NCBI GenBank assembly: GCA_913062815.1
Contig: CAJXWZ010000018.1
Location: 1-64,000, forward strand
Direction: 5' to 3'
Length of the DNA stretch: 64,000 nt
From: an uncultured Colwellia sp.
Lineage (GTDB): Bacteria > Pseudomonadota > Gammaproteobacteria > Enterobacterales > Alteromonadaceae
A program made the position numbers and the translations under genes. Positions 1 through 64,000 of this stretch are shown here, one piece after another (the stretch's first letter is position 1; every line of letters starts with the position of its first letter). The notes under the pieces were generated by a model that made no database searches, was not told the DNA's origin, and worked only from the letters and a program-made list of their open reading frames with translations.

Positions 1-26
1 TAATCTACATACTTTTAGGAATTATC

Positions 27-455
27 ATGAGTTCACCAATAAAAAGTGCAGAAATAAAAGTAATGACACAGGGACTTAGCCATTTAGGTTTAACCGTTTC
101 AAAGCTTGAGCAAACAACAGTCTTTTTTATTGAAACCTTAGGGTGGAGGTTAGCCGGCGAAAAGCCCACATATCCAGCCAAGTTCGTGACCGATGGGAAA
201 ATGTTTGTGACGCTTTGGCAAGTCACTGATGGTGATAGTGCTATCCAATTTGACCGAAAAAATAATATCGGTTTACATCATTTAGCTTTAGCTGTTTCTA
301 GCAAAGAAGACTTAGAAGAACTACATCAACGGTTTAAAAGTGTGGATGGTGTAGTGATTGAGTTTGGTCCTGAACTTAATGGCCAAGGCCCTACTGTACA
401 TATGATGATAAGAGAGCCAAGTGGCAATCGTATTGAATTTACTTATAAGCCATAA
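27..455 (+). CDS. VOC (glyoxalase/dioxygenase-fold) family protein
   Basis: A 142-aa single-unit vicinal-oxygen-chelate protein. The beta-alpha-beta-beta-beta pattern is visible: the first half opens with GLSHLGLTVSKL and the second with NIGLHHLALAVSS, and it ends in the family signature EPSGNRIEFTYKP. His residues in GLSHLGL and LHHLALAV and the Glu near the end are plausible metal ligands. An AGGA Shine-Dalgarno lies just upstream of ATG 27; an internal ATG at residue 13 is possible. VOC proteins include lyases, dioxygenases and resistance proteins, and the substrate cannot be read from the sequence. It sits outside the island with no informative operon partner. Confidence 0.8.
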   Translation: MSSPIKSAEIKVMTQGLSHLGLTVSKLEQTTVFFIETLGWRLAGEKPTYPAKFVTDGKMFVTLWQVTDGDSAIQFDRKNNIGLHHLALAVSSKEDLEELHQRFKSVDGVVIEFGPELNGQGPTVHMMIREPSGNRIEFTYKP

Positions 456-470
456 AATCAAAGCTTTAGG

Positions 471-896
471 GTGAATAAAATGAGTGTCAATTTGTTAGGA
501 ACAAGAGTGTTTACAACTCAGTTAACGATTACTTTATGGGGCGTGGCGTTATTCATAAGCCAAAACGTATTTGCGGTTGATGATCGTCAAAAGGTTACAC
601 AAGTGCTGAAAAACTATTTTGATGGTACGACTCAAGGAAAACCTGAATTAATCAACCAAGATTTCTTACCTCGTTTAGAGCTGCAATTTGTACGAGAAGG
701 AAAGCTAGCTAGTATGACCCGAGATAAATATGTCGCCATGTTTAAGCCCGGCATATCCCATGACCGAGTAGGTAAAATAATTTCTATCGATATTACCGGC
801 GATACCGCTGTGGTTAAAGCGCATGTTGACATGGGAGAGAAGCTTTATACCGATTACTTAAGTTGGAACAAGACTGGAAAGTCAGTAATAAAATAG
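471..896 (+). CDS. NTF2-like (lumazine-binding type) secreted protein, C-terminus frameshifted
   Basis: A 141-aa protein with an N-terminal signal peptide (hydrophobic residues about 15-35, cleavage near VFA). The NTF2-like body runs from DDRQKVTQVLKNYFDG to GDTAVVKAHVDMG and YTDYL, as in small lumazine-binding-like proteins (cystatin-like fold). The last residues after YTDYLS do not fit the family. From position 863 another frame reads LEQDWKVSNKIATSKR and stops at 911-913, which is the expected family ending (a WKV..KI strand). A small indel near 860 has therefore probably changed the tail. Function is unknown; the protein may be truncated in this strain. Confidence 0.6.
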   Translation: MNKMSVNLLGTRVFTTQLTITLWGVALFISQNVFAVDDRQKVTQVLKNYFDGTTQGKPELINQDFLPRLELQFVREGKLASMTRDKYVAMFKPGISHDRVGKIISIDITGDTAVVKAHVDMGEKLYTDYLSWNKTGKSVIK

Positions 897-1045
897 CGAC
901 TTCGAAACGTTGAAGGACAAATTACGGTGTTGGTTCGTTTTGGCACTACACATAGAAATAAATGAAAGAAGATAAATGCATCCAAAAGTGATATCGCTGG
1001 GATGATTTATTTTGAGATGAACGTTATTAAATTAAGGGTTTATTT

Positions 1046-1510
1046 ATGAAAGAAGTATTAGTAAAAAAAGCAATAGAAGTCGCTAAGCGCTCAAAAGCCA
1101 ATGGTAATTTAGCTTATGGTTGTGTTTTAGCTGACGGCGATGGCAAAGTGATCATGGAAGGGGAAAATACTGTTATTACTGAACATGATTGCCTCGGCCA
1201 TGCTGAAATTAATCTGATACGAGAAGCATCAAAGCGCTACGATACAGAGTTTTTGAGTCAGTGTAGCATTTACACCAGTGATGAGCCTTGCCCTATGTGT
1301 TCATCAGCCATATTTTGGTCAGGTATCAGCACTTTAGTTTTTGGCCTAAGTAAATCACGTTTTTATCAAGAATTTGGTAATGATAATCCAGCAATAAATT
1401 TTAACATTCCAAGTAAAGATGTATTAAAAGCGGGTGGCCGTAAAGTTAAGGTGATTGGTCCCATGTTAGAAGATGATGTGCTGGCTATACATAGAAGCAG
1501 TAGCCCTTAG
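1046..1510 (+). CDS. Nucleoside/cytidine-deaminase family zinc enzyme
   Basis: A 154-aa member of the cytidine/deoxycytidylate deaminase superfamily. The zinc site is complete: H52-A-E54, where Glu is the proton shuttle, and P81-C82-P-M-C85. The context YTSDEPCPMCSSAIFWSG is typical of guanine deaminase and related nucleoside deaminases. The enzyme should hydrolytically deaminate a purine or pyrimidine base in the cytosol. The C-terminal stretch IPSKDVLKAGGRKVKVIGPML also matches small nucleoside deaminases rather than the tRNA deaminase TadA. It is monocistronic, with AAGGG about 10 bases upstream of the ATG. Confidence 0.8.
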   Translation: MKEVLVKKAIEVAKRSKANGNLAYGCVLADGDGKVIMEGENTVITEHDCLGHAEINLIREASKRYDTEFLSQCSIYTSDEPCPMCSSAIFWSGISTLVFGLSKSRFYQEFGNDNPAINFNIPSKDVLKAGGRKVKVIGPMLEDDVLAIHRSSSP

Positions 1511-1601
1511 TTATTAAGAATATAATTCATCTCACAGCAACTCATTTTAAAACGTAGAAAACTTTCATCCGGTGAAAGTGATAAATTAACGGGAATATTT
1601 A

Positions 1602-1973
1602 ATGAAAACTATCTTATTTGCACTGCTCATCTCTTTTTCGATAACTGTCTCAGGACACGAAAGCATAGACTATCAACTGCTTTATCATCAAGGAGCAGGT
1701 AAGGAAGCAATGTCGGGTTCAATTGATAACTTAATTAAAGCAATACGTGATGGCAAACAGATCAGGTTATACATGAACCTAGGATTTGTAGAGCATTCAA
1801 TGGACGCTGGATTTTTGTCTATTTTTGAAGGAGAGGTATACGCTCAAATTGATCCGATACAAGGCCAGCGCCCTAATAAAAAAACGCAGAACATCGAATT
1901 AAAACCTTACACAAAACATGTTGGTATGTACTCGACCAAAAGTCCATATGAAATTAAGTGGTTTGCTTTCTAA
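1602..1973 (+). CDS. Secreted protein of unknown function
   Basis: A 123-aa protein with a clear signal peptide (MKTILFALLISFSITVSG, cleavage near residue 18). The mature part is soluble and mixed alpha/beta, with SIDNLIKAIRDGKQIRLYMNLGFVEHSMDAGFLSIFEG as its most structured stretch. I do not recognise the family. It is the last gene before the tRNA-His remnant at 2009, so it marks the chromosomal flank of the island. Confidence 0.55.
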   Translation: MKTILFALLISFSITVSGHESIDYQLLYHQGAGKEAMSGSIDNLIKAIRDGKQIRLYMNLGFVEHSMDAGFLSIFEGEVYAQIDPIQGQRPNKKTQNIELKPYTKHVGMYSTKSPYEIKWFAF

Positions 1974-2008
1974 TCAAGGTATTTATTAATACTTTGGAGT
2001 ATAAAGAA

Positions 2009-2059
2009 ATGGGGTGGCTAATGGGACTTGAACCCACGACAACCGGAATCACAATCCGG
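2009..2059 (-). repeat. attR-like remnant of the tRNA-His 3' half
   Basis: Read on the minus strand this is the anticodon arm, T arm, acceptor 3' strand and CCA of a tRNA-His. It matches 23795-23845 except at three positions. Two of the three differences form a compensatory change of one T-stem pair (50-64), and the third restores the canonical C56 of the T loop. The 5' half of the tRNA is missing: beyond 2059 only a weak D-loop-like GTGGTA remains near 2073. This fits the original chromosomal tRNA 3' end displaced by integration. Confidence 0.75.
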
Positions 2060-2194
2060 TTGTGCGATTTGTACCACGTTAGATACTATTAGTTATAGGT
2101 AACTCAGTAGATGTATTTAGTAATATATGATTAACTGCTTTTATTTTTATATGAGCAGCTAATCTGCAACTAGTGGTGTTCTTCTAAGCTCATA

Positions 2195-3400
2195 TCACGT
2201 AAAAGCAAATAAAGAATCAACATCAGTTTGTTCAGAAAAATAGCCTTTAATGACCCTCAGCTTTGAATCTGGTATACCGAATTCCATTTTAAATTTATTG
2301 GCAATTCTTTCTGGGTTAGGATCTAGAATAGTAACCAAAGGAAAATCAGTTCTTTTCATAAATGCATTAATGAATAACTCATTGCTTTTTATGTCTGTTT
2401 TCGGAAATGAGTAACCAATAATTATAATATGCTCGGCATTAACTAAACCTTTCCCCGCCTCATCCCATAAATCGTCAAATAAAATCCCAAATCCATGATA
2501 GTTCTTCTCTTTAACTGGTGGGATGATAAGGGGTATAGAGACCAATCCGGAACTACTTGCACTGCCTTTAGATATAAACCCCGGCCTTGCTCTAACTAAT
2601 AAATATCCATCTGGAGCTGGCTTTCCCCTGTCATCTAAAATATTGGGAGGATAGTATCCATAAGAAAAATCCTCAAATCCGTCTATAAACCTCCCAGCAT
2701 GGCACGCATAAGGCGATTTAGTACTTTCATAAACCCAAACTGTGTCGGGTGACGATTCTTGAGTCAACTCAATCGCTTCTTCGGGACTTATTGGATGACT
2801 CGATAACCAATTCACTGAACCGTGAAGTTTAATCAATTTAGGCATTGCCCTTTGTGATGGCATTGGAGCTTCCCATCCATCACGATATATACTTTTTGGG
2901 GAGAAATTATAACCTTCATCAGTTGTCCAAGTTCCTAAATCCCGTAAGGCCCTATCTAATAAAGTATCCCAATTAAATGTAATAACAAGGTCATCTGATC
3001 CCAAATTTTTTGCAAGCAAAGTATGTGGACTTGATAGCGGGCCATTTTGAATTGCATTTATTACAGCGGAAAAAATAAATACAAGCTGAGTGTATGTTTT
3101 GAAAGCAAATATTCGTTCTATCTGTCTATCACCTTTATGTGAATTAAGGTACATTTCAACTTCAGTATAAAAATCTTCGATATCTATATCATTTTGAAAA
3201 AAGATATTAGGGTCTAAGTTCTTAACTCGGGCAACAAAATCAAATAATGCATCCCTCATAACCCAAGGGTTATGATATATATCCAGTTTTTCAAATGTAG
3301 AAAAAAAGTCACACGCAATAGGCATCAAAAGACCTGTTGGACTAGCAGAATAAGCTTTTGAGGCGCCAGCACCAAGAAATAAAACGTTTTTAGAACTCAT
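2195..3400 (-). CDS. SIR2-like domain protein, probable defence NADase
   Basis: A 401-aa soluble protein with a SIR2-like fold. The N-terminal LFLGAGAS motif (residues 8-14) is the NAD-binding loop. DDLVITFNWDTLLDRAL (about 140-155), KLHGSVNW (about 190) and HIIIIGYSFPKTD (about 325-337) are the further conserved blocks of this family. Bacterial SIR2-like proteins of this type are commonly NAD-degrading effectors in anti-phage systems. There is no visible second effector domain. It is the last gene of a six-gene minus-strand operon, 42 bases after its neighbour, and a GGA lies 6 bases upstream of the ATG. The fold is clear; the NADase role is inferred. Confidence 0.8.
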   Translation of the reverse strand: MSSKNVLFLGAGASKAYSASPTGLLMPIACDFFSTFEKLDIYHNPWVMRDALFDFVARVKNLDPNIFFQNDIDIEDFYTEVEMYLNSHKGDRQIERIFAFKTYTQLVFIFSAVINAIQNGPLSSPHTLLAKNLGSDDLVITFNWDTLLDRALRDLGTWTTDEGYNFSPKSIYRDGWEAPMPSQRAMPKLIKLHGSVNWLSSHPISPEEAIELTQESSPDTVWVYESTKSPYACHAGRFIDGFEDFSYGYYPPNILDDRGKPAPDGYLLVRARPGFISKGSASSSGLVSIPLIIPPVKEKNYHGFGILFDDLWDEAGKGLVNAEHIIIIGYSFPKTDIKSNELFINAFMKRTDFPLVTILDPNPERIANKFKMEFGIPDSKLRVIKGYFSEQTDVDSLFAFT

Positions 3401-3442
3401 TTGAAATCCATGGCTAAGTTTTTATAAATTACAGAGTTACTA

Positions 3443-4321
3443 TTAATTAGAGCTACCCCAACCTAACTCAACCAGCACAAGCCAAACACTCTTTACGGCT
3501 AATTGTGCATCTTGCTCACTTGGCTCTCTAAACCCCTGCTTGTACTGCTCATTTGGTTTTCCTCTAGGGTGTAAACGGTTAACAATGCGTGCAGACCAAG
3601 CAATCATATTATCTTGACCTTTAAGCTCAGAGTTAACGAAGCTAGAAATAGATTTACCTAAATCCTTGCTTCTATCATTACATAACGAACCAAACACGAT
3701 AGATAAAACATCTCGACAACGATCAACAACATCAGTCGGGCCAAGACGGTTTACACTGCTTTCGAGTTTTTCTATTGCGTTTAATAATTGAGGATAAATA
3801 TCTTCAGGTACCACGCCACTGACTAAATTAGGTAATTCACCTAGAGAGCGGTGAGATTTAAGGGTAACAATAGGTACGTCAAAAGCTGAGTTTTCAATAC
3901 TTACTACCTTCCAAATAGTGATAAACGGCTCTTTCCCCAGCACCACATCAGGGTAAGTTGAAGCATTTCTCAGCTCATTTAAAGGTGATCTTTGATATGT
4001 TATTAATCGCTCCATTTGAGCAGCCCCATCTCCACAGGCAGCAGATGGCAAGTCTTTGCGGCTATTATCTTGTAAATACCAATCAAATTCGTATGGATTA
4101 TCGAAGAATCGACCGCGTTTGATTCTGGTTATCGGGTCAAAATAATCTTCTACAAATATCTTAGATGGTTTAGAACCAAATTCTCTTTGCTGACTTTCAA
4201 CATCTAAACCTGAACCCACGAAATAATAAGGCATCAGGTTAGGCGTTTCTAACCTTCGTCCATGACTCGTGTCACCTTGGTAAACGATATTACTGTGTTT
4301 ACTTATGCCTATACTATCCAT
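3443..4321 (-). CDS. Unknown 292-aa protein in defence operon
   Basis: A soluble protein with no signal peptide or membrane segment. I do not recognise a catalytic motif. The C-terminal third (residues about 180-292, with DRCRDVLSIVFGSL, NRLHPRGKPNEQY and DAQLAVKSVWLVLVELG) is helical. It loosely resembles the C-terminal region of some abortive-infection proteins, a weak similarity I would not name as a family. It starts 3 bases after the stop of the membrane gene and precedes the SIR2-like gene, so the three are probably cotranslated. It could be a sensor or partner of the SIR2-like protein. Confidence 0.55.
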   Translation of the reverse strand: MDSIGISKHSNIVYQGDTSHGRRLETPNLMPYYFVGSGLDVESQQREFGSKPSKIFVEDYFDPITRIKRGRFFDNPYEFDWYLQDNSRKDLPSAACGDGAAQMERLITYQRSPLNELRNASTYPDVVLGKEPFITIWKVVSIENSAFDVPIVTLKSHRSLGELPNLVSGVVPEDIYPQLLNAIEKLESSVNRLGPTDVVDRCRDVLSIVFGSLCNDRSKDLGKSISSFVNSELKGQDNMIAWSARIVNRLHPRGKPNEQYKQGFREPSEQDAQLAVKSVWLVLVELGWGSSN

Positions 4322-4324
4322 TAT

Positions 4325-4951
4325 CTATTTCCGTAAACAAGTGCTTGTCTTAAATATGATTTTATTGCCATTATCTAAACCAATGACAATATCGTCTTTA
4401 TTGATATATGCGACTTTTTCTTTATCTGAGTGGCTACAGTGGCTAAAGTTATCCATTTCAAAGTTATAAGCGTACCATTTCGCAAAATTACCGATGGGAT
4501 CTGTAAACCATTGGTTATTGGAATTAAAGGACCAACTTAAAGTTACTAAACCTAGAAACGCTATAATACGACATACAACTAAGAAGCCATTTGGAACACT
4601 CTTGCGCTCATATAACCAGAATAAGAACACTCTCTTCAATGAAAAGCTGATATTTTCAGTTGTAAATACAATCATTGTAAACGGCAATAGAATAAAACTA
4701 ATAAACCCGAACACAATTGAAATCACTAAAGGGCTAATAAGCAATGAAGTAATTGTTTGGGTGTATAAAAACGATACTGACGTCACTTCCATATACGTAT
4801 TAAGTATTTGACCAGCAAATGACATACATAATGCGCTACCTAGTATGGCTCCTAGTGAGATAATGATCCTACCCAACTTAATTTCCCAAAACGTCTTCAA
4901 TACAGGAGTTAGGTAACGAATGAACCCGATTTCTAATGTAATTAACGACAC
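4325..4951 (-). CDS. Multi-pass membrane protein in defence operon; true start uncertain
   Basis: From GTG 4951 the product is 208 aa with about four hydrophobic segments (residues about 28-50, 60-85, 85-100 and 125-142) and a polar C-terminal tail (SHCSHSDKEKVAYINKDD). The same frame stays open upstream to a TAA at about 5138-5140. That stretch encodes another likely transmembrane helix (FIATVLLLLAIFSIKVF) but contains no ATG, GTG or TTG. The real protein may be about 60 residues longer, starting at a rare ATT or by frameshift from the DUF262 gene at the A7 run (5133-5139). I do not recognise the family. Membrane partners beside cytosolic sensors are common in abortive-infection systems. Confidence 0.55.
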   Translation of the reverse strand: MSLITLEIGFIRYLTPVLKTFWEIKLGRIIISLGAILGSALCMSFAGQILNTYMEVTSVSFLYTQTITSLLISPLVISIVFGFISFILLPFTMIVFTTENISFSLKRVFLFWLYERKSVPNGFLVVCRIIAFLGLVTLSWSFNSNNQWFTDPIGNFAKWYAYNFEMDNFSHCSHSDKEKVAYINKDDIVIGLDNGNKIIFKTSTCLRK

Positions 4952-5126
4952 CCAGAGAGTAGGAGAAGAACCAAAACCATCAAAAACTTTAATTGAAAAT
5001 ATAGCTAAAAGTAATAAAACTGTTGCAATGAAATAGCTAAAAGCTTCTTCATTAAGCGTGTTTAATTTATTAACGACGAGCGCAATTACGGCATAAATTC
5101 CATTTAGTAATCTGTCACAGTAGGTA

Positions 5127-6230
5127 TCAATCTTTTTTTAATGAAGACTCAATAAAAGAGCGGATAACTAAACCTCTATGCTCCCTCGCCAACTTTTCAT
5201 TTACACCTTCTCTGGAGAATTCAAAATACCTTTTGAAATTTGTTTCAATATCAGCGTCAGGATTCTTCATATATTCATTGTATTTACTCTCTAGATTCGC
5301 CAGCAAAGGTATAAATTCTTCAATATTTATAGCATTAACATCGAACTGACTTAATTCGCAGATTAAAGTAAATATATTGGCTTTATTGAACCAATAACTT
5401 TTTTGAGGGAATTCACATGAATTAATGAAATCAATAATTACAAGCAGTTGTTCCGAAATCTTATCTGCATCATCAAAATATTCATTAAACTGCTCTACAA
5501 ATGACTGAGTGCTGTCGTTTCGTCTAAAGTATTCACCTTTAACAAGTGTAGCGACTAACGTGAGCATAAACTGTAAAGACAACATCCTGTTGTTATCATT
5601 TTCAGTAAAAACCTTATTTACATGAAAGAAATCTAAAAATTTATTTCGATCCTCTTCGTCAAGATTGAATTCTAAGAAATCAGCATCCACCCTCAATTCA
5701 TGCTCAATAATTTGTTTAGAAAAATAGACGAACTCACTATCCCCCCATTGAGCATTTGTTCTTTCCGTTCCATTTAAAGAATATTCGGTATTATTTATCC
5801 GCTGGAATATATCTTGAATTTGCTCTTGAGTAACATTTTTCAAATACCTAACTGAAACTTCATAGTTCAAAAAGCTTTTTTTCTGTTCGTCAGTTAAGCT
5901 AGAAAATTTAACTTTTGTTGCCTTCAAAGCAAATACACCAGAACCTTCAATAAAGTCTCTAATTGTTGTAATACGTTGTTGGCCATCTACAACTAGGTCA
6001 GATAGTTCAAGTGTATTAACATCCAAATCACCCGGGGCTTTATAAATCTCCGGAAATGGATAATTTAATAAAATAGTATTTATAAAGTTAATTTTATGAG
6101 CTTTTCGCCACACCAGCTTCCGTTGAAAAAAAGGGCTAGTTACCAACTGACCGCTCTTCACTTTTTGATAAAGTTCTATTATCTTTTCATTGTTAGCAGG
6201 GATGCTAGATTCTAGTGCTTGTAATGTCAT
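5127..6230 (-). CDS. DUF262 (ParB/GmrS-like, DGQQR) protein
   Basis: A 367-aa protein with the DUF262 N-terminal domain. The strand and helix block FFQRKLVWRKAHKINFINTIL (from about residue 34) is followed by LVVDGQQRITTIRDFI with D82-G-Q-Q-R86, the family's nucleotide-hydrolysis motif related to the ParB fold. The C-terminal half is helical. The GmrSD-type C-terminal HNH (DUF1524) domain is absent. It overlaps the upstream nucleotidyltransferase-like gene by 4 bases (ATGA), so the two are translationally coupled. DUF262 proteins are frequent in anti-phage loci. The 3' end contains a run of seven A just before the stop. Confidence 0.8.
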   Translation of the reverse strand: MTLQALESSIPANNEKIIELYQKVKSGQLVTSPFFQRKLVWRKAHKINFINTILLNYPFPEIYKAPGDLDVNTLELSDLVVDGQQRITTIRDFIEGSGVFALKATKVKFSSLTDEQKKSFLNYEVSVRYLKNVTQEQIQDIFQRINNTEYSLNGTERTNAQWGDSEFVYFSKQIIEHELRVDADFLEFNLDEEDRNKFLDFFHVNKVFTENDNNRMLSLQFMLTLVATLVKGEYFRRNDSTQSFVEQFNEYFDDADKISEQLLVIIDFINSCEFPQKSYWFNKANIFTLICELSQFDVNAINIEEFIPLLANLESKYNEYMKNPDADIETNFKRYFEFSREGVNEKLAREHRGLVIRSFIESSLKKD

Positions 6231-6895
6231 AAATTGATTCCTGATTCTATTTCTATTTTAAGTGTAGAAATATTTTCCATTTGATATTTCTTAAAAAAAT
6301 GCCAATTCTTATAAATGGCAAAAGCCACATTTCGATTTAACTTTTTACTCCAGACTTTTTTTATCTGGTTAATATTGCTATCACTTTCATTTGTTTCTAA
6401 TTGATAATCATTGGGTGCAAAATCCGGCCTGTACCAACCTTTACTCAAATATTCCAAAAACTTATATTTCAAACTTACCCCAAATATTTCAGTGCCACTT
6501 TTGTAATATTTATTTTTATCCCAATCGTCTTTAAAAGCAGAACTCCAGTCATAAATATTTTCTTGAACAAAGTCAAACAAGTCACTATTTACAATTGCTA
6601 TGTCAATATCAGATCTATCTTTAAGCTTTTTACTGCGATTAAAGGCACCGTCAAACTCTCTACCTCGACATTTAGGTTTTATAGAAAACCCCGTCTTGCC
6701 AGAACCTACGATGTATATATCGTTAACATGGATACCTAAAATACCAGCAAAGCTTTTCTTTAAATCGTACTCTAAATTAATGTCGTTTATTTCATTATGG
6801 AAAAAATATGTTTGGTTATCGATAAAGTATTTTTGAAATAATTGCTCTTCATCAAGCGCTTTTTCCATGACCTCACTTTTAAATTCATTAAACAT
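6227..6895 (-). CDS. Nucleotidyltransferase-like protein paired with DUF262
   Basis: A 222-aa protein. The pattern IYIVGSGKTGFSIKP (residues about 60-74) followed by DRSDIDIAIV (93-102, with D96 and D98) fits the pol-beta nucleotidyltransferase signature. That signature is a G-S-G turn followed by a metal-binding D-x-D. The gap between the two motifs is longer than in minimal MNT enzymes. The third carboxylate is not evident. It starts 5 bases after the MvaI-like gene, with AAGG inside the end of that gene, and overlaps DUF262 by 4 bases. A two-protein toxin or defence module with DUF262 is an inference from this coupling. Confidence 0.6.
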   Translation of the reverse strand: MFNEFKSEVMEKALDEEQLFQKYFIDNQTYFFHNEINDINLEYDLKKSFAGILGIHVNDIYIVGSGKTGFSIKPKCRGREFDGAFNRSKKLKDRSDIDIAIVNSDLFDFVQENIYDWSSAFKDDWDKNKYYKSGTEIFGVSLKYKFLEYLSKGWYRPDFAPNDYQLETNESDSNINQIKKVWSKKLNRNVAFAIYKNWHFFKKYQMENISTLKIEIESGINL

Positions 6896-6900
6896 AAATA

Positions 6901-8343
6901 TTACACCTTATCCATATCTAATAAATGGTATTGTTTTGGCTCAGGAAATAATAACGATAAATCCCGTTTATTCATTTTAAACAATGGCCCTTTTTCGCTA
7001 ACGCGGCCATCTTTTGCTCTACGTTTTATTAGGTGATCCATGGTGATAACACCATCACGTAATAGCGGCATTAATTGGTTACTCATGGGATTTTTTGTAT
7101 GAGTAACAGATATAAGCTTAAAGTGTTCAACGCCATCAATATCAATACTCTCAGCTTTAATCCAAAAGGTTTCTTTATGTTTTTCAAGTAAACGAGAGCG
7201 TAATAACTTACCCGGCCATACGGCAACATCACCAAAATCTGTGTTAGTTTCAGTTAATAAATCAGCCTTTTCATCATAATTAAATTGAAGACCTTGGCTG
7301 TTAGGCTTACGAGCTGAAATGGTGCAATACAACTTGAAATCATCACCACGGTAATAACCAAATTGGTCTAATATTTTGACACTTTTATCAAGTGGACTTT
7401 GTTTCCAGTCGGCAACTTGAGCAAACAACGTCGTTCTATTATTTCCACCTCGACCAGATTTCAATTCTATGCCGTTATAGTCAGGCTCTTTGCTACTATT
7501 AATATCAATACCAAGCGCAGTTTCAATCGCCCGGCCTACCGCTGTTGAACCTTCCACAGTCGCCTTTAAAGGTTCGCCTCTAGCTAGAACCTTTAGCTTT
7601 TCTAATAACTCTTGGGCAACAGAACTATCATTAGGTATTAACTCAAGTAATTTGGCGATTACAGGGCTATTATCTTCGTGTAAATCTACATTACTTAAAT
7701 TGATTAGTAATAGATCATCACCTGCAATACTTAATGATACTTGAGCACCGGCTTCTGCGAATTTACCTAACCCTCTAAACCACATCCGTGGGTCACCTGA
7801 CTTGGTATTTGGACGATACAAGCTAACAGTTGTTTCTATTATTTGATCCGGAGAAATGAAGATAGCTTTCTTTATTATCTTATGGTCGGGCCCTTGACCT
7901 TGGGAATCATAACCATGAAAACCAGCTTCACTGAATAGTGTACGAACTGGTTGTGTGGCATCAAGAATGGACTTCTTTAGACCTGTTGCCGTCGGCTCAA
8001 AGGTAGCAAAATCTTGTCCTATGGCTACAAGTTTACGCTTATTATTTAAAACGCGTTCTTTCACTTCAACGAGCAAGTCGTCTTCACGCTCAATTTCAAT
8101 ATCACAGTCAGAAGTACTTTCAGGCTCAATGGAATCTTCAATAGCTATATTTTCCACAGCAAACATATCGACTTGAGGAGTAGGTGTTTCTGCAATGATT
8201 TGATTTTCACAAGCATGTACAAGATCAGGCCAAGTATCAAAACCATAGTCTTGAGCGATAAGTAGTTGTGCTTGGTGTAGCTTAAGGGAGTGCTTTTTTT
8301 GAAAAGTTTTAGCTTCTTTTTTATACGTAGACAGTTGTTTCAT
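6901..8343 (-). CDS. MvaI/BcnI-family restriction endonuclease with extra N-terminal domains
   Basis: The C-terminal half has the MvaI/BcnI signature, an E-x6-GI helix and PDYNGIELKSGR. The latter is the PD-(D/E)xK-type D-E-x-K catalytic set (D288, E293 and K295 from ATG 8343). Characterised members cut CCWGG or CCSGG. Residues about 20-45 form a small helical motif (HQAQLLIAQDYGFDTWPDL). Residues about 108-255 form a domain shared with the HNH protein at 10302-11147, ending in both at LKVLAR/LKILAR. I chose ATG 8343 because GAGGT lies 8 bases upstream; an in-frame ATG at 8409 would add 22 residues. It heads a six-gene operon and is divergent from the methyltransferase. Confidence 0.85.
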   Translation of the reverse strand: MKQLSTYKKEAKTFQKKHSLKLHQAQLLIAQDYGFDTWPDLVHACENQIIAETPTPQVDMFAVENIAIEDSIEPESTSDCDIEIEREDDLLVEVKERVLNNKRKLVAIGQDFATFEPTATGLKKSILDATQPVRTLFSEAGFHGYDSQGQGPDHKIIKKAIFISPDQIIETTVSLYRPNTKSGDPRMWFRGLGKFAEAGAQVSLSIAGDDLLLINLSNVDLHEDNSPVIAKLLELIPNDSSVAQELLEKLKVLARGEPLKATVEGSTAVGRAIETALGIDINSSKEPDYNGIELKSGRGGNNRTTLFAQVADWKQSPLDKSVKILDQFGYYRGDDFKLYCTISARKPNSQGLQFNYDEKADLLTETNTDFGDVAVWPGKLLRSRLLEKHKETFWIKAESIDIDGVEHFKLISVTHTKNPMSNQLMPLLRDGVITMDHLIKRRAKDGRVSEKGPLFKMNKRDLSLLFPEPKQYHLLDMDKV

Positions 8344-8355
8344 TTCTATTACCTC

Positions 8356-8368
8356 GATTGTAACAATC
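8356..8368. promoter_or_regulatory. Palindrome upstream of the restriction gene start
   Basis: The sequence gattgtaacaatc is a perfect 6+1+6 inverted repeat 12 bases upstream of ATG 8343. It touches the GAGGT Shine-Dalgarno (8351-8355 on the minus strand). A second, weaker inverted repeat (atcac-N4-gtgat) lies at 8387-8400. Such sites in the divergent region of a restriction-modification locus can be operators for a control protein or for the methyltransferase itself. No C-protein gene is visible. Confidence 0.35.
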
Positions 8369-8570
8369 CACCCGTAGGGCTTCTCAATCACACCTGTGAT
8401 CGAAGGCATTTAGCGGCCTAATAGAAATAACATTACTGTATAAATAGCTAGTGGTCAATACCTGATATTGGTATACTCCAAAAAGTTTAAAAAAATAACA
8501 ATAGTCCTGGATTTTTTGCAGGAAAATAATTAAAATATCTACTCACACTTAACACTAGGTTTTTACTAAA

Positions 8571-10148
8571 TTGAATTATATAGAATTATTCGCCGGATGC
8601 GGTGGCTTGTCTTTAGGCTTGGAATCAATAGATGGCTCTAGGATGATAATGGCGAACGAATTATCGCCAATGCCAGCACAAACGTTTGCTTATAATTTCT
8701 TTAATGAAGATCTAGAGATTAATGGTTTTGAACCAGAAAGAATTAAATGGTTATCGAGCCAACATTCAATTGAAAATTTAAGATTGAGATTACGTGAAGA
8801 CCCGAGAACATACCCTGAATTAAATGACGATAATCACCAAACGGATATTGTTGATGAAGACCTTGACGGCAAGCTTGTTGTTGCCAATATCATCCACTTA
8901 AATCAGTTTCTTGCTAGTAATCCTAATATCACAGAACAGCTATCAAATGCTTATGGACACGGTACCTTAGATTTTGTTTCTGGTGGGCCACCATGTCAGA
9001 GTTTTAGTATGGCAGGGCTTAGAAATAGAGATTGTGATAAAAATTCACTACCGTGGGAATTTGCTCAATTTGTTAACCAAGTACAACCTAGATTCGCAAT
9101 CTTAGAAAACGTTACTGGTATATTACGCGCTTTCGAACAGGATGGTGAAAGGTATCACGCATGGGTAGAAGTATCTAAAGCATTCAGTGAAATCGGTTAT
9201 GTACCACTATGTTTGCATGTTAACGCCCGTTTCGCTGGTGTACCACAGAATCGACCACGGTTTATCATGCTTGGTGTTAGACACGATATTTATGAGGAAC
9301 TAATTCCTACATTCAACAATCCAGAAGTCCAGTTATTTGCATCATCGATAGCGTTCTACAATTCAGTTCAAAATGGTAATAATCCGGGCATAGAGTTACT
9401 ACAGTACCATGACGTGGTTAATGAAAATGATTTGGAGTTATTTACCAATTCATTTTTAGCTCCTGTAGTTACAGCACCGATAGAACAAGTAACAGTAGCA
9501 GAAGCTATTGATGATTTAAGATTCAATGGGGAACAAGCGGAGCCATCAGAACACATTGTAAGTACTGCCAACTCATTAGCCCACGGTAACTTGGTTGAAA
9601 GACACGTCTTAACTAATCATGAAGAACGCGCAAATGGCGATTTAGTACAACGTAGATTTAGGCTATATCAAATCATGCAACAGGTTGGGAATGGCTTAGC
9701 TAAAGAAGTACGTTCAGTATTGAAAGGCTCAGCTGAAACTATCAGTGATGAAGCTTGGACAGCTTTTGGTGAGCACGATTATCTAATTGAAAACGGAAAT
9801 TATATTCAATTTAATACTAAGAATGAATTTCTAGACTTCTTGCTGCGCCACCCAACAAAAAAACAAACACAGAAAGCGTTAGATCCAGTTTCACCAGCAC
9901 CAGCGGCTTTATCAATTCCAGACGATGCCTGCCACTACCACCATGACGAATTGCGCACTTTAACGGTACGAGAGATGGCTAGAATACAGTCTTTCCCTGA
10001 TAATTTTGTTTTTAGGTCGAAGGTGACAACTGGTGGGCAGCAAAGAAAATTTGAAGTACCTCAATATACGCAGGTAGGTAATGCGGTGCCACCTCTACTG
10101 GGGCGTGCATTAGGGCTGTCAATTCAAAACCTACTAAACAGGTTGTAA
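8571..10148 (+). CDS. DNA (cytosine-5-)-methyltransferase
   Basis: A 525-aa C5-methyltransferase. Motif I is FAGCGG (residues 7-12), motif IV is GGPPCQSFS with catalytic C142, and motif VI is LENV (178-181). Motif VIII includes QNRPRF (about 226) and motif X is QVGNAVPP (about 507). The target-recognition region between VIII and X is long, about 250 residues. The start is TTG: an in-frame TAG at 8556-8558 leaves no other start before motif I, and AGG lies 11 bases upstream. It is divergent from the MvaI-like endonuclease and followed by an HNH nuclease, so it should be the protective enzyme of this locus. Its target sequence cannot be read. Confidence 0.92.
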   Translation: MNYIELFAGCGGLSLGLESIDGSRMIMANELSPMPAQTFAYNFFNEDLEINGFEPERIKWLSSQHSIENLRLRLREDPRTYPELNDDNHQTDIVDEDLDGKLVVANIIHLNQFLASNPNITEQLSNAYGHGTLDFVSGGPPCQSFSMAGLRNRDCDKNSLPWEFAQFVNQVQPRFAILENVTGILRAFEQDGERYHAWVEVSKAFSEIGYVPLCLHVNARFAGVPQNRPRFIMLGVRHDIYEELIPTFNNPEVQLFASSIAFYNSVQNGNNPGIELLQYHDVVNENDLELFTNSFLAPVVTAPIEQVTVAEAIDDLRFNGEQAEPSEHIVSTANSLAHGNLVERHVLTNHEERANGDLVQRRFRLYQIMQQVGNGLAKEVRSVLKGSAETISDEAWTAFGEHDYLIENGNYIQFNTKNEFLDFLLRHPTKKQTQKALDPVSPAPAALSIPDDACHYHHDELRTLTVREMARIQSFPDNFVFRSKVTTGGQQRKFEVPQYTQVGNAVPPLLGRALGLSIQNLLNRL

Positions 10149-10219
10149 TTTCGCCTAGGTACTCCACAATAATTACACCCTAGAAACGCAAGTCACACAG
10201 TAAATTTTAAAAACATCCA

Positions 10220-10260
10220 ACTCATTGAAAATATTGCTACTTTGTAGACTTTCAATGAGT
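10220..10260. terminator. Hairpin between methyltransferase and HNH genes
   Basis: An 11-bp perfect stem (actcattgaaa with tttcaatgagt) encloses a 19-base loop. It lies 72 bases after the methyltransferase stop and 42 bases before the HNH start. There is no T-tract, so it may be an attenuator or a protein-binding site instead of a true terminator. Confidence 0.45.
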
Positions 10261-10301
10261 CGTATGTAAAATGAGTCTAAGAAAAATTTAAGGACTCGTT
10301 T

Positions 10302-11147
10302 ATGTCACAAGCCCAAAGAATAAAAGCTGAAAACCTATCAATAATAGAAATAGAATCAATTGATTTCCTTGAAAGTAGGAGTCTTGATTTTGCTTTACTT
10401 GCGACTACAGAAACAATGAAAACCAAAGGGATAATGGATGCTACTAGGCCAATTAATCGATATTTAGCAAGAAGTAACTTTCATAATTATGATGAACAAG
10501 AATCAGGTGGAAATGTAACTAAAAACGTAACCTTCATAACTGAAAGTGAACAGCATTCATCAACCGGTTCTTTTTATAGAGCAGGTACAAGGGGGGATAG
10601 AAGATTAAATCTATCTGGATTTTGGGATTTCGCTGTAGGCAATGAAATCATTCTATTAATTGTAAAAGACGACATTCTCCACATTATAAATATTTCAAAA
10701 ATTAACTTAGCAACATATTGGAAAGAGGAAAAAACTTCCGTTGTAAAGGGATTCTTTCAGTATATTTTTGAACAAAAAACAATGCCGCTTTTCGATACTC
10801 TAGAACTTGATGATATCGATCAAGCCGATCAAAATGCTATTGAAGGTGCTGTCAAAGAATTAAAAATATTAGCACGAAAACGAAATAAAAAAATTGCAGA
10901 TGCTTGTAAGAAACGAGATAAATACACATGCAGATCTTGTGATTTTCATTACAGAGATAAAGTCGTGGAATGCCATCATTTAAATCCACTGAGCGTTACA
11001 AATGAAACGACAATCTCTTTAAAAGATTTAGTAACTTTGTGTCCTACATGCCACTCCATAGCTCACCACTTATTAAGAGCAGATTCAGCAAATAATATTA
11101 ATGTAGATAATCTAATAATCAACTTAAAAGAAGCTATTAAAATATGA
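10302..11147 (+). CDS. HNH endonuclease sharing an N-terminal domain with the MvaI-type enzyme
   Basis: A 281-aa protein. Residues about 195-258 form a zinc-type HNH nuclease: CRSC (210-213), ECHHLNPLS with H225/H226, and CPTCHSIAHH (247-256). Residues about 29-192 align by eye with residues about 108-255 of the MvaI-like protein. Shared points are a DFA start, DATRP/DATQP followed by a hydrophobic SxF/AGF block, a basic-Gly-Asp-Arg patch (FYRAGTRGDRR against LYRPNTKSGDPR), and a common end at LK(I/V)LAR. The shared unit may be a DNA-reading or modification-sensing domain. It could be a second restriction effector, or a modification-dependent nuclease. AAGGA precedes the ATG. Confidence 0.8.
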   Translation: MSQAQRIKAENLSIIEIESIDFLESRSLDFALLATTETMKTKGIMDATRPINRYLARSNFHNYDEQESGGNVTKNVTFITESEQHSSTGSFYRAGTRGDRRLNLSGFWDFAVGNEIILLIVKDDILHIINISKINLATYWKEEKTSVVKGFFQYIFEQKTMPLFDTLELDDIDQADQNAIEGAVKELKILARKRNKKIADACKKRDKYTCRSCDFHYRDKVVECHHLNPLSVTNETTISLKDLVTLCPTCHSIAHHLLRADSANNINVDNLIINLKEAIKI

Positions 11148-11164
11148 GTTTCAGGTTTTAAAGC

Positions 11165-11212
11165 GGCTGTACCATGCCTCTTATCCCCAATAGGGAAGTT
11201 ACATGGACAGCC
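11165..11212. terminator. Imperfect hairpin between convergent HNH and polymerase genes, containing repeat A
   Basis: The arms ggctgt-a-ccatg and catgg-acagcc pair with one bulge. The loop contains tatccccaatagggaagtta, which is part of a repeat related to 17486-17512. Its place between two convergent genes suggests a bidirectional terminator. The repeat inside suggests it may also be an element end or a protein-binding site. Confidence 0.4.
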
Positions 11213-11242
11213 TAGTTACTGATTTTAAATAAATATTCCGCT

Positions 11243-14131
11243 TTATACCGTGCGCACATCCTCACTTTTGCGCAATTGAACAGGTTCATCACTTTTAATA
11301 GAAAACAACTCTCTTTTGAATACAGGGATCCCTGCATTTAAGCCACTTGAAATAGTATGAAAATCAAATGCATTTTGATATTCAAACGACTGAAACCTAG
11401 CTAATAACAGCTCTAACAACTTCAAGCTATACTTGGTGACAGGAACCGCATAATAAACGAGTGTAGCTCCCTTTCTACTAGCGTTAGCAACATCATCATG
11501 ACTCGTCTGATGGCCATTATCACAAAGCCAATCTGCTAGCTCTTTGCGAGTTATTGAATCATTATCTAATCCCCATTTATTTCTGACAAAAGCTCTAAGA
11601 AACAATCGCTTTAATATGCCAGCAGAGCAATCATTTTGCACATTAATACCGCGTTTACCATCGGTAGTAACATAGCTTAAAAAGAAATCTTCAAAGCGAT
11701 AAAAGTCTTCAACTGTTTTTAAGCAATTGGCTTGGCTATTAGCCTTATCAATTTGCTCTTGTGTGTACTCTAGTTGACCCTCTGCAAGTTTTGGGTAATT
11801 AGGTTTACGCCAACCATCAAAAATAGCTCGTGCATACTGCATGTCTGCTTCTGTACGCCAAGGAGCTGTATCGAAAGCAAGGTGCTCTGTATTGCGTATT
11901 TTAACTATACGAGGGTTAATAGGCATACGCTTCATATCGTACTCTTGGTTCAGTAATATCTCTTTCTTAATTTTCACCAAGTCGGCCTGTTTATGCCATT
12001 GTTCACGCATGGCAATAAAGTGACTACTATCGATTTTTTGACCCGGATAACGATTTAAGAATAACTGCAAAAACCATTCATTCTTATCATTGTCAGTATC
12101 AAGTTTTTTACCGTCGTGTTCTTTTGGCATTTTTACACCAGCTTTAGCCAAGACAATCTTCTGATCGTCTTGGTTAAGTCGGTCATCTGCAATTTCCGCT
12201 GTGCAGTTACCTCTCGTCTTTATAGACACTAGCTGCTTAACCCAATGCTTACGCTTCAGCATTGAACCATCAATACTATCTTCACCGTCAATAACATCAC
12301 ATAGTTCTTGATATCGAACAGAAAATGGGCCAGACAAGTCCAGATCAGGCGCATCGGTTAATAGTCCGTCAGTGGTGGCAGAGAAGGTACTGTACCCCTC
12401 TCTACTACCGTTAATAATTAACTCGCTAAGTGTTGCTCTAACTAACCCTGTAACATGGCTGGCAATATAAGGGTTTGCTATTGGAGAGGGTGATGATGTT
12501 TTACTATCATTAGTTTCAGTGTCAAAAAACGAAGTCGGTCTAAGCGTAGCTGTCTTACCGTACAAGGTATTGCCGATACTTTTTACGAACTCTGCTAATA
12601 AGCCATTGCCAGATTCATCATACTGCGCTCTTGTTTCGCGAACCCAACGAACGAATTGCTCAAATATGCGTGGCTCGTCCTTTTTCCATGGAACAATAAC
12701 ACCATGCGTGATTGTGATTTTCGCGTTCAGACTTAATGCCATTTGTATTTCAGGAGCTGTCGCATAGCATTCACCTTCAAGCGGTGATACTAGGCCGTAA
12801 TTTTCCGTTTTTACCACTAAGTTAGGATGTTCAGTATCATCAGGAAATTTAAAGTGAATGTGAGCCACCCCCATGACATGACCAATAAAATCATTGGGCT
12901 CTTTGGTTTCAAAGGATGCAGCATAATCAAGAGGATAAATATCAAGCATCGCAATAACATAGGCTGATGCTAAGTCAAAGTCGTTATATTCACCTTTCTC
13001 TGTTGGGCCAAAATAATAGCAGTTGTTAAGCCCACCAGCATAACCATCGACAAAAAATTGCGAATGATAACGACGCGATACAGTTTCAACCTTACGTAGA
13101 CGCTTTCTAACTCGACCATTTAGTCCATCCCATTCTTGAGATTCAATATAACGAATGCCGAATACTTCGTTAAAGTATTGAGTGTCAGCCATTAATTTTC
13201 TAAATAGGGCTACAGAGATACCGCCAATAGTGGTTGGCATTCTTGTTAGTCCTAAAACATTACGAACAAACTGCCTGATCACTAAACCATAAATTACACT
13301 GATCATGGCATCAGTAATATTGTATCTGTAAGCTAGTTCAGGATACTTCCTCATAAAGTAATAGAATTGTGCAATATCACAGTCATCGGGTAATTCAACT
13401 TTTGGAAAGCCCAGCCAGTCACCTAATGCTGAAACACCCTTCATTCCCGGCGTAATCAGCAATGTATCGACAAAATTAACAAACGTCATGAAACAACGTC
13501 TATTACAGTCAGCCATAACAACAGGCTCTGGTCGATAACGACGCTTATCACCATTACCCATACCCCACCCGTTATTTATAGAATCCACCTCCTTTTTAGG
13601 GTTTCCTAACCGACCGCTAACAGTACCAGCAGTGCCTTTTACTTGATCCGAAAACTGCCAAAAATCAGACCAGGAACTAACGTCAGCTCGCATGAAATGG
13701 GAGTAGATAAAAGTAACGGCAGGCCAATCTGAAATAACATGCTCTTTTTTAGCCCAATGTAAAATATTGCCAAATAGCTTCTTAAACGAATAACGGTACT
13801 TCTTGTCTCTACCATCGGTATAAACAACACCTTTCAATACCTTATAGTCAGCAATTAAATAAAAGCCGTACATAGCTACGTCATTCTCACCAAGACTATC
13901 TTTAAATTCCACTTCACCCGTTTTTTCATTAAATTCATATTCAACATCAAAGCCTATATGCACGTTAGCACCACGACCTTGCAAAATTTGATCAGGAGAC
14001 GCTGTCGCTTCTTCAATGTCACGGGCAATGTCCAGTTCAATCTGCTTTATGATCCCAAGATTATTATTATCTTCAACTTCAAGACCATATTTCACTGCAT
14101 CAAAAGTACAAACTTCATATTTTACTTTCAT
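11243..14131 (-). CDS. piPolB-like family-B DNA polymerase (primer-independent type)
   Basis: A 962-aa replicative polymerase (numbering here from TTG 14143, add 4 to ATG numbering). Exonuclease motifs: FDVEY with D66/E68, RAD (D154) and YNITD (274-278). A YAGG motif (368-371) links to the polymerase domain, as in protein-primed enzymes. Motif A is DLASAY (D390), motif B is KSIGNTLYG (K521) and motif C is TTDG (D592). KTRG (642-645) is, as I recall, characteristic of piPolB. These enzymes can start DNA synthesis without a primer and define pipolins. ATG 14131 is preferred (GGA 8 bases upstream). A terminator lies 22 bases before the start. The order is integrase, alpA, small gene, polymerase. 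Confidence 0.88.
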   Translation of the reverse strand: MKVKYEVCTFDAVKYGLEVEDNNNLGIIKQIELDIARDIEEATASPDQILQGRGANVHIGFDVEYEFNEKTGEVEFKDSLGENDVAMYGFYLIADYKVLKGVVYTDGRDKKYRYSFKKLFGNILHWAKKEHVISDWPAVTFIYSHFMRADVSSWSDFWQFSDQVKGTAGTVSGRLGNPKKEVDSINNGWGMGNGDKRRYRPEPVVMADCNRRCFMTFVNFVDTLLITPGMKGVSALGDWLGFPKVELPDDCDIAQFYYFMRKYPELAYRYNITDAMISVIYGLVIRQFVRNVLGLTRMPTTIGGISVALFRKLMADTQYFNEVFGIRYIESQEWDGLNGRVRKRLRKVETVSRRYHSQFFVDGYAGGLNNCYYFGPTEKGEYNDFDLASAYVIAMLDIYPLDYAASFETKEPNDFIGHVMGVAHIHFKFPDDTEHPNLVVKTENYGLVSPLEGECYATAPEIQMALSLNAKITITHGVIVPWKKDEPRIFEQFVRWVRETRAQYDESGNGLLAEFVKSIGNTLYGKTATLRPTSFFDTETNDSKTSSPSPIANPYIASHVTGLVRATLSELIINGSREGYSTFSATTDGLLTDAPDLDLSGPFSVRYQELCDVIDGEDSIDGSMLKRKHWVKQLVSIKTRGNCTAEIADDRLNQDDQKIVLAKAGVKMPKEHDGKKLDTDNDKNEWFLQLFLNRYPGQKIDSSHFIAMREQWHKQADLVKIKKEILLNQEYDMKRMPINPRIVKIRNTEHLAFDTAPWRTEADMQYARAIFDGWRKPNYPKLAEGQLEYTQEQIDKANSQANCLKTVEDFYRFEDFFLSYVTTDGKRGINVQNDCSAGILKRLFLRAFVRNKWGLDNDSITRKELADWLCDNGHQTSHDDVANASRKGATLVYYAVPVTKYSLKLLELLLARFQSFEYQNAFDFHTISSGLNAGIPVFKRELFSIKSDEPVQLRKSEDVRTV

Positions 14132-14153
14132 AAATAATTCCAAAATAAGTAGT

Positions 14154-14177
14154 AAAAAGCCGGGATAACCCGGCTTT
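14154..14177 (-). terminator. Intrinsic terminator immediately upstream of the polymerase gene
   Basis: On the minus strand a perfect 9-bp GC-rich stem (AAAGCCGGG with CCCGGCTTT) and a TTAT loop end in TTTTT. It lies 28 bases after the stop of the small gene at 14206 and only 22 bases before the polymerase ATG. There is no room for a promoter between, so polymerase expression would require read-through or antitermination. Confidence 0.8.
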
Positions 14178-14205
14178 GATTTAAGTATGTAGGAGGGGGA
14201 ATTGA

Positions 14206-14454
14206 TTATTTCGACTGTTTTGGAGGCAACTCGAAGTTCATTTGATAAAAGCGATTATCAGCACAAGCCATTACGAATTTTGTAATTTCCTTGGCGTAAT
14301 GACCAGCTAAATCATTATCCTGTTCTTTAATGAATGTAATGACTCTTCCATAACAGTCTTTAAGTAAAACGCCCTTATTTTCAATAGGGTCTATAACAGT
14401 AACTTGTGCACCGTTAATCATTCTATCTCCCGGTACGATTGCTAATTTTTTCAT
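14206..14454 (-). CDS. Small unknown protein between alpA and the polymerase
   Basis: An 82-aa soluble protein with a beta-rich N-terminus (VPGDRMINGAQVTVIDPIENKGVLLKD), suggesting an SH3- or KOW-like small barrel. This is a shape impression, not a family call. ATG 14454 is chosen because AGGTAA lies 8 bases upstream. An upstream in-frame start at 14532 would add 26 unlikely residues across that ribosome-binding site. It is cotranscribed with the integrase and AlpA genes and is followed by a strong terminator. Confidence 0.6.
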   Translation of the reverse strand: MKKLAIVPGDRMINGAQVTVIDPIENKGVLLKDCYGRVITFIKEQDNDLAGHYAKEITKFVMACADNRFYQMNFELPPKQSK

Positions 14455-14569
14455 ATTTATTACCTTTTTCAATTTGTATGTGATGCTGACAATACTGCCG
14501 GCGGAAATGTGTAAAATGTTTAAGCTACCCACTCTTACAGAGTGTTTTGCCTAGTTGTTTATTTATGCT

Positions 14570-14758
14570 TTAACTTTTCATCATTTCATCCTCCCACTCT
14601 TTAATCGCTTCAAGAGTGAAGCGGATGGTGCGACCGATACGCATGACTTTGGGTAATTTCTTACCTGTTTTGTCACGTGTCACGTTGACACGCACAGTTG
14701 CTTCATTGAGCCCATATAGGCTGGCGAATTCAGGAATACTCAAGGCACGTTTTTCCAT
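14570..14758 (-). CDS. AlpA-like/excisionase-type helix-turn-helix protein
   Basis: A 62-aa winged-helix protein of the AlpA/MerR-like type. SIPEFASLYGLNEATVRVNVTR is the helix-turn-helix and KVMRIGRTIRFTLEAIKEWEDE the wing and C-terminal helix typical of AlpA and DNA-binding excisionases. Such proteins direct excision by the neighbouring tyrosine recombinase or activate its gene. It starts 3 bases after the integrase stop, so the two are coupled. A gene of this kind next to the integrase is usual in pipolins. Confidence 0.8.
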   Translation of the reverse strand: MEKRALSIPEFASLYGLNEATVRVNVTRDKTGKKLPKVMRIGRTIRFTLEAIKEWEDEMMKS

Positions 14759-14761
14759 GAG

Positions 14762-15934
14762 TTAAATCTCCTCTGTTTTGGTGAAAGAATTTAAAGGACG
14801 GTTGCCTAACATTGCTTGAGCGGTTTGCTCACTAGCATCAAGTAACCGGGTGTTTTCGTGGTAGGCATACGAAAGGGTTTGTTTTACGTCAGAGTGTGAT
14901 AATGACTGCTGAACAAGTCTAATATCGCCACAGACTTGCAGCATACGGCTGGCGTGCGTTCTGCGTAAGTAATGAGCTGTAAAGAGCTCAGTAATCCCAG
15001 TTTTGGCTTGAACATAACTTCTTATACGGTTTAAGCATTTGGTAGGTTTGCTCATGTAGTTACCAACTACTAGTGACGGTGATAAATGCTTTCCATCACT
15101 ATATGGCAGCATTAACTGAACTACTTCTTGAGAAATATTATTAAGACAGTGATGTATAGGTTTACCACTCTTACTTGTAGGTATATGCAACTCTGTGTAA
15201 TCGGCATTAAACCAAGACAACTCAATGCTTCTAATATTTCCCTGCCTCAACCCAGTAAATAAACTAAGCAATAGCGCAAGTGCATGTATTGGGTTTTCAT
15301 CACCTAACGCAGCTTCTATAAATGCATAAGTTTCTTCGGGTGATAATCGTCTATTACGAGCAAGATTTTCTTTGGGCTTAGGTATGCCTGTACATGGGTT
15401 AATAGAGACATAGTCATGTAACATGCCAATAGAAAACATCCTGCTAAATGCTGACTGATAACGACCAACGGTAGGGCTATCAACCGACTGAGAAATTTCA
15501 TTTAAGAAACGGATGATGTGTGATTTACGGATGTCGCGGATGCGTTTCTTGCCAAATTTTTTGCGAAATTTCTCAATTTTAGCGATAAAGCCAGCGCTAT
15601 CTTTGTGATGTGCTTTGCTATATTCGATAACCAAATCACATAAGTCGTCAAAAATGCCATTATTAGCTGAAGGAAGAAATCCTTGTTTTATTTTTGATAT
15701 CATATCTAAGACATAAAGCTCAAACTCATCGGGCTGCATATCTGGATAATGACCAGCAGTGATTTGATATCGCTCTCCTTCCCTTGAGAACTTCAATACA
15801 AATGAAAGTTTGGTTGGTCTTGCAATCAACCTTTGGCGTCTGTCATAAATATTGTAATACTCTTGTGGCTTACCCCCTGACGATGGCAACTCAATTGCTG
15901 ATAATGTCGTCTTATTAAATTTAATACCTTTCAT
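14762..15934 (-). CDS. Tyrosine recombinase (integrase 1, polymerase module)
   Basis: A 390-aa phage-type integrase. The catalytic set is complete: R230 (TGLRQGN), K255 (TSKSGK), H321 and R324 (HYLRR), H347 (LSHSD), and the nucleophile in LSYAYHE (Y356 or Y358). Residues 1-90 form an arm-type DNA-binding domain and about 95-190 the core-binding domain. GAGGAG lies 9 bases upstream of the ATG. It leads the unit integrase-alpA-small gene-polymerase and is divergent from the 430-aa unknown gene. It should integrate and excise the polymerase module; its att site is not proven. Confidence 0.9.
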   Translation of the reverse strand: MKGIKFNKTTLSAIELPSSGGKPQEYYNIYDRRQRLIARPTKLSFVLKFSREGERYQITAGHYPDMQPDEFELYVLDMISKIKQGFLPSANNGIFDDLCDLVIEYSKAHHKDSAGFIAKIEKFRKKFGKKRIRDIRKSHIIRFLNEISQSVDSPTVGRYQSAFSRMFSIGMLHDYVSINPCTGIPKPKENLARNRRLSPEETYAFIEAALGDENPIHALALLLSLFTGLRQGNIRSIELSWFNADYTELHIPTSKSGKPIHHCLNNISQEVVQLMLPYSDGKHLSPSLVVGNYMSKPTKCLNRIRSYVQAKTGITELFTAHYLRRTHASRMLQVCGDIRLVQQSLSHSDVKQTLSYAYHENTRLLDASEQTAQAMLGNRPLNSFTKTEEI

Positions 15935-16144
15935 ATGTGCTTCTCCTCAACGTTTCGATGGTTGAAGATTAAGGACAGTTACGCATACAATCACGCCCCC
16001 CTACCACATAGAACATCTATTATTTCTCGCTAATTTTTTAACGATTTAATGTGGAGGTGGCTTATTTGTTTGGTTTCCAAGCTATTTGTGGTGTAAATTG
16101 ATTATGCACAGTTAATTGATTTATATTTGGTGGCATTTACTTAT

Positions 16145-17437
16145 ATGGCAGATAAACAGGATTGTATTTTCTTAATTGAGGGTATATTAAGTAGTGATAG
16201 ATGGGAGGGTGAGCCAGATAAACATCGTGTTAATCACAAACAGATTAACTATCACCAAGATGCTATTGATGCGATTTATTTTGTTATGAAGCGTTTTGTT
16301 ATTTCTCAAAGCAATGCATTAATGCTATTGAAAGACTTCTTTGACCATATAGAATTAGATTGCCCGTTGCCTTCTCAATCGGCGCTATCACGAAGAAAGC
16401 CATCCACGAGAGTCACTAGATCTAATAAAGGTAGATACTTTGTCATATCAAGCACTGGTATTCAGGTATTAAAAACAAAGCCTAAAGTAACCACCAGCCA
16501 AAGGCATGCGTTAATAGGCTACCAGTCAAAAAACCATATCTCTTTTCGAATAGGCGACAATAGGTACCGCTTTTCTAATAACACAACAGGAGCAGGTAGG
16601 AAGAAGGGCACAGCTAAAAAGCTAGCATCTAGATCGGTGACTAAATGGTTAAATCTAAACCGTCAGCAGATAGGTACGTTACAAGCTTTACTCAATATCA
16701 GTGGCGTTAAGTTATTCGATGCATTAATCCCATTCTACCCAACGTCACCAGACAACCGTCAATCACTTGAAGCTAAATATGCTGATTTCATCCTGTATCG
16801 CAATAAACAAGCAGCAATCAAAAATGTATCTGATGGTTATAAGGTAGATAAATATGTCTTGGAAGCAATAGAAGTCACATTACTTCCATATAATTACAAA
16901 CCAGAAAAAGAATCAAAATACGTACTATTTATTCGCTGCCTAAATAGTAACTTATGCTTTATTAGGTATATACCTGACGATATTAATACCTACATAAAGC
17001 CATTAAGGTATTCAATATCAGCGACAAAAGAAGGTAACTTATTGAATTTCACAATATCTGTTCAAAAAAATGAATACAAAACCCATATACAGAACTATGG
17101 TACATCAATTTTATGCTCGACAAGAAAACAAGAAAAAGAGGAAAAAAAATATGCAACATTCGGTAGTCGAGCGGTAAACAAAGCACTATTCGCAGAAAGT
17201 ATAAGTAACAACCAAACGATAACCTTCGCTGATAAATTAGCACTAACCAAAGCCCCAATACGGATTAACTTTGGCAACCTTGAACTAGATTGTGAAGAAA
17301 AATTCAGATCACACATGAACAAGTGGATTTCACATGTAAATTTACATCTCGCAGAGCCTTTAATGGAGGATATCCACTCATTTGATAATGCTAAACCTGA
17401 CACTGGATTTGTGGGCGAATTTACTAAAATAATATGA
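16145..17437 (+). CDS. Unknown 430-aa protein with an IS5-transposase-like N-terminal block
   Basis: Residues about 30-75 (YHQDAIDAIYFVMKRFVISQ and the following PSQSALSRR) resemble the N-terminal helical region of IS5-type DDE transposases. Downstream I see no DDE triad, and the rest is a long lysine-rich protein with a beta-rich C-terminal half. ATG 16145 is preferred over TTG 16127: GGTGG lies 11 bases upstream. It is divergent from integrase 1 and is followed by a gap of over 400 bases. It may be an element-specific protein with a recycled transposase DNA-binding domain. Not recognised. Confidence 0.5.
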   Translation: MADKQDCIFLIEGILSSDRWEGEPDKHRVNHKQINYHQDAIDAIYFVMKRFVISQSNALMLLKDFFDHIELDCPLPSQSALSRRKPSTRVTRSNKGRYFVISSTGIQVLKTKPKVTTSQRHALIGYQSKNHISFRIGDNRYRFSNNTTGAGRKKGTAKKLASRSVTKWLNLNRQQIGTLQALLNISGVKLFDALIPFYPTSPDNRQSLEAKYADFILYRNKQAAIKNVSDGYKVDKYVLEAIEVTLLPYNYKPEKESKYVLFIRCLNSNLCFIRYIPDDINTYIKPLRYSISATKEGNLLNFTISVQKNEYKTHIQNYGTSILCSTRKQEKEEKKYATFGSRAVNKALFAESISNNQTITFADKLALTKAPIRINFGNLELDCEEKFRSHMNKWISHVNLHLAEPLMEDIHSFDNAKPDTGFVGEFTKII

Positions 17438-17829
17438 TAACTATCTATAACTAAACAAAAAAATAAATTCAACGTGTAGTAACCCTTTATACCCCAATAG
17501 AGAAATCACATGTTCGTATAACTATATGATTAATTTCAAGTTACTCAAGTAAATTTGAACGCACTCTCGGCAATGTGTGATGATATCTCTAAAGTTACGG
17601 GTTTAAATGAACATCACTATTAAATTAAATCAAAAACGATATCTTTTAGTCAATCCGTCCTAAGTTTGATAGAGAAGGATATATAGATAAATTACGGATG
17701 AAAATTACTAACATATCAATAGCAAATAGTTTCGCCGTCAGGTTATATATTAATAAATTTAAGAATCAAACTTAATTCATATTAAAGCCAACATATTACG
17801 CTATTGAACAAAGAGAAAACTAAACTGTT
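17438..17829. other. Non-coding 390-bp stretch inside the island
   Basis: AT-rich, with no convincing open frame or RNA gene. It contains repeat B at 17486-17512, annotated separately. It separates the 430-aa gene from the DUF2787-type cluster and is a candidate junction between two elements. I see no tRNA fragment here. Confidence 0.5.
17486..17512 (+). repeat. Repeat B, related to 11180-11206 and to the palindrome at 21090
   Basis: The segment reads like tttat-accccaatag-agaaa-tcacatg. At 11180-11206 the matching segment is cttat-ccccaatag-ggaag-ttacatg in the same orientation, about 21 of 27 positions alike with one gap. The 11-mer taccccaatag (17490-17500) also occurs twice, inverted, within the 28-bp palindrome at 21090-21117. 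Either an att-like repeat flanking the polymerase module or a shared protein-binding site. Confidence 0.5.
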
Positions 17830-17856
17830 ATCGACTAACCATTGGGGTTAGTCGAT
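17830..17856. terminator. Hairpin downstream of the 60-aa gene
   Basis: An 11-bp stem (atcgactaacc with ggttagtcgat) with a 5-base loop, 19 bases after the stop of the minus-strand gene at 17875. The T-tract is weak on both strands. Probably terminates the minus-strand small gene. Confidence 0.55.
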
Positions 17857-17874
17857 TATTAATGTCAGATAGAC

Positions 17875-18057
17875 TTAAGTTACTTCTTCAACAATATAAC
17901 CCGTAATACCACCAACAACAGCGCCAATGGCAATACCATAAGGACCAAATCGATAGCCAATTGCCATACCTGTTACAGCTCCTTTCATTGCACCTTTAGA
18001 TATGTATTTATCGTCAAAGGGCAATTTAGATTTTTTCATTTCTTTATAAATCTCCAA
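17875..18057 (-). CDS. Small glycine-zipper membrane protein
   Basis: A 60-aa protein. Residues about 22-55 carry repeated G-x3-G spacing (GAMKGAVTGMAIGYRFGPYG and GAVVGGITG), which is a glycine-zipper transmembrane hairpin. The N-terminus is basic. Such proteins act as small membrane or lysis-like proteins or bacteriocin-like peptides; none of these can be chosen here. It has its own hairpin downstream and lies 155 bases from the DUF2787 gene. Confidence 0.55.
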   Translation of the reverse strand: MEIYKEMKKSKLPFDDKYISKGAMKGAVTGMAIGYRFGPYGIAIGAVVGGITGYIVEEVT

Positions 18058-18212
18058 TTAATTTCAAACCATAGTGACAGCCGTATGATTAATTCGGCTA
18101 ACAGACAGGCTATTTAGCAGTAAGTGGGCTATTACACCTTTAATTGATTGGCGTAATGCCTACTAGTTTTATTCTTCAAATTCAGCTTTTAGATTTCCGG
18201 TCTATAACTTGG

Positions 18213-18644
18213 CTAGAAGAACGTTACTTCCACTTTAAACACACCCATTTCGACATAGGAAATAAAGTTAGTCAGAAATAAATTTTTCAACTCATCACCA
18301 CTTCGTTTATCTAACCAACCACCATAGACAGTGAAGACCTGCTCAGCAATAAAACAAACGTCGATATCAACCGCTAGCTCAGGGTAAGGAGCACCCTGAA
18401 AGCTAAAGTCAGTGATGTAGACAAATTGATAATTAACTTCACCATCAATCATGATTTTAATTAGACGTATTTCTACAGGGTGAAAACCTCCAGCACTAAT
18501 CGAATAGTCAGGATCACGAAAGTTCAAAACAATGCCCTCTGCGTCTGGATCTGGCTTTGAAATATCAGCGAGTTCATCAGCTAATATTTGGTAAAGCTTT
18601 TCAGGCACAGTAAAGCACTGTCTCTTGTTAAAAGTCAGTTTCAT
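18213..18644 (-). CDS. DUF2787 family protein
   Basis: A 143-aa protein with the DUF2787 pattern: FTVPEKLYQILADELAD, GIVLNFRDPDYSISAGGFHPVEIRL, YITDFSFQGAPYPELAVDIDVCF and a C-terminal NFISYVEMGVFKVEV block. The family is of unknown function and is common on integrative elements of Vibrionales and Alteromonadales. It follows the 186-aa gene by 60 bases on the same strand and probably belongs to the same transcript. Confidence 0.8.
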   Translation of the reverse strand: MKLTFNKRQCFTVPEKLYQILADELADISKPDPDAEGIVLNFRDPDYSISAGGFHPVEIRLIKIMIDGEVNYQFVYITDFSFQGAPYPELAVDIDVCFIAEQVFTVYGGWLDKRSGDELKNLFLTNFISYVEMGVFKVEVTFF

Positions 18645-18704
18645 AATAAAAACCTTAACTTGTTTAGTTGGGCGTATTACTGAAAGCAGTAAACGTATGA
18701 ATGG

Positions 18705-19265
18705 TTACTTTTTAGCAGAAGTAGGGAGGGGTTTTAATTTGGTTAAGCGATCACGTTGATTAATTAATAACGGGTTAACCAAGTGCAAAAATTGATTCTT
18801 TTCTGATTTCAGTATTAAACTTAGTGCTTCATCTCGGCATACTGCTGCTAAGAAGCTTACGTTGTTTGCAGAGCCGCCTTTGATTACCGCTTTGAATAAG
18901 GATGATTTAAAGGATTTATCTTCTTCTTGCTGTTCTAACAACTCAAATAAGGCATCAAGACTCACCCAAGCCTTTGAGAACAAACCACCGTTAGTATTGG
19001 AGGTTAAACGCAAATATCTAACTTTGTCTTCCGTGTTTAATGCAAGTTCAAAACCTATTCGACTATTTGATTTAGGCGATAGACTTTTTGCTTGCCCTAC
19101 TAACAGCGTTTTGTAATTAATATCAGGGTCAATTGTTTCTTCATTATTTGTATCAACAGGTTGATCTGTGATGGCTTGTTTGTCAGCGGTGTTATCATCT
19201 GCTGGCGTATCTATTTCACTGATAGCTTTGCTTTCAGTTTTAGTGTTTTTAGCTTTTTCAGCCAT
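18705..19265 (-). CDS. Unknown protein with acidic N-terminus
   Basis: A 186-aa protein. Residues 1-48 are low-complexity, rich in Asp, Glu, Thr and Lys, and probably disordered. Residues about 50-186 look folded (GRI-type strands GFELALNTEDKVRYLRLTSN, then a helical LDALFELLEQQEEDKSF). No family recognised. GGA precedes ATG 19265. It lies just after a 32-aa frame and upstream of DUF2787, in a conserved-looking cassette of mobile-element genes. Confidence 0.55.
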   Translation of the reverse strand: MAEKAKNTKTESKAISEIDTPADDNTADKQAITDQPVDTNNEETIDPDINYKTLLVGQAKSLSPKSNSRIGFELALNTEDKVRYLRLTSNTNGGLFSKAWVSLDALFELLEQQEEDKSFKSSLFKAVIKGGSANNVSFLAAVCRDEALSLILKSEKNQFLHLVNPLLINQRDRLTKLKPLPTSAKK

Positions 19266-19276
19266 AATTATTTTCC

Positions 19277-19375
19277 TTATTTTAATAATTGATTTAACAG
19301 TGATTGCGCTTCACTGCGAAGCGATAGAGGAATATCCCCGTTACAGATTATTGAAATGAGAGTGTATTCATCCAT
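19277..19375 (-). CDS. Possible 32-aa coupled small protein
   Basis: A short frame MDEYTLISIICNGDIPLSLR... ending in SLLNQLLK. Its ATG (19373-19375) overlaps the end of the 120-aa gene, which stops at 19368, so translation could be coupled. It stops 11 bases before the 186-aa gene. The amphipathic composition is protein-like, but the frame is short and there is no homology to cite. Confidence 0.35.
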   Translation of the reverse strand: MDEYTLISIICNGDIPLSLRSEAQSLLNQLLK

Positions 19376-19730
19376 CAGCCTTACCCTCGCCTAAATTTAG
19401 GTCAACGGGCTTTATCAGGTAAACCCCACTACCTTCGTTGTTAATAATGGTAAGTGAGAGTTGATAGCCTTTAGGCAATAGCTCAACAAACTCAGGATTG
19501 GTATCAGCCAACTCAATAAAGTGCCTCATGAAGCCATCAAGACTTGTTATTGCGGAGACCACCTTGTCTTGCCCAGTAATAATAAAAATGGGGGAGGGAT
19601 ATTCCGACCAGTAAGCCTCCGCATCGGCTAAATTACCAAACGGCTCAACAAGTTTTTCAACCACCTTGATTGCCGTGCTTAATGGTAAAGCGAGTTCTTC
19701 CATAGTCGGTAAGTAATGTAATACTTGCAT
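19368..19730 (-). CDS. Unknown 120-aa island protein
   Basis: A soluble protein with no recognised domain. It contains ELALPLSTAIKVVEKLVEPFG, a helix, and PSPIFIITGQDKVVSAITSLDG, an alternating strand region. ATG 19730 is chosen because GAAGG lies 7 bases upstream; an upstream ATG at 19775 would lie in the terminator hairpin region. First gene of the cassette leading through the 32-aa frame, the 186-aa gene and DUF2787. Confidence 0.5.
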   Translation of the reverse strand: MQVLHYLPTMEELALPLSTAIKVVEKLVEPFGNLADAEAYWSEYPSPIFIITGQDKVVSAITSLDGFMRHFIELADTNPEFVELLPKGYQLSLTIINNEGSGVYLIKPVDLNLGEGKADG

Positions 19731-19753
19731 CGTTATTCCTTCTGAAATGCAAA

Positions 19754-19799
19754 AAAGCCCATTCCTCGATACCAATTAAGGTTATGAGGAATGGGCTTT
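19754..19799. terminator. Strong hairpin after integrase 2
   Basis: A perfect 14-bp stem (aaagcccattcctc with gaggaatgggcttt) and an 18-base loop. On the minus strand the stem ends in TTTTTT, as expected of a terminator for the integrase that stops at 19830. It also separates the downstream cassette, which must have its own promoter or depend on read-through. Confidence 0.75.
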
Positions 19800-19829
19800 A
19801 ATGGTGTTAATTAATCCTGGTTAAGTAGC

Positions 19830-21005
19830 TTAGCTAAACATCTTTGATAATGTCTCGCTGGTCTGTCGCATGGACTCTGTATTTACCTTGGTATACCTTT
19901 GGGTCGAGATGATTGACCTATGCGATAATTGCTCTTGGATCAGTCGAAGTGAAATATTTTCACTAGCAAGATTCGAAGCCACACTATGTCTAAGTGAGTG
20001 CAAACAGATACCATCACTGTTAACCTGAGCTCTCTTTAGTAACTTGAAAAATGTTTTTCTAACAGAGCGTAATGGCTGCCCTTTTACTTTTCCAGCAAAC
20101 AGGTACGGGTTATCAGGTTTAAGCGGCACGTTACCAATAAACGACAGTAAGTAATCAGTGATAAACACCGTTCTGGGTTTAAAATTCTTGGTTATTGGGA
20201 TATGAATAATGCGCTTTTTAATATCTACATCTTTGACTTTAATATTCGATACCTCACCGCAACGTAAACCTGTTAAAGCTAATGTGGCAATGTAAGCGGC
20301 AATCGTTCTGTTGGAGTATTCCCGACAGGCTTTAAGCAGTCGTTTAATTTCAAAGGTCGTTAGAAAATGTGTGCGAGCGTTATTTAATCGAAATAGCTTA
20401 ACAGGCAAGCACACATCAGAATCAACAACACTTAAAGAAACTGCGTACTTGGTCAGACTTTTTAAAATCATCAAGACCTGATTAGCAGTTGCCGGAGCAT
20501 ATAAGTTTCCATACTTATTGATAGTATCCGTCATTTTCAAATGCAATTGCTGTACATCAATAGTGCGTAAATCTTGATACAGCCAATGACCAAACTTAGG
20601 GGCAATATGAGTGTCATAACGGTACACATCATCACGCCAACTCTTTTTGCGCTTCTTAATGCTTGGTAGGTAGTGTTGTTGGAAAAATTCATCAATGGTT
20701 AATCTGGTAGGACAGTTACGCTCAACCTTGGGATTAATACCCTCTAATAAACTCATACGATGTTTCTGTGCGAGTTTTCGAGCAGTAGCAACATTGATAT
20801 CGCCAAATCGACCAAGCCCAATTGAGCACTTACGCCGATTATAGGTATAGCGAAAAAGAAAACGCTTATTACCTGTTTTACCTATCAAGCACTTTAACCC
20901 CACCGTCTGACTATCTGTTACTTCTAATTCAGATGATGGCGAATCACGCGGAGGCGCTTTTAATACTTTGATAGCTTTATCGGTAAAATTGAATTTATTA
21001 CCCAT
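19830..21005 (-). CDS. Tyrosine recombinase (integrase 2) with N-terminal arm-binding domain
   Basis: A 391-aa integrase. Residues 1-95 are the DUF4102-type arm-binding domain (FLFRYTYNRRKCSIGLGRFG) and about 100-205 the core-binding domain. The catalytic residues are R248 (TGLRCGE), K273, H336/R339 (HSLRH), H362 (LSHRS) and Y371 (QRYTKV). This class usually integrates at tRNA 3' ends. It lies 2.8 kb from the intact tRNA-His and is the better candidate for having used that site. It is clearly different from integrase 1 in sequence, so they are not a recent duplication. Confidence 0.9.
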   Translation of the reverse strand: MGNKFNFTDKAIKVLKAPPRDSPSSELEVTDSQTVGLKCLIGKTGNKRFLFRYTYNRRKCSIGLGRFGDINVATARKLAQKHRMSLLEGINPKVERNCPTRLTIDEFFQQHYLPSIKKRKKSWRDDVYRYDTHIAPKFGHWLYQDLRTIDVQQLHLKMTDTINKYGNLYAPATANQVLMILKSLTKYAVSLSVVDSDVCLPVKLFRLNNARTHFLTTFEIKRLLKACREYSNRTIAAYIATLALTGLRCGEVSNIKVKDVDIKKRIIHIPITKNFKPRTVFITDYLLSFIGNVPLKPDNPYLFAGKVKGQPLRSVRKTFFKLLKRAQVNSDGICLHSLRHSVASNLASENISLRLIQEQLSHRSIISTQRYTKVNTESMRQTSETLSKMFS

Positions 21006-21089
21006 GTGTTAATCCTCTAGCCGTTAATCTAGAAAATTAATATGTGCTTTAAGGCAAGTTTGATACGTTAATGAGTTACCGCTGAAAGT

Positions 21090-21117
21090 GGTACCCCAAT
21101 AGTACTATTGGGGTACC
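21090..21117. promoter_or_regulatory. 28-bp perfect palindrome upstream of the ParA-like gene
   Basis: The sequence from 21090 to 21117 equals its own reverse complement: arms ggtaccccaatagt and actattggggtacc. It lies between integrase 2 and the ParA-like gene, 65 bases before ATG 21182. Palindromes here are typical operators or partition sites. The half-site taccccaatag recurs at 17490-17500, and a near copy occurs at 11183-11193. The protein at 21772 is a candidate binder. Confidence 0.7.
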
Positions 21118-21181
21118 GTTTTTATCTAACAAATTTATAGATGCAATTGTGCGTCGATTTAATAATGTTAGGAATATCATC

Positions 21182-21772
21182 ATGAAATACTTAGTCGTTT
21201 CAATAAAAGGCGGTGTTGGTAAAACTGGAATTGCACAGAACCTTGCTACTTATACAGATGCTCAATGTATCACCAATGATTTAGTTGTTAATGCTAATAG
21301 CGGGATCATTCAACTAGAGCCAAAGAAAAGGTCTATACCGATAAAGTTTTGCGCTAACGTACCTGTAGTTATGGATTTTGGCGCTAGTTACAATAACCTC
21401 GACCATAAATTAGCCCATGCGGTTAAGCTCTGTAATGTTATTGTGGTGCCTACATTAACTGATGCTCGAAGTCTTCAAGCGACTATTGATACTGTTAACT
21501 TGGTTAAAGTGGCAGATAAGCCAATTGCTATCATCATCAATAACTTCACTAGCGAAAGTAAACTCAAACAGGCCAAAGATTATCTGACAGATGCATTAGG
21601 TCGATTACCTATTTTTACTATCCGTACAACCACATTGTTTGAGCGCGTGGCTAAAGATGGCTGTGATTGGTTCAGCAAGGTTCATCAGGTTAAAGGGGAA
21701 TATCAGCTCAATAAAACCCGAGTAGCCCATGAGCAAGTATATGCTGCTATTACCGCTCTAGGAGGTAAATAA
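21182..21772 (+). CDS. ParA-like ATPase
   Basis: A 196-aa short ParA/MinD-type ATPase. The deviant Walker A is KGGVGKTGIAQNLATY near the N-terminus, and VVMDFGASY (about residue 70) is in the Walker B position. ATG 21182 is chosen because AGGA lies 8 bases upstream; an upstream frame start at 21149 would add 11 residues. Short ParA proteins paired with a small DNA-binding protein position plasmids and some integrative elements. The stop overlaps the next start (TAATG), so the pair is coupled. Confidence 0.85.
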   Translation: MKYLVVSIKGGVGKTGIAQNLATYTDAQCITNDLVVNANSGIIQLEPKKRSIPIKFCANVPVVMDFGASYNNLDHKLAHAVKLCNVIVVPTLTDARSLQATIDTVNLVKVADKPIAIIINNFTSESKLKQAKDYLTDALGRLPIFTIRTTTLFERVAKDGCDWFSKVHQVKGEYQLNKTRVAHEQVYAAITALGGK

Positions 21773-21975
21773 TGACAATGCAAACACTTGAAGAATTACA
21801 TCACTCCATCGGCGGTAGACCCAAGTTTAAGCTACGTAGAAAGAAAGTAAGGCTTAGTTTTTATCTTGATATTAAAGAAGCTGAATTATTAAAAACCCAT
21901 GCAGAAGTTAACGATACGACACTTAGTAAAGCTGTTCGTGAGTCTTTGAAGCCATTATTTAAGCACTCAAAATAA
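21772..21975 (+). CDS. Small basic DNA-binding partner of ParA (ribbon-helix-helix-like)
   Basis: A 67-aa basic protein. The N-terminus is rich in Lys and Arg. The stretch KKVRLSFYLDIKEAELLKTHAEVNDTTLSKAVRESLKPLF has a strand followed by two helices, as in CopG/Arc proteins. Its start overlaps the ParA stop. It is the expected centromere-binding partner and may bind the palindrome at 21090. A second ATG two codons later is also possible. Confidence 0.6.
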   Translation: MTMQTLEELHHSIGGRPKFKLRRKKVRLSFYLDIKEAELLKTHAEVNDTTLSKAVRESLKPLFKHSK

Positions 21976-21998
21976 TTCAAGTGTGTGTTATACCAGAG

Positions 21999-22017
21999 GT
22001 AACCCTAACAGGGTTAC
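21999..22017. terminator. Hairpin after the ParA/partner operon
   Basis: An 8-bp stem (gtaaccct with agggttac) and an AAC loop, followed by ttctaatt on the plus strand. It lies between convergent genes ending at 21975 and 22036 and could serve both. Confidence 0.6.
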
Positions 22018-22035
22018 TTCTAATTAATTTCAAAT

Positions 22036-22824
22036 TCAGCTATTCAAATTGCGATTATCTTTAATATAAACAACGTGCAAATGACTGTTTCCATTTGGTT
22101 GTCGCTTATCTACATCAAATAGATCTGTAGCTTCAATTAGCTTAGTTAGAGTCGTATAACCATGAGTTCTGGAATCGAAATCAGGAAATTGGCGCTTAAT
22201 TAAACTGCCACAATTTGAAAGCATCGCCCATCCATCATCATCTGCTAATTCATCTACAGAGTTTCGCAATATATTAACTAAACGGGTATCTTGCCTAAGC
22301 TGCTGGCGAGTTTTCTTTTTACTGTTGGCCTGTTCAGATGATGTTGTACTCTCAGGCTCAAGCTCTGTTTCCGTATCTAAATTTCTAAGCACCTCGGTAG
22401 AAATAAAATCATCACAAGCATTTCTGAATGCGATAGGCGTTTTTTGCTCGCCTACACCAAATACATATATTTGAGACTCTTTAAGGCGAGAGGCCAGTTT
22501 AGTAAAGTCGCTATCGCTTGAAATAAGTGCAAAAGCGTCAAATTGTTCAGAGTAGAGTAAATCCATGGCATCAATAATCATTGCTGCATCTGAAGAATTC
22601 TTACCTTGGGTATAAGAGAACTGTTGCACAGGGTTAATTGCAAGCTCATTTAAAGGCTGCTTCCAGTTTCTTAAATGGTTGGAACTCCAATCTCCATAGG
22701 CCTTTTTAACTACAATATGACCATGCTTTGATAGCTCTGAAAGCACCGCGCCGAGTACTGAATATTGAGCATTTTCTGCATCAATTAATACGGCAATTTT
22801 CTTTTCTACTTCTAAATCCTTCAT
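22036..22824 (-). CDS. NYN-domain protein with C-terminal LOTUS-like (OST-HTH) domain
   Basis: A 262-aa protein. Residues 9-140 form a NYN (PIN-like) ribonuclease domain: AVLIDAENA, GKNSSDAAMIIDAMDLLY and ALISSDSDFTKLASRL carry the acidic metal ligands. Residues about 185-255 (LVNILRNSVDELADDDGWAM and FDSRTHGYTTLTKLIEATDLF) resemble the OST-HTH/LOTUS domain. Bacterial LabA-like/DUF88 proteins of this build are predicted RNA-cleaving proteins. Its stop lies 18 bases from the hairpin and it follows the HNH gene by 18 bases, so the pair is probably one transcript. Confidence 0.8.
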   Translation of the reverse strand: MKDLEVEKKIAVLIDAENAQYSVLGAVLSELSKHGHIVVKKAYGDWSSNHLRNWKQPLNELAINPVQQFSYTQGKNSSDAAMIIDAMDLLYSEQFDAFALISSDSDFTKLASRLKESQIYVFGVGEQKTPIAFRNACDDFISTEVLRNLDTETELEPESTTSSEQANSKKKTRQQLRQDTRLVNILRNSVDELADDDGWAMLSNCGSLIKRQFPDFDSRTHGYTTLTKLIEATDLFDVDKRQPNGNSHLHVVYIKDNRNLNS

Positions 22825-22842
22825 TCATAATCCTTTATTTTA

Positions 22843-23550
22843 TTAAATACCAAAATGAGCTTTTCTGTGACAATTAGGGCATAAAGCTTCTGCATTACCT
22901 ACGATATCTTTACCACCATCCGCCAATCTAATTTTATGATGTACCTCAAGGTAAGGGGTATTATCTTTTCGTCTAATAAAAGGGGCTTGGCTACCGCAGC
23001 TTTCACACACACCATCTGCTCTAATAAGCACGCTAGCAACAACATCAGCATTGCGATTGTACACTTTTACAGAGGTAGTTCGTGAGCTTGGCATCTCATC
23101 GGCTTCATCAATACGCCTTTGACGTTCTTCGGGTGAAGATAATAGCGACTCTTGTACTGAGTTATCAAATTCATCGTTTATCGTACTGAGACTATTATTA
23201 CCTGAGTGTATTAATATATCGAATTGTGACGCAATATCCCTAAGCGTATTTAAGTTTACGCTGTTTTTATCTTCATAATATTCAATATGCAGCCAAAGCG
23301 CTGTTAAAGGGTTTAGTAAAGCTTCTGCACCACCCTCAGCAAAGAACTGAGCTAAATAATAATGCATATCGGATGAGCTTAGGGCTCGCTTAAAAATAAC
23401 TCCTCGTACTAATCGATCATAAACCGTTATCATTATTTTGGCTGAGTTAATGTTTACGCCATGTTCAACGTTGAGCTGGCGAGATGCATCTGCTTGAGTC
23501 AGTGTGTTTTCATGCACCAATTTAGAAAGAGTGAAAGCTCTGTGTAACAT
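22843..23550 (-). CDS. HNH endonuclease domain protein
   Basis: A 235-aa protein. Residues about 175-232 form an HNH nuclease with zinc cysteines: CESCGS, YLEVHHKIRLADGG and EALCPNCHRKAH. The N-terminal part is helical (MLHRAFTLSKLVHENTLTQA and LNPLTALWLHIEYYEDKNSV) and not recognised. The HNH is distinct from the one at 10302. It is the gene nearest the tRNA-His, cotranscribed with the NYN gene. It could be a restriction nuclease or an element-maintenance enzyme. Confidence 0.75.
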   Translation of the reverse strand: MLHRAFTLSKLVHENTLTQADASRQLNVEHGVNINSAKIMITVYDRLVRGVIFKRALSSSDMHYYLAQFFAEGGAEALLNPLTALWLHIEYYEDKNSVNLNTLRDIASQFDILIHSGNNSLSTINDEFDNSVQESLLSSPEERQRRIDEADEMPSSRTTSVKVYNRNADVVASVLIRADGVCESCGSQAPFIRRKDNTPYLEVHHKIRLADGGKDIVGNAEALCPNCHRKAHFGI

Positions 23551-23794
23551 CTATAACCCCTTATCTTCAAAACATAAGTTTTTAATGTACCAGAGTGCGA
23601 CCGAAAAAGCGTTGAAGTAGTTAATTTGATTAAGCGTTGATAATACTAAGAAATAGACCGTTTCTTTACCTTACTTGTATCTGGTTAGTGCGTGATAGAA
23701 GTATTTGTGCAACGAATATGCACCGAAGTAACGTATAAAGTAGAAGCTTTATTGTATGAAATGTATTGCAGGTATTGTTTTCAAAGGGAAGAAG

Positions 23795-23845
23795 ATGGGG
23801 TGGCTAAAGGGATTTGAACCCTCGACAACCGGAATCACAATCCGG
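23795..23845 (-). repeat. attL-like repeat within tRNA-His
   Basis: The 3' half of the tRNA-His gene, matching 2009-2059 at 48 of 51 bases. On the tRNA strand the island lies immediately 3' of the gene, the usual side for an element integrated at a tRNA 3' end. Confidence 0.75.
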
Positions 23846-23871
23846 GGCTCTACCAACTGAGCTATAGCCAC
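23796..23871 (-). tRNA. tRNA-His (GTG)
   Basis: The minus strand folds into a full cloverleaf of 76 bases. Acceptor GTGGCTA pairs with TAGCCAC, D arm is GCTC/GAGC with GG in the loop, anticodon stem is CCGGA/TCCGG around TTGTGAT (anticodon GTG), the T arm follows, and CCA is encoded. Discriminator base is C73, as in tRNA-His. Oddity: the T loop reads TTTGAAT, with T56 in place of the near-universal C56 that pairs with G19. The remnant at 2009 has the canonical C. Probably functional but worth scoring. Confidence 0.9.
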
Positions 23872-24036
23872 CACTGAGGGTGTTGACGCGCTGTAATTTT
23901 ACAGCGCGTGGATTGTATTGCATTTTGAGGTAAATTGACAAGAAAAATATCACCTTTTTCTTGTCTTTATTTATAATAATATCCACCTTTCAGGCTTTAC
24001 GAAAAGCTGTTGGCAGAATTTCATTTACACAAACAC

Positions 24037-24687
24037 TTAAAGATCAATGTCTACCGAGTAAGAAACAAAGACTTTAAGGTCATCATTATCTAAATCGGTT
24101 TTTGAAACGCCAAAAACAAAACCACCTTTGCTTAAGCTAGCACCATAATCTATGTACTCTTCGCCCGCATAAAAGTCATCTGTACCTGTACCCACATGTA
24201 ATGTTAACGCTAGCTCTTTCGCTACTTCAAATTCAACGTCAATTGAAACATATGAATCATCACCAAAGTCAGCACCTTGCGCATCAGCTAATACCGCATA
24301 ACCTAGGGTAAAGATGCCCACGCTGACACTGGCATTAACTTCGGTAAAATCAACATCATCAACACTATCTGGATAAGCATAGTGAACAAAACCAACGTCA
24401 TAAGAAAAAGCTTTTGTTTCGCCGGTAAAGCCACCGTAGATATCTAATTCGTATGTCATGCCTTCTGCCCATTCCGCATTCGATACCCAAGTACCGACAT
24501 AAAAGCCTGAATCGTTTGCATAGTCGAGGCCACCAGAAACTGCAGAATTACCATTGGTCTGCTCCAATCCTCGCCATAAATAATTACTAGTAACGGCTGC
24601 ATTTGCAGTAAGCCCATCTACAGCAAGTGATTGAGTAGACAAAAAGGTCGTTGATATCGCAATAATTGAAAGTGCTATTTTTTTCAT
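24037..24687 (-). CDS. TorF-like putative outer-membrane porin
   Basis: A 216-aa beta-barrel-like protein. Signal peptide 1-22 (cleavage after SLA). The mature start VTSNYLWRGLEQTNGNSAVSG is the hallmark of the TorF/TIGR02001 family, followed by alternating strands and ending in a C-terminal strand. Members are outer-membrane proteins, some linked to nutrient uptake. It is the first gene right of the tRNA-His and is monocistronic. Confidence 0.8.
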   Translation of the reverse strand: MKKIALSIIAISTTFLSTQSLAVDGLTANAAVTSNYLWRGLEQTNGNSAVSGGLDYANDSGFYVGTWVSNAEWAEGMTYELDIYGGFTGETKAFSYDVGFVHYAYPDSVDDVDFTEVNASVSVGIFTLGYAVLADAQGADFGDDSYVSIDVEFEVAKELALTLHVGTGTDDFYAGEEYIDYGASLSKGGFVFGVSKTDLDNDDLKVFVSYSVDIDL

Positions 24688-24757
24688 GTTTTCCCTTGTT
24701 TTTCTTATTTTGATTTTCGTTTAGTGTTTAAAAATTAATTTGTCTCTTAATACCTAG

Positions 24758-27562
24758 TTAGGCTGTTCTAAAAAAAGATATTTCTTCATTTAACGCCACT
24801 GATAAATGCGCTAATTCAATGCTAGAGCTGGCAATTTGCATCGCAGCATCATGGTTTTCCATTGAGATATTATTCACAGCAGTGACATTTATCTCTATGC
24901 CTTTAGAGACTACGTTTTGCTCTTCTGAGGCAGTAGCTATCTGAATACTCATAGATGAGACATTGTCAATAACATCAAAGACTTTACTGAAGAGCTCACT
25001 AACTTCCTGAGACTGACTAACAATTGATAATGCCTTTTCAGCGCCTTGATTCATCGCGTCGGCGGATTTAATAGCGCCTTCTTGCAGTTTGTCTATCATA
25101 TTTTCTATTTCTGAAGCAGACACCTGTGTATTTTGCGCTAGAGTTCTTACCTCATCAGCAACAACGGCAAAACCTCGTCCGTGCTCACCTGCTCTGGCTG
25201 CTTCAATTGCTGCATTCAACGCAAGTAAGTTGGTTTGGTCGGCAATACTTTTTATGACATCTAAAATGCGGGTAATATCTGCAGCATCGTTTTTTAGACA
25301 ATTGATTAATGACACCGTATTATCTAAATCTGATACCAATTCTCTATTACTTGATAAAGAGTTTTGCACCAAGCTACGGCCACGATCAATATAATCTCTG
25401 GCTTCAGTGGTCTCGCTTGAAGTGATGGAAGCATTTTGACTAATTTCAGCGACAGATGCTGTCATTTGTACCATTGCAGTAGAGGTGCCTTCTGAGCTTT
25501 CTTTTTGTGAGTTAGCGTTATGTTTCGATTGCTCTGCTAATACGGCCAACTCTTCGGTAGCAGCTGCTTGTTGTGTCGACGCGGATGAAATATTGGTAAT
25601 TGAATCAATCAATTTCTCAGACATATTCCTCATCGCTAAATAGATACCTTTTTCTTTCCCTGTATTGGTAAATTGTATGGTGAGATTTCCTTGGGAAATT
25701 TGCTCTGTTAACTCAACTAGATCTTTTGGCTCTCCACCGATTAAATGGGTAATACTTCGGCTAAATGCTATAGATGCGACACATATAAAAACTATGGCAA
25801 CTAAAAGAATAATGATGGCAGTATTTTTTAATGCTGAAATGGCGGCAAAAGCTTCAGACTCATCAATTTCAGATATTAGTGCCCAGCTAAAGTCTCCTAC
25901 TTTGATTTTACTAAAAGCGGAAAGTACAGGATTACCATTATAATCTTCAATAATATCTAAATTACTTTCACCACTTAATGCCCTGCTAGTCGCTTGTGTA
26001 TCGACAAGGCCTTTACCGGTTTTATCTGCAAAAGAGGCTACCACAGTATGATTATCGGGATCCAAAAATGAATCAGAGCGCATTTTTAAATCTTGACCCA
26101 CTAAATATGATTCTCCCGATTTCCCCATGCCTTCTCGCATCGTCATGATGGAATTAATACCTTCAAGGGGAAGTTGCAATGCAACGATCACCTCAAGCTT
26201 ACCATTTTGATATAAGGGTTTTGCGATAAAAGCCGCTGGTGCATCATTACTGGGTGCATATGGCGCAAAATCGGCAACGCCATATTCCTTAGTTGTGATC
26301 ACTTTTTTAACAAGCTGTCCTAAACCACTATCTTTATATAAGCCAGTGAGCATATTCGTTTGGTAATCTGGCTCCTTAAACGCACTGTAAAAAACATAAC
26401 CGTCAGGGTTAATTAAAAACAAGTCGTAATAACCATACTCTTGAATATATTTATTATAGTAATCTAGCTCTTCCCCTTTAACATGCGGTGCAAAAACTTC
26501 AGCAACATCTATTTCAGTCATCATTGCCCAATGAATACCGTTACCCATATCAACAGGGCTCCAACTTGAAAGCACTGGATTACCGTTATAATCAATAATC
26601 ACCTCTTGACCAGCTTGACCTTGCAAGGCCGATATTACTGCACTACTTTCAACGGTAACCTTATTTTTGAATGAGTTTTCAACGGAATAAGTTAACGGGC
26701 TTAAAAATGAATCTGTTCTCATCAGGTGATCTTGACCAACAATATAACTTTCACCCGTTTCACCCATGCCTGATCGTTGCGACATGATTTTTTGAATTTC
26801 ATTCATTGGTATTTGCAGCGCAAAATAACCCAAAGGTTTATTGGACTTGTCGTTAACCTTGGTGATCATAAAAGCGGCAGGAGCATTATTCGATGGTGCA
26901 TAAGGTGCTAAATCGCCGAATATGATTTCACCTGGTTGAGCTGTCTTGGCGAGTTGAAAGGCATGACTGAATGTTGAGCTCATTAAAGGTGATTTATCTA
27001 GGCTCAAACCAAGATCAGATTCTTGGGCATCACTATAGACAATGTGCCCGCTATTATTAATTAGGAATAAATCATACCAACCATTTTCTTTGTTTATCTC
27101 TTTAAAGTATTTAGCATACTTTTGCTCATACTTATTCCAGTCAGTTGTTCTGATTTGATTATTCTTTGAAAATGCCTTTGTAAATTCTTGAAGAGCAGCA
27201 AGACTATGAGGCGATAAACTTAACTTAATTAAATTTGACTTTAAGCCTTTCAGATAGTTATCTAATAAAAATGCCTTCAGTTGTTGAGTCGAATTCAGCG
27301 ATTGAAAAGCGTTATAACGCAATGTTTTTACTGTGTTTAGCAATACATTCATATCGCCTTTTCTTTCAGAAAAATAACGATTAATCTGCGATTCTTTATT
27401 GCTTTTAACTGACGTTAACTGGTTAAAAGATTGATTTTCAAGTGAATTACTTGCCAGGTTAATTGTAAAAAACAATATAAACAAGGCTGGAAGCAAGCCC
27501 ATAATTAATGATGCTACAATTAACTTCTGTGAAAGTTTTAGGTTTTTGATGGTTACTGACAA
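24758..27562 (-). CDS. Methyl-accepting chemotaxis protein with two tandem Cache sensor units
   Basis: A 934-aa chemoreceptor. TM1 is at about 15-38; the periplasmic region to about 570 holds two repeated Cache-type units, and TM2 is at about 575-600. A HAMP-like linker follows, then the signalling domain with the tip [21 protein letters not shown] and the adaptation helices. The two sensor units share matching blocks, [22 protein letters not shown] or [18 protein letters not shown](I/L)VGQD and YNGNPVLS. They arose by internal duplication. The ligand is unknown. It should feed CheA via CheW at the inner membrane. It starts 494 bases from the divergent DUF1285 gene. Confidence 0.9.
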
Positions 27563-28055
27563 AATTTTGCCCTTCCCTGTAAAGTACTACGTTTAAAAAC
27601 GCGTTCATACTACCTAGATAGTCAATCATTCACTAGACTAGGTTTTTGATTTCAAAATCCTCTATGCAATTTCATGAATATTTATCTCTTTACAGCATCT
27701 TTTCTAAGAATTAAGCATCATAAGGTTGATTCAATTCGCGTAACTGATTTTATCTTAACCTCCTTGATTAATTTATACATTTATAAAATTAACATTAAAT
27801 TAACATTGAAATTATTTACAAAACCCTCCTTCCTTGTCTGACCACTTCCTAATGAATAATGCCATGATATAAATTGTAAGCGTTTGTAAAACAATACTTT
27901 ACCCTGTGCAAAGTTCAACCAAATCGATCAAATAACGAACAGGCTTATCTGGAATATTATCCGTTCAAGAGGATTTTTATAACCAACTATTGAATTTTGC
28001 CGTATGATTATTTTAACTTAATGTACATTGCACTTGATCACTGGTAAAGATAACG
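27563..28055. other. Intergenic region between chemoreceptor and DUF1285
   Basis: AT-rich region of 493 bp between divergent genes. It contains a perfect tandem 11-bp direct repeat (aaattaacatt at 27786-27796 and 27797-27807), which could be a regulator-binding site. No gene, tRNA or terminator is visible. Confidence 0.45.
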
Positions 28056-28589
28056 ATGTCTCTAGAAACGATTACTGCTCAAATAAAGGCACAAAGCAAG
28101 AAAGTACTTCCTGTTGATGAATGGGATCCGGACTACTGCGGAGAGATGGATCTTCAAATAAAAGCCAATGGTGATTGGTACTATGCAGGCTCAATTTTCA
28201 AACGTGTATCATTAGTAAAGTTACTCTCTTCTGTACTTAAGAAAGAACACGACCAATATTTTTTAGTTACCCCAGTTGAAAAAATAAAAATTACCGTTGA
28301 TGATGCCCCTTTTGTACTGACTCAATGGCGATGGCAAGATGAAAAAGCGTCCACAATGCTAGTAACAAATAATGTCGGTGACGAGTTTGTTTTAGATAAT
28401 TCACATCCAATAATAGTAAACGAGAAAGATGAGCTTTATGTCACGGTACGACGAAACTTGTTAGCTAAAGTACATCGTAACGTTTATTACCAATGGATAG
28501 GTTTAGCCAAAGAAATAGAAACGCCAAACGGAGTTGAATTGATATTGCAAAGTGCTGGGAATCAGTTTTGTCTAGGCGTCATTAATTAA
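28056..28589 (+). CDS. DUF1285 family protein
   Basis: A 177-aa soluble protein. It matches DUF1285: PVDEWDPDYCGEMDLQIKANGDWYYAGSIFKR near the N-terminus, then FLVTPVEKIKITVDDAPF, with a beta-rich fold throughout. The family is of unknown function and common in gammaproteobacteria and pseudomonads. The start ATG at 28056 leads directly into the domain. Monocistronic. Confidence 0.8.
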   Translation: MSLETITAQIKAQSKKVLPVDEWDPDYCGEMDLQIKANGDWYYAGSIFKRVSLVKLLSSVLKKEHDQYFLVTPVEKIKITVDDAPFVLTQWRWQDEKASTMLVTNNVGDEFVLDNSHPIIVNEKDELYVTVRRNLLAKVHRNVYYQWIGLAKEIETPNGVELILQSAGNQFCLGVIN

Positions 28590-28628
28590 ATTTCAGAGCA
28601 TTATACCAATCCATCACCGAGCATTACC

Positions 28629-28940
28629 CTACTCGGCACACTCTATACACTTTATAGCTGCTGGTTGTACTTGCAAGCGCTGATGACTTATATCTTCGCC
28701 ACAGGTTTGGCATACACCATAATTCCCGTTTTCCATACGAGTTATAGCATTTGATAATTGCTGTATTTCTATTTTCGCTTCAGACTCGAGCGCATTAAGT
28801 ACTTCGTCATTTTCGCGTTCACCCGCTTGCTCTGACCAATCTGCATCTCGGCCACCGGCAAAGTCACGATGAATTGCACCGATGCGTTTTTGCAATGCAA
28901 CAATACGTTGGGTAAATTGTACTTTTAATTGCTCTGACAT
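28629..28940 (-). CDS. DksA/TraR-family zinc-finger protein
   Basis: A 103-aa protein. It has a coiled-coil N-terminal helix pair with the acidic DADWSEQAGERENDEV tip, and a C-terminal zinc finger of four cysteines (CQTCGEDIS and CIEC). DksA relatives bind in the RNA polymerase secondary channel and tune transcription initiation, often with ppGpp. It is shorter than DksA (about 151 aa) and closer to the short DksA-like or TraR group. First gene of a minus-strand series with DUF2489 and YihI. Confidence 0.8.
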   Translation of the reverse strand: MSEQLKVQFTQRIVALQKRIGAIHRDFAGGRDADWSEQAGERENDEVLNALESEAKIEIQQLSNAITRMENGNYGVCQTCGEDISHQRLQVQPAAIKCIECAE

Positions 28941-28981
28941 ATTGGCGACTCCAAATAAAACACTACAAGGTATAGTTCAAA

Positions 28982-29470
28982 TTATTTACTAAGTATAGCC
29001 ATTCTTTCAATTATGTATTGCTGAAGTAGATCCAAATCTTTCACTATGCCAGTATGTAACTTAGCTTCGATTGTCATCCGTTGATAATCTTGTTTCATAC
29101 GCAGTTTTTTTTCCAGTTGCTTTCGTTCATCCAGAATCGATAAATGTTTTATTTCATTATAAAGCTCAAATATTACCGGAAATTGTTTTGCCAATTCACA
29201 ACTCAACTTTAATGAATCCAGTAACACAGATAAACGCCAACATCCTTCACTAAAGTCACATTGTTCTTCTTGCATTGCTCTGGCAATAATTTTTGCACTA
29301 GCAAGCACTTTGTGATCATGTTTTGCTAAAGCTTTTTGATGTGCTATCTCAGTTTGGTGTTGTGCTTTGGTTTGCTCATTAAGCTTCTTTAATAGCTTCC
29401 CTGCGTAAAAAGCTAAACTGATAATAATGATGACAGCGGCAACAATAGCAACAAGCCAGAACTCATTCAT
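28982..29470 (-). CDS. DUF2489 membrane-anchored protein
   Basis: A 162-aa protein with one N-terminal transmembrane segment (residues 5-24) and a long helical cytosolic part. The pattern KIIARAMQEEQCDFSEGCWRL and LKLSCELAKQFPVIFELYNEIKHL fits DUF2489, a family of unknown function. It stops 42 bases before the DksA-like gene and starts 12 bases after the YihI gene, so the three are probably one operon, as in related genomes. Confidence 0.8.
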   Translation of the reverse strand: MNEFWLVAIVAAVIIIISLAFYAGKLLKKLNEQTKAQHQTEIAHQKALAKHDHKVLASAKIIARAMQEEQCDFSEGCWRLSVLLDSLKLSCELAKQFPVIFELYNEIKHLSILDERKQLEKKLRMKQDYQRMTIEAKLHTGIVKDLDLLQQYIIERMAILSK

Positions 29471-29481
29471 GTCACTTAGCC

Positions 29482-30087
29482 TTAATCTTGATCGCTATCT
29501 AAAGGAAAATCGAAACTAGATGAGTTATCTAACTTATCCCATAAATCATCTTCTGAAGAAGCAGTCTGTTTATTTTCTTCTTCAGTATCGTCTTGGTCTA
29601 GTTGTTCACTTAGTTGCTGATGACGTTCCATCATGTCATTAAAGTAATCTACTTCTTGCTCTGTTAAGGCAAGTTCGTCTTCTTGTTTCGCTAGAATTTT
29701 TTGCAATTGCTCATCGGCTTCAATGTTAGCTAACTCTTGAGTTAAACTTACTTGCACAACTTCAGCTTCCTCAACTTCATTGTTAACAGGGCGAATTGCC
29801 GCGATAGGATCAGACTTCGCTTTGATATTCTTACTCGATGTAGGTTTCAGTGCTTTAGTTGCCACACCTAAATCAATTGGTTTTTTGCTACCAATGCGAG
29901 GATCTTTATTTTGATTTGTATTTTGAGCTAAGCTGTTATCTTGCTTTGCTTCTTGCTGGCGGTTACCTGGTTTTTTGCCAGTTTTCTTACGCACTCTTTT
30001 TTCAACATTGGCCAACTCTACTTTGCTAAGTTTTGGTTTTGCTGTTGGTGCTGAGCCGGGCTTGCGCGATTTTTTTGTACGAGACAT
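29482..30087 (-). CDS. yihI: Der GTPase activator YihI
   Basis: A 201-aa protein. The basic N-terminus MSRTKKSRKPG and EKRVRKKTGKKPGNRQQEA is diagnostic of YihI. The C-terminal acidic part has QEDELALTEQEVDYFNDMMERHQQL and SEDDLWDKLD. YihI stimulates the GTPase activity of Der and thereby affects late 50S ribosome assembly. The length matches the family (about 170-200 aa). Conserved placement before DUF2489 supports the call. Confidence 0.88.
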   Translation of the reverse strand: MSRTKKSRKPGSAPTAKPKLSKVELANVEKRVRKKTGKKPGNRQQEAKQDNSLAQNTNQNKDPRIGSKKPIDLGVATKALKPTSSKNIKAKSDPIAAIRPVNNEVEEAEVVQVSLTQELANIEADEQLQKILAKQEDELALTEQEVDYFNDMMERHQQLSEQLDQDDTEEENKQTASSEDDLWDKLDNSSSFDFPLDSDQD

Positions 30088-30231
30088 GATTTGATACTTT
30101 TTAACGATAATTGCCGCTATTTTACGTCATTCGCCGCTAAAAAGTAACTCTTTGTAGTCAAGCATTGATGTTTACATTGAATAGGGAGTAATTTGATTTG
30201 TTGCTATTCTTTGACCTTAAAAACAAATTTT

Positions 30232-30258
30232 CGAGAGAATACAGAGTGTACTCTCTCG
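30232..30258 (-). terminator. Terminator of the VOC gene
   Basis: A 7-bp stem (cgagaga with tctctcg), with further inner pairing gagt/actc, followed on the minus strand by AAAATTTGTTTTT. It lies 23 bases after the stop at 30281. Confidence 0.6.
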
Positions 30259-30280
30259 ATATGCGCTGCTATATTTTTAA

Positions 30281-30811
30281 TTAGTCTTGTTCATGCAACC
30301 AAGCAGCATGTTTTGGTGCTCGTTTAGTTTTAGACCATTCTTCAATCATTGCAGGGCCTACTGCATTTAGCTGTTTAAATTGCTCACGTGTCCCAGTATT
30401 TGCCGCCAACTCTAAACGATGTCCATTAGGATCAAAGAAGTATATTGATTTAAATACCCCATGGTTAACAGGGCCCAATACGTCAACGCCTTTACTTTGT
30501 AGTTCTTCTTTGGCTGAGACCAGTGCCTCAAGATTTTCTACGCGTAAGGCCAAATGTTGAACCCATGCCGGTGTATTTTCATCACGGCCCATGTCTGGAG
30601 AATTCGGGATTTCAAAAAACGCTAAAACATTTTCGTTTCCTGCATCAAGAAAAATATGCATGTAAGGGTCTGGCGCTTTAGTAGACGGCACTTCATCTTC
30701 AGCTATAGCCAGCACTAAGTCCATGTTCAGCTTATCTTTATACCAATCAGTAGTTTCTTTTGCATCGATACAACGATAAGCAACGTGGTGAATCTTTTCA
30801 ACATTAATCAT
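30281..30811 (-). CDS. VOC family protein (extended)
   Basis: A 176-aa VOC protein from ATG 30811; an upstream ATG at 30826 would add 5 residues. It opens with KIHHVAYRCIDAKETTDWYKDKL and closes the fold with GVFKSIYFFDPNGHRLELAANTG. His and Glu in these two motifs are metal-ligand candidates. The C-terminal 40 residues (IEEWSKTKRAPKHAAWLHEQ) extend the usual fold. Substrate unknown. Unrelated in detail to the VOC at 27. Monocistronic. Confidence 0.8.
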   Translation of the reverse strand: MINVEKIHHVAYRCIDAKETTDWYKDKLNMDLVLAIAEDEVPSTKAPDPYMHIFLDAGNENVLAFFEIPNSPDMGRDENTPAWVQHLALRVENLEALVSAKEELQSKGVDVLGPVNHGVFKSIYFFDPNGHRLELAANTGTREQFKQLNAVGPAMIEEWSKTKRAPKHAAWLHEQD

Positions 30812-30965
30812 TTGAACACATCTCATGAATTACTAGAGTATTACTAATTTTAATCATACCTGAGCTGAGTTCACTAATTTTAGCTATATTTAGCTGTAAA
30901 TCTAACGTCAGCAATTCACTACGCCTGATTGTATAGATATTTGTACAGCGCTTTATCCTAGGTAA

Positions 30966-31826
30966 CTACGCTAAAATAACCGTTTTATCGCCGTTTAAAC
31001 ATACACGTTGTTCGGCGTGAATTCGAACTGCATGGCTTAAAGCAGTTGCTTCTAAATCATGGCCCATATGCACCATTTGTTCTATGGTAAAGGTATGATT
31101 AATCGGTTTGACTTCTTGCGCTATAATTGGTCCTTCATCTAAGTTGGCAGTGACATAATGTGCTGTTGCGCCAATCACTTTTACACCTCTAGCATGAGCT
31201 TGGTGGTATGGGCGAGCTCCTTTAAAGCTAGGCAAAAAGGAATGATGAATATTAATAGCCCGACCTTCAAGTTGTTGACATAAATCATCTGACAATATTT
31301 GCATATAGCGTGCTAATACTAATAAATCAGCTTTTGATTGCTCCATTAATCCAAGGATTTTTGCTTCTTGTTCAGGCTTGGTATCAGTTGATATAGGCAA
31401 ATGGTGAAAAGGGACGCCATGCCATTCTGCTAATGATTTACAGTCTTGATGATTTGACAGAATTGCTACAACATTTATTGGCAATACCCCTGTCTTCCAT
31501 TTTGTTAGCAAAGAGACTAAACAGTGATCATCCTTTGACACGGCAATCACAACGTTAGGAATGTCGGCTTTATTACGTAATTTGTATTCCATATTCAATG
31601 GTTTCGCTAAATCATTCAACGCTTCAATAAATTCATTTGCCGGTACCGTTAAATTGCGATCATCAAAAGCGATGCGAGAAAAAAACGTTTCCGTATAGGG
31701 GTCACTATATTGAGAAGTTTCAGTAATAAAGGCACCATGTTCAAACAAACTCTGAGAAACTTTTGCTAAAACGCCAGTGTTGTCAGGGCATTGCCAGGTA
31801 AGTATATAGTGATTAGGTGTCGTCAT
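30966..31826 (-). CDS. purU: Formyltetrahydrofolate deformylase
   Basis: A 286-aa PurU. The N-terminal ACT domain begins YILTWQCPDNTGVLAKV, and the C-terminal formyltransferase fold has LARYMQILSD, INIHHSFLPSFKGARPYHQA and GATAHYVT. It releases formate from 10-formyl-THF to balance one-carbon pools. ATG 31826 matches the family start; a further ATG at 31880 would add 18 unlikely residues. Monocistronic. Confidence 0.9.
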   Translation of the reverse strand: MTTPNHYILTWQCPDNTGVLAKVSQSLFEHGAFITETSQYSDPYTETFFSRIAFDDRNLTVPANEFIEALNDLAKPLNMEYKLRNKADIPNVVIAVSKDDHCLVSLLTKWKTGVLPINVVAILSNHQDCKSLAEWHGVPFHHLPISTDTKPEQEAKILGLMEQSKADLLVLARYMQILSDDLCQQLEGRAINIHHSFLPSFKGARPYHQAHARGVKVIGATAHYVTANLDEGPIIAQEVKPINHTFTIEQMVHMGHDLEATALSHAVRIHAEQRVCLNGDKTVILA

Positions 31827-31947
31827 GATATTTTGCAAGTAAGATAAACTAAAGTCACATGATTGGACATTTTTGTACACAATACCAGTGTTTTAATAGT
31901 TTTTTTGACTATATAACTATTGTTTTTCGTACTTATTGTTTTCGCAC

Positions 31948-32184
31948 TTATTGTTTAGATTCGGATATTCGGTGCTTATTATTAATATATAACTGCTCTA
32001 CTTTTTCACGCGCCCAAGGGGTTTTACGTAAAAATTTTAAACTGGATTTAATACTAGGATCTATAGTGAAGCAATTAATTTTGATTTGCTGTCCTAACGC
32101 TTCAAAACCAAAGTAGGCTTCAAGCTCAGTTACAATAGTTTTTAAAGTAACACCGTGTAAGGGGTTATAAGGTTGATTGTCCAT
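31948..32184 (-). CDS. VF530 family DNA-binding protein
   Basis: A 78-aa protein from ATG 32184 ([21 protein letters not shown]). The pattern [26 protein letters not shown], then [25 protein letters not shown], is the VF530 (DUF2132) signature, a small helical protein reported to bind DNA. An upstream ATG at 32223 would add 13 residues that do not fit. No operon partner. Confidence 0.85.
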
Positions 32185-32288
32185 AAAGTCTGGCTTGCTA
32201 ACAATAAAACCGTAGTATAACAAAAATAATCAGCTTACCTTAATCAAATTGCTAAGATAAGCTACTTATAGACGCATTAAAAAGCTGG

Positions 32289-33029
32289 TTAGGCGAAATG
32301 TTTAACTAACTCATCAGCACCACCGATATGTGCACCATCAATAAAGATTTGCGGTACGGTGTCTGCATTAGTAATGGCGCGCATCGCTGAAATACTCACC
32401 TCATTGCCCAATACTAACTCTTCATACTGCAGTCCCTGTTGTGCAAGTAGTGCTTTTGCACGAGCGCAATGAGGACAACCTGGTTTGGTAAACAAACTTA
32501 CTTGTGCGGTTTGAACTGCTTCTGGGTTGATATATGCAAGCATGGTATCCGCATCTGAAACCTCAAAAGGGTCTCCGGGTAAGTCTGGTTCGATGAACAT
32601 TTTTTCAATGATGCCATCTTTAACCAGCATTGAGTATCGCCAGCTTCGCTTGCCAAAACCTATGTCATTCTTTTCTACCAATAAGCCCATACCAGCGGTA
32701 AATTCACCATTACCATCGGGAATGAAACTTATATTTTCCGCTTGCTGGTCTTTAGCCCAAGCATTCATTACAAAGGTATCATTTACCGAGACACATAAAA
32801 TTTCATCAACGCCATTTTCAGCAAACTTGGCAGCAAGCTCATTATAGCGAGGTAAATGTGTTGACGAACAAGTTGGCGTAAAAGCACCAGGTAAAGAGAA
32901 AACAACAACGGTTTTACCCGCAAAAATCTCTTGTGAATCACGCTTGCTCCAATCATCGTTTACACGAATTGGGAAGGTTACTGAAGGAATTTGCTGACCT
33001 TCTTTATTGGCAAAATTTTCATTAGACAT
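32289..33029 (-). CDS. Hybrid peroxiredoxin-5/glutaredoxin
   Basis: A 246-aa fusion. Residues 1-160 are a Prx5 domain with peroxidatic C54 in PGAFTPTCSSTHLPRY. Residues about 170-246 are a glutaredoxin with CPHC (TKPGCPHCARAK) and TVPQIFIDG. It reduces hydroperoxides using glutathione, with the fused glutaredoxin recycling the peroxidatic site. This is the usual arrangement in many gammaproteobacteria. It is divergent from another thioredoxin-fold gene at 33256, so oxidative-stress control of the shared 226-bp region is likely, though no OxyR site is proven. Confidence 0.9.
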   Translation of the reverse strand: MSNENFANKEGQQIPSVTFPIRVNDDWSKRDSQEIFAGKTVVVFSLPGAFTPTCSSTHLPRYNELAAKFAENGVDEILCVSVNDTFVMNAWAKDQQAENISFIPDGNGEFTAGMGLLVEKNDIGFGKRSWRYSMLVKDGIIEKMFIEPDLPGDPFEVSDADTMLAYINPEAVQTAQVSLFTKPGCPHCARAKALLAQQGLQYEELVLGNEVSISAMRAITNADTVPQIFIDGAHIGGADELVKHFA

Positions 33030-33255
33030 AATATTTCCTTAATTTATCTGGGGTGATTTAAGCGTAGCTTGTTTAAATGATGGTGAAGCTATTATTGAAT
33101 ATTTTCATAAATAACTAAAACCATTAAAATCGATATTAATAATCTATAAAATAGATTGATGATAATAGCTCACTTTCTTTTGAAATTGTTTTTCATCTTT
33201 CAGGTCTTTTCTTGAGTATTTATTAGTTTTATTTAATCAATTTAAGGAAATTCCT

Positions 33256-33918
33256 GTGCGCATTACCAACTATACTTTATTGCTAAGCCTGCTATTTCTC
33301 GTCACGAGTCCAACTGTACTGGCTGGCAACACTGCAAATAACATCAAGACTATTGCTGAATCAGCTGAACAGGTCAGTCCATTAATGAATGGTCAACTAA
33401 TTCCCGCAACTATAGAAGTGATAACTGCACAAGGAAAGAAAGAAAGTTTAGGACAAGTGCTAAATAATCAAAAAACTATTTTGTTTTTTTACCGAGGCGG
33501 GTGGTGCCCTTTTTGCAACACGCAAATGGGTCAATTAAAAAAAGTTGAAAGCAAGTTAAATAAATTAGGATTTCAATTAGTTGGGATTTCTACCGACAGT
33601 CCACAAGATTTACAAAAAAGTATTGCTGAACATCAGCTAAACTATCAGTTACTAGCAGATTTTGATTCAAAAATAAGTCAGGCTTTTGGTTTAGCTTTTT
33701 TCTCGAGTCAAAAAGTTACCGATAGATATCTGGCCAAGATGAAGCTAAAAAATCCGCTACAAGAGAATAAGGCGGGTGTTAACAGGTTAGTGTTACCGGT
33801 ACCTGCAATTTACGTGATCGACAGTAGTGGTTTAGTACAATTCAATTATGTAAACCCCAACTTTAGAGTGCGACTACATGAAGAGTTACTGCTTAAAGCG
33901 GCCAGCCTAGTTAAATAG
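33256..33918 (+). CDS. Secreted AhpC/TSA-type peroxiredoxin-like protein
   Basis: A 220-aa protein with a signal peptide (1-23). The thioredoxin-fold core has YRGGWCPFCNTQ with C84 and C87, then LKKVESKLNKLGFQLVGISTD. AhpC/TSA-type redox protein, probably acting in the periplasm on peroxides or disulfides. The CxxC resembles the active site of thiol-disulfide proteins as well as Prx, so peroxidase activity is not certain. GGAAA before ATG-like GTG 33256 supports the start. Confidence 0.75.
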   Translation: MRITNYTLLLSLLFLVTSPTVLAGNTANNIKTIAESAEQVSPLMNGQLIPATIEVITAQGKKESLGQVLNNQKTILFFYRGGWCPFCNTQMGQLKKVESKLNKLGFQLVGISTDSPQDLQKSIAEHQLNYQLLADFDSKISQAFGLAFFSSQKVTDRYLAKMKLKNPLQENKAGVNRLVLPVPAIYVIDSSGLVQFNYVNPNFRVRLHEELLLKAASLVK

Positions 33919-34034
33919 TAATAGCTAAAGTGTTTGCTTATCACTAGCTCTGCATGATAAATTATGCAACAACTTGTATATACAAGTTGAGTTATATATT
34001 TTATAAAGCAGTTTCAGACAATAAAGAGCTAGTG

Positions 34035-34820
34035 ATGAATTCAACTTATTCCTTATCGACAGGCAATATCGGCATGCTGATCAGTATGCCCCACAATGGT
34101 CAACAAATACCGCAACACATTGCTGAGACAATGACAGTTAATGCCCAAAACGTTGCAGACACTGATTGGTATATAGATAGGCTGTATGATTTTGCAAAAG
34201 CGATGGGGATTTATGTTATTACCCCAAAATATAGTCGCTATGTCATCGATTTGAATAGAAACCCAAAAGGTGAGGTTTTATACAAGGGTGCTGATAACAC
34301 TGAGTTATGTCCTACGACTGCTTTTGATTCAACCTCACTTTATCTTGATGGCAAGCAACCTACAGCAGCAGAGGTAGCGAATCGAGTTGAGCAATATTGG
34401 CAACCTTATCATCAAGCGTTAGCAAATACGCTAAAGCAATTAAAACAGCAATACGGCAAAGTGGTTTTACTTGATGCGCACTCAATTTTGTCACACGTAC
34501 CGCGCTTTTTTTCTGGTAAGCTGCCTGATTTTAATTTTGGTACCGCTGAAGGTGCAACTTGTGACAATCTTTTAGTTGAGAAAATAGCGAAACTTGAACT
34601 TTCACCTTATACAAGTGTTTTTAATGGCAGATTCAAGGGAGGCTATATCACACGTGCTTACGGTAGCCCTGAACAAAACATTCATGCTATACAACTTGAG
34701 CTTTCACAAGCTACCTACATGGACGAACCAAGTGATTGCTATAATGAAGAAAAAGCACTGCAAGTAAAAGAGAAGCTGCAAGCTTTCGTGCAATGCTTGG
34801 CGGACTTTGCAAAGCAATAA
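34035..34820 (+). CDS. hutG: N-formylglutamate deformylase
   Basis: A 261-aa protein. ISMPHNGQQIPQHI and SRYVIDLNRNP carry the zinc and formyl-glutamate site, and LLDAHSI and QLELSQATYMDE are further family motifs. It hydrolyses N-formylglutamate to glutamate and formate, the last step of the five-step histidine pathway. ATG 34035 is chosen from the family start; an upstream start at 33954 would add 27 residues. It is followed after 27 bases by HutF, which makes its substrate. Confidence 0.88.
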   Translation: MNSTYSLSTGNIGMLISMPHNGQQIPQHIAETMTVNAQNVADTDWYIDRLYDFAKAMGIYVITPKYSRYVIDLNRNPKGEVLYKGADNTELCPTTAFDSTSLYLDGKQPTAAEVANRVEQYWQPYHQALANTLKQLKQQYGKVVLLDAHSILSHVPRFFSGKLPDFNFGTAEGATCDNLLVEKIAKLELSPYTSVFNGRFKGGYITRAYGSPEQNIHAIQLELSQATYMDEPSDCYNEEKALQVKEKLQAFVQCLADFAKQ

Positions 34821-34847
34821 CCCGCGTATTAAACAAGTGAGATAAAC

Positions 34848-36236
34848 ATGAAAAAGTACTTTGCTAAAACTATTTTATTGAGCTCAGGCTGGGCGTCGGA
34901 TAAAACTATTACCATAGACGATGGCGTTATTACACAAATCAGCTCTGACAAAAGTGCAGATGCTACCATTCTTGCAGGAGCAGTCATTCCTGGCATGGTT
35001 AACTGTCATTCTCATGCCTTTCAAAGAGCTTTTGCTGGTTTTAGCGAACAAGGCAGCGAAGGACAAGATAGTTTTTGGACTTGGCGCAAGGTAATGTACA
35101 AGTTTTTAACTCAGCTAAGTCATGAAGATGCCCAAGTCATAGCCGAGCAACTCTATATAGAAATGCTTAAAATGGGCTACACTCGGGTCGCTGAGTTTCA
35201 TTATTTACATCATGATATTAACGGCAATACTTATTTAGAAAATTCGAGTGTAGATAATAAACTCGCCACCATGGCAGAGGCTATATTTAAAGCAGCGCAA
35301 AACGCAGGTATTGGCTTAACTATGCTACCCGTTTTATATCAATATGCCGGTTTTGGTCAACAATCGCCTAATGCAGGCCAAAAACGATTTATTAACTCCA
35401 CCGCACAATTTAACCAATTAGTAAGTGATTGCTACGCGTTTACTAAGCAATATGAAAATACTAACATTGGTATAGCCCCCCATTCATTACGAGCCGTTGA
35501 TAAACAAGCAATTCAAGCATCCGTTGCACATGTTCGCTCTCTTGATAGTAAAGCGCCTATACATATTCACATCGCCGAACAACAGCAAGAAGTGAATGAT
35601 TGTTTAGTTCACTACTCAAAAAGACCCGTTCAGTGGCTTTTAGACAACATTGAATTGGATGAACACTGGTGCTTGATTCATGCCACTCATATAAATGCAC
35701 AGGAACAACAGGGTATTGTAGACAGTAAAGCTATTGCTGGAATCTGTCCAACAACAGAAGCCAACTTAGGTGATGGCATTTTTCCTGCTACTGAATTTTT
35801 CGCTTTGGACGGTACCTTTGCCATTGGCTCTGACAGTCATATCTCTGTTAATCCAGTTGAAGAATTACGCTGGTTAGAGTATGCACAACGCTTAACAAAA
35901 CAGCAAAGAGCGATACTTTCCTCTAATGAAACAGCATCAGTGGGACAGAATTTATGGCAAAAAGCAGCTATTGGCGGTGCTCAGAGCACCAACTCAAATA
36001 CCGGTGAAATAGCAATAGGAAAACAAGCAGACTTACTAGTACTAGATGAAGAGAGAACCTGTCTTTTTGCTAACAAGAATCAACATATACTCGACAGTGT
36101 TATTTTTGCTAGTCAAACAAATACCATTAAAGATGTTATGGTTAACGGCTGCTGGGTGATTCAAGGTGGAGTGCATACTAATGAACACGCAAGTAAGAGC
36201 AATTTTGCCAAGCTATTAGCAAGACTATCCTCCTAA
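34848..36236 (+). CDS. hutF: Formimidoylglutamate deiminase
   Basis: A 462-aa amidohydrolase. Metal-site motifs are NCHSHAFQRAFAG (about 52-64), HIHIAEQQQEV (about 243), a catalytic His in LIHATHIN, and SDSHISVNPVEELRW (about 327). HutF deiminates N-formimidoyl-glutamate to N-formylglutamate and ammonia, which HutG then cleaves. HutH, HutU and HutI are not in this window. The pair HutG-HutF forms one operon. Confidence 0.9.
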   Translation: MKKYFAKTILLSSGWASDKTITIDDGVITQISSDKSADATILAGAVIPGMVNCHSHAFQRAFAGFSEQGSEGQDSFWTWRKVMYKFLTQLSHEDAQVIAEQLYIEMLKMGYTRVAEFHYLHHDINGNTYLENSSVDNKLATMAEAIFKAAQNAGIGLTMLPVLYQYAGFGQQSPNAGQKRFINSTAQFNQLVSDCYAFTKQYENTNIGIAPHSLRAVDKQAIQASVAHVRSLDSKAPIHIHIAEQQQEVNDCLVHYSKRPVQWLLDNIELDEHWCLIHATHINAQEQQGIVDSKAIAGICPTTEANLGDGIFPATEFFALDGTFAIGSDSHISVNPVEELRWLEYAQRLTKQQRAILSSNETASVGQNLWQKAAIGGAQSTNSNTGEIAIGKQADLLVLDEERTCLFANKNQHILDSVIFASQTNTIKDVMVNGCWVIQGGVHTNEHASKSNFAKLLARLSS

Positions 36237-36244
36237 TTAAAATG

Positions 36245-36601
36245 TTACAGCATGCTTTCATACTGACTAATGGTCTGACAGACTTTTGCTTGGTTACTTC
36301 GATGGAAGGTGGCATTACGCTTTTTAGCTTTGCAATGCTCATTGTAGAAATTATTCACATTGGCTCGAGAGGACGTTATTTCTTTTAATAAGTCGACTTC
36401 CCTTTCAGAAAAACTATTCAATTGGGGCTTTAGATCAATAAATATTTTATCCGCTTTTAAGCGCACACTGGTATCGCTAAATTCTGAAAAGCCATCCAGC
36501 AAAGTAGACCTTGTCTCATCATAAAATTTAGTGACTTCGGGTTGTGGATAAAAATGTAGAAAAATTGCCGCTGCAACGATTAAGATCAATATATTTTTCA
36601 T
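36245..36601 (-). CDS. Small membrane-anchored unknown protein
   Basis: A 118-aa protein with an N-terminal transmembrane or signal segment (residues 3-17) and a helical periplasmic part with two cysteines. No family recognised. Monocistronic, convergent with hutF and ending 9 bases after its stop. Confidence 0.5.
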   Translation of the reverse strand: MKNILILIVAAAIFLHFYPQPEVTKFYDETRSTLLDGFSEFSDTSVRLKADKIFIDLKPQLNSFSEREVDLLKEITSSRANVNNFYNEHCKAKKRNATFHRSNQAKVCQTISQYESML

Positions 36602-36708
36602 ACAGCCCCGTATATTAGTATGCTCTAATTTATGCTATTCTCACTGGTGACAATAGCATAGTATTTTTTTTTATACTAATTAGCATCTCCCAGCTTTAAG
36701 GATTTATC

Positions 36709-38148
36709 GTGAGCCCTGACGACAAGCCATTATCATCAAGCGCAGCTAAAATTTCCGTAAAAAATGTAAAAATTCACCCCGCAAAAAATGGTCACGAACG
36801 ATATAAGCCTGGAGATCAAATCTATGTGCGTAAAAATTCGGGTTTTTTTCAACGTTTAAGACAACGTATGAACTTAGTATATTTTGCCTTTTTCGCACTG
36901 CTACCTTGGTTGCAATTTAATGGTCACCAAGCAGTGTTATTTGATATCAGTGAGCAACGCTTTACCCTGTGGAGCTTAACTTTATGGCCACAAGATTTAA
37001 CCCTTTTAGCATGGCTTTTCATCTTTGCTGCCTTTCTGCTCTTTTTTGTTACTACTTTCGTTGGCCGCGTTTGGTGTGGTTATATGTGTCCTCAAACCGT
37101 ATGGACTTTTATTTTTATCTGGTTTGAAGAAAAAATTGAAGGTAGTGCTAATCAACGAAGAAAACTTGACCAGCAAAAAATGACTGGCAAAAAACTACGG
37201 AAAAAAATACTTAAACACAGTAGTTGGTTGCTATTTTCTTTATTCACTGCCATGACGTTCGCCGGTTATTTTTCGCCGATGAATGAACTTTTCATTAATA
37301 TCTTCTCGTTCAATACTAGTGTAACTATGGCTGTAATTTTAGCTTTTTTCACTTTTGCTACTTATGGCAATGCGGGTTGGATGCGTGAAACAGTTTGTTT
37401 GCATATGTGCCCTTATGCACGCTTTCAATCAGCCATGTTTGACAAAGATACCATGACAGTTGCTTACAATAACGTACGAGGTGAAAACCGTGGCGCAAGA
37501 GGTAAAAAGCAAGACCCTAAAGCATTGAACCTTGGCGATTGTATTGATTGCAATTTATGCGTTGAAGTATGTCCAACAGGCATTGATATTCGCAATGGAC
37601 TGCAATATGAATGTATAAATTGTGGTTCATGTGTTGACGCTTGTGATGGTGTTATGAAGCGAATGAATTACGATCAGGGTTTGATTAGTTACACTACCGA
37701 ACATGATCTAGCAGGTAAAAAGGTTGGTTTAGTGCGTTCAAAGCTAATCGGTTATGCTGTGGTGTTACTTATCATGAGTACAATGCTGATACTAGAGATT
37801 GTCAACAGAATACCATTGTCCCTTGATATTATCCGCGATAGAACTGAGCTTGCTAAAGAAAACTTTAATGGCGAAATAGAAAATGTATTTACCTTAAAAA
37901 TTCTTAATATGTCGCAAACGGATAATACTTATAAACTATCCGTAAAAGGAATTGAAAATACTCAATGGCATGGCAAACAAGAGATTATAGTTAAAGCAGC
38001 AAAAGTATATACCTTACCTATTAGCATTTCTGTTGACCCTTATGAACTGAAAGGTTATATGACTGACATTAGTTTTACTGTTGAACAAGTTTCACCTAAA
38101 GGTGATGTTAGTATTGAACAGGAAAGTCGTTTCTTTAATAAACGGTAA
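36709..38148 (+). CDS. ccoG: Cytochrome c oxidase accessory protein CcoG
   Basis: A 479-aa membrane protein (RdxA/FixG family). TM segments are at about 45-65, 87-112, 158-178, 185-205 and 343-360. Two [4Fe-4S] ferredoxin clusters are encoded: CIDCNLCVEVCP and CINCGSCVDAC. CcoG handles copper for assembly of cbb3-type cytochrome oxidase. The start is GTG 36709, with AAGGA about 8 bases upstream. The ccoNOQP genes are not in the window. Confidence 0.9.
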   Translation: MSPDDKPLSSSAAKISVKNVKIHPAKNGHERYKPGDQIYVRKNSGFFQRLRQRMNLVYFAFFALLPWLQFNGHQAVLFDISEQRFTLWSLTLWPQDLTLLAWLFIFAAFLLFFVTTFVGRVWCGYMCPQTVWTFIFIWFEEKIEGSANQRRKLDQQKMTGKKLRKKILKHSSWLLFSLFTAMTFAGYFSPMNELFINIFSFNTSVTMAVILAFFTFATYGNAGWMRETVCLHMCPYARFQSAMFDKDTMTVAYNNVRGENRGARGKKQDPKALNLGDCIDCNLCVEVCPTGIDIRNGLQYECINCGSCVDACDGVMKRMNYDQGLISYTTEHDLAGKKVGLVRSKLIGYAVVLLIMSTMLILEIVNRIPLSLDIIRDRTELAKENFNGEIENVFTLKILNMSQTDNTYKLSVKGIENTQWHGKQEIIVKAAKVYTLPISISVDPYELKGYMTDISFTVEQVSPKGDVSIEQESRFFNKR

Positions 38149-38182
38149 ATCGATCACAATAATCATAGGTAAGTAAGAAAAT

Positions 38183-39160
38183 ATGGCGCAATTTGATTTC
38201 AAATCTTTGTCTCCTGACACCATAATAGATGGTCTTGAAGAGGCTGGTTTTAACGTTGATAGTGGATTACTAGCACTCAATAGTTATGAGAATCGTGTTT
38301 ATCAATTTCATGACGAGCAGATGAACAAATATGTTACCAAGTTTTATCGTCCTCAACGTTGGCGATTGATACAAATTCAAGAGGAGCATGATTTTTCTTT
38401 TGAGCTAGAAGAACATGAATTGCCTATTGTTGCGCCATTAAAAAGAGAAGGCAAAAGTTTATTCGAGCATCAAGGTTATCATTTTGCTGTTTTCCCTTGC
38501 CGTGGTGGTCGCATATTTGAAGTAGATAATTTAAATCAACTCGAGTGGATGGGACGTTTTGTCGGCCGTATTCATGCCGTTGCTGCACAAAAATCATTTA
38601 CTCAAAGACCAAGCTTCAACGTAGATGAGATGCTGTTTCAAGCGAGCGAGACTATTGAACAAAGTAGTTTTGTTCCTAGCACTTTAACTAAACCCTTTTT
38701 TACTATTTTAGAACAAGTCATTGACGTAGCAGCAAAACAATACCACGTAGAGCAACAAATACGTTTGCATGGTGATTGCCATGCTGGCAATATATTGTGG
38801 CGAGATGAAGGACCTCACTTCGTTGATCTAGACGATTGCCGCACAGGACCTGCCATTCAAGATTTATGGATGATGTTATCAGGCGATCGCCAACAACAAT
38901 TGTTACAAATTGATACGCTATTAATGGGATATGAAGAGTTCTTTTCATTTGAACCTTCACAGCTTGTTTTGATAGAATCATTAAGAACTATGCGCGTTGT
39001 TAATTATATGGCATGGTTGTGTAAACGTTGGCAAGATCCAGCTTTTCCTCGTAATTTTCCTTGGTTTAACACTGAAAAATACTGGGAACAGCAAATACTT
39101 ATGCTAAAGGAGCAAATGTCAGCATTGCAACAGCCTCCGTTGAGCCTGTTGCCGATATAA
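38183..39160 (+). CDS. srkA: Stress response kinase SrkA (YihE/RdoA)
   Basis: A 325-aa protein kinase-like enzyme of the aminoglycoside phosphotransferase fold. The catalytic loop is LHGDCHAGNILW (H and D/N residues) and the metal-binding loop FVDLDDCRTGPA. SrkA counters MazF-linked death and Cpx envelope stress in E. coli. It is followed after 44 bases by dsbA, exactly as in E. coli, where srkA and dsbA form an operon. Confidence 0.92.
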   Translation: MAQFDFKSLSPDTIIDGLEEAGFNVDSGLLALNSYENRVYQFHDEQMNKYVTKFYRPQRWRLIQIQEEHDFSFELEEHELPIVAPLKREGKSLFEHQGYHFAVFPCRGGRIFEVDNLNQLEWMGRFVGRIHAVAAQKSFTQRPSFNVDEMLFQASETIEQSSFVPSTLTKPFFTILEQVIDVAAKQYHVEQQIRLHGDCHAGNILWRDEGPHFVDLDDCRTGPAIQDLWMMLSGDRQQQLLQIDTLLMGYEEFFSFEPSQLVLIESLRTMRVVNYMAWLCKRWQDPAFPRNFPWFNTEKYWEQQILMLKEQMSALQQPPLSLLPI

Positions 39161-39204
39161 TAAATCACCCGCTTAAAATTTTAATAGCCATGTAGGAAGA
39201 AAGA

Positions 39205-39852
39205 ATGAATAAAATACAACAGTTATTTATGGTGTTGTTAATGCCACTGTTAGCTTTTTCAATGACCGCAAGTGCGAGCAATTACACGGAAGGCAAACAA
39301 TATACTAAAGTAAGCGAAGTCGCTTCAAGAAACGTAGAAGTACGAGAATATTTTTCTTTCTATTGCCCACATTGCTTTCGTTTTGAACCTTTCATGGAAA
39401 GTGTCAAAAAAGATTTACCTAATGATGTGAGATTTGAACGCAACCATGTTGATTTTTTACGTGCTGCTTCTCCAAAAATTCAAGGAATGCTGAGTAAAGC
39501 TATCGTCGTTGCTGAGCAACTTGATATGGAGAAAAAGTTAATAAATGCGCTATTTAAATACATCCATGTACAACGCGCAGTTATTACTTCTGAAAAAGAT
39601 ATCCGCAACATTTTTGTATTAAATGGCGCAGATGGTGAAAAATTTGATCAATTGATGAAAAGCTTTAATGTAAACTCAAAAGCTAACGCAATGAAGAAAA
39701 ATCAGGATACGATGTCAAAGAAAGGTGCTTTATCAAGCGTGCCAACTGTATTTGTTAACGGTAAATACCGCATAAATGTAAAAGAATTAGACAAAGATAA
39801 TTTTGAACAAGATTACCGAAACCTTATCAATTACTTACTAACCTTGAAATAG
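39205..39852 (+). CDS. dsbA: Thiol:disulfide interchange protein DsbA
   Basis: A 215-aa periplasmic oxidase with a signal peptide (1-24). The active site is C54-P-H-C57 in SFYCPHCFRF, and the cis-Pro loop is SVPTVFVNG. It introduces disulfides into exported proteins and is reoxidised by DsbB. Second gene of the srkA-dsbA unit and followed by a terminator. Confidence 0.93.
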   Translation: MNKIQQLFMVLLMPLLAFSMTASASNYTEGKQYTKVSEVASRNVEVREYFSFYCPHCFRFEPFMESVKKDLPNDVRFERNHVDFLRAASPKIQGMLSKAIVVAEQLDMEKKLINALFKYIHVQRAVITSEKDIRNIFVLNGADGEKFDQLMKSFNVNSKANAMKKNQDTMSKKGALSSVPTVFVNGKYRINVKELDKDNFEQDYRNLINYLLTLK

Positions 39853-39861
39853 TTGATATGC

Positions 39862-39894
39862 ACAAAGTAGCTCATAGAGTATGAGTTACTTTGT
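39862..39894 (+). terminator. Terminator of srkA-dsbA
   Basis: A 14-bp stem (acaaagtagctcat with atgagttactttgt, one G-T wobble) and a 5-base loop, followed by cttttatt. It lies 10 bases after the dsbA stop. Confidence 0.75.
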
Positions 39895-39913
39895 CTTTTA
39901 TTCATGACCTAAT

Positions 39914-42058
39914 TTATTTATCAAATAAACTTTGTAGCAAATTTTCTTTTGCTTTAATAAACTCTTCTTGTGTTAAAAAACCTTGTTGTTTAAGGTCTAC
40001 CAATTTCTCTAAAGCATTTACTAATTCAGTATTTACGGTATTACTTGGCTGCACGGCTTCTGCTACATTCACATTCGCGGGTTTACTTCTGTACTCAGTA
40101 GATGAAACCACTTTGAGGCTTTTTGACTCTGCCATTGTTGGCTGAGCAACCGGTCGAATCGCTGCCGCTTGATTATGTAATGGGGCCTGATCTAAATGAT
40201 GTTTATTTGTTTCCTTGTCTACTGTAGAAGTTTGTATTGGCTTTTCTACTCTTTGTGCTGTGTCTTTTTCATTTATTTTTTCCGCTATAAACCAGCACCA
40301 ATCGATGACATCCTCAATAACTTTCGTGTAAGTTCTTTTAGTTATACGGTCGCTGCCCTTACGCATATATAAGCAAACAGTATAGTTTTTTTCATTAAGA
40401 TCAGTAAATAACAAACTGACTTGCCTAACCTTACCATCTATCATTTTGTGTACCTGTTCGGCTACAAACAAATCACGTAATGCTTGCTCTTTACTATCGT
40501 TAAACCCGTAACCACTTTGTTTATTGATCACATTGATACTGTAGCCATTTAGCTGTACGGTACATTGACCGATAGCGGCAACTTCTAGTATTGTATCTGT
40601 CGTCTTTTGATGACGATGATATAAACCCATTTGTTGCTGCGATTCACTCAACTCTACTTGCGCAAACTGTTTTCGCACTACATGTTTTGCCGAAAAAACA
40701 TTGCGCTTAATAATATAAAAAATAAGACCAGCGGCAATTAAGAGGACTACGACAACATAACTACTCAGAACTGACGTGGTTTGTTGATTGCTATCAGCAG
40801 GTATGTTATTGACGTTCAAACCACTGGCAAACTTTGATGAAATTTGGAATACCACACCCTCGGAATTATCTACGACAAGTAATTCATCGTCTTTATTACT
40901 GCTCAAGGTAATATGATTATCACTTGCCAATTGTTGAGTGGTAAATTGCCATTCTTGCTGTGGCGTATTTTCGGCATTGTCTTGAACAGCTACCTGAGCA
41001 TGCTTATTCACTGATTCTATTTGCCAATTTTGTTTGTTTTTCGTTAGCAGTAGCAACTTATTTCTTAAATTAGGTAACTGTCGACCATGATAGAATTGAA
41101 TATCTTCAATTAACCGATCTCCTCGATAAAGTACATTGTTAGGCTCTTTGTTACGCAAGTCTTCAGCGCCTGTAGTGAGCGATAAGAACGATTGATTGTT
41201 ATAAAAGTGAGAGAGTAAAAGCTCCGTACTATGTTTGTCAGACCAAGAAAATTTCTTAATATTTTGCCCACCGAGCAAATATATCTCATCCTTAATCTTG
41301 GCATCTTTTATAAAAGGATTTGAGTTAGGTATAGTGTAACTGCGTAAGCCAAATTTAGCGGGATTAATACGTAAGATAACACCTGAATATAACGGGGGCT
41401 GTTCCGCCAATCCATTTATAGCAACAAATAATAAGCCAAAATCATCATTCCATGATTTAGCATATGGACTAAATGACATGTGCTTAATCGTCATACTTTT
41501 TTCTGGTACTGCAATTCTAATTATTTCACGTTTACTTTTAGCATCTACCCTTTGGTGCTTTGCTGAGCTAAATTGCCACTCAGTAATAACCGCATCAAAC
41601 TTTAGCGTTAACTTGCTATCTCGCTCCTTTAATCGTTTAGTGTTGCTTTCTTTATCTTGTGCTTCAAAGTGAGCACTATAAAAAGTGCCATATCCCAATT
41701 GATCACGCAAAGAAAAATTTGGATGCAAAGCAATAGCAGATAATTCGAATATTGATTGCCTTTGATGACTTGTATTTAGCTCTACAATTGATTGTGTTAC
41801 TTTCATTCCATCTTCAACAAGGTACATATTACCTTTAGCATTGAAAGCGAAATATTGTTGATTATTACTGGGATTTCTCACTAGTGGCAACCAGCTTGCA
41901 TTTTCAATCTGGTTTAAACCCAACTGTGAAATATTATCGAACTGTAACTGCTCACTTTGCGCAACAGTCATGATAAGCAGTAAAGAAAAAAAACCTATAC
42001 GTTTAATCTTACGAGTCAAATACCAAGAAAAATTGAAGAAATGCCGTTTAATATTCAT
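39914..42058 (-). CDS. Membrane-anchored beta-propeller-like protein with SHOCT tail
   Basis: A 714-aa protein. Signal or TM segment is at about 18-35, and residues about 38-405 are a glucose/sorbosone-dehydrogenase-like propeller (FELSAIALHPNFSLRDQLGYGTFYSAHFE). A TM segment follows at about 425-450, then a cytosolic mixed region. Residues about 680-714 are a SHOCT domain (LEKLVDLKQQGFLTQEEFIKAKENLL). SHOCT motifs are found at protein ends and often oligomerise. The catalytic His/Arg of soluble glucose dehydrogenases cannot be confirmed, so it may be a sensor instead of an enzyme. Confidence 0.6.
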   Translation of the reverse strand: MNIKRHFFNFSWYLTRKIKRIGFFSLLLIMTVAQSEQLQFDNISQLGLNQIENASWLPLVRNPSNNQQYFAFNAKGNMYLVEDGMKVTQSIVELNTSHQRQSIFELSAIALHPNFSLRDQLGYGTFYSAHFEAQDKESNTKRLKERDSKLTLKFDAVITEWQFSSAKHQRVDAKSKREIIRIAVPEKSMTIKHMSFSPYAKSWNDDFGLLFVAINGLAEQPPLYSGVILRINPAKFGLRSYTIPNSNPFIKDAKIKDEIYLLGGQNIKKFSWSDKHSTELLLSHFYNNQSFLSLTTGAEDLRNKEPNNVLYRGDRLIEDIQFYHGRQLPNLRNKLLLLTKNKQNWQIESVNKHAQVAVQDNAENTPQQEWQFTTQQLASDNHITLSSNKDDELLVVDNSEGVVFQISSKFASGLNVNNIPADSNQQTTSVLSSYVVVVLLIAAGLIFYIIKRNVFSAKHVVRKQFAQVELSESQQQMGLYHRHQKTTDTILEVAAIGQCTVQLNGYSINVINKQSGYGFNDSKEQALRDLFVAEQVHKMIDGKVRQVSLLFTDLNEKNYTVCLYMRKGSDRITKRTYTKVIEDVIDWCWFIAEKINEKDTAQRVEKPIQTSTVDKETNKHHLDQAPLHNQAAAIRPVAQPTMAESKSLKVVSSTEYRSKPANVNVAEAVQPSNTVNTELVNALEKLVDLKQQGFLTQEEFIKAKENLLQSLFDK

Positions 42059-42209
42059 ATTTTTTGAAGTGTCGCAATTTAATATCTATATCAAAGAATA
42101 GCAAGAGAGAGGGAATATGCACAAACATATATTTTATCTATTTGTAAAACAAGTAAAAGAGATATGAAATTGAATTTTTCTTTTCTTTTCTTTTCTAAGA
42201 GTTTGTAAA

Positions 42210-42241
42210 AAGGGTTAATTGTTGAAAAACAATTAACCCTT
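42210..42241 (-). terminator. Terminator of the tandem-OB SSB gene
   Basis: A perfect 14-bp stem (aagggttaattgtt with aacaattaaccctt) with a GAAA loop. On the minus strand it is followed by TTTTTA and lies 117 bases after the stop at 42358. The 42059-42357 stretch otherwise holds only a pyrimidine tract near 42178-42195. Confidence 0.8.
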
Positions 42242-42357
42242 ATAGTAGCACATATTGAGTACTAAGCTTTTTCATTCAAGTTAAAAATTAACGGTAACTT
42301 CGTTTGAACATGCGGTGCTTCCTACAACTATCTCAAACCAAGCCAGTAAAACATAAC

Positions 42358-43047
42358 TTACGACAGCAAATGTACACTCTTAGCTTCAATGAATTGGGTT
42401 TTATCCGCTGTTGTTAAGTAACTTAACTTACCTTCCACCATAACAGCATCACCTGCTTTCGCATGTTCTGCTAAATATTGTGCTTGTTTACCCCAAACTT
42501 GCATTTCTTGTTCAACTTTATGACTTTGCCAACATTGCTTGGCCATTGAATAAGTTTGATGATTAATTGCAATGCTTGTTTGCAGCAGTTTTTTATTGTT
42601 TTGAGTGGTGATTAATTGTGGATCTGCGGTGAATTTAGCGCTGCAAAAAATTTGATTTATTGTTTGAGTGTAAGCCTTGCTATATTTTTGTATGAAATTA
42701 GCATGGACTAAACAAGCATTGGAATTGGCAGTGCCACTCTTCGCTGGGCCCTTGTTGGGTATTATATTACTTAAATAACCTTGCACTAAAATAATATCCC
42801 CTTTATCGGCATTCAGCAAAGACTGTTCCACTAGATCTCCTTCTACTTTAACATGGTGAAAACTAGCCCACTCTTTATATTGTTTAGTCTTTTTATCTAA
42901 CCATTTCGATCGAGTAGCGATAGTAATTTCTGCGATTGCTGACACGGGATTTGCTCTATAGCGAATATCAGGTTTAGCGACTAAATTCCCCAATAATGTT
43001 ACTGCACATAAATGTCGCTCCTGCACAGGCATAATGTCTTTATGCAT
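42358..43047 (-). CDS. SSB-like protein with two tandem OB folds
   Basis: A 229-aa protein. OB1 (about 10-115) begins LLGNLVAKPDIRYRANPVSAIAEITIA and has WLDKKTKQYKEWASFHHV. OB2 (about 130-228) has FCSAKFTADPQLI, SIAINHQTYSM and MVEGKLSYL. Each half follows the SSB pattern, a G-x-L/F core, a strand, and then a KGD-type VEG turn. The acidic DDDIPF C-terminal tip of housekeeping SSB is absent. Single-stranded DNA binding is inferred; it may act in recombination or competence. Divergent from the YfiR-kinase gene. Confidence 0.7.
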   Translation of the reverse strand: MHKDIMPVQERHLCAVTLLGNLVAKPDIRYRANPVSAIAEITIATRSKWLDKKTKQYKEWASFHHVKVEGDLVEQSLLNADKGDIILVQGYLSNIIPNKGPAKSGTANSNACLVHANFIQKYSKAYTQTINQIFCSAKFTADPQLITTQNNKKLLQTSIAINHQTYSMAKQCWQSHKVEQEMQVWGKQAQYLAEHAKAGDAVMVEGKLSYLTTADKTQFIEAKSVHLLS

Positions 43048-43161
43048 AATAATATGGCTCTTATGGTATTTTTGGAGTAAGTTTATACTATATTAAGACG
43101 TATTTCTTTTTTACATGACTTACTAGCTAACGGGCAATTTATTTTAAGATCTCAATAGATT

Positions 43162-45096
43162 ATGAAAATAATAACGAAGGTTTTCCTAACATTGATTCTC
43201 TTCGGAACTTTATTGTTCTTGGTAAGTGTAAGTGCCCAACAGCTAAATAAAGAACAAATTAAAGCCGCTTATATTTATAATTTTTTGAAGCATATACAGT
43301 GGCCGGAAGAAAGTAAAAAAAGTCATTTCGTCATTGGTATATATAAAGACAGAGTTTTTTATGAACTATTAAAGAACTCCTTTCAAAACAAAAAAGTAAA
43401 AAACAAACGTGTTTCTGTTTTACTCATTAGTAACCTGAAGCAAGGCAGTAACAGCGACCTTTTTTACCTACCAAAGCAGTTCAACAAACAACTGACTCAA
43501 ATAGCCAATAAAATACGCGGCTCTCACACCTTACTAGTTACAGATAATAGCCCTGATAAGCACAATGCTATGCTGAATTTAATTGACAGTAAGGGTGCAA
43601 ATGCTATCTCGTTTGAGGTCAATAAATCGAATATTGTCTATGAACAATTATCCACATCCGCACAATTACTATTACTTGGAGGTACAGAGTTAGACGTCGC
43701 TTATCTTTACCGAGAAACCGAACAAGCGATGCAAGCCACCCGAGAAAGAGAAGCGGAATTGAATGCTGAGATTTTGCTTCAGCAAACGCAATTAACTTTA
43801 ACCGGTAATAAACTAAGCCAACTGAATCAAGATCTTGAGCAAAGCAGCAAAGAAGTTCAACAACAACAAGTCGCCATGAAAAAACAGGCACGAGAACTAC
43901 AAAAACAAAAACTGGATTTAGATAAAAAAGAACAAGAATTAGCGACAATATTACAGCAATTAAACGATGCCAATAAAAACTATACAACCCAAACCCATGC
44001 GATTAGTGAGAAAAAACAGCAAGTAGCAATTAAAGAGCAAGAAAACTTGCAAATGGCTGATTTGATTAAGCAAAATAAATCCATCCTACAACAACAGCAG
44101 CACAATATCGCCCGTCAGCAACAAGCATTATCTGCACAAGGTGGTGAACTTGCCGCACAAAAACAGACTATTGTTAGTCAAAAAGAAACCATCACCAAAA
44201 CCACTATCCTCGTTGTGATTGCTGCTTTTGCTTTGACTCTACTAGTCGGCTTATTCTATAAGAATAAGAAAACGACGCATAAACTGACTGAAACCCTAAA
44301 TCATCTAAAAGAAACCCAAATTCAATTAATTCAATCTGAAAAAATGGCATCCCTAGGTAAATTAATCGCTGGCGTTGCGCATGAAATAAATACCCCACTG
44401 GGTATTGCAGTAACCTCGACCAGCCTAATTCAAGAAAATACTGAAGCTATGGCCAAAAGGTTAGACGATAAATCACTGAGTCAAAATCAACTTAAATCGT
44501 ATATCAATATAGTAAATCAGTCTTCACATATATCAAACAAAGGTTTGGAGCGAGTAATTGAGCTTATGCACAACTTTAAAGAAGTTGCCGCCGACCAAAT
44601 AGTTGAACAAATAAGAGAAATTAACATTGCAGATTATATTAACGAAGTGATGACCACTTTAACGAATGAATTGAAAAAGAATCAAGTAAATTACCTATTT
44701 AGTGGCGACGAGACTATTATAGTCAATACAATTCCTGGTGCTTTAGCGCAAGTTGTCACCAACCTAGTCAACAATTCAATTCTACATGGTTTTCACAACG
44801 TCAATGAAAGTCGAGACCAGCGTAAGGATATTTCAATCAACCTCACGCAACATTCCATTGATGAGATTTGTTTAACGTATAAAGATAATGGCATAGGCAT
44901 GAATAAAGAGGTATTAGCTCAAGTATTTGACCCTTTTTTCACCACAAAACGGAACAAAGGAGGCACAGGCCTAGGCATGAACATAGTCTATAACATTATT
45001 GAACAAAAACTAGCCGGACATATTAAGATCAGTAGTAAGCTAGAGCAAGGAATTACCTGCAAGATAACCTTACCGTTACTGATCAGTGCCGATTAA
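43162..45096 (+). CDS. YfiR-domain sensor histidine kinase
   Basis: A 644-aa protein. Signal peptide about 1-26, YfiR-like domain about 30-175 (IKAAYIYNFLKHIQWPE, SHTLLVTDN and NAISFEVNKSNIVYEQLSTSAQLL), then a Gln-rich coiled coil to about 345 and a TM segment at about 352-372. The kinase core follows: HisKA His in AGVAHEINTPLGIA, N-box NLVNNSILHGF, DNGIGMN and GGTGLGMNIV. No receiver domain. YfiR domains usually occur as separate periplasmic regulators of diguanylate cyclases; here one sits on a kinase. Its end overlaps the convergent rarD by 21 bases. Confidence 0.88.
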   Translation: MKIITKVFLTLILFGTLLFLVSVSAQQLNKEQIKAAYIYNFLKHIQWPEESKKSHFVIGIYKDRVFYELLKNSFQNKKVKNKRVSVLLISNLKQGSNSDLFYLPKQFNKQLTQIANKIRGSHTLLVTDNSPDKHNAMLNLIDSKGANAISFEVNKSNIVYEQLSTSAQLLLLGGTELDVAYLYRETEQAMQATREREAELNAEILLQQTQLTLTGNKLSQLNQDLEQSSKEVQQQQVAMKKQARELQKQKLDLDKKEQELATILQQLNDANKNYTTQTHAISEKKQQVAIKEQENLQMADLIKQNKSILQQQQHNIARQQQALSAQGGELAAQKQTIVSQKETITKTTILVVIAAFALTLLVGLFYKNKKTTHKLTETLNHLKETQIQLIQSEKMASLGKLIAGVAHEINTPLGIAVTSTSLIQENTEAMAKRLDDKSLSQNQLKSYINIVNQSSHISNKGLERVIELMHNFKEVAADQIVEQIREINIADYINEVMTTLTNELKKNQVNYLFSGDETIIVNTIPGALAQVVTNLVNNSILHGFHNVNESRDQRKDISINLTQHSIDEICLTYKDNGIGMNKEVLAQVFDPFFTTKRNKGGTGLGMNIVYNIIEQKLAGHIKISSKLEQGITCKITLPLLISAD

Positions 45097-46005
45097 TTTA
45101 CGTTCATTTTTCTTATTATGAAACGCATCAACACTATATAAAGCCAATGCTGACCAAATAAAGACGAATGTAATAAATTCAGCTAATTGCATTGATTCTT
45201 TATAATAAAATGTTGCTAACAAAAACATCATACTCGGTCCAATGTATTGAAAAAAACCTAAAGTCGATAAAGAAAGTCGCTTAGCGGCGGCGGTAAAGCA
45301 TAATAATGGTGCGGTAGTAACGACCCCAGCCATTACCAGTATGATATTAAGGTTAACACTATTTGAGGCTAAATTTCCTGTCGGACTGTCGACAAAAACA
45401 ACCCAGTAAAGTAATGCTAATGGCAGCATTAGTAGCGATTCAATTAATAGGCCAACGAATGAATCTAGTTGCATTTTTTTTCTTAAAAGACCGTATATCG
45501 CAAAGGAGCTTGCTAAAGCCAATGACACAATTGGTAAAGAGCCAATAGTAAAGAGTTGTACAAAAACCCCTAAGGCTGCCAAACCAACAGCAATCTTTTG
45601 GTTTCTTCTGAGTTTTTCACTAAAAAACATCATGCCCAGAGCGACATTAAATAACGGGTTAATAAAATAACCTAAACTGGCATCAAGCAAGTGATCATTA
45701 TTCACTGCCCAAATAAACAGTAACCAGTTTACCGCTAAAACTGAAGCAGATAGGCTGAGTTTAACAATCACATGGCCTTGCTTACATAATACCACCAGCA
45801 CTGACCACTTTTTACTGACAATAACCAAAAATAGCAAAAACACACTAGACCAAATAACGCGATGCATTAAAATCTCACCCGCGCCAATATCTGCTAACAA
45901 CTTAAAATATATTGGCGCAAGACCCCACATAAAATAAGCGGCTACGGCATTTGCAACACCTGAGTGTCTTGATGGTTGTTGTTGTGACAATGGGCTTGGC
46001 TTCAT
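45076..46005 (-). CDS. rarD: EamA transporter RarD
   Basis: A 309-aa membrane protein of about ten TM helices in two EamA repeats. The opening GVANAVAAYFMWGLAPIYFKLL and the later IGPSMMFLLATFYY block are RarD-specific; E. coli RarD is linked to chloramphenicol sensitivity by an unproven route. It lies beside the YigI-like and recQ genes, the same neighbourhood as in E. coli. Its 3' end overlaps the kinase gene. Confidence 0.88.
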   Translation of the reverse strand: MKPSPLSQQQPSRHSGVANAVAAYFMWGLAPIYFKLLADIGAGEILMHRVIWSSVFLLFLVIVSKKWSVLVVLCKQGHVIVKLSLSASVLAVNWLLFIWAVNNDHLLDASLGYFINPLFNVALGMMFFSEKLRRNQKIAVGLAALGVFVQLFTIGSLPIVSLALASSFAIYGLLRKKMQLDSFVGLLIESLLMLPLALLYWVVFVDSPTGNLASNSVNLNIILVMAGVVTTAPLLCFTAAAKRLSLSTLGFFQYIGPSMMFLLATFYYKESMQLAEFITFVFIWSALALYSVDAFHNKKNERKLIGTDQ

Positions 46006-46109
46006 GATTTGTCATGATAATTGGTTAGGGCAGGCATAGTAGCATAACTACTGCTGGTAAATTTTTATCTGTGTTATTTTAGCACTGTATATTTCAATGG
46101 ATTGTAAAG

Positions 46110-46565
46110 TTAACCGACCATGTAAGTGCCAGTACCAAAAGCGATATGTTCGCCAAGTTCATTGTGCATTTCCATGCGGGCAACTGCTACTTTACTGCCG
46201 CTTCGAATAATATGAGCGGTGATAATAAATTCTTCACCGCGTCCTGGACGTAAAAAATCAGTACGTAAATCAATGGTGCCTACCTTACTTAAGCTTTGTT
46301 GAATAATCTCAGGCGTAATCTGGGGTAATTGTGCGACTATGTTAGCTACAGCAACCGTCCCACCAGCAAAATCAAGCGCCGCGGCAGTCACGCCACCATG
46401 TAAAATCTTTTGCATTGGATTACCAATTAATTTATCTTGCCAAGCAAAACGCACTTCTGACTTGTCTGCATTAAAATGTGTTATCTCTAACCCAAGCAGC
46501 TGGTTAAAAGGGATATTATTATTTAAATATTCAGTAAGCTGAATTAACATTTCTTCATGATTCAT
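46110..46565 (-). CDS. YigI-like hotdog thioesterase
   Basis: A 151-aa hotdog-fold protein. The motif GNPMQKILHGGVTAAALDFAGG is the thioesterase active-site helix, preceded by SEVRFAW and followed by TDFLRPGRGEEF. YigI is reported to hydrolyse medium- to long-chain acyl-CoA. It is divergent from recQ and next to rarD, as in E. coli (rarD-yigI-pldA-recQ), here without pldA between. Confidence 0.8.
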   Translation of the reverse strand: MNHEEMLIQLTEYLNNNIPFNQLLGLEITHFNADKSEVRFAWQDKLIGNPMQKILHGGVTAAALDFAGGTVAVANIVAQLPQITPEIIQQSLSKVGTIDLRTDFLRPGRGEEFIITAHIIRSGSKVAVARMEMHNELGEHIAFGTGTYMVG

Positions 46566-46747
46566 CTAAAAAACCTCTGGTCGGACAAGATGGTTATTCA
46601 GATTAACATCCTTTTGCTAAAATAGTGAAAAATAATGATCACACATTGTTAACTCTCAGGTAAAATAGCCTACTCTAAACTACCTTGAAGAAATATTTGT
46701 TGAATAGTCCTGATCTAAACCTTGTCCCCAGTCAAGAAAATAAAACC

Positions 46748-48529
46748 ATGTTGCTTAAATCCTTAAAGCAGTTTTTTGGATACGATAGCTTTCGACCAGG
46801 GCAAGCTGAAATTATTGAGAACTTGATGCAGGGTAGAGACTCGCTTGTGTTAATGCCTACAGGAGGAGGTAAATCGTTGTGTTATCAGCTCCCGGCTACC
46901 TTACTACCAGGTGTTACCATTGTCGTTTCGCCATTAATTGCCTTAATGAAAGATCAAGTTGACAACTTAACCCACCAAGGCATTGCTGCTGCTTTTATTA
47001 ATTCATCTTTAGATCAAAAAACAATTAATGACATTTTTGCCAAACTTGCTCAAGGTGAAATAAAGCTGCTTTATGTTGCACCTGAACGCCTCACTAATCG
47101 TTACTTTTTACAAGGTTTAAGTGACCTACCATTGAGCATGTTTGCTATTGATGAAGCGCATTGTATCTCTCAGTGGGGGCATGATTTTAGACCTGCGTAT
47201 ACTCAATTACATGCGTTAAAACAGTATTTTCCTCATGTACCCGTGATGGCATTAACCGCTACCGCAGATGTAACCACACGCAAAGATATCCTCGCTCAGT
47301 TATCACTAAATAACCCGTATATTCATCTGGATAGCTTTGACAGACCTAATATAAGATTTACATTAGCGCAAAAATATGACGGCGAAAAGCAAGTGTTGGG
47401 TTATGTTCGCAAGCAAGCAGATGACTCGGGTATCATCTATTGTAATAGCCGATGGCAAGTTGAAAAATTGACGAAATATCTCGCTGCGTGTGGGGTGAAT
47501 TGTGCTGCTTATCACGCCGGACTTGAAAGTGATATTCGTGCCCTGGTACAAGAAGGTTTTACTAAAGATAACATTCAGATAGTGGTAGCAACTGTCGCTT
47601 TTGGTTTAGGTATAAATAAACCCAATGTGCGTTATGTTATACATTTTGAACCTCCTCGTACGTTAGAATCTTATTACCAAGAAATTGGTCGCGCTGGCCG
47701 CGATGGATTGCCTGCTGAAGCTTTATTTTTAGTTGCAGATAAAGACATTTCTCGCATTAAAAAGCGCATCAGCGAAGGTGACAACTCAAAGCGGGTGAAT
47801 GTGGAGATGCAACGCTTTGCGGCTATGAGTGCTTTTGTTGACGCACAAACATGCCGTAGACAAGTAGTGCTCAATTATTTTGCTGAATTTACCCAACAAG
47901 GTTGTGGTAATTGCGATATTTGTTTAGATCCACCGACTCAGTTCGACGCTACTCAAGCCGCACAAAAAGTATTGTCATGTGTATTTAGAATAAAGCAACA
48001 AGGTGATATTAATCATGTTATTGATGTATTACGCGGTGAAAAAACTAACAAAGTAAAAAGCCTTGAGCATGATAAAGTGTCTACGTTTGCTATTGGCCAA
48101 GGTAAAACCCCTGGTTATTGGTTTGCCATTATTGGGCAACTTATTCATCTAGGTTACTTACAACAAGACATTGAACAACAATCTGCACTTTACTTGACTC
48201 AGGCATCAAGAAGCGTACTTAAAGCAACAGAGCCATTATTATTAGCAAGTCCAAGATTACAAAAAGCAAGCTATTGGCAAAGCCAGAGCCAACAGAAAAC
48301 CTACGATAGAGCTTTATTTGCTAAATTACGTGAGTTAAGAAAAAACATTGCTGATGGCGAAGATATTGCACCCTTTATTGTTTTCAATGATGCTACTTTG
48401 TCAGAATTAGCGCGTATACAACCCGTATCGGCAGCACAAATGCTAGCCATCAGCGGTATTGGCGAAGTAAAATTATCACGTTATGGAAAAGTATTCATAC
48501 AAACCATAAAAGAGCACCAAGGTGGTTAA
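46748..48529 (+). CDS. recQ: ATP-dependent DNA helicase RecQ
   Basis: A 593-aa 3'-5' helicase. Helicase motif 0 FRPGQ is near residue 14, Walker A is [14 protein letters not shown], motif II is [18 protein letters not shown], and motif VI is [10 protein letters not shown]. The zinc cysteines are C-x-R and CGNCDIC, and the C-terminal HRDC region has [24 protein letters not shown]. It processes stalled forks and recombination ends. ATG 46748 is chosen; a TTG at 46685 would add 21 residues with weak support. It is followed by a strong terminator. Confidence 0.93.
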
Positions 48530-48532
48530 ATC

Positions 48533-48558
48533 AAAAAAGCGCCAATAGGCGCTTTTTT
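48533..48558 (+). terminator. Terminator of recQ
   Basis: A perfect 11-bp stem (aaaaaagcgcc with ggcgctttttt), an AATA loop and a T run, four bases after the recQ stop. It is near-symmetric and can also end transcripts of the cytochrome gene at 48597. Confidence 0.9.
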
Positions 48559-48596
48559 CTTACGACTCAGAACATCTAGTATTGATTCAATAACTA

Positions 48597-48896
48597 TTAC
48601 TTCAAGCCAGCATAATATGCAGCTATATTATCCATATCGGCATCAGACAACGCCATAACCATGCCTTTCATAGTCGGATCATTACGCTTGCCAGATTTAA
48701 AGTCTTTAAGTTGTTTAGCTAAATAAGCTTCTTTTTGACCAGCAAGGTTAGGGTAAGTTGGCACAGCTGAAATGCCTGCAGCGCCATGACATGCACCACA
48801 CATCATTGATTTAGCTTTACCAGCAGCAGCATCACCAGCGAAAGCAGGAGATGCCATCATTACGGTTGCAGCAAGTGCAAGAGTAAGTTTTTTCAT
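48597..48896 (-). CDS. Periplasmic class I cytochrome c
   Basis: A 99-aa protein with a signal peptide (1-20, cleavage after AFA). The heme site is C33-G-A-C36-H37 and the axial Met is in the C-terminal MKGMVMAL segment. Similar to cytochrome c5 or c553-type small electron carriers in gammaproteobacteria. Monocistronic; divergent from the DUF3630 gene. Confidence 0.9.
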
Positions 48897-49046
48897 AGTT
48901 ATCGTCTCTCTTTGTTTATAAATTTATTTTTCTAAAATCAGTATATGAAAAATAGTGTATGCTGTCGTTCTTTTTTTGACTTAATATGGTGAATACTATC
49001 AAATATTCTGTCCATTATTTGCGCTATATATATTTAAATTAATCAC

Positions 49047-49340
49047 ATGAAAATAAAAACAATACTCATTATCAATCAACAAATTAGCGTGATATTTGAA
49101 CAAAGCTGGTTTCAAGAAGATATAGAAACACTCAGCCAATTAATATTGGTCAAGCTACCTAAACATATTATTAAAGAAGTTACCTTTGGAGCAGACCGAG
49201 AAAATATTCGTTTTCAATGGCAGCATGCTGAGTTTATGATGAACTTTGATTATTATAGCCAGTCATGTTGGATAAATGCTCAAGATGAAAACAGTCTTAC
49301 CAACATAGAACCTTTATATAATTTTTTAACTAAGAGTTAG
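49047..49340 (+). CDS. DUF3630 family protein
   Basis: A 97-aa protein with alternating strands and helices (LIINQQISVIFEQSWFQEDIETLSQLI, then FQWQHAEFMMNFDYYSQSCWINA). It resembles DUF3630, small proteins of Alteromonadales next to DUF523 genes. It is separated by 7 bases from the DUF523 gene. Function unknown. Confidence 0.6.
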   Translation: MKIKTILIINQQISVIFEQSWFQEDIETLSQLILVKLPKHIIKEVTFGADRENIRFQWQHAEFMMNFDYYSQSCWINAQDENSLTNIEPLYNFLTKS

Positions 49341-49347
49341 TACAATA

Positions 49348-49812
49348 ATGTTTGATAAAATACTCATTAGCCGTTGTTTGTTAGGCGAAAATGTTCGTTA
49401 CAATAGCGAAATTATTTCACTAAAGCATACTTTGCTAAACCTCTGGCAACAACAAAACCGTTTCATACCTATATGCCCTGAAGTTGCTGGTGGTTTACCG
49501 GTACCACGAGAGCCAGCAGAAATTCAATTATCTGAAAATTTAATTACAACAATTTCTGGTCAAGATGTTAGTAAGCAATTTCATCGAGGTGCACAATTAG
49601 CACTCACACTTTGCCAGCAACATCACATTAGATTTGCACTATTAAAAGAATCTAGTCCGTCATGTGGCAGCACACATATTTACGATGGTTCATTTACAAA
49701 TCAGAAAATTCTAGGTCAAGGAGTGACGAGTAAGTTACTTACACAAGCGGGTATTAAAGTATATTCTGAGAATAATCTAGCAGAGTTAGCAGCAATGTTA
49801 GATAAAGCATAA
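49348..49812 (+). CDS. DUF523 family protein
   Basis: A 154-aa protein with ILISRCLLGENVRYNSEI, CPEVAGGLPVPREPAEI and LLKESSPSCGSTHIYDG, the DUF523 hallmark motifs with conserved cysteines. It may bind a metal or thiol; function is unknown. It ends 6 bases before the convergent diguanylate cyclase gene. Confidence 0.85.
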   Translation: MFDKILISRCLLGENVRYNSEIISLKHTLLNLWQQQNRFIPICPEVAGGLPVPREPAEIQLSENLITTISGQDVSKQFHRGAQLALTLCQQHHIRFALLKESSPSCGSTHIYDGSFTNQKILGQGVTSKLLTQAGIKVYSENNLAELAAMLDKA

Positions 49813-49817
49813 GCTTT

Positions 49818-50807
49818 CTATTTTCTATTTTCTATCGGTTTCTTTATCGCTTTACGACTTCTATTAATAAAATGATTAAGCCCTTCTTTGCTTTTCATTT
49901 CACCAATGCCACAAGAAATACTCATTTTTGGCAATCTTACACCTGATTGAATACTTACAAAGCGAAGTTTTTCAACACCTTGCTTTATTTTCTCTGCAAT
50001 CTCACTAGCGATTCCTCCATCTACATCAGGTAATAATACAATAAACTCATCACTTCCTGAACGTACCGGTAACCCACTATCATCAACATAACTTGAAACT
50101 TTTTTAGCAATTTTAGATAAAATAACATCGCCAATTAATGCACCAAAACGATCACTAAATTGCTTAAAATGATCAACGCTAATCACAATTGCGGCAATGC
50201 CTCGTTCAGAATTTTCACCTAGCCAAGTGTCTACATGTTTTGACATGGCTTTTCGATTGTACATACCCGTAACAGGGTCAAGGTATATTTCTTGTCGTAC
50301 TTCTTCAAGCTCAGCTTCTAACGCTTGAGTTTGCAATTGGGATAGTTCTAACTGTTCAACTAATGCTTGTTGTTGCTTTTTAAAGGCGGTAGATGCATGG
50401 TGCAGCTTAGCGATAGCTGATTTAACTTCACCTTTATTATTCGACATTAAGGCAGGAATATTATCATCTAATTGCTCAATTAACGTTTGTGCGCCAGCAC
50501 TGGATACTTGACAGTTTTCTTGAATTTGCGTGAACAAGTGCGAAAGATCACTTATGATTTCATCACGAAATTTACTTTGTTCAAGTAAATGCTCTTTATA
50601 TAACTGCTCCATAAAGAAGCCATCTAAAGATTTGCCTGATAACAAGATTCGTTTGATACTTGCCGTTAGAATAGGTTTGTTTTTTTTACAATATTCATAA
50701 CTCACGGCATAATTTATTGGATTCACAGGCAAATGCCACTGATGCAGTTGAGCAACCGCCAGTGTCATGGTTTTCTTTGCTTGACTTATAGAATCGTGAT
50801 ACTTCAC
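49818..50807 (-). CDS. Diguanylate cyclase (GGDEF) with helical N-terminus
   Basis: A 329-aa cytosolic protein. Residues 1-160 are helical, with a coiled coil near 130-165. The GGDEF domain follows: YLDPVTGMYNRKAM, VSVDHFKQFSDRFGALIGD, and SGSDEFIVLLPDV as the active-site loop. The second Gly of GGDEF is Ser here (GSDEF), an uncommon variant. It makes c-di-GMP if the variant is active. The c-di-GMP-I aptamer at 52.9 kb is 2 kb upstream on the same strand. Confidence 0.88.
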   Translation of the reverse strand: MKYHDSISQAKKTMTLAVAQLHQWHLPVNPINYAVSYEYCKKNKPILTASIKRILLSGKSLDGFFMEQLYKEHLLEQSKFRDEIISDLSHLFTQIQENCQVSSAGAQTLIEQLDDNIPALMSNNKGEVKSAIAKLHHASTAFKKQQQALVEQLELSQLQTQALEAELEEVRQEIYLDPVTGMYNRKAMSKHVDTWLGENSERGIAAIVISVDHFKQFSDRFGALIGDVILSKIAKKVSSYVDDSGLPVRSGSDEFIVLLPDVDGGIASEIAEKIKQGVEKLRFVSIQSGVRLPKMSISCGIGEMKSKEGLNHFINRSRKAIKKPIENRK

Positions 50808-50969
50808 CGATTCACCCCTGTATAACTTACGCTATAATGATCTATGCCATCTACCACACTATTCTCTAGTATCTGCAAGCAAATATCTACACAATTTATG
50901 TAATATGTCTGTTACGTTTACTTGCAAGTCTGTTAAAGTATCGGCTCTTCTGCTGCAGAGTCATTAAAA

Positions 50970-52766
50970 ATGAAATTTCTTTTCCCATTGCTTGTTAGTT
51001 TTCTCCTTATTAGTTGCAGTCAAACATCAAATAAAACACCTGAGGACTCACTAGCATCAGCAAGTAAAAGCGATCACCAGTTACAACAATTGATTAGAAC
51101 TTATCAACAGTTTTATCAACAATCCAGTCCTTTTAATGACCCACAAGAAGGTGGGAATAACGGTAAACTTCCTAACTTATCGGCAGAATTTTTAGCTAAA
51201 CAACAGCTTAAACGTCAAAATATATATAGAGCATTAACTAATATTGATGAACAAGAACTAAACTCTGCAAATCAGATTAATAGTGCGGTATTAGCCTATT
51301 TCCTAAAGAATCAAATTGATAGTTATGAGAACAAAGAGCATTTCATGCCTCTTACTTCTGAATCAGGCTTTCATGTTTGGATAAGTAATATCAGTCAACA
51401 AGTCAATTTAAAATCAGCACAAGATTATCGTGATTATTTAGCGAAACTTAGTGCGATCCCACATTATTTTGCACAACAAATTACATGGATGAATGAAGGA
51501 ATTAAAGCAGGTATTACCCAACCCAAAGTAGTTCTTAAGGGGTTTGAACAATCTATTACTGCATTTATTAAAGAAGACGTAACACAAAGCATTTATTTTA
51601 AGCCTTTATTAAAAATGTCTAGCCATATTTCACCATCACTGCAACAAAGTATTAAAGAGGAAGCTAAGCAAATAATCAGTGATAAAATAATGCCAACTTA
51701 TCAGCAGTATTACGAATTTATGGTTAACCGATATCAAATACATGCACGTGATAATATTGCTGCCACTTCACTTCCTAATGGTAAAAGCTATTATCAAAAC
51801 CGTGTTGAACATTACACAACGCTTGACATAACTGCAGATCAGGTTCACCAAAAAGGCTTAGCCGAAGTTAAACGCATTCGAGCTGAAATGAATGAAATTA
51901 TAAAACAAGTTGAGTTTGAAGGTGACTTTAAGGCATTTCTAAACTTTTTGCGTAATGATGCGAGATTTTATGCAAAAACACCGGTAGATTTATTAAAAGA
52001 AGCTTCTTACATTGCTAAAAAAATGGATGCGAAGCTACCTACTTTATTCAAGACATTACCAAGAACGCCTTATGGTGTGATTGAAGTACCGGCTAATATT
52101 GCCCCAAAATATACAACAGGGCGCTACTCAGGACCTGCTCGAGATGATCAAGCAGGCAACTATTGGGTCAATACTTATCGTTTAGATAGAAGGCCGCTAT
52201 ATGTATTACCTGCACTGACCTTACATGAAGCAGTTCCAGGCCATCATTTGCAAGGCTCAATTGCACAAGAAATGGAAAATGTGCCAAAATTTAGAAATCG
52301 TATCTACATCTCTGCTTTTGGTGAAGGATGGGGATTATATTCAGAATATTTGGGTATTGAAGCTGGCATTTATGAAACACCATATCAAAATTTCGGTCGT
52401 TTAACTTATGAAATGTGGCGAGCATGCCGTTTAGTCGTTGATACTGGTATGCATGCAAAGGGTTGGTCTAGAAAACAAGCTATTGATTATCTTGCTGACA
52501 ATACCGCACTGTCACTTCATAATGTACAAACAGAGATAGATAGATACATTTCATGGCCAGGCCAAGCGTTATCATACAAAATTGGCGAATTAACCATTAA
52601 ACGTTTACGTAAAAATGCTGAACAGGTTTTAGGTGAAAAATTTGATTTACGCGATTTTCATGACCAGATATTAAAAAATGGTTCAATGCCTTTGAATATG
52701 CTAGAAAAAGTGATTGGCGATTATATTATCAGTGTTAAATCAGCTATCGAAGATAAGACAGAATAA
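50970..52766 (+). CDS. DUF885 lipoprotein peptidase
   Basis: A 598-aa protein with a lipoprotein signal peptide (lipobox LISC, Cys about 16). DUF885 metallopeptidase: the zinc motif is LHEAVPGHHLQG (about 425), with GEGWGLYSEYLG downstream. It should be anchored in the envelope and hydrolyse peptides or esters. The family is poorly characterised. Its 3' region lies antisense to the transcript predicted from the c-di-GMP aptamer at 52.9 kb. Confidence 0.85.
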   Translation: MKFLFPLLVSFLLISCSQTSNKTPEDSLASASKSDHQLQQLIRTYQQFYQQSSPFNDPQEGGNNGKLPNLSAEFLAKQQLKRQNIYRALTNIDEQELNSANQINSAVLAYFLKNQIDSYENKEHFMPLTSESGFHVWISNISQQVNLKSAQDYRDYLAKLSAIPHYFAQQITWMNEGIKAGITQPKVVLKGFEQSITAFIKEDVTQSIYFKPLLKMSSHISPSLQQSIKEEAKQIISDKIMPTYQQYYEFMVNRYQIHARDNIAATSLPNGKSYYQNRVEHYTTLDITADQVHQKGLAEVKRIRAEMNEIIKQVEFEGDFKAFLNFLRNDARFYAKTPVDLLKEASYIAKKMDAKLPTLFKTLPRTPYGVIEVPANIAPKYTTGRYSGPARDDQAGNYWVNTYRLDRRPLYVLPALTLHEAVPGHHLQGSIAQEMENVPKFRNRIYISAFGEGWGLYSEYLGIEAGIYETPYQNFGRLTYEMWRACRLVVDTGMHAKGWSRKQAIDYLADNTALSLHNVQTEIDRYISWPGQALSYKIGELTIKRLRKNAEQVLGEKFDLRDFHDQILKNGSMPLNMLEKVIGDYIISVKSAIEDKTE

Positions 52767-52879
52767 ATCTTATAGAAAAACTGAATTAAGTATTAATAAC
52801 AATTAAGGCAAGGAAGCCACGCAAAGTAAACCGAAGAAACAGACAGAAAGCTGTTTAAAATAGAAGAGCCCCCACTACA

Positions 52880-52970
52880 TCTAAATTTGGCAGTCCCGCT
52901 GTCATAGGTTTCCCGTTAGACCGGTTACTTTGCGTCTCTAGCTTTCGCTAGATTTGCCCTTGTCGAGCTT
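52880..52970 (-). promoter_or_regulatory. Candidate c-di-GMP-I (GEMM) riboswitch, orphan orientation
   Basis: On the minus strand the core reads AGGGCAAAT, then TCTAGC-GAAA-GCTAGA (52937-52952, a perfect stem with a GAAA tetraloop), then GACGCAAAG, ACCGGTCTAA, and CTATGACAGCGGGACTGCC. This order matches the GEMM-I consensus. The 3' flank CGGTTTACTTTGCGT (52819-52833) is complementary to the GACGCAAAGTAACCG core and could be a switching arm. Nothing coding follows on the minus strand before 50807; the RNA would run antisense to the DUF885 gene. Confidence 0.75.
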
Positions 52971-53092
52971 TAGCAGCTCAAGTTCATTATAATCCCTGTT
53001 TATTATTTGTAAACAAAAAACTAACATCTAAGCGTAAATCACGTTAAAATAGTCTGTGTGTTTTTTATAACTATGTGTTTTCATTAAGATTT

Positions 53093-54976
53093 ATGATTAA
53101 AAAAATATTTAGTTTTTTCGCTTTCACCTTAACCTTTGCTCTTTTTGCTTTGAGTTTCGGTATTTTGGCGAGCGAAAATGAGCCTCAATCACCAGAGCAA
53201 CTTATTGCAGAGGTCGAATATTTATTTAAAACAAGCTCTGAGACACTCAATTACAGTCAAGTGGTTGAATTAAGTAATAAGATAATCATACAGAGAGAAA
53301 AATACCCCAGTGACACGTTAGCAAAAACTTATTTATTACTTTCTAATGTTGCTGTTAATAAAGGAGAAATGGAAACAGCCTTGCAATTTGTACAGGACGG
53401 TTTAGCAGTATCTTCACGTTATCAAAAAACACAACTGTGCTTACAAATAAAATTGGCGAGTATACTTTCCGCTAAAAAACAATATCAGCAGTTATTAATA
53501 ACCGCTCAAACTGCGATAAATATGCCACAAGATACTGACGACATTAAATACTACTTATTTGCGTTAAGTTATAGAAGCGTCGCTTATGCGATGTTAAATC
53601 AGCATCAGGATGCGCTTACTGATTTACAACAAATAGAATCAATTATCGAACAAAATGCGGCTTTTGCTGAGCATACCTCTCTATTAACTATTCTCGCAAA
53701 CGCATATTTTCATTTAGGTGATTTCCAAACCGCCTTAACAGTACAGTTAAAGATATTGAAGTTGCGCTTTAATTTAAATAAATTAGCATCAGTCGATCAA
53801 ACTTATTATCACTTGGCTAACGCCTATTTTAAATTGAATCGATTTAATGATGCCTTTAATGCTTACTGGGAAGCTAAAAGTTATGCTGAAAAAAAGTCAG
53901 CTCCTATCTATGTTGCTCACGCACGACAAGGTTTAGGGTTAACGTTAATGCAACAAAAACAATTTGTAGAGGCTGAAAAGGAAATTTTAGCCGCTAAAGC
54001 AATATTTTATCAACACAACTTAGTAAGCTCCTATTTAGAAACCCTTGTCTCTTTAGTACAAATTAAAAATTTATTAAATCAAGATATTGCGGCAGTCACA
54101 CTATTAAACGAAGCTGAAAAATTATCAACTACTGTTGCGCTATCCGGTGATTATATAATTATATATCAGTTGCTTGCCAACATGCACAGAAATGGCACTA
54201 ATATACGTAAAGCATACTTTTGGCAGAGAAAGTATAGTGAAGCATTATTGCAAACGAATGCTCAATATACCTCAAATTTTCAAGCGTCTTACAACGAATC
54301 TATTAGTCTAAATCCAACTAAACAGTCTATTGCCAGTAACCAAACGAGACAATTAGCACTAAGACTTGCCGAGCAAAGCGAACTAGCAAGCTCTTTTTCA
54401 CAAAAATATCAATTGCAACAAACAACTATCCTGATTTTATCTTGTATTGCGTTACTCCTTTTTGGTGCAGCTATCTTCTTATGGTTAAGGTATCGAAGTA
54501 AAAAGCTAAAGAGTACATATGAAGCCCTAGAAAAACCTAGTTATATGGTAGCTAGCCCTATTCAAACTAAGCAGTTGTACCAACGAAGTTTTAATATGGC
54601 GAGAAATTATGCTTATCCTCTTACGTTAGGTTATATTTCCATTGCAAACTGGCAGGAGCTGACCTTTCAATTTAACAAAAAAATAGTTGATGAAGTAAGC
54701 CGAGAAATAGCCAGTTTAATTAATAATCATATCAATGAGTTTGAACATGTCGGTATGATTAACGAAGGAGAGTACCTGCTAGTTTTTCCTCATCAAAATG
54801 CTACAAGTGCCACAATCAAGATGGAAAAATTAATATCTGCGCTTAAACTGCAATTTTTTGCCAACTTAGGGACGTTTTCAGTTACAATTGCCTATTCTGT
54901 TGAAAGTCCTAATTTTCAAGATATTGACCCATATATTTTTCTATCACAATTAAGTGGTTCTATAAAAATAGCCTAA
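53093..54976 (+). CDS. Secreted/membrane TPR protein with degenerate GGDEF-like domain
   Basis: A 627-aa protein from ATG 53093 (a GTG at 53075 is the alternative). Signal peptide 1-30. TPR-type helical repeats span about 35-400 (DALTDLQQIESIIEQ, YYHLANAYFKLNRFNDAFNAYWEAKSYA). A TM segment is near 455-475, and the C-terminal about 150 residues resemble a GGDEF domain without its motif: NEGEYLLVFP takes the place of GGDEF. It probably does not make c-di-GMP; a sensory or scaffolding role is inferred. The next gene is 15 bases downstream. Confidence 0.7.
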   Translation: MIKKIFSFFAFTLTFALFALSFGILASENEPQSPEQLIAEVEYLFKTSSETLNYSQVVELSNKIIIQREKYPSDTLAKTYLLLSNVAVNKGEMETALQFVQDGLAVSSRYQKTQLCLQIKLASILSAKKQYQQLLITAQTAINMPQDTDDIKYYLFALSYRSVAYAMLNQHQDALTDLQQIESIIEQNAAFAEHTSLLTILANAYFHLGDFQTALTVQLKILKLRFNLNKLASVDQTYYHLANAYFKLNRFNDAFNAYWEAKSYAEKKSAPIYVAHARQGLGLTLMQQKQFVEAEKEILAAKAIFYQHNLVSSYLETLVSLVQIKNLLNQDIAAVTLLNEAEKLSTTVALSGDYIIIYQLLANMHRNGTNIRKAYFWQRKYSEALLQTNAQYTSNFQASYNESISLNPTKQSIASNQTRQLALRLAEQSELASSFSQKYQLQQTTILILSCIALLLFGAAIFLWLRYRSKKLKSTYEALEKPSYMVASPIQTKQLYQRSFNMARNYAYPLTLGYISIANWQELTFQFNKKIVDEVSREIASLINNHINEFEHVGMINEGEYLLVFPHQNATSATIKMEKLISALKLQFFANLGTFSVTIAYSVESPNFQDIDPYIFLSQLSGSIKIA

Positions 54977-54991
54977 AAACCAGGTACACTT

Positions 54992-55507
54992 ATGATAGCC
55001 GTTTTACTGATAACTGCCCTCTTTGTAATACTCAGCGTGTATTTCTTTTTTCGTGCTGAAAAATTACAACGCCAGATGATAACCCTTAAGCGAGACACTG
55101 CTAAAATTAAAAGTGAAAACCAAGTTTTATCAAAGTCGATGGGACTAATAGCTAGCAATAATGAAGAGTTTGCCAAGAATAGGCTTCAGCTATTACTTAA
55201 TAAATATCAAGAGCACGATGTATTAGATGAGCTAGCACTTATAGAGCCTTTTATAAATAATTACTCGCAAATATTTAAAGAGTGTTTATTGAAAAAAGGG
55301 AAATTACATAGCGCCACTAGAAAGTGTTTTTCAAGTCAAGAAGAAGAACTTTATAAAGTGTTTTTTGAGAAAATCATTAAAAACGACACTAAAGTTCAAC
55401 GCCTTTGGAACAGTAATAATTTTATTGGTTTTGTATCTTTAGCTGAGGCACTCTTAGTTAAATACGAAGAGCAGTTACAAGAAAATATTGAAACAGAGGA
55501 TTCTTAA
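54992..55507 (+). CDS. Membrane-anchored coiled-coil protein
   Basis: A 171-aa protein with one N-terminal TM segment (residues 2-20) and a long helical cytosolic part (QRQMITLKRDTAKIKSENQVLSKS). No family recognised. It lies 15 bases after the TPR/GGDEF-like gene and is probably cotranscribed with it. Confidence 0.55.
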   Translation: MIAVLLITALFVILSVYFFFRAEKLQRQMITLKRDTAKIKSENQVLSKSMGLIASNNEEFAKNRLQLLLNKYQEHDVLDELALIEPFINNYSQIFKECLLKKGKLHSATRKCFSSQEEELYKVFFEKIIKNDTKVQRLWNSNNFIGFVSLAEALLVKYEEQLQENIETEDS

Positions 55508-55517
55508 ATAAGGGTAC

Positions 55518-55775
55518 TTAATCTCTGATCACAATATCTGGGGAAGTGTTTATCTCACCTTCACTTGAAATCGTAGCCGCATTACCATTACATAACAATA
55601 TAGCTAGATTTCCAGTATTACTATTACGAATATAAGTTAGATCATAACCAAACTGGGTCAAGCTACTCGCTGCAAATTTTTGGGCTAAAGACAGTTTATT
55701 CCATAAAGTTTCAGCAACAATATTATTTTGCTGTCGTCTTTCTAGTAAAACTTCTCTTTGAACTGTCGCTTGCAT
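55518..55775 (-). CDS. Small unknown protein
   Basis: An 85-aa protein with a helical N-terminus (ERRQQNNIVAETLWNKLSLAQKFAASSL) and a short beta-rich tail (NTGNLAILLCNGNAATISSEG). No family recognised. Convergent with the gene at 54992, ending 10 bases away. Confidence 0.5.
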   Translation of the reverse strand: MQATVQREVLLERRQQNNIVAETLWNKLSLAQKFAASSLTQFGYDLTYIRNSNTGNLAILLCNGNAATISSEGEINTSPDIVIRD

Positions 55776-55993
55776 ATGAACCTCTAAAATTTAAATGGTC
55801 AACGCATTTAAATTATCACGTAGCTTAAAAATCGAACTATTATACTTATAAAATATCGCAATTTGTTTTATACATCAAGAAATATATCAATTAAAAAGCT
55901 GCTATTATTACTGGTAATACCTGAAGACATCTCGTTTTATTAAACGAGTGTTAAATTGTTACCTAAAAATTGTTAATGGACCGAGTAATTATT

Positions 55994-56851
55994 ATGAGTG
56001 TTGTGTTAGATGAACTACTAGCTTTGTTAAAATTAGAAGTCATTGAGCAAGGAATTTATCGAGGTCAAAGCCAAGATTTAGGCTTTAGGGCATTATTCGG
56101 TGGACAAGTCATGGGTCAAGCACTATCCGCCGCCCAGGAAACTGTTGGAGTAGATCGCTTTGTTCATTCACTGCATTCATATTTTTTACGCGCAGGCGAT
56201 GCTTCTAAACCTGTTGTGTATGAAGTAGAAAAGATTCGTGATGGTGCGAGCTTTAGTACCCGCAGAGTACAAGCCATTCAAAATGGTAAAGCAATTTTTT
56301 ATATGACAGCCTCATTCCAACAACCCGAAGAGGGCTTCAATCATCAAGACATTATGCCTAAAGTTCCGCCTCCTGATGGCATTCCTTCATATGGGGACTT
56401 TATTAATCAGCACCAAGAAGCACTTCCTAACACGATGCGAGAAAGGTTTTTAGCTGAAAAGCCCATAGAGATTCGTCCTATACAACAATATAATTGGCTA
56501 AAACCCCAAAAAACAGCATCTAATAGCCAAACTTGGCTGAAAACTAACGGTAATTTACCTGATGATTTACGCATCCATAGCTGTATGCTCGCTTATGCCT
56601 CTGATTTTCATTTTTTGCCAACAGCATTATTGCCTCATGGGACTAGTCACTGGTTACCGAATTTTCAAATAGCGACTGTTGACCATGCGATGTGGTTCCA
56701 CCGCCCGTTTCGTTTTGATGATTGGCTGTTGTACTGTATGGACAGTCCTTCTGCAAGTAATGGACGCGGCTTAGTAAAAGGGCAAATATATAATCGTCAA
56801 GGTGAATTAGTTGCTTCAACCATGCAAGAAGGCGTTATTAGGCAGAGATAG
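55994..56851 (+). CDS. tesB: Acyl-CoA thioesterase II TesB
   Basis: A 285-aa double-hotdog thioesterase. FRALFGGQVMGQALSAAQETV, HSLHSYFLRAGDASKPVVYEVE and the C-terminal HAMWFHRPFRFDDWLLY are TesB-specific; the catalytic Asp, Gln and Thr lie in these blocks. It cleaves medium- and long-chain acyl-CoA. Length from ATG 55994 equals E. coli TesB (286 aa); an in-frame upstream start at 55970 would be longer than the family. A terminator follows. Confidence 0.92.
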   Translation: MSVVLDELLALLKLEVIEQGIYRGQSQDLGFRALFGGQVMGQALSAAQETVGVDRFVHSLHSYFLRAGDASKPVVYEVEKIRDGASFSTRRVQAIQNGKAIFYMTASFQQPEEGFNHQDIMPKVPPPDGIPSYGDFINQHQEALPNTMRERFLAEKPIEIRPIQQYNWLKPQKTASNSQTWLKTNGNLPDDLRIHSCMLAYASDFHFLPTALLPHGTSHWLPNFQIATVDHAMWFHRPFRFDDWLLYCMDSPSASNGRGLVKGQIYNRQGELVASTMQEGVIRQR

Positions 56852-56918
56852 CGTAACCGCTAATGCGTGTGATAATGCTGTAAATAGCCCAGATTGGTAT
56901 GGCCTATTGCAATACCTC

Positions 56919-56959
56919 AAAGAGCTGAGATTCAAAGTCTTTAAAAACTTAGCTCTTTT
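56919..56959 (+). terminator. Terminator of tesB
   Basis: An 11-bp stem (aaagagctgag with cttagctcttt, one G-T wobble) followed by T residues, about 70 bases after the tesB stop. Partly usable by the convergent MscS gene. Confidence 0.7.
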
Positions 56960-56971
56960 CGATTTATCCGC

Positions 56972-58210
56972 TTATTTTTGCCAATCAAAACCTGTAGGAT
57001 GTTGAAACACACGTAAATCAAACTCAGGAGCTATAGCAAAAAGGTGATCAAAAATATCTGCCTGAATCGCTTCATATGCTCCCCAGTCAGTTGTATTAGC
57101 AAAGCAATATAACTCTAAAGGCAAGCCGTTTTCGGTTGCTTTTAGTTGTCTGACCATACAGGTTAAATCACTCCTAATATTTGAATTTTCATTTAAATAC
57201 ATTTCAATATAAGCACGAAAAGTCCCTATGTTTGTCAACTGGTGAGTATCTATATTAACGAGGTCACCTTCGGAATTAAGTGAACCATTCTTTTCTGCAA
57301 GCTGTTGCTTTTTATCAGTTAAATAACTCTTCAGTAAATTAGTATTTGCCAAAAAATCAACTTTTTCTAAGCTATAAAAGCTAATACTACCAATATCTAT
57401 TATCAAGGTACGCTTAATACGCCTAGCTCCTGTATGATACATATTACGCCAGTTTTTAAATGAATCACTTATTAATGCGTAAGTTGGAACTGTGGTGATA
57501 GTTTTATCGAAATTTTCCACTTTGACCGTATTTAAACCAATTTCAATGACATCACCATCAGCACCATATTTGGGCAATTCAATCCAATCCCCCGCTACCA
57601 CCATTTTATTTGCAGAAATCTGTATACTAGCCACCAAGCCCTTGATGGTATCCTGAAAAACTAAAATTAAAACTGCCGTCAATGCCCCTAACCCACTGAG
57701 TAAATAAATGGGTGATCGGTCTAGTATGAGTGAAATAATTATAATGGCCGCAACTAAATAAACGGCTAACTTAATGACTTGAATAATAGCATTGAGGGGT
57801 AAGTACTTTTGTTTCGCCGTTTCACGATACAAGCTTTTACTTACATTGAGTAATGCGCTTGCACAACGAGCAACTTGGAAAGTTAAACAGATTTTCGCCG
57901 CCAGAATAAGTAGGTTGGCAAGTAAAAGCTCTGACGGAAAAATAAGTGGTGTTAACAATAAAACCAATATAAAAGGTAACAATAAGGTCAATCGCGTCAA
58001 AACGTGATGCTCAATTAAGGCATCATCCCATGTATTTTTAGTCTTAACGATCAACTTATGGGCTAAATTAACAATTTGATACTTGGCCACATAGTAGCTT
58101 ATTGCACAAATAGCTATAATAATTAACAAACCAATCGCCATTGCTGTCATTTCAAGATGTGCACTACTTACACCTTGCCCTACTAGCCAATTAGTGATCA
58201 ATTCATTCAT
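56972..58210 (-). CDS. MscS-family mechanosensitive channel (YbdG-like)
   Basis: A 412-aa channel. Five TM helices in the N-terminal half lead to the MscS pore helix (LSGLGALTAVLILVFQDTIKGLVASIQI) and the beta-domain with GDWIELPKYGADGDVIEIGLNTVKVENFDKTITTVPTYALIS. The C-terminal domain is mixed alpha/beta. The length and the W-x-D region suggest YbdG-like miniconductance channels that open under hypo-osmotic shock. It is followed after 14 bases by the acyltransferase gene. Confidence 0.85.
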   Translation of the reverse strand: MNELITNWLVGQGVSSAHLEMTAMAIGLLIIIAICAISYYVAKYQIVNLAHKLIVKTKNTWDDALIEHHVLTRLTLLLPFILVLLLTPLIFPSELLLANLLILAAKICLTFQVARCASALLNVSKSLYRETAKQKYLPLNAIIQVIKLAVYLVAAIIIISLILDRSPIYLLSGLGALTAVLILVFQDTIKGLVASIQISANKMVVAGDWIELPKYGADGDVIEIGLNTVKVENFDKTITTVPTYALISDSFKNWRNMYHTGARRIKRTLIIDIGSISFYSLEKVDFLANTNLLKSYLTDKKQQLAEKNGSLNSEGDLVNIDTHQLTNIGTFRAYIEMYLNENSNIRSDLTCMVRQLKATENGLPLELYCFANTTDWGAYEAIQADIFDHLFAIAPEFDLRVFQHPTGFDWQK

Positions 58211-58223
58211 ATTATGCCCTTTA

Positions 58224-59132
58224 TTATTTGTTATTCTCTGTAGATGCTTGTTTCATTTTTTCTAGCCTAGCATCTTTATCATACCAAAATTGTGTCAGCC
58301 ATTTTTGAAAAGCTATTTTGTGATTTCTATCATTCATATAATCACCGCTCAAGTCACGGTCAATTGCTCTAGTATGGATTTCCACTTGAACATTTTTAAC
58401 ATTACCACGGAGGAAATCTGCAAAAGTAGGTATACCGTCAGGATAAAATATCGTCACATCTACAATGGTTGTTAAATGTTCACCCATCGCATCAAGTACA
58501 AAGGCTATGCCGCCAGCTTTAGGCTTAAGCAAATGATTAAAGGGTGATTTTTGTTTATCATGTTTTGCTTGAGTATAACGTGTGCCTTCAATAAAGCTCA
58601 TTACACTGACAGGTTTATGCTTAAATTTTTCACAGGCTTTGCGGGTAGTTGCTAAATCTTTCCCACGCAAATGCGGATTTTTCTTTAAAAATGATTGTGT
58701 ATAACGTTGCATAAAAGGAAAGTCTAATGCCCACCAAGCTAAACCCAAAATGGGCACATAAAGTAGTTCCTTCTTTAAAAAGAACTTTAAAAAAGGGACT
58801 TCACCATGCAAAGCGCGTTGCAAAACAACAATATCCACCCAACTTTGATGATTGGCCAGTACTAAATACCAATCTTTTCTATTTAACTCTTCTAAACCGG
58901 TAATCTTAAGCTCCATTTTGGTAAAGAGCTTTTGATTAAAAGTATTAACCGCCACCCAATTTCCTGCCATTAAATCCAGTAAATAGCTAAAAACCTTTCG
59001 TGAAAAACCTAACGGAATTAAAGCCTTAAACAAAGAGAATACTAAAATAGGTATCAGCCAAAAGACGGTGTTAATGGCATAAAAACTAAATGAAAGTAAG
59101 GTTATAAGTGGCGCAGGTAAAAAGTTAAACAT
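58224..59132 (-). CDS. YihG-like 1-acyl-sn-glycerol-3-phosphate acyltransferase
   Basis: A 302-aa membrane-associated acyltransferase. The PlsC-type active site is LANHQSWVDIVVLQ (H-x4-D) and FIEGTRYT is the substrate-binding motif, followed by LKPKAGGIAFVLDAM. An N-terminal TM segment is at about 10-35. It should add the second acyl chain in phospholipid synthesis; YihG in E. coli prefers certain unsaturated chains. First gene of the operon with the MscS gene. Confidence 0.85.
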   Translation of the reverse strand: MFNFLPAPLITLLSFSFYAINTVFWLIPILVFSLFKALIPLGFSRKVFSYLLDLMAGNWVAVNTFNQKLFTKMELKITGLEELNRKDWYLVLANHQSWVDIVVLQRALHGEVPFLKFFLKKELLYVPILGLAWWALDFPFMQRYTQSFLKKNPHLRGKDLATTRKACEKFKHKPVSVMSFIEGTRYTQAKHDKQKSPFNHLLKPKAGGIAFVLDAMGEHLTTIVDVTIFYPDGIPTFADFLRGNVKNVQVEIHTRAIDRDLSGDYMNDRNHKIAFQKWLTQFWYDKDARLEKMKQASTENNK

Positions 59133-59361
59133 GGGTAAATTACTAATAAAATAAGACTATATCGTTGATGCCCGTTATTTAATCATGATTTACGCAAAAA
59201 TTGTATTTTTTATTACACCTTAAAAAGAGTTTAGCTACTATAGCTCAAGGTTATTAATCAGTTACTTTCAATCTAGCTTTTAGTTCTATTTTATTGGCCT
59301 CGTTGTTGTTTTTTTATTAGCAGTAATGCATGCTAACACTAGCAAAATAACAGGGGGAAAA

Positions 59362-60513
59362 ATGAATTTTAATAGAGCTGTACTCAAAGTTGGCAGCGCC
59401 TTAGTAGCGCCAACAAAAACGGGTTGCAGCGGACAGTACTCTTTAGCTATAGCGCAGTTTATTACCAAATGTCAGCAGCAAGGTAAAGAAATCATTCTCG
59501 TTTCATCTGGTGGCATTGCCGCAGGTAGAACATTAATACATCATGGTTCGCCTAAATTATCTATTCCAATGAAAAAGGCTATGGCGTCTGTTGGACAAAT
59601 GCAGATGATGGCAAATTGGCAACGTTTTTTCGATACCCCTTGCAGTCAAATATTAATAACACAAGACGATCTTGAAGATCGTGAACGCTTTATTTCTATT
59701 AAAGAAACCATTCAAATTCAACTAGAAAATGGCATTTTACCCATAGTAAATGAAAATGACACTGTTACTACTGAAGATTTAAAAGTGGGTGACAATGACA
59801 ATCTTGCGGCCTTAGTGGCGCAAGTCTGTGAAGCTGACAGCCTCTTTATATTAAGCGACATTGACGGTGTTTTCACTAAGGATCCCAATGTTCATGACGA
59901 CGCAATACTTATCCCCAAAATAGATGAAATCACGGATGAAATCTATGCCATGGCAGGAACTAGTAGAAACCATTTAGCTACTGGCGGTATGAAAACTAAA
60001 ATTGAGGCCGCAGAGAAAGCCACTGAACATGGCATAAACACCTATATTGTTAACGGTACTAAAAGCGAAGTGTTTGCCTCTTTAATCAGAAAAATAAACC
60101 CTGGCACGCAATTCTCTGCTGATAAAAACATCATCAGTGCCAAAAAACATTGGCTTAAACATACAGTGAAAAGTCAGGGCAGAGTCACGTTAGATAAAGG
60201 CGCAGTAAATGCTGTACTGAAAAAAGGCGCATCTTTATTACCTGTGGGTATCAAATCTGTCGCTAAAAAGTTCGACGTTGGTGACTGCGTTGATTTGATC
60301 GATCATCAAACTAAAACAATTATCGCTAAAGGTATTACCCAATACAGCCATAATGAATTGAAGCGAATAAAAGGCAAACATAGTGATGATATTGAAAATA
60401 CGCTAGGACATGAAGAAGGCGATGTGGTTATTCATCGTGATGATATGGTCATACTCGACCAAAAACCAGAGGTAAAACCTGCCCAAATTGTGCCTAAAAT
60501 AGTAGAGAGTTAA
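59362..60513 (+). CDS. proB: Glutamate 5-kinase
   Basis: A 383-aa enzyme. The kinase begins RAVLKVGSALVAPT, has VSSGGIAAGR and the substrate loop VNENDTVTTEDLKVGDNDNLAALVAQ, and a C-terminal PUA domain (VDLIDHQTKTIIAKGITQYS). It phosphorylates glutamate, the first step of proline synthesis, and is feedback-inhibited by proline. ATG 59362 is preferred with AGGGGG 7 bases upstream; an earlier ATG at 59326 is unlikely. The stop is 4 bases before proA. Confidence 0.95.
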   Translation: MNFNRAVLKVGSALVAPTKTGCSGQYSLAIAQFITKCQQQGKEIILVSSGGIAAGRTLIHHGSPKLSIPMKKAMASVGQMQMMANWQRFFDTPCSQILITQDDLEDRERFISIKETIQIQLENGILPIVNENDTVTTEDLKVGDNDNLAALVAQVCEADSLFILSDIDGVFTKDPNVHDDAILIPKIDEITDEIYAMAGTSRNHLATGGMKTKIEAAEKATEHGINTYIVNGTKSEVFASLIRKINPGTQFSADKNIISAKKHWLKHTVKSQGRVTLDKGAVNAVLKKGASLLPVGIKSVAKKFDVGDCVDLIDHQTKTIIAKGITQYSHNELKRIKGKHSDDIENTLGHEEGDVVIHRDDMVILDQKPEVKPAQIVPKIVES

Positions 60514-60517
60514 ACTA

Positions 60518-61789
60518 ATGAACCAATTGAATACATCACCTTTCATCATGAAAGAAATGGCGGAAAAAGCCAAAATTGCCAGCCGCGTAGCAGCGCAGCT
60601 CTCCACCACAGAAAAAAACATTTTGTTGAATGCAATAGCCGTTGCCATTGAAAACAACAGCGATGCCATCATTAATGAAAATGCGAAAGATATTGTAGCT
60701 GGACGAGAAAAAGGCTTAAGCCAAGCTATGCTCGATAGGTTGGTACTAACTGAGCAAGGTATAAAAGATATTAGCTCTGCTATTCGCGAAATTGTTGCTT
60801 TAACAGATCCTGTAGGTGATATCAGTAACTTGGCACTGCGACCAAACGGCTTGCAAGTAGGTAAAATGCGTATTCCGCTTGGCGTTATTGCCATGATTTA
60901 TGAAGCGCGACCAAATGTTACTGCCGAAGCCGCTGCTCTTTGTATAAAATCAGGTAACGCTGTTATTTTACGCGGTGGCTCTGAAGCTATTCATTCAAAC
61001 CTTGCAATTGCCCAATGCTTACATAAGGTTTTAATGGCTCATAAATGTGATCAAAATGTTGTGAGTGTTATTCCTGATACAAGTCGCAGTGTTATTGAAG
61101 ATTTATTAAAACAAAGTGAAACCATAGATTTAGTCATTCCTCGCGGTGGTGAAGGGCTGATTCGATATGTCAGTGAAAATAGCCAAATTCCAGTCATTCA
61201 ACACTTTAAAGGTGTTTGTCATTTGTATGTTGATAAATATGCCGACGTCAATAAAGCAGTCGATATTCTAGTCAATGGAAAAACACAAAAGCCGAGCGCC
61301 TGTAATGCCTTTGAAACGTTCTTAGTACACCAAGATATTGCCGAGCAATTTTTGCCGCTAGCAGCGAAAGCTCTTAATGATGCCGCCCAAGTAAAAGTCC
61401 ATGCTTGTGAAAACAGCTTGTCGTATTTTGACAATGGACAGTTAGCAACTACGGATGATTATCATGCTGAATATTTGGCACAAGAAATTGCCGTAAAAGT
61501 AGTGAGCAGTTTTGATACTGCAATAGCGCACATTAATCAATATACTTCAGATCATACTGAAGTCATCATTAGCCAAGATATCAGTCGCAGCCAAGCATTT
61601 ATTCGCCAAATAAATTCATCGGTAGTTATGGTCAATGCTTCTTCGCGCTTTTCAGATGGCAACCAATTAGGTTTAGGCTCTGAGATTGGTATTTCCACTA
61701 GCAAATTACATGCTTTCGGCCCGATGGGATTAGAAGCTTTAACTACAGAAAAATTTGTCGTTTATGGTGATGGACAAATCCGAGACTAA
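60518..61789 (+). CDS. proA: Gamma-glutamyl phosphate reductase
   Basis: A 423-aa ALDH-fold enzyme. PLGVIAMIYEARPNVT, GNAVILRGGSEA, PRGGEGLI, and the catalytic Cys in PSACNAFETFLVH are the ProA motifs. It reduces glutamyl 5-phosphate to the semialdehyde with NADPH. Forms the proBA operon and is followed by a terminator. Confidence 0.96.
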   Translation: MNQLNTSPFIMKEMAEKAKIASRVAAQLSTTEKNILLNAIAVAIENNSDAIINENAKDIVAGREKGLSQAMLDRLVLTEQGIKDISSAIREIVALTDPVGDISNLALRPNGLQVGKMRIPLGVIAMIYEARPNVTAEAAALCIKSGNAVILRGGSEAIHSNLAIAQCLHKVLMAHKCDQNVVSVIPDTSRSVIEDLLKQSETIDLVIPRGGEGLIRYVSENSQIPVIQHFKGVCHLYVDKYADVNKAVDILVNGKTQKPSACNAFETFLVHQDIAEQFLPLAAKALNDAAQVKVHACENSLSYFDNGQLATTDDYHAEYLAQEIAVKVVSSFDTAIAHINQYTSDHTEVIISQDISRSQAFIRQINSSVVMVNASSRFSDGNQLGLGSEIGISTSKLHAFGPMGLEALTTEKFVVYGDGQIRD

Positions 61790-61811
61790 TTTCATTATTC
61801 AATAATTAATC

Positions 61812-61850
61812 AAGCGCTATGAGTTACGCCAAAAAACTTAGCGCTTTTTT
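61812..61850 (+). terminator. Terminator of proBA
   Basis: An 8-bp stem (aagcgcta with tagcgctt) and a 19-base loop, ending in TTTTTT. It lies 23 bases after the proA stop. Confidence 0.8.
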
Positions 61851-61939
61851 AATATCCTATTGCACCTAGCAACATTACTCAGTATGCTACGCGGCCTTTT
61901 TCGCCTTTACTGGCTATAAATTCTTACGGTTATAAGTAA

Positions 61940-63310
61940 ATGATAGGCTTTGATTACGGTACATCAAATTGTAGTGTTGCCATAATGGCAAATGGCCAAC
62001 CTCAAATTATTCCTTTAAAAACGTCTCATGATCAACAAAGCAATACCATTGCTTCCAATTTATATGCGCCAGATAGAGACATTATTACTCACTGGCTCTT
62101 CCAGCAGTTAAGTCCAGAGCAACAAGTATTATTTAAACAAACTCGTGCCCCACAGCTGCAAAAAGCACAAAGGGCCTTACGAGAATTAAGCTTTGATGGC
62201 ATATCTAGTGAACTGCTCTTTGGAACGGCTGCTTTAAATCAATACCTTGAAGAACCCGAAGAAGGTTACTACATAAAATCACCTAAATCGTTTTTAGGTG
62301 CCAGTGGCTTGGCGCCGATGCAGATTCAATTATTTGAAGACATTGTAGCGGCAATGATGAGCAATGTTAAAAAGCTCACAGAAGCAAAATTGGGACGAGA
62401 AGTATCTCAAACGGTTATTGGTCGACCAATAAATTTTCAAGGATTACATGGTGAAGAAAGTAACCGACAAGCAATCAATGTTTTAACCAACGCAGCAAAA
62501 AGAGTTGGCTTTAAAAACGTCGATTTTCAATTTGAACCGGTAGCCGCGGGATTTGAGTTCGAAGCCAGTTTGACTAAAGAAAGTAAAGTATTAGTGGTCG
62601 ATATAGGTGGTGGAACCAGTGATTGTTCAATGTTGCTAATGGGGCCTGACTTTAAACACAGTGATGATAGAACTGCACATTTACTTGCTCATAGCGGTGT
62701 TCGCATCGCCGGAAATGATTTTGATATTCAATTGGCCTTGCAAGGCATAATGCCTTGCTTTGGCATGAACAGCTTTCTCAAAACAGGCAAACCTGTACCT
62801 ACTGCTAGCTTTTATCAAGCACTAGCAATCAATAATATCAACGAGCAAACAACCTTTTATAGTGCTAAAAATCGCAGGGAGTTAATTCAACTTTCTCGTG
62901 ACGCTAAAGAAACAGCGATGCTTGAACGATTAGTTAAAGTTCATGATCACAAACTTAGCTACCAACTTGTCAACGCTGCCGAGCAAGCAAAAATTGCTTT
63001 ATCTGAACAAAGCAGTCACATCATTTCATTAGCTAGCATAGATGATGAACTGCAAGTAACGGTAGATAATGATATTCTTGCACAAGCTAATAAGAGAACG
63101 TTAGCAAGTATAGCCGACCTAATGCGCTCTGCAGCTGCTCAAGCTCAATGTGAACCTGATGTGATTTTTGTCACTGGTGGTACGGCAAAGTCACCTGTAC
63201 TGAGCAAATTCATTCAACAGCAAGCACCTGATACGCCAGTGATTATCGGTGACCACTTTGGTAGTGTCACCTCAGGTTTAGCTCGCTGGGCTGAGAAAAT
63301 ATACAAATAG
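61940..63310 (+). CDS. Hsp70-family YegD-like protein
   Basis: A 456-aa Hsp70-like ATPase. The phosphate-1 motif is GFDYGTSNCSVAI, phosphate-2 is VLVVDIGGGTSDCSM, and adenosine-type VTGGTAKSP follows near the end. It lacks the C-terminal substrate-binding domain of DnaK, as in E. coli YegD. Substrate and role are unclear. AAGTAAATG at the start gives a weak ribosome site. Confidence 0.9.
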   Translation: MIGFDYGTSNCSVAIMANGQPQIIPLKTSHDQQSNTIASNLYAPDRDIITHWLFQQLSPEQQVLFKQTRAPQLQKAQRALRELSFDGISSELLFGTAALNQYLEEPEEGYYIKSPKSFLGASGLAPMQIQLFEDIVAAMMSNVKKLTEAKLGREVSQTVIGRPINFQGLHGEESNRQAINVLTNAAKRVGFKNVDFQFEPVAAGFEFEASLTKESKVLVVDIGGGTSDCSMLLMGPDFKHSDDRTAHLLAHSGVRIAGNDFDIQLALQGIMPCFGMNSFLKTGKPVPTASFYQALAINNINEQTTFYSAKNRRELIQLSRDAKETAMLERLVKVHDHKLSYQLVNAAEQAKIALSEQSSHIISLASIDDELQVTVDNDILAQANKRTLASIADLMRSAAAQAQCEPDVIFVTGGTAKSPVLSKFIQQQAPDTPVIIGDHFGSVTSGLARWAEKIYK

Positions 63311-63360
63311 ACGTATTAAGCTATACTGAAAATAATATTACAAACTAGCTTAAAATATTA

Positions 63361-64000
63361 ATGACGTTTTCATTCAAGCACTTCATCTGTTTGTTTTTTT
63401 TATTAGCCTTCAGCTTATATAAGGCTAATGCGACAGATATTATCCGTTATGTCGATTCTAAAACTCACCCTGACCCTAAACAAAGCTATTTTGTCGATCT
63501 GTTAACTTTAGCCCTTGAAGCCAGCAAAACAGAATTCGGAGATTATCAATTGCGACCTGAAGCCATTGAAATGGCGCAAGAAAGAACTTCTTGGATGTTA
63601 GAACGTAATGAATTTATCGATTTAACCTGGCGTATGACTTCAAAGGATTTAGAAACAAAGCTACAAGCGATTTATTTCCCTATTTTAAAAGGGTTAATGG
63701 GATATAGAATATTTATTATTAGAAGGGAGGATAGCCACAATTACAAAAGCGACATTTCGCTAAATGATTTGAAACGAATACATTCAGGCCAAGGTCATAA
63801 TTGGCCAGATACCGAAATTTTACTCAGTAATGGTTTTAACGTAACGAGAGGATATGATATCTACTTGCTAGACATGTTGAAAAAATCTCGCTTCGATTAT
63901 TATCCCAGAGCCTTACATGAGCCTTGGTTTGAAATAGAAAATGAACCACAATTGACCGTTGAAAGCAATTTGATGCTCAAATACCCCGCTCCTATTTTCT
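63361..64000 (+). CDS. Periplasmic solute-binding-like protein (cut by the window end)
   Basis: The first 213 codons, open to the end of the window. A signal peptide (residues about 8-25, cleavage near NA) is followed by IIRYVDSKTHPDPKQSYFVDLLTLALEAS, then ISLNDLKRIHSGQG and LDMLKKSRFDYYPRALHEPW. This resembles type-3 amino-acid-binding periplasmic proteins. Because many in this group have no transporter partner, it may be a sensor. The 3' end is not visible. Confidence 0.7.
   Translation, partial: MTFSFKHFICLFFLLAFSLYKANATDIIRYVDSKTHPDPKQSYFVDLLTLALEASKTEFGDYQLRPEAIEMAQERTSWMLERNEFIDLTWRMTSKDLETKLQAIYFPILKGLMGYRIFIIRREDSHNYKSDISLNDLKRIHSGQGHNWPDTEILLSNGFNVTRGYDIYLLDMLKKSRFDYYPRALHEPWFEIENEPQLTVESNLMLKYPAPIF

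Follow-up and report, generated by a model that had tools for sequence, protein, structure and literature searches.

A 64,000-nucleotide stretch of an uncultured Colwellia sp. genome (hereafter the window) encodes a DNA polymerase that an earlier note had assigned to the piPolB family, whose presence was taken to make the surrounding island a pipolin at tRNA-His. The locus raises two questions: whether polymerase and island bear out that assignment, and whether the polymerase shares the history of the island that carries it.

The polymerase and its family

The gene lies on the minus strand at 11243–14143 when read from a TTG start (966 residues, P0001), or gives 962 residues from the ATG at 14131; the plus strand across 11243–14131 is crowded with stops. 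Every motif that the earlier note had listed for the 962-residue protein can be located, and what that account left out was the strand, the tRNA fragment at 2009–2059, a second block with a recombinase, and how relatives compare. In P0001 numbering, the exonuclease motifs are D66-x-E68 (DxE), R152-A153-D154 (RAD) and Y274-NIT-D278 (YNITD), followed by YAGG (G370, G371), motif A DLASAY (D390), motif B KSIGNTLYG (K521, G529), motif C T590-T591-D592-G593 (TTDG) and KTRG (K642, R644), the last being a motif name taken over from the earlier note. An alignment of 26 hand-picked sequences (P0001 to P0022 plus four enterobacterial proteins, out of 120 listed) holds D66, E68, R152, A153, Y274, D278, G370, G371, D390, K521, G529, T590–G593, K642 and R644 invariant, with D154 kept in at least 90%. 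The TTDG motif C had been singled out as suspect; we reject it as an oddity because it is the family norm, found in 26/26 sequences including those of E. coli (P0048) and Enterobacter (P0024), and because primer-independent PolBs polymerise efficiently even though their motif C has no first Asp, according to the accessible part of PMC7544198. The window enzyme retains catalytic motifs A and B and KTRG, together with a motif C from which the first Asp is missing, as in the piPolB class.

Homology points the same way. Identity to enterobacterial piPolBs is 34–36% across 86–90% of the length (E ~1e-134), measured here by phmmer, where the published pipeline uses its own HMM at E<=1e-50. At E<=1e-3 there are 992 homologues among 7992 scored candidates, far beyond chance, and the polymerase is the sole PF03175 match in the window genome. 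In the tree it groups among piPolBs, inside the starred clade with P0002–P0016 (94% identity to P0002, about 44–45% to P0015), a placement that is a weak test alone, with phi29 as the only pPolB and set as outgroup. The predicted product is therefore a piPolB by homology, motifs and tree, as first proposed, and would be expected to start DNA synthesis without a primer. The family was reportedly described in a 2017 paper.

The fold brings in an alternative, a protein-primed PolB element of the phi29 or casposon type with its own terminal protein. Residues 59–733 of the predicted model share the exonuclease and polymerase domain fold of phi29 DNA polymerase (PDB 2pyj, 1xhx), a protein-primed enzyme that is 14% identical and lacks the C-terminal part beyond about residue 740; piPolBs and pPolBs also form one cluster, as the available text of PMC7544198 has it. 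Against this, the nearest sequence relatives are piPolBs, motif C lacks its first Asp as they do, and the island ends are tRNA fragments. Kinship with protein-primed phage polymerases and a terminal protein gene nearby, named by the earlier note as contrary signs, did not appear: there were no matches among 50,697 phage records, and Pfam scans of 22 island open reading frames contained no terminal-protein family, although poor conservation is typical of such proteins. Matches on viral contigs came to two weak overlapping loci on one contig. We give the protein-primed reading almost no credence and treat the enzyme as a piPolB.

Island ends and gene content

The integrated pipolin extends from 2009 to 23845, about 21.8 kb. 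Its near end is an intact tRNA-His gene with a GTG anticodon (23796–23871, minus strand; tRNA and repeat searches), the only full tRNA-His copy in an assembly that is 94% complete. The far att end is a displaced 3′ fragment of the same tRNA (2009–2059, minus strand), and the two form a 51-base direct repeat (2009–2059 and 23795–23845) that corresponds to the 3′ part of tRNA-His and is 94% identical, with 3/51 bases differing. Within it, a 23-base core containing the anticodon stem-loop (2037–2059 and 23823–23845) is identical. Such an arrangement commonly marks an island that has rebuilt the tRNA from a 3′ half carried by the element. The polymerase gene sits between att-like direct repeats, one of which overlaps a tRNA gene.

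The first genes inwards from the tRNA are cargo: a type IV-like HNH endonuclease (22843–23550, minus; PF01844, 42.7 bits; PADLOC mREase_IV, 73.7 bits) and a protein with NYN and OST-HTH/LOTUS domains (22036–22824, minus; domain scan), a 30% relative of which adjoins piPolB in a Roseateles locus (L029). There follow a putative partition pair on the plus strand and a backbone block on the minus strand. The pair consists of a 67-residue, weakly RHH-like protein (21772–21975; RHH_1, 15.1 bits, below cut-off), which also follows ParA in the pipolins of G169, G048, G101 and G130, and a ParA-like partition ATPase (21149–21772; phrog_164; PF01656, 28.4 bits). The block comprises tyrosine recombinase B (intB, 19830–21005), with an Arm-DNA-bind_3 domain, which is the likely tRNA-His integrase (PF00589, 99 bits; PF13356, 54 bits; intB tree), two conserved pipolin backbone proteins recognized by family and synteny, u135 (19368–19775; phrog_32947) and u186 (18705–19265; phrog_28971), and a DUF2787 protein (18213–18644; PF10980, 124 bits). 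Next come u60, a small glycine-zipper protein (17875–18057, minus; PF13441, 29.2 bits; relatives), and the 436-residue orphan u436 (16127–17437, plus), divergently placed from intA and matched in G169, G048 and G101 by diverged homologues in the corresponding position. Only five relatives of u436 besides itself were found at E<=1e-3 among 5.8 billion proteins searched; its weak IS5-type transposase-like hits all fall below cut-offs, and its predicted structure has a mean pLDDT of 33. The u436 homologue P0126 and P0002, one of the polymerases P0002–P0014 that come from metagenome contigs, each have a longest contig of 16,124 and 8 members, which suggests that the two may lie on one contig.

The second half of the island begins with tyrosine recombinase A (intA, 14762–15934, minus; PF00589, 55 bits), adjoined by an excisionase-like HTH_17 protein (14570–14758, minus; PF12728, 28.2 bits; TIGR01764 below cut-off; PHROG excisionase families; also in relatives), then a 108-residue reading frame without a Pfam hit (14206–14532, minus) and piPolB itself. 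Beyond these lies cargo again: an HNH-like protein (10302–11147, plus; HNH, 21.1 bits, slightly below the cut-off of 21.4), a C5 cytosine DNA methyltransferase (8571–10148, plus; PF00145, 160 bits), an MvaI/BcnI-type restriction endonuclease (6901–8409, minus; PF15515, 188 bits), a GmrSD_N (DUF262-type) protein (5127–6230, minus; PF03235, 66 bits; PADLOC NsnA, 82 bits) and a SIR2-like protein (2195–3400, minus; PF13289, 26.1 bits; PADLOC SIR2 models). The two proteins flanking the methyltransferase have a 131-residue region in common (34%, E 7e-18), N-terminal in the HNH-like protein, perhaps one recognition domain serving two nucleases.

Two tyrosine recombinases are thus present, one of them beside an excisionase-like gene, an arrangement that the accessible part of PMC7385651 gives for pipolins with two such enzymes. 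We reject a reading as two nested islands, one for each recombinase, since no second tRNA-derived repeat was found inside 2009–23845 and both recombinases co-occur in other pipolins. The E. coli pipolin (NZ_CP110858.1, L088; PMC7385651, seen in excerpt) has the same parts, namely an intA–HTH–hypothetical–piPolB block, a DUF2787–u186–u135–intB block at the tRNA and restriction cargo. It differs in its target (tRNA-Leu), in its polymerase (piPolB 34–36% identical), in the relative orientation of the two blocks (opposite there, co-oriented in the window), and in lacking the window features of a ParA/67-residue pair and u436; conversely, the uracil-DNA glycosylase family was not found in the 22 window-island reading frames scanned. 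The designation as a pipolin, at tRNA-His where E. coli pipolins use tRNA-Leu, is upheld by these loci and by the excerpted PMC7385651.

The island might instead be a relic that no longer moves, leaving a set of defence genes stranded in tRNA-His. Its att copies do differ at three of 51 bases, and a search for an empty site found none in 39 genus genomes or at five homologues of the right flank; in the genus genomes examined, synteny with a tRNA-His was seen for neither flank. Yet the backbone reading frames are all open, piPolB has no internal stop and the anticodon core is identical at both ends, while differences outside the core are expected because the element brings its own tRNA half. 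We consider a relic quite unlikely and an intact-looking pipolin the better account.

A second 3′ tRNA-His fragment (98%) occurs in the window genome on a 4.8-kb contig (G000:C70:2362-2409, L087), explained either by a further island or by a contig break. Four further 3′ fragments lie downstream of the intact tRNA in G169 (L082:8301-18823) and G220 has ten att-like matches; those of G169 and G220 mark tRNA-His as a repeated integration site in the host family.

Separate histories of polymerase and backbone

Three other pipolins, in the same-family genomes G169, G048 and G101 and likewise at tRNA-His, have the window's gene order from the tRNA inwards and its anticodon core; unlike in the window, their piPolB is opposite in orientation to intA. 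G101 gives the same values as G048, being nearly the same element, so that these represent two independent lineages and not three. Along the backbone they are close to the window (identity in G169/G048: intB 86/85%, DUF2787 80/75%, u186 68/59%, u135 51/50%, ParA 79/53%, 67-residue protein 80/44%). On the piPolB side the corresponding values are 61/52% for HTH_17, 42/43% for intA, 30/26% for u436 and 29/29% for piPolB, the last being 28–30% overall.

Trees reveal the same conflict. The intB tree joins the window with G169, G048 and G101 at 100/99, and both the joined DUF2787–u186–u135 tree and the intA tree place it with G169 and G048, again at 100/99. The piPolB tree instead joins the window with P0002–P0016 at 100/100, and G169 and G048 with G273, G227 (first) and G324 at 100/100. 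A clade of the window, G169 and G048 polymerases is rejected with p-AU 2e-60, in a tree that excludes seven divergent rows (phi29, Staphylococcus, Roseateles, Zoogloea, P0018, P0021 and Methylomonas), and adding G169/G048 to the ten-row window clade is rejected at 8e-91; the groups for these tests were chosen after the identities had been seen.

Could the window and G169/G048 polymerases be orthologues that diverged fast on a single backbone, with no exchange? The piPolB trees contain long branches that meet (a warning from the tree program), and once G227 (first), G273, G324, G130 and Actinobacillus are left out as well, the test no longer rejects a union of G169/G048 with the ten-row clade (p-AU 0.32), a loose grouping without the intermediates. 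However, G169 and G048 keep 87% piPolB identity at 92% intB identity, and the polymerase of the window shows 94% identity with P0002 and 44% with P0015, yet 28–30% with G169/G048; the strict rejection stands independently of where G169/G048 are placed, because of these identities. The same conflict recurs inside one genome: in G227, two neighbouring pipolins flank a single tRNA-Leu(caa) and are 92% identical in intB, 97% in DUF2787 and 83% in u186 but 28% in piPolB, and a clade of the two polymerases is rejected (p-AU 3e-66). Fast divergence without exchange is accordingly improbable. G169 and G048 are also mosaic relative to one another (intA 47%, u436 27%, ParA 55%).

The tree conflict and the G227 pair together make piPolB look exchangeable on a stable integration backbone. 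We infer that the window lineage is the one that switched, because the G169/G048 polymerases go with the G273 group, which the intB tree puts, weakly (89/91), beside the tRNA-His group. A related result within E. coli is the low agreement (0.29) between piPolB and XerC trees given in the accessible part of PMC7385651. No title on deep piPolB exchange appeared in the literature searched, in which pipolin papers were covered in part.

The same integrase lineage differs in which half of the tRNA it duplicates. The islands of G169 and G048 sit 5′ of an intact tRNA-His, in the same orientation relative to the tRNA as in the window, and the duplicate comprises the promoter region and 5′ half (93% over 128 bases in G169, 87% over 142 in G048), where the window island duplicates the 3′ half; in G101 the 5′-half copy sits on another contig. 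Islands with a 5′ tRNA fragment are known but rare (159/3919 in Islander; PMC4383910, in the part available), and expression from a foreign promoter is seldom met in bacteria, by the excerpt of a review (PMC8371274). Both modes in one integrase lineage, at 85–86% identity, seem unusual, and a limited literature search returned no statement of it. Taken together, the hallmark polymerase is probably an exchangeable cassette drawn from deep, different piPolB clades on a stable backbone (intB, DUF2787, u186, u135 and, in the host family, ParA), and one integrase lineage, recombining within the anticodon stem-loop, probably lets elements mimic either tRNA half.

Distribution and a model of the element

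Genomes with piPolB are 5/196 in the host family and 5/148 in the host order, the window genome counted in each; E. coli piPolB occurs in 292/5426 E. coli genomes. Among 22 piPolB loci scanned for nearby tRNAs, four enterobacterial loci have tRNA-Leu(taa), two of Aeromonas tRNA-Asn and one of Zoogloea tRNA-Lys, with none in the other 15. The pipolins compared above add tRNA-Leu(caa) in G227, G273 and G324, tRNA-Leu(taa) in G130 and tRNA-His in G169, G048 and G101, so the target tRNA varies by lineage.

DUF2787 is present in 17/29 compared stretches, of which two are without piPolB and several are short; one contig entered the count twice, as G358 and as L005. Islands in G189 and G007 have an intB–u135–u186 backbone like that of the window (intB 70% and 40–41%, respectively) in genomes with no piPolB match at E<=1e-10; the G189 contig ends 0.2 kb beyond intB, leaving its neighbourhood partly unseen. 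ParA with the 67-residue protein accompanies piPolB in 5/5 piPolB genomes sampled from the family; neither occurs in the remaining 24 stretches, many of them truncated (E<0.1), which argues that partition is not a general pipolin trait.

These features very probably describe an integrated pipolin of about 21.8 kb in tRNA-His that would be excised by intB, copied as a circle by piPolB and held by the ParA pair, with defence cargo and a polymerase exchanged on a kept backbone. In this model, intB would recombine the anticodon stem-loop core, helped by the HTH_17 protein and perhaps by intA; the excised circle would be copied by piPolB, starting synthesis by itself, and maintained by ParA and its RHH-like partner; the defence genes would be cargo that pays for carriage. 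At some point the polymerase gene would have been swapped for one of another piPolB clade, as the trees suggest, with the integration backbone kept. Core-plus-cargo modules and integrase-linked sites are reportedly described in a 2024 paper that treats pipolins as defence islands.

A genuine pipolin might also use piPolB for DNA damage tolerance or defence rather than for copying the excised element. The accessible text of PMC9710591 calls the role of piPolB in the cell unclear and says that it was shown to contribute to damage tolerance, E. coli pipolin excision is negligible, with none detectable in standard growth (PMC7385651, in excerpt), and the island is rich in defence cargo. Against this stand plasmid piPolBs and the constant company of the ParA/RHH-like pair in the family pipolins, which is sensible for a replicating circle. 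We regard a damage-tolerance or defence role as a tentative possibility, on the unlikely side, and favour copying of the excised circle.

Pipolins as a type are already known; the window adds an intact-looking tRNA-His example in a marine-type gammaproteobacterial lineage. Since polymerase and integration backbone have separate histories, pipolins are not to be classed by piPolB alone. Should one backbone be able to work with piPolBs from distant clades, the polymerase would have few sequence-specific requirements to satisfy in the element, which suits an enzyme that needs neither a primer nor a dedicated origin protein to start synthesis. The DUF2787–u186–u135 block and the ParA pair are candidates for other replication or maintenance functions. 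The G130 pipolin (L079-L080), whose site is a group of three tRNA-Leu(taa) genes, has the ParA pair with a distant intB (34%).
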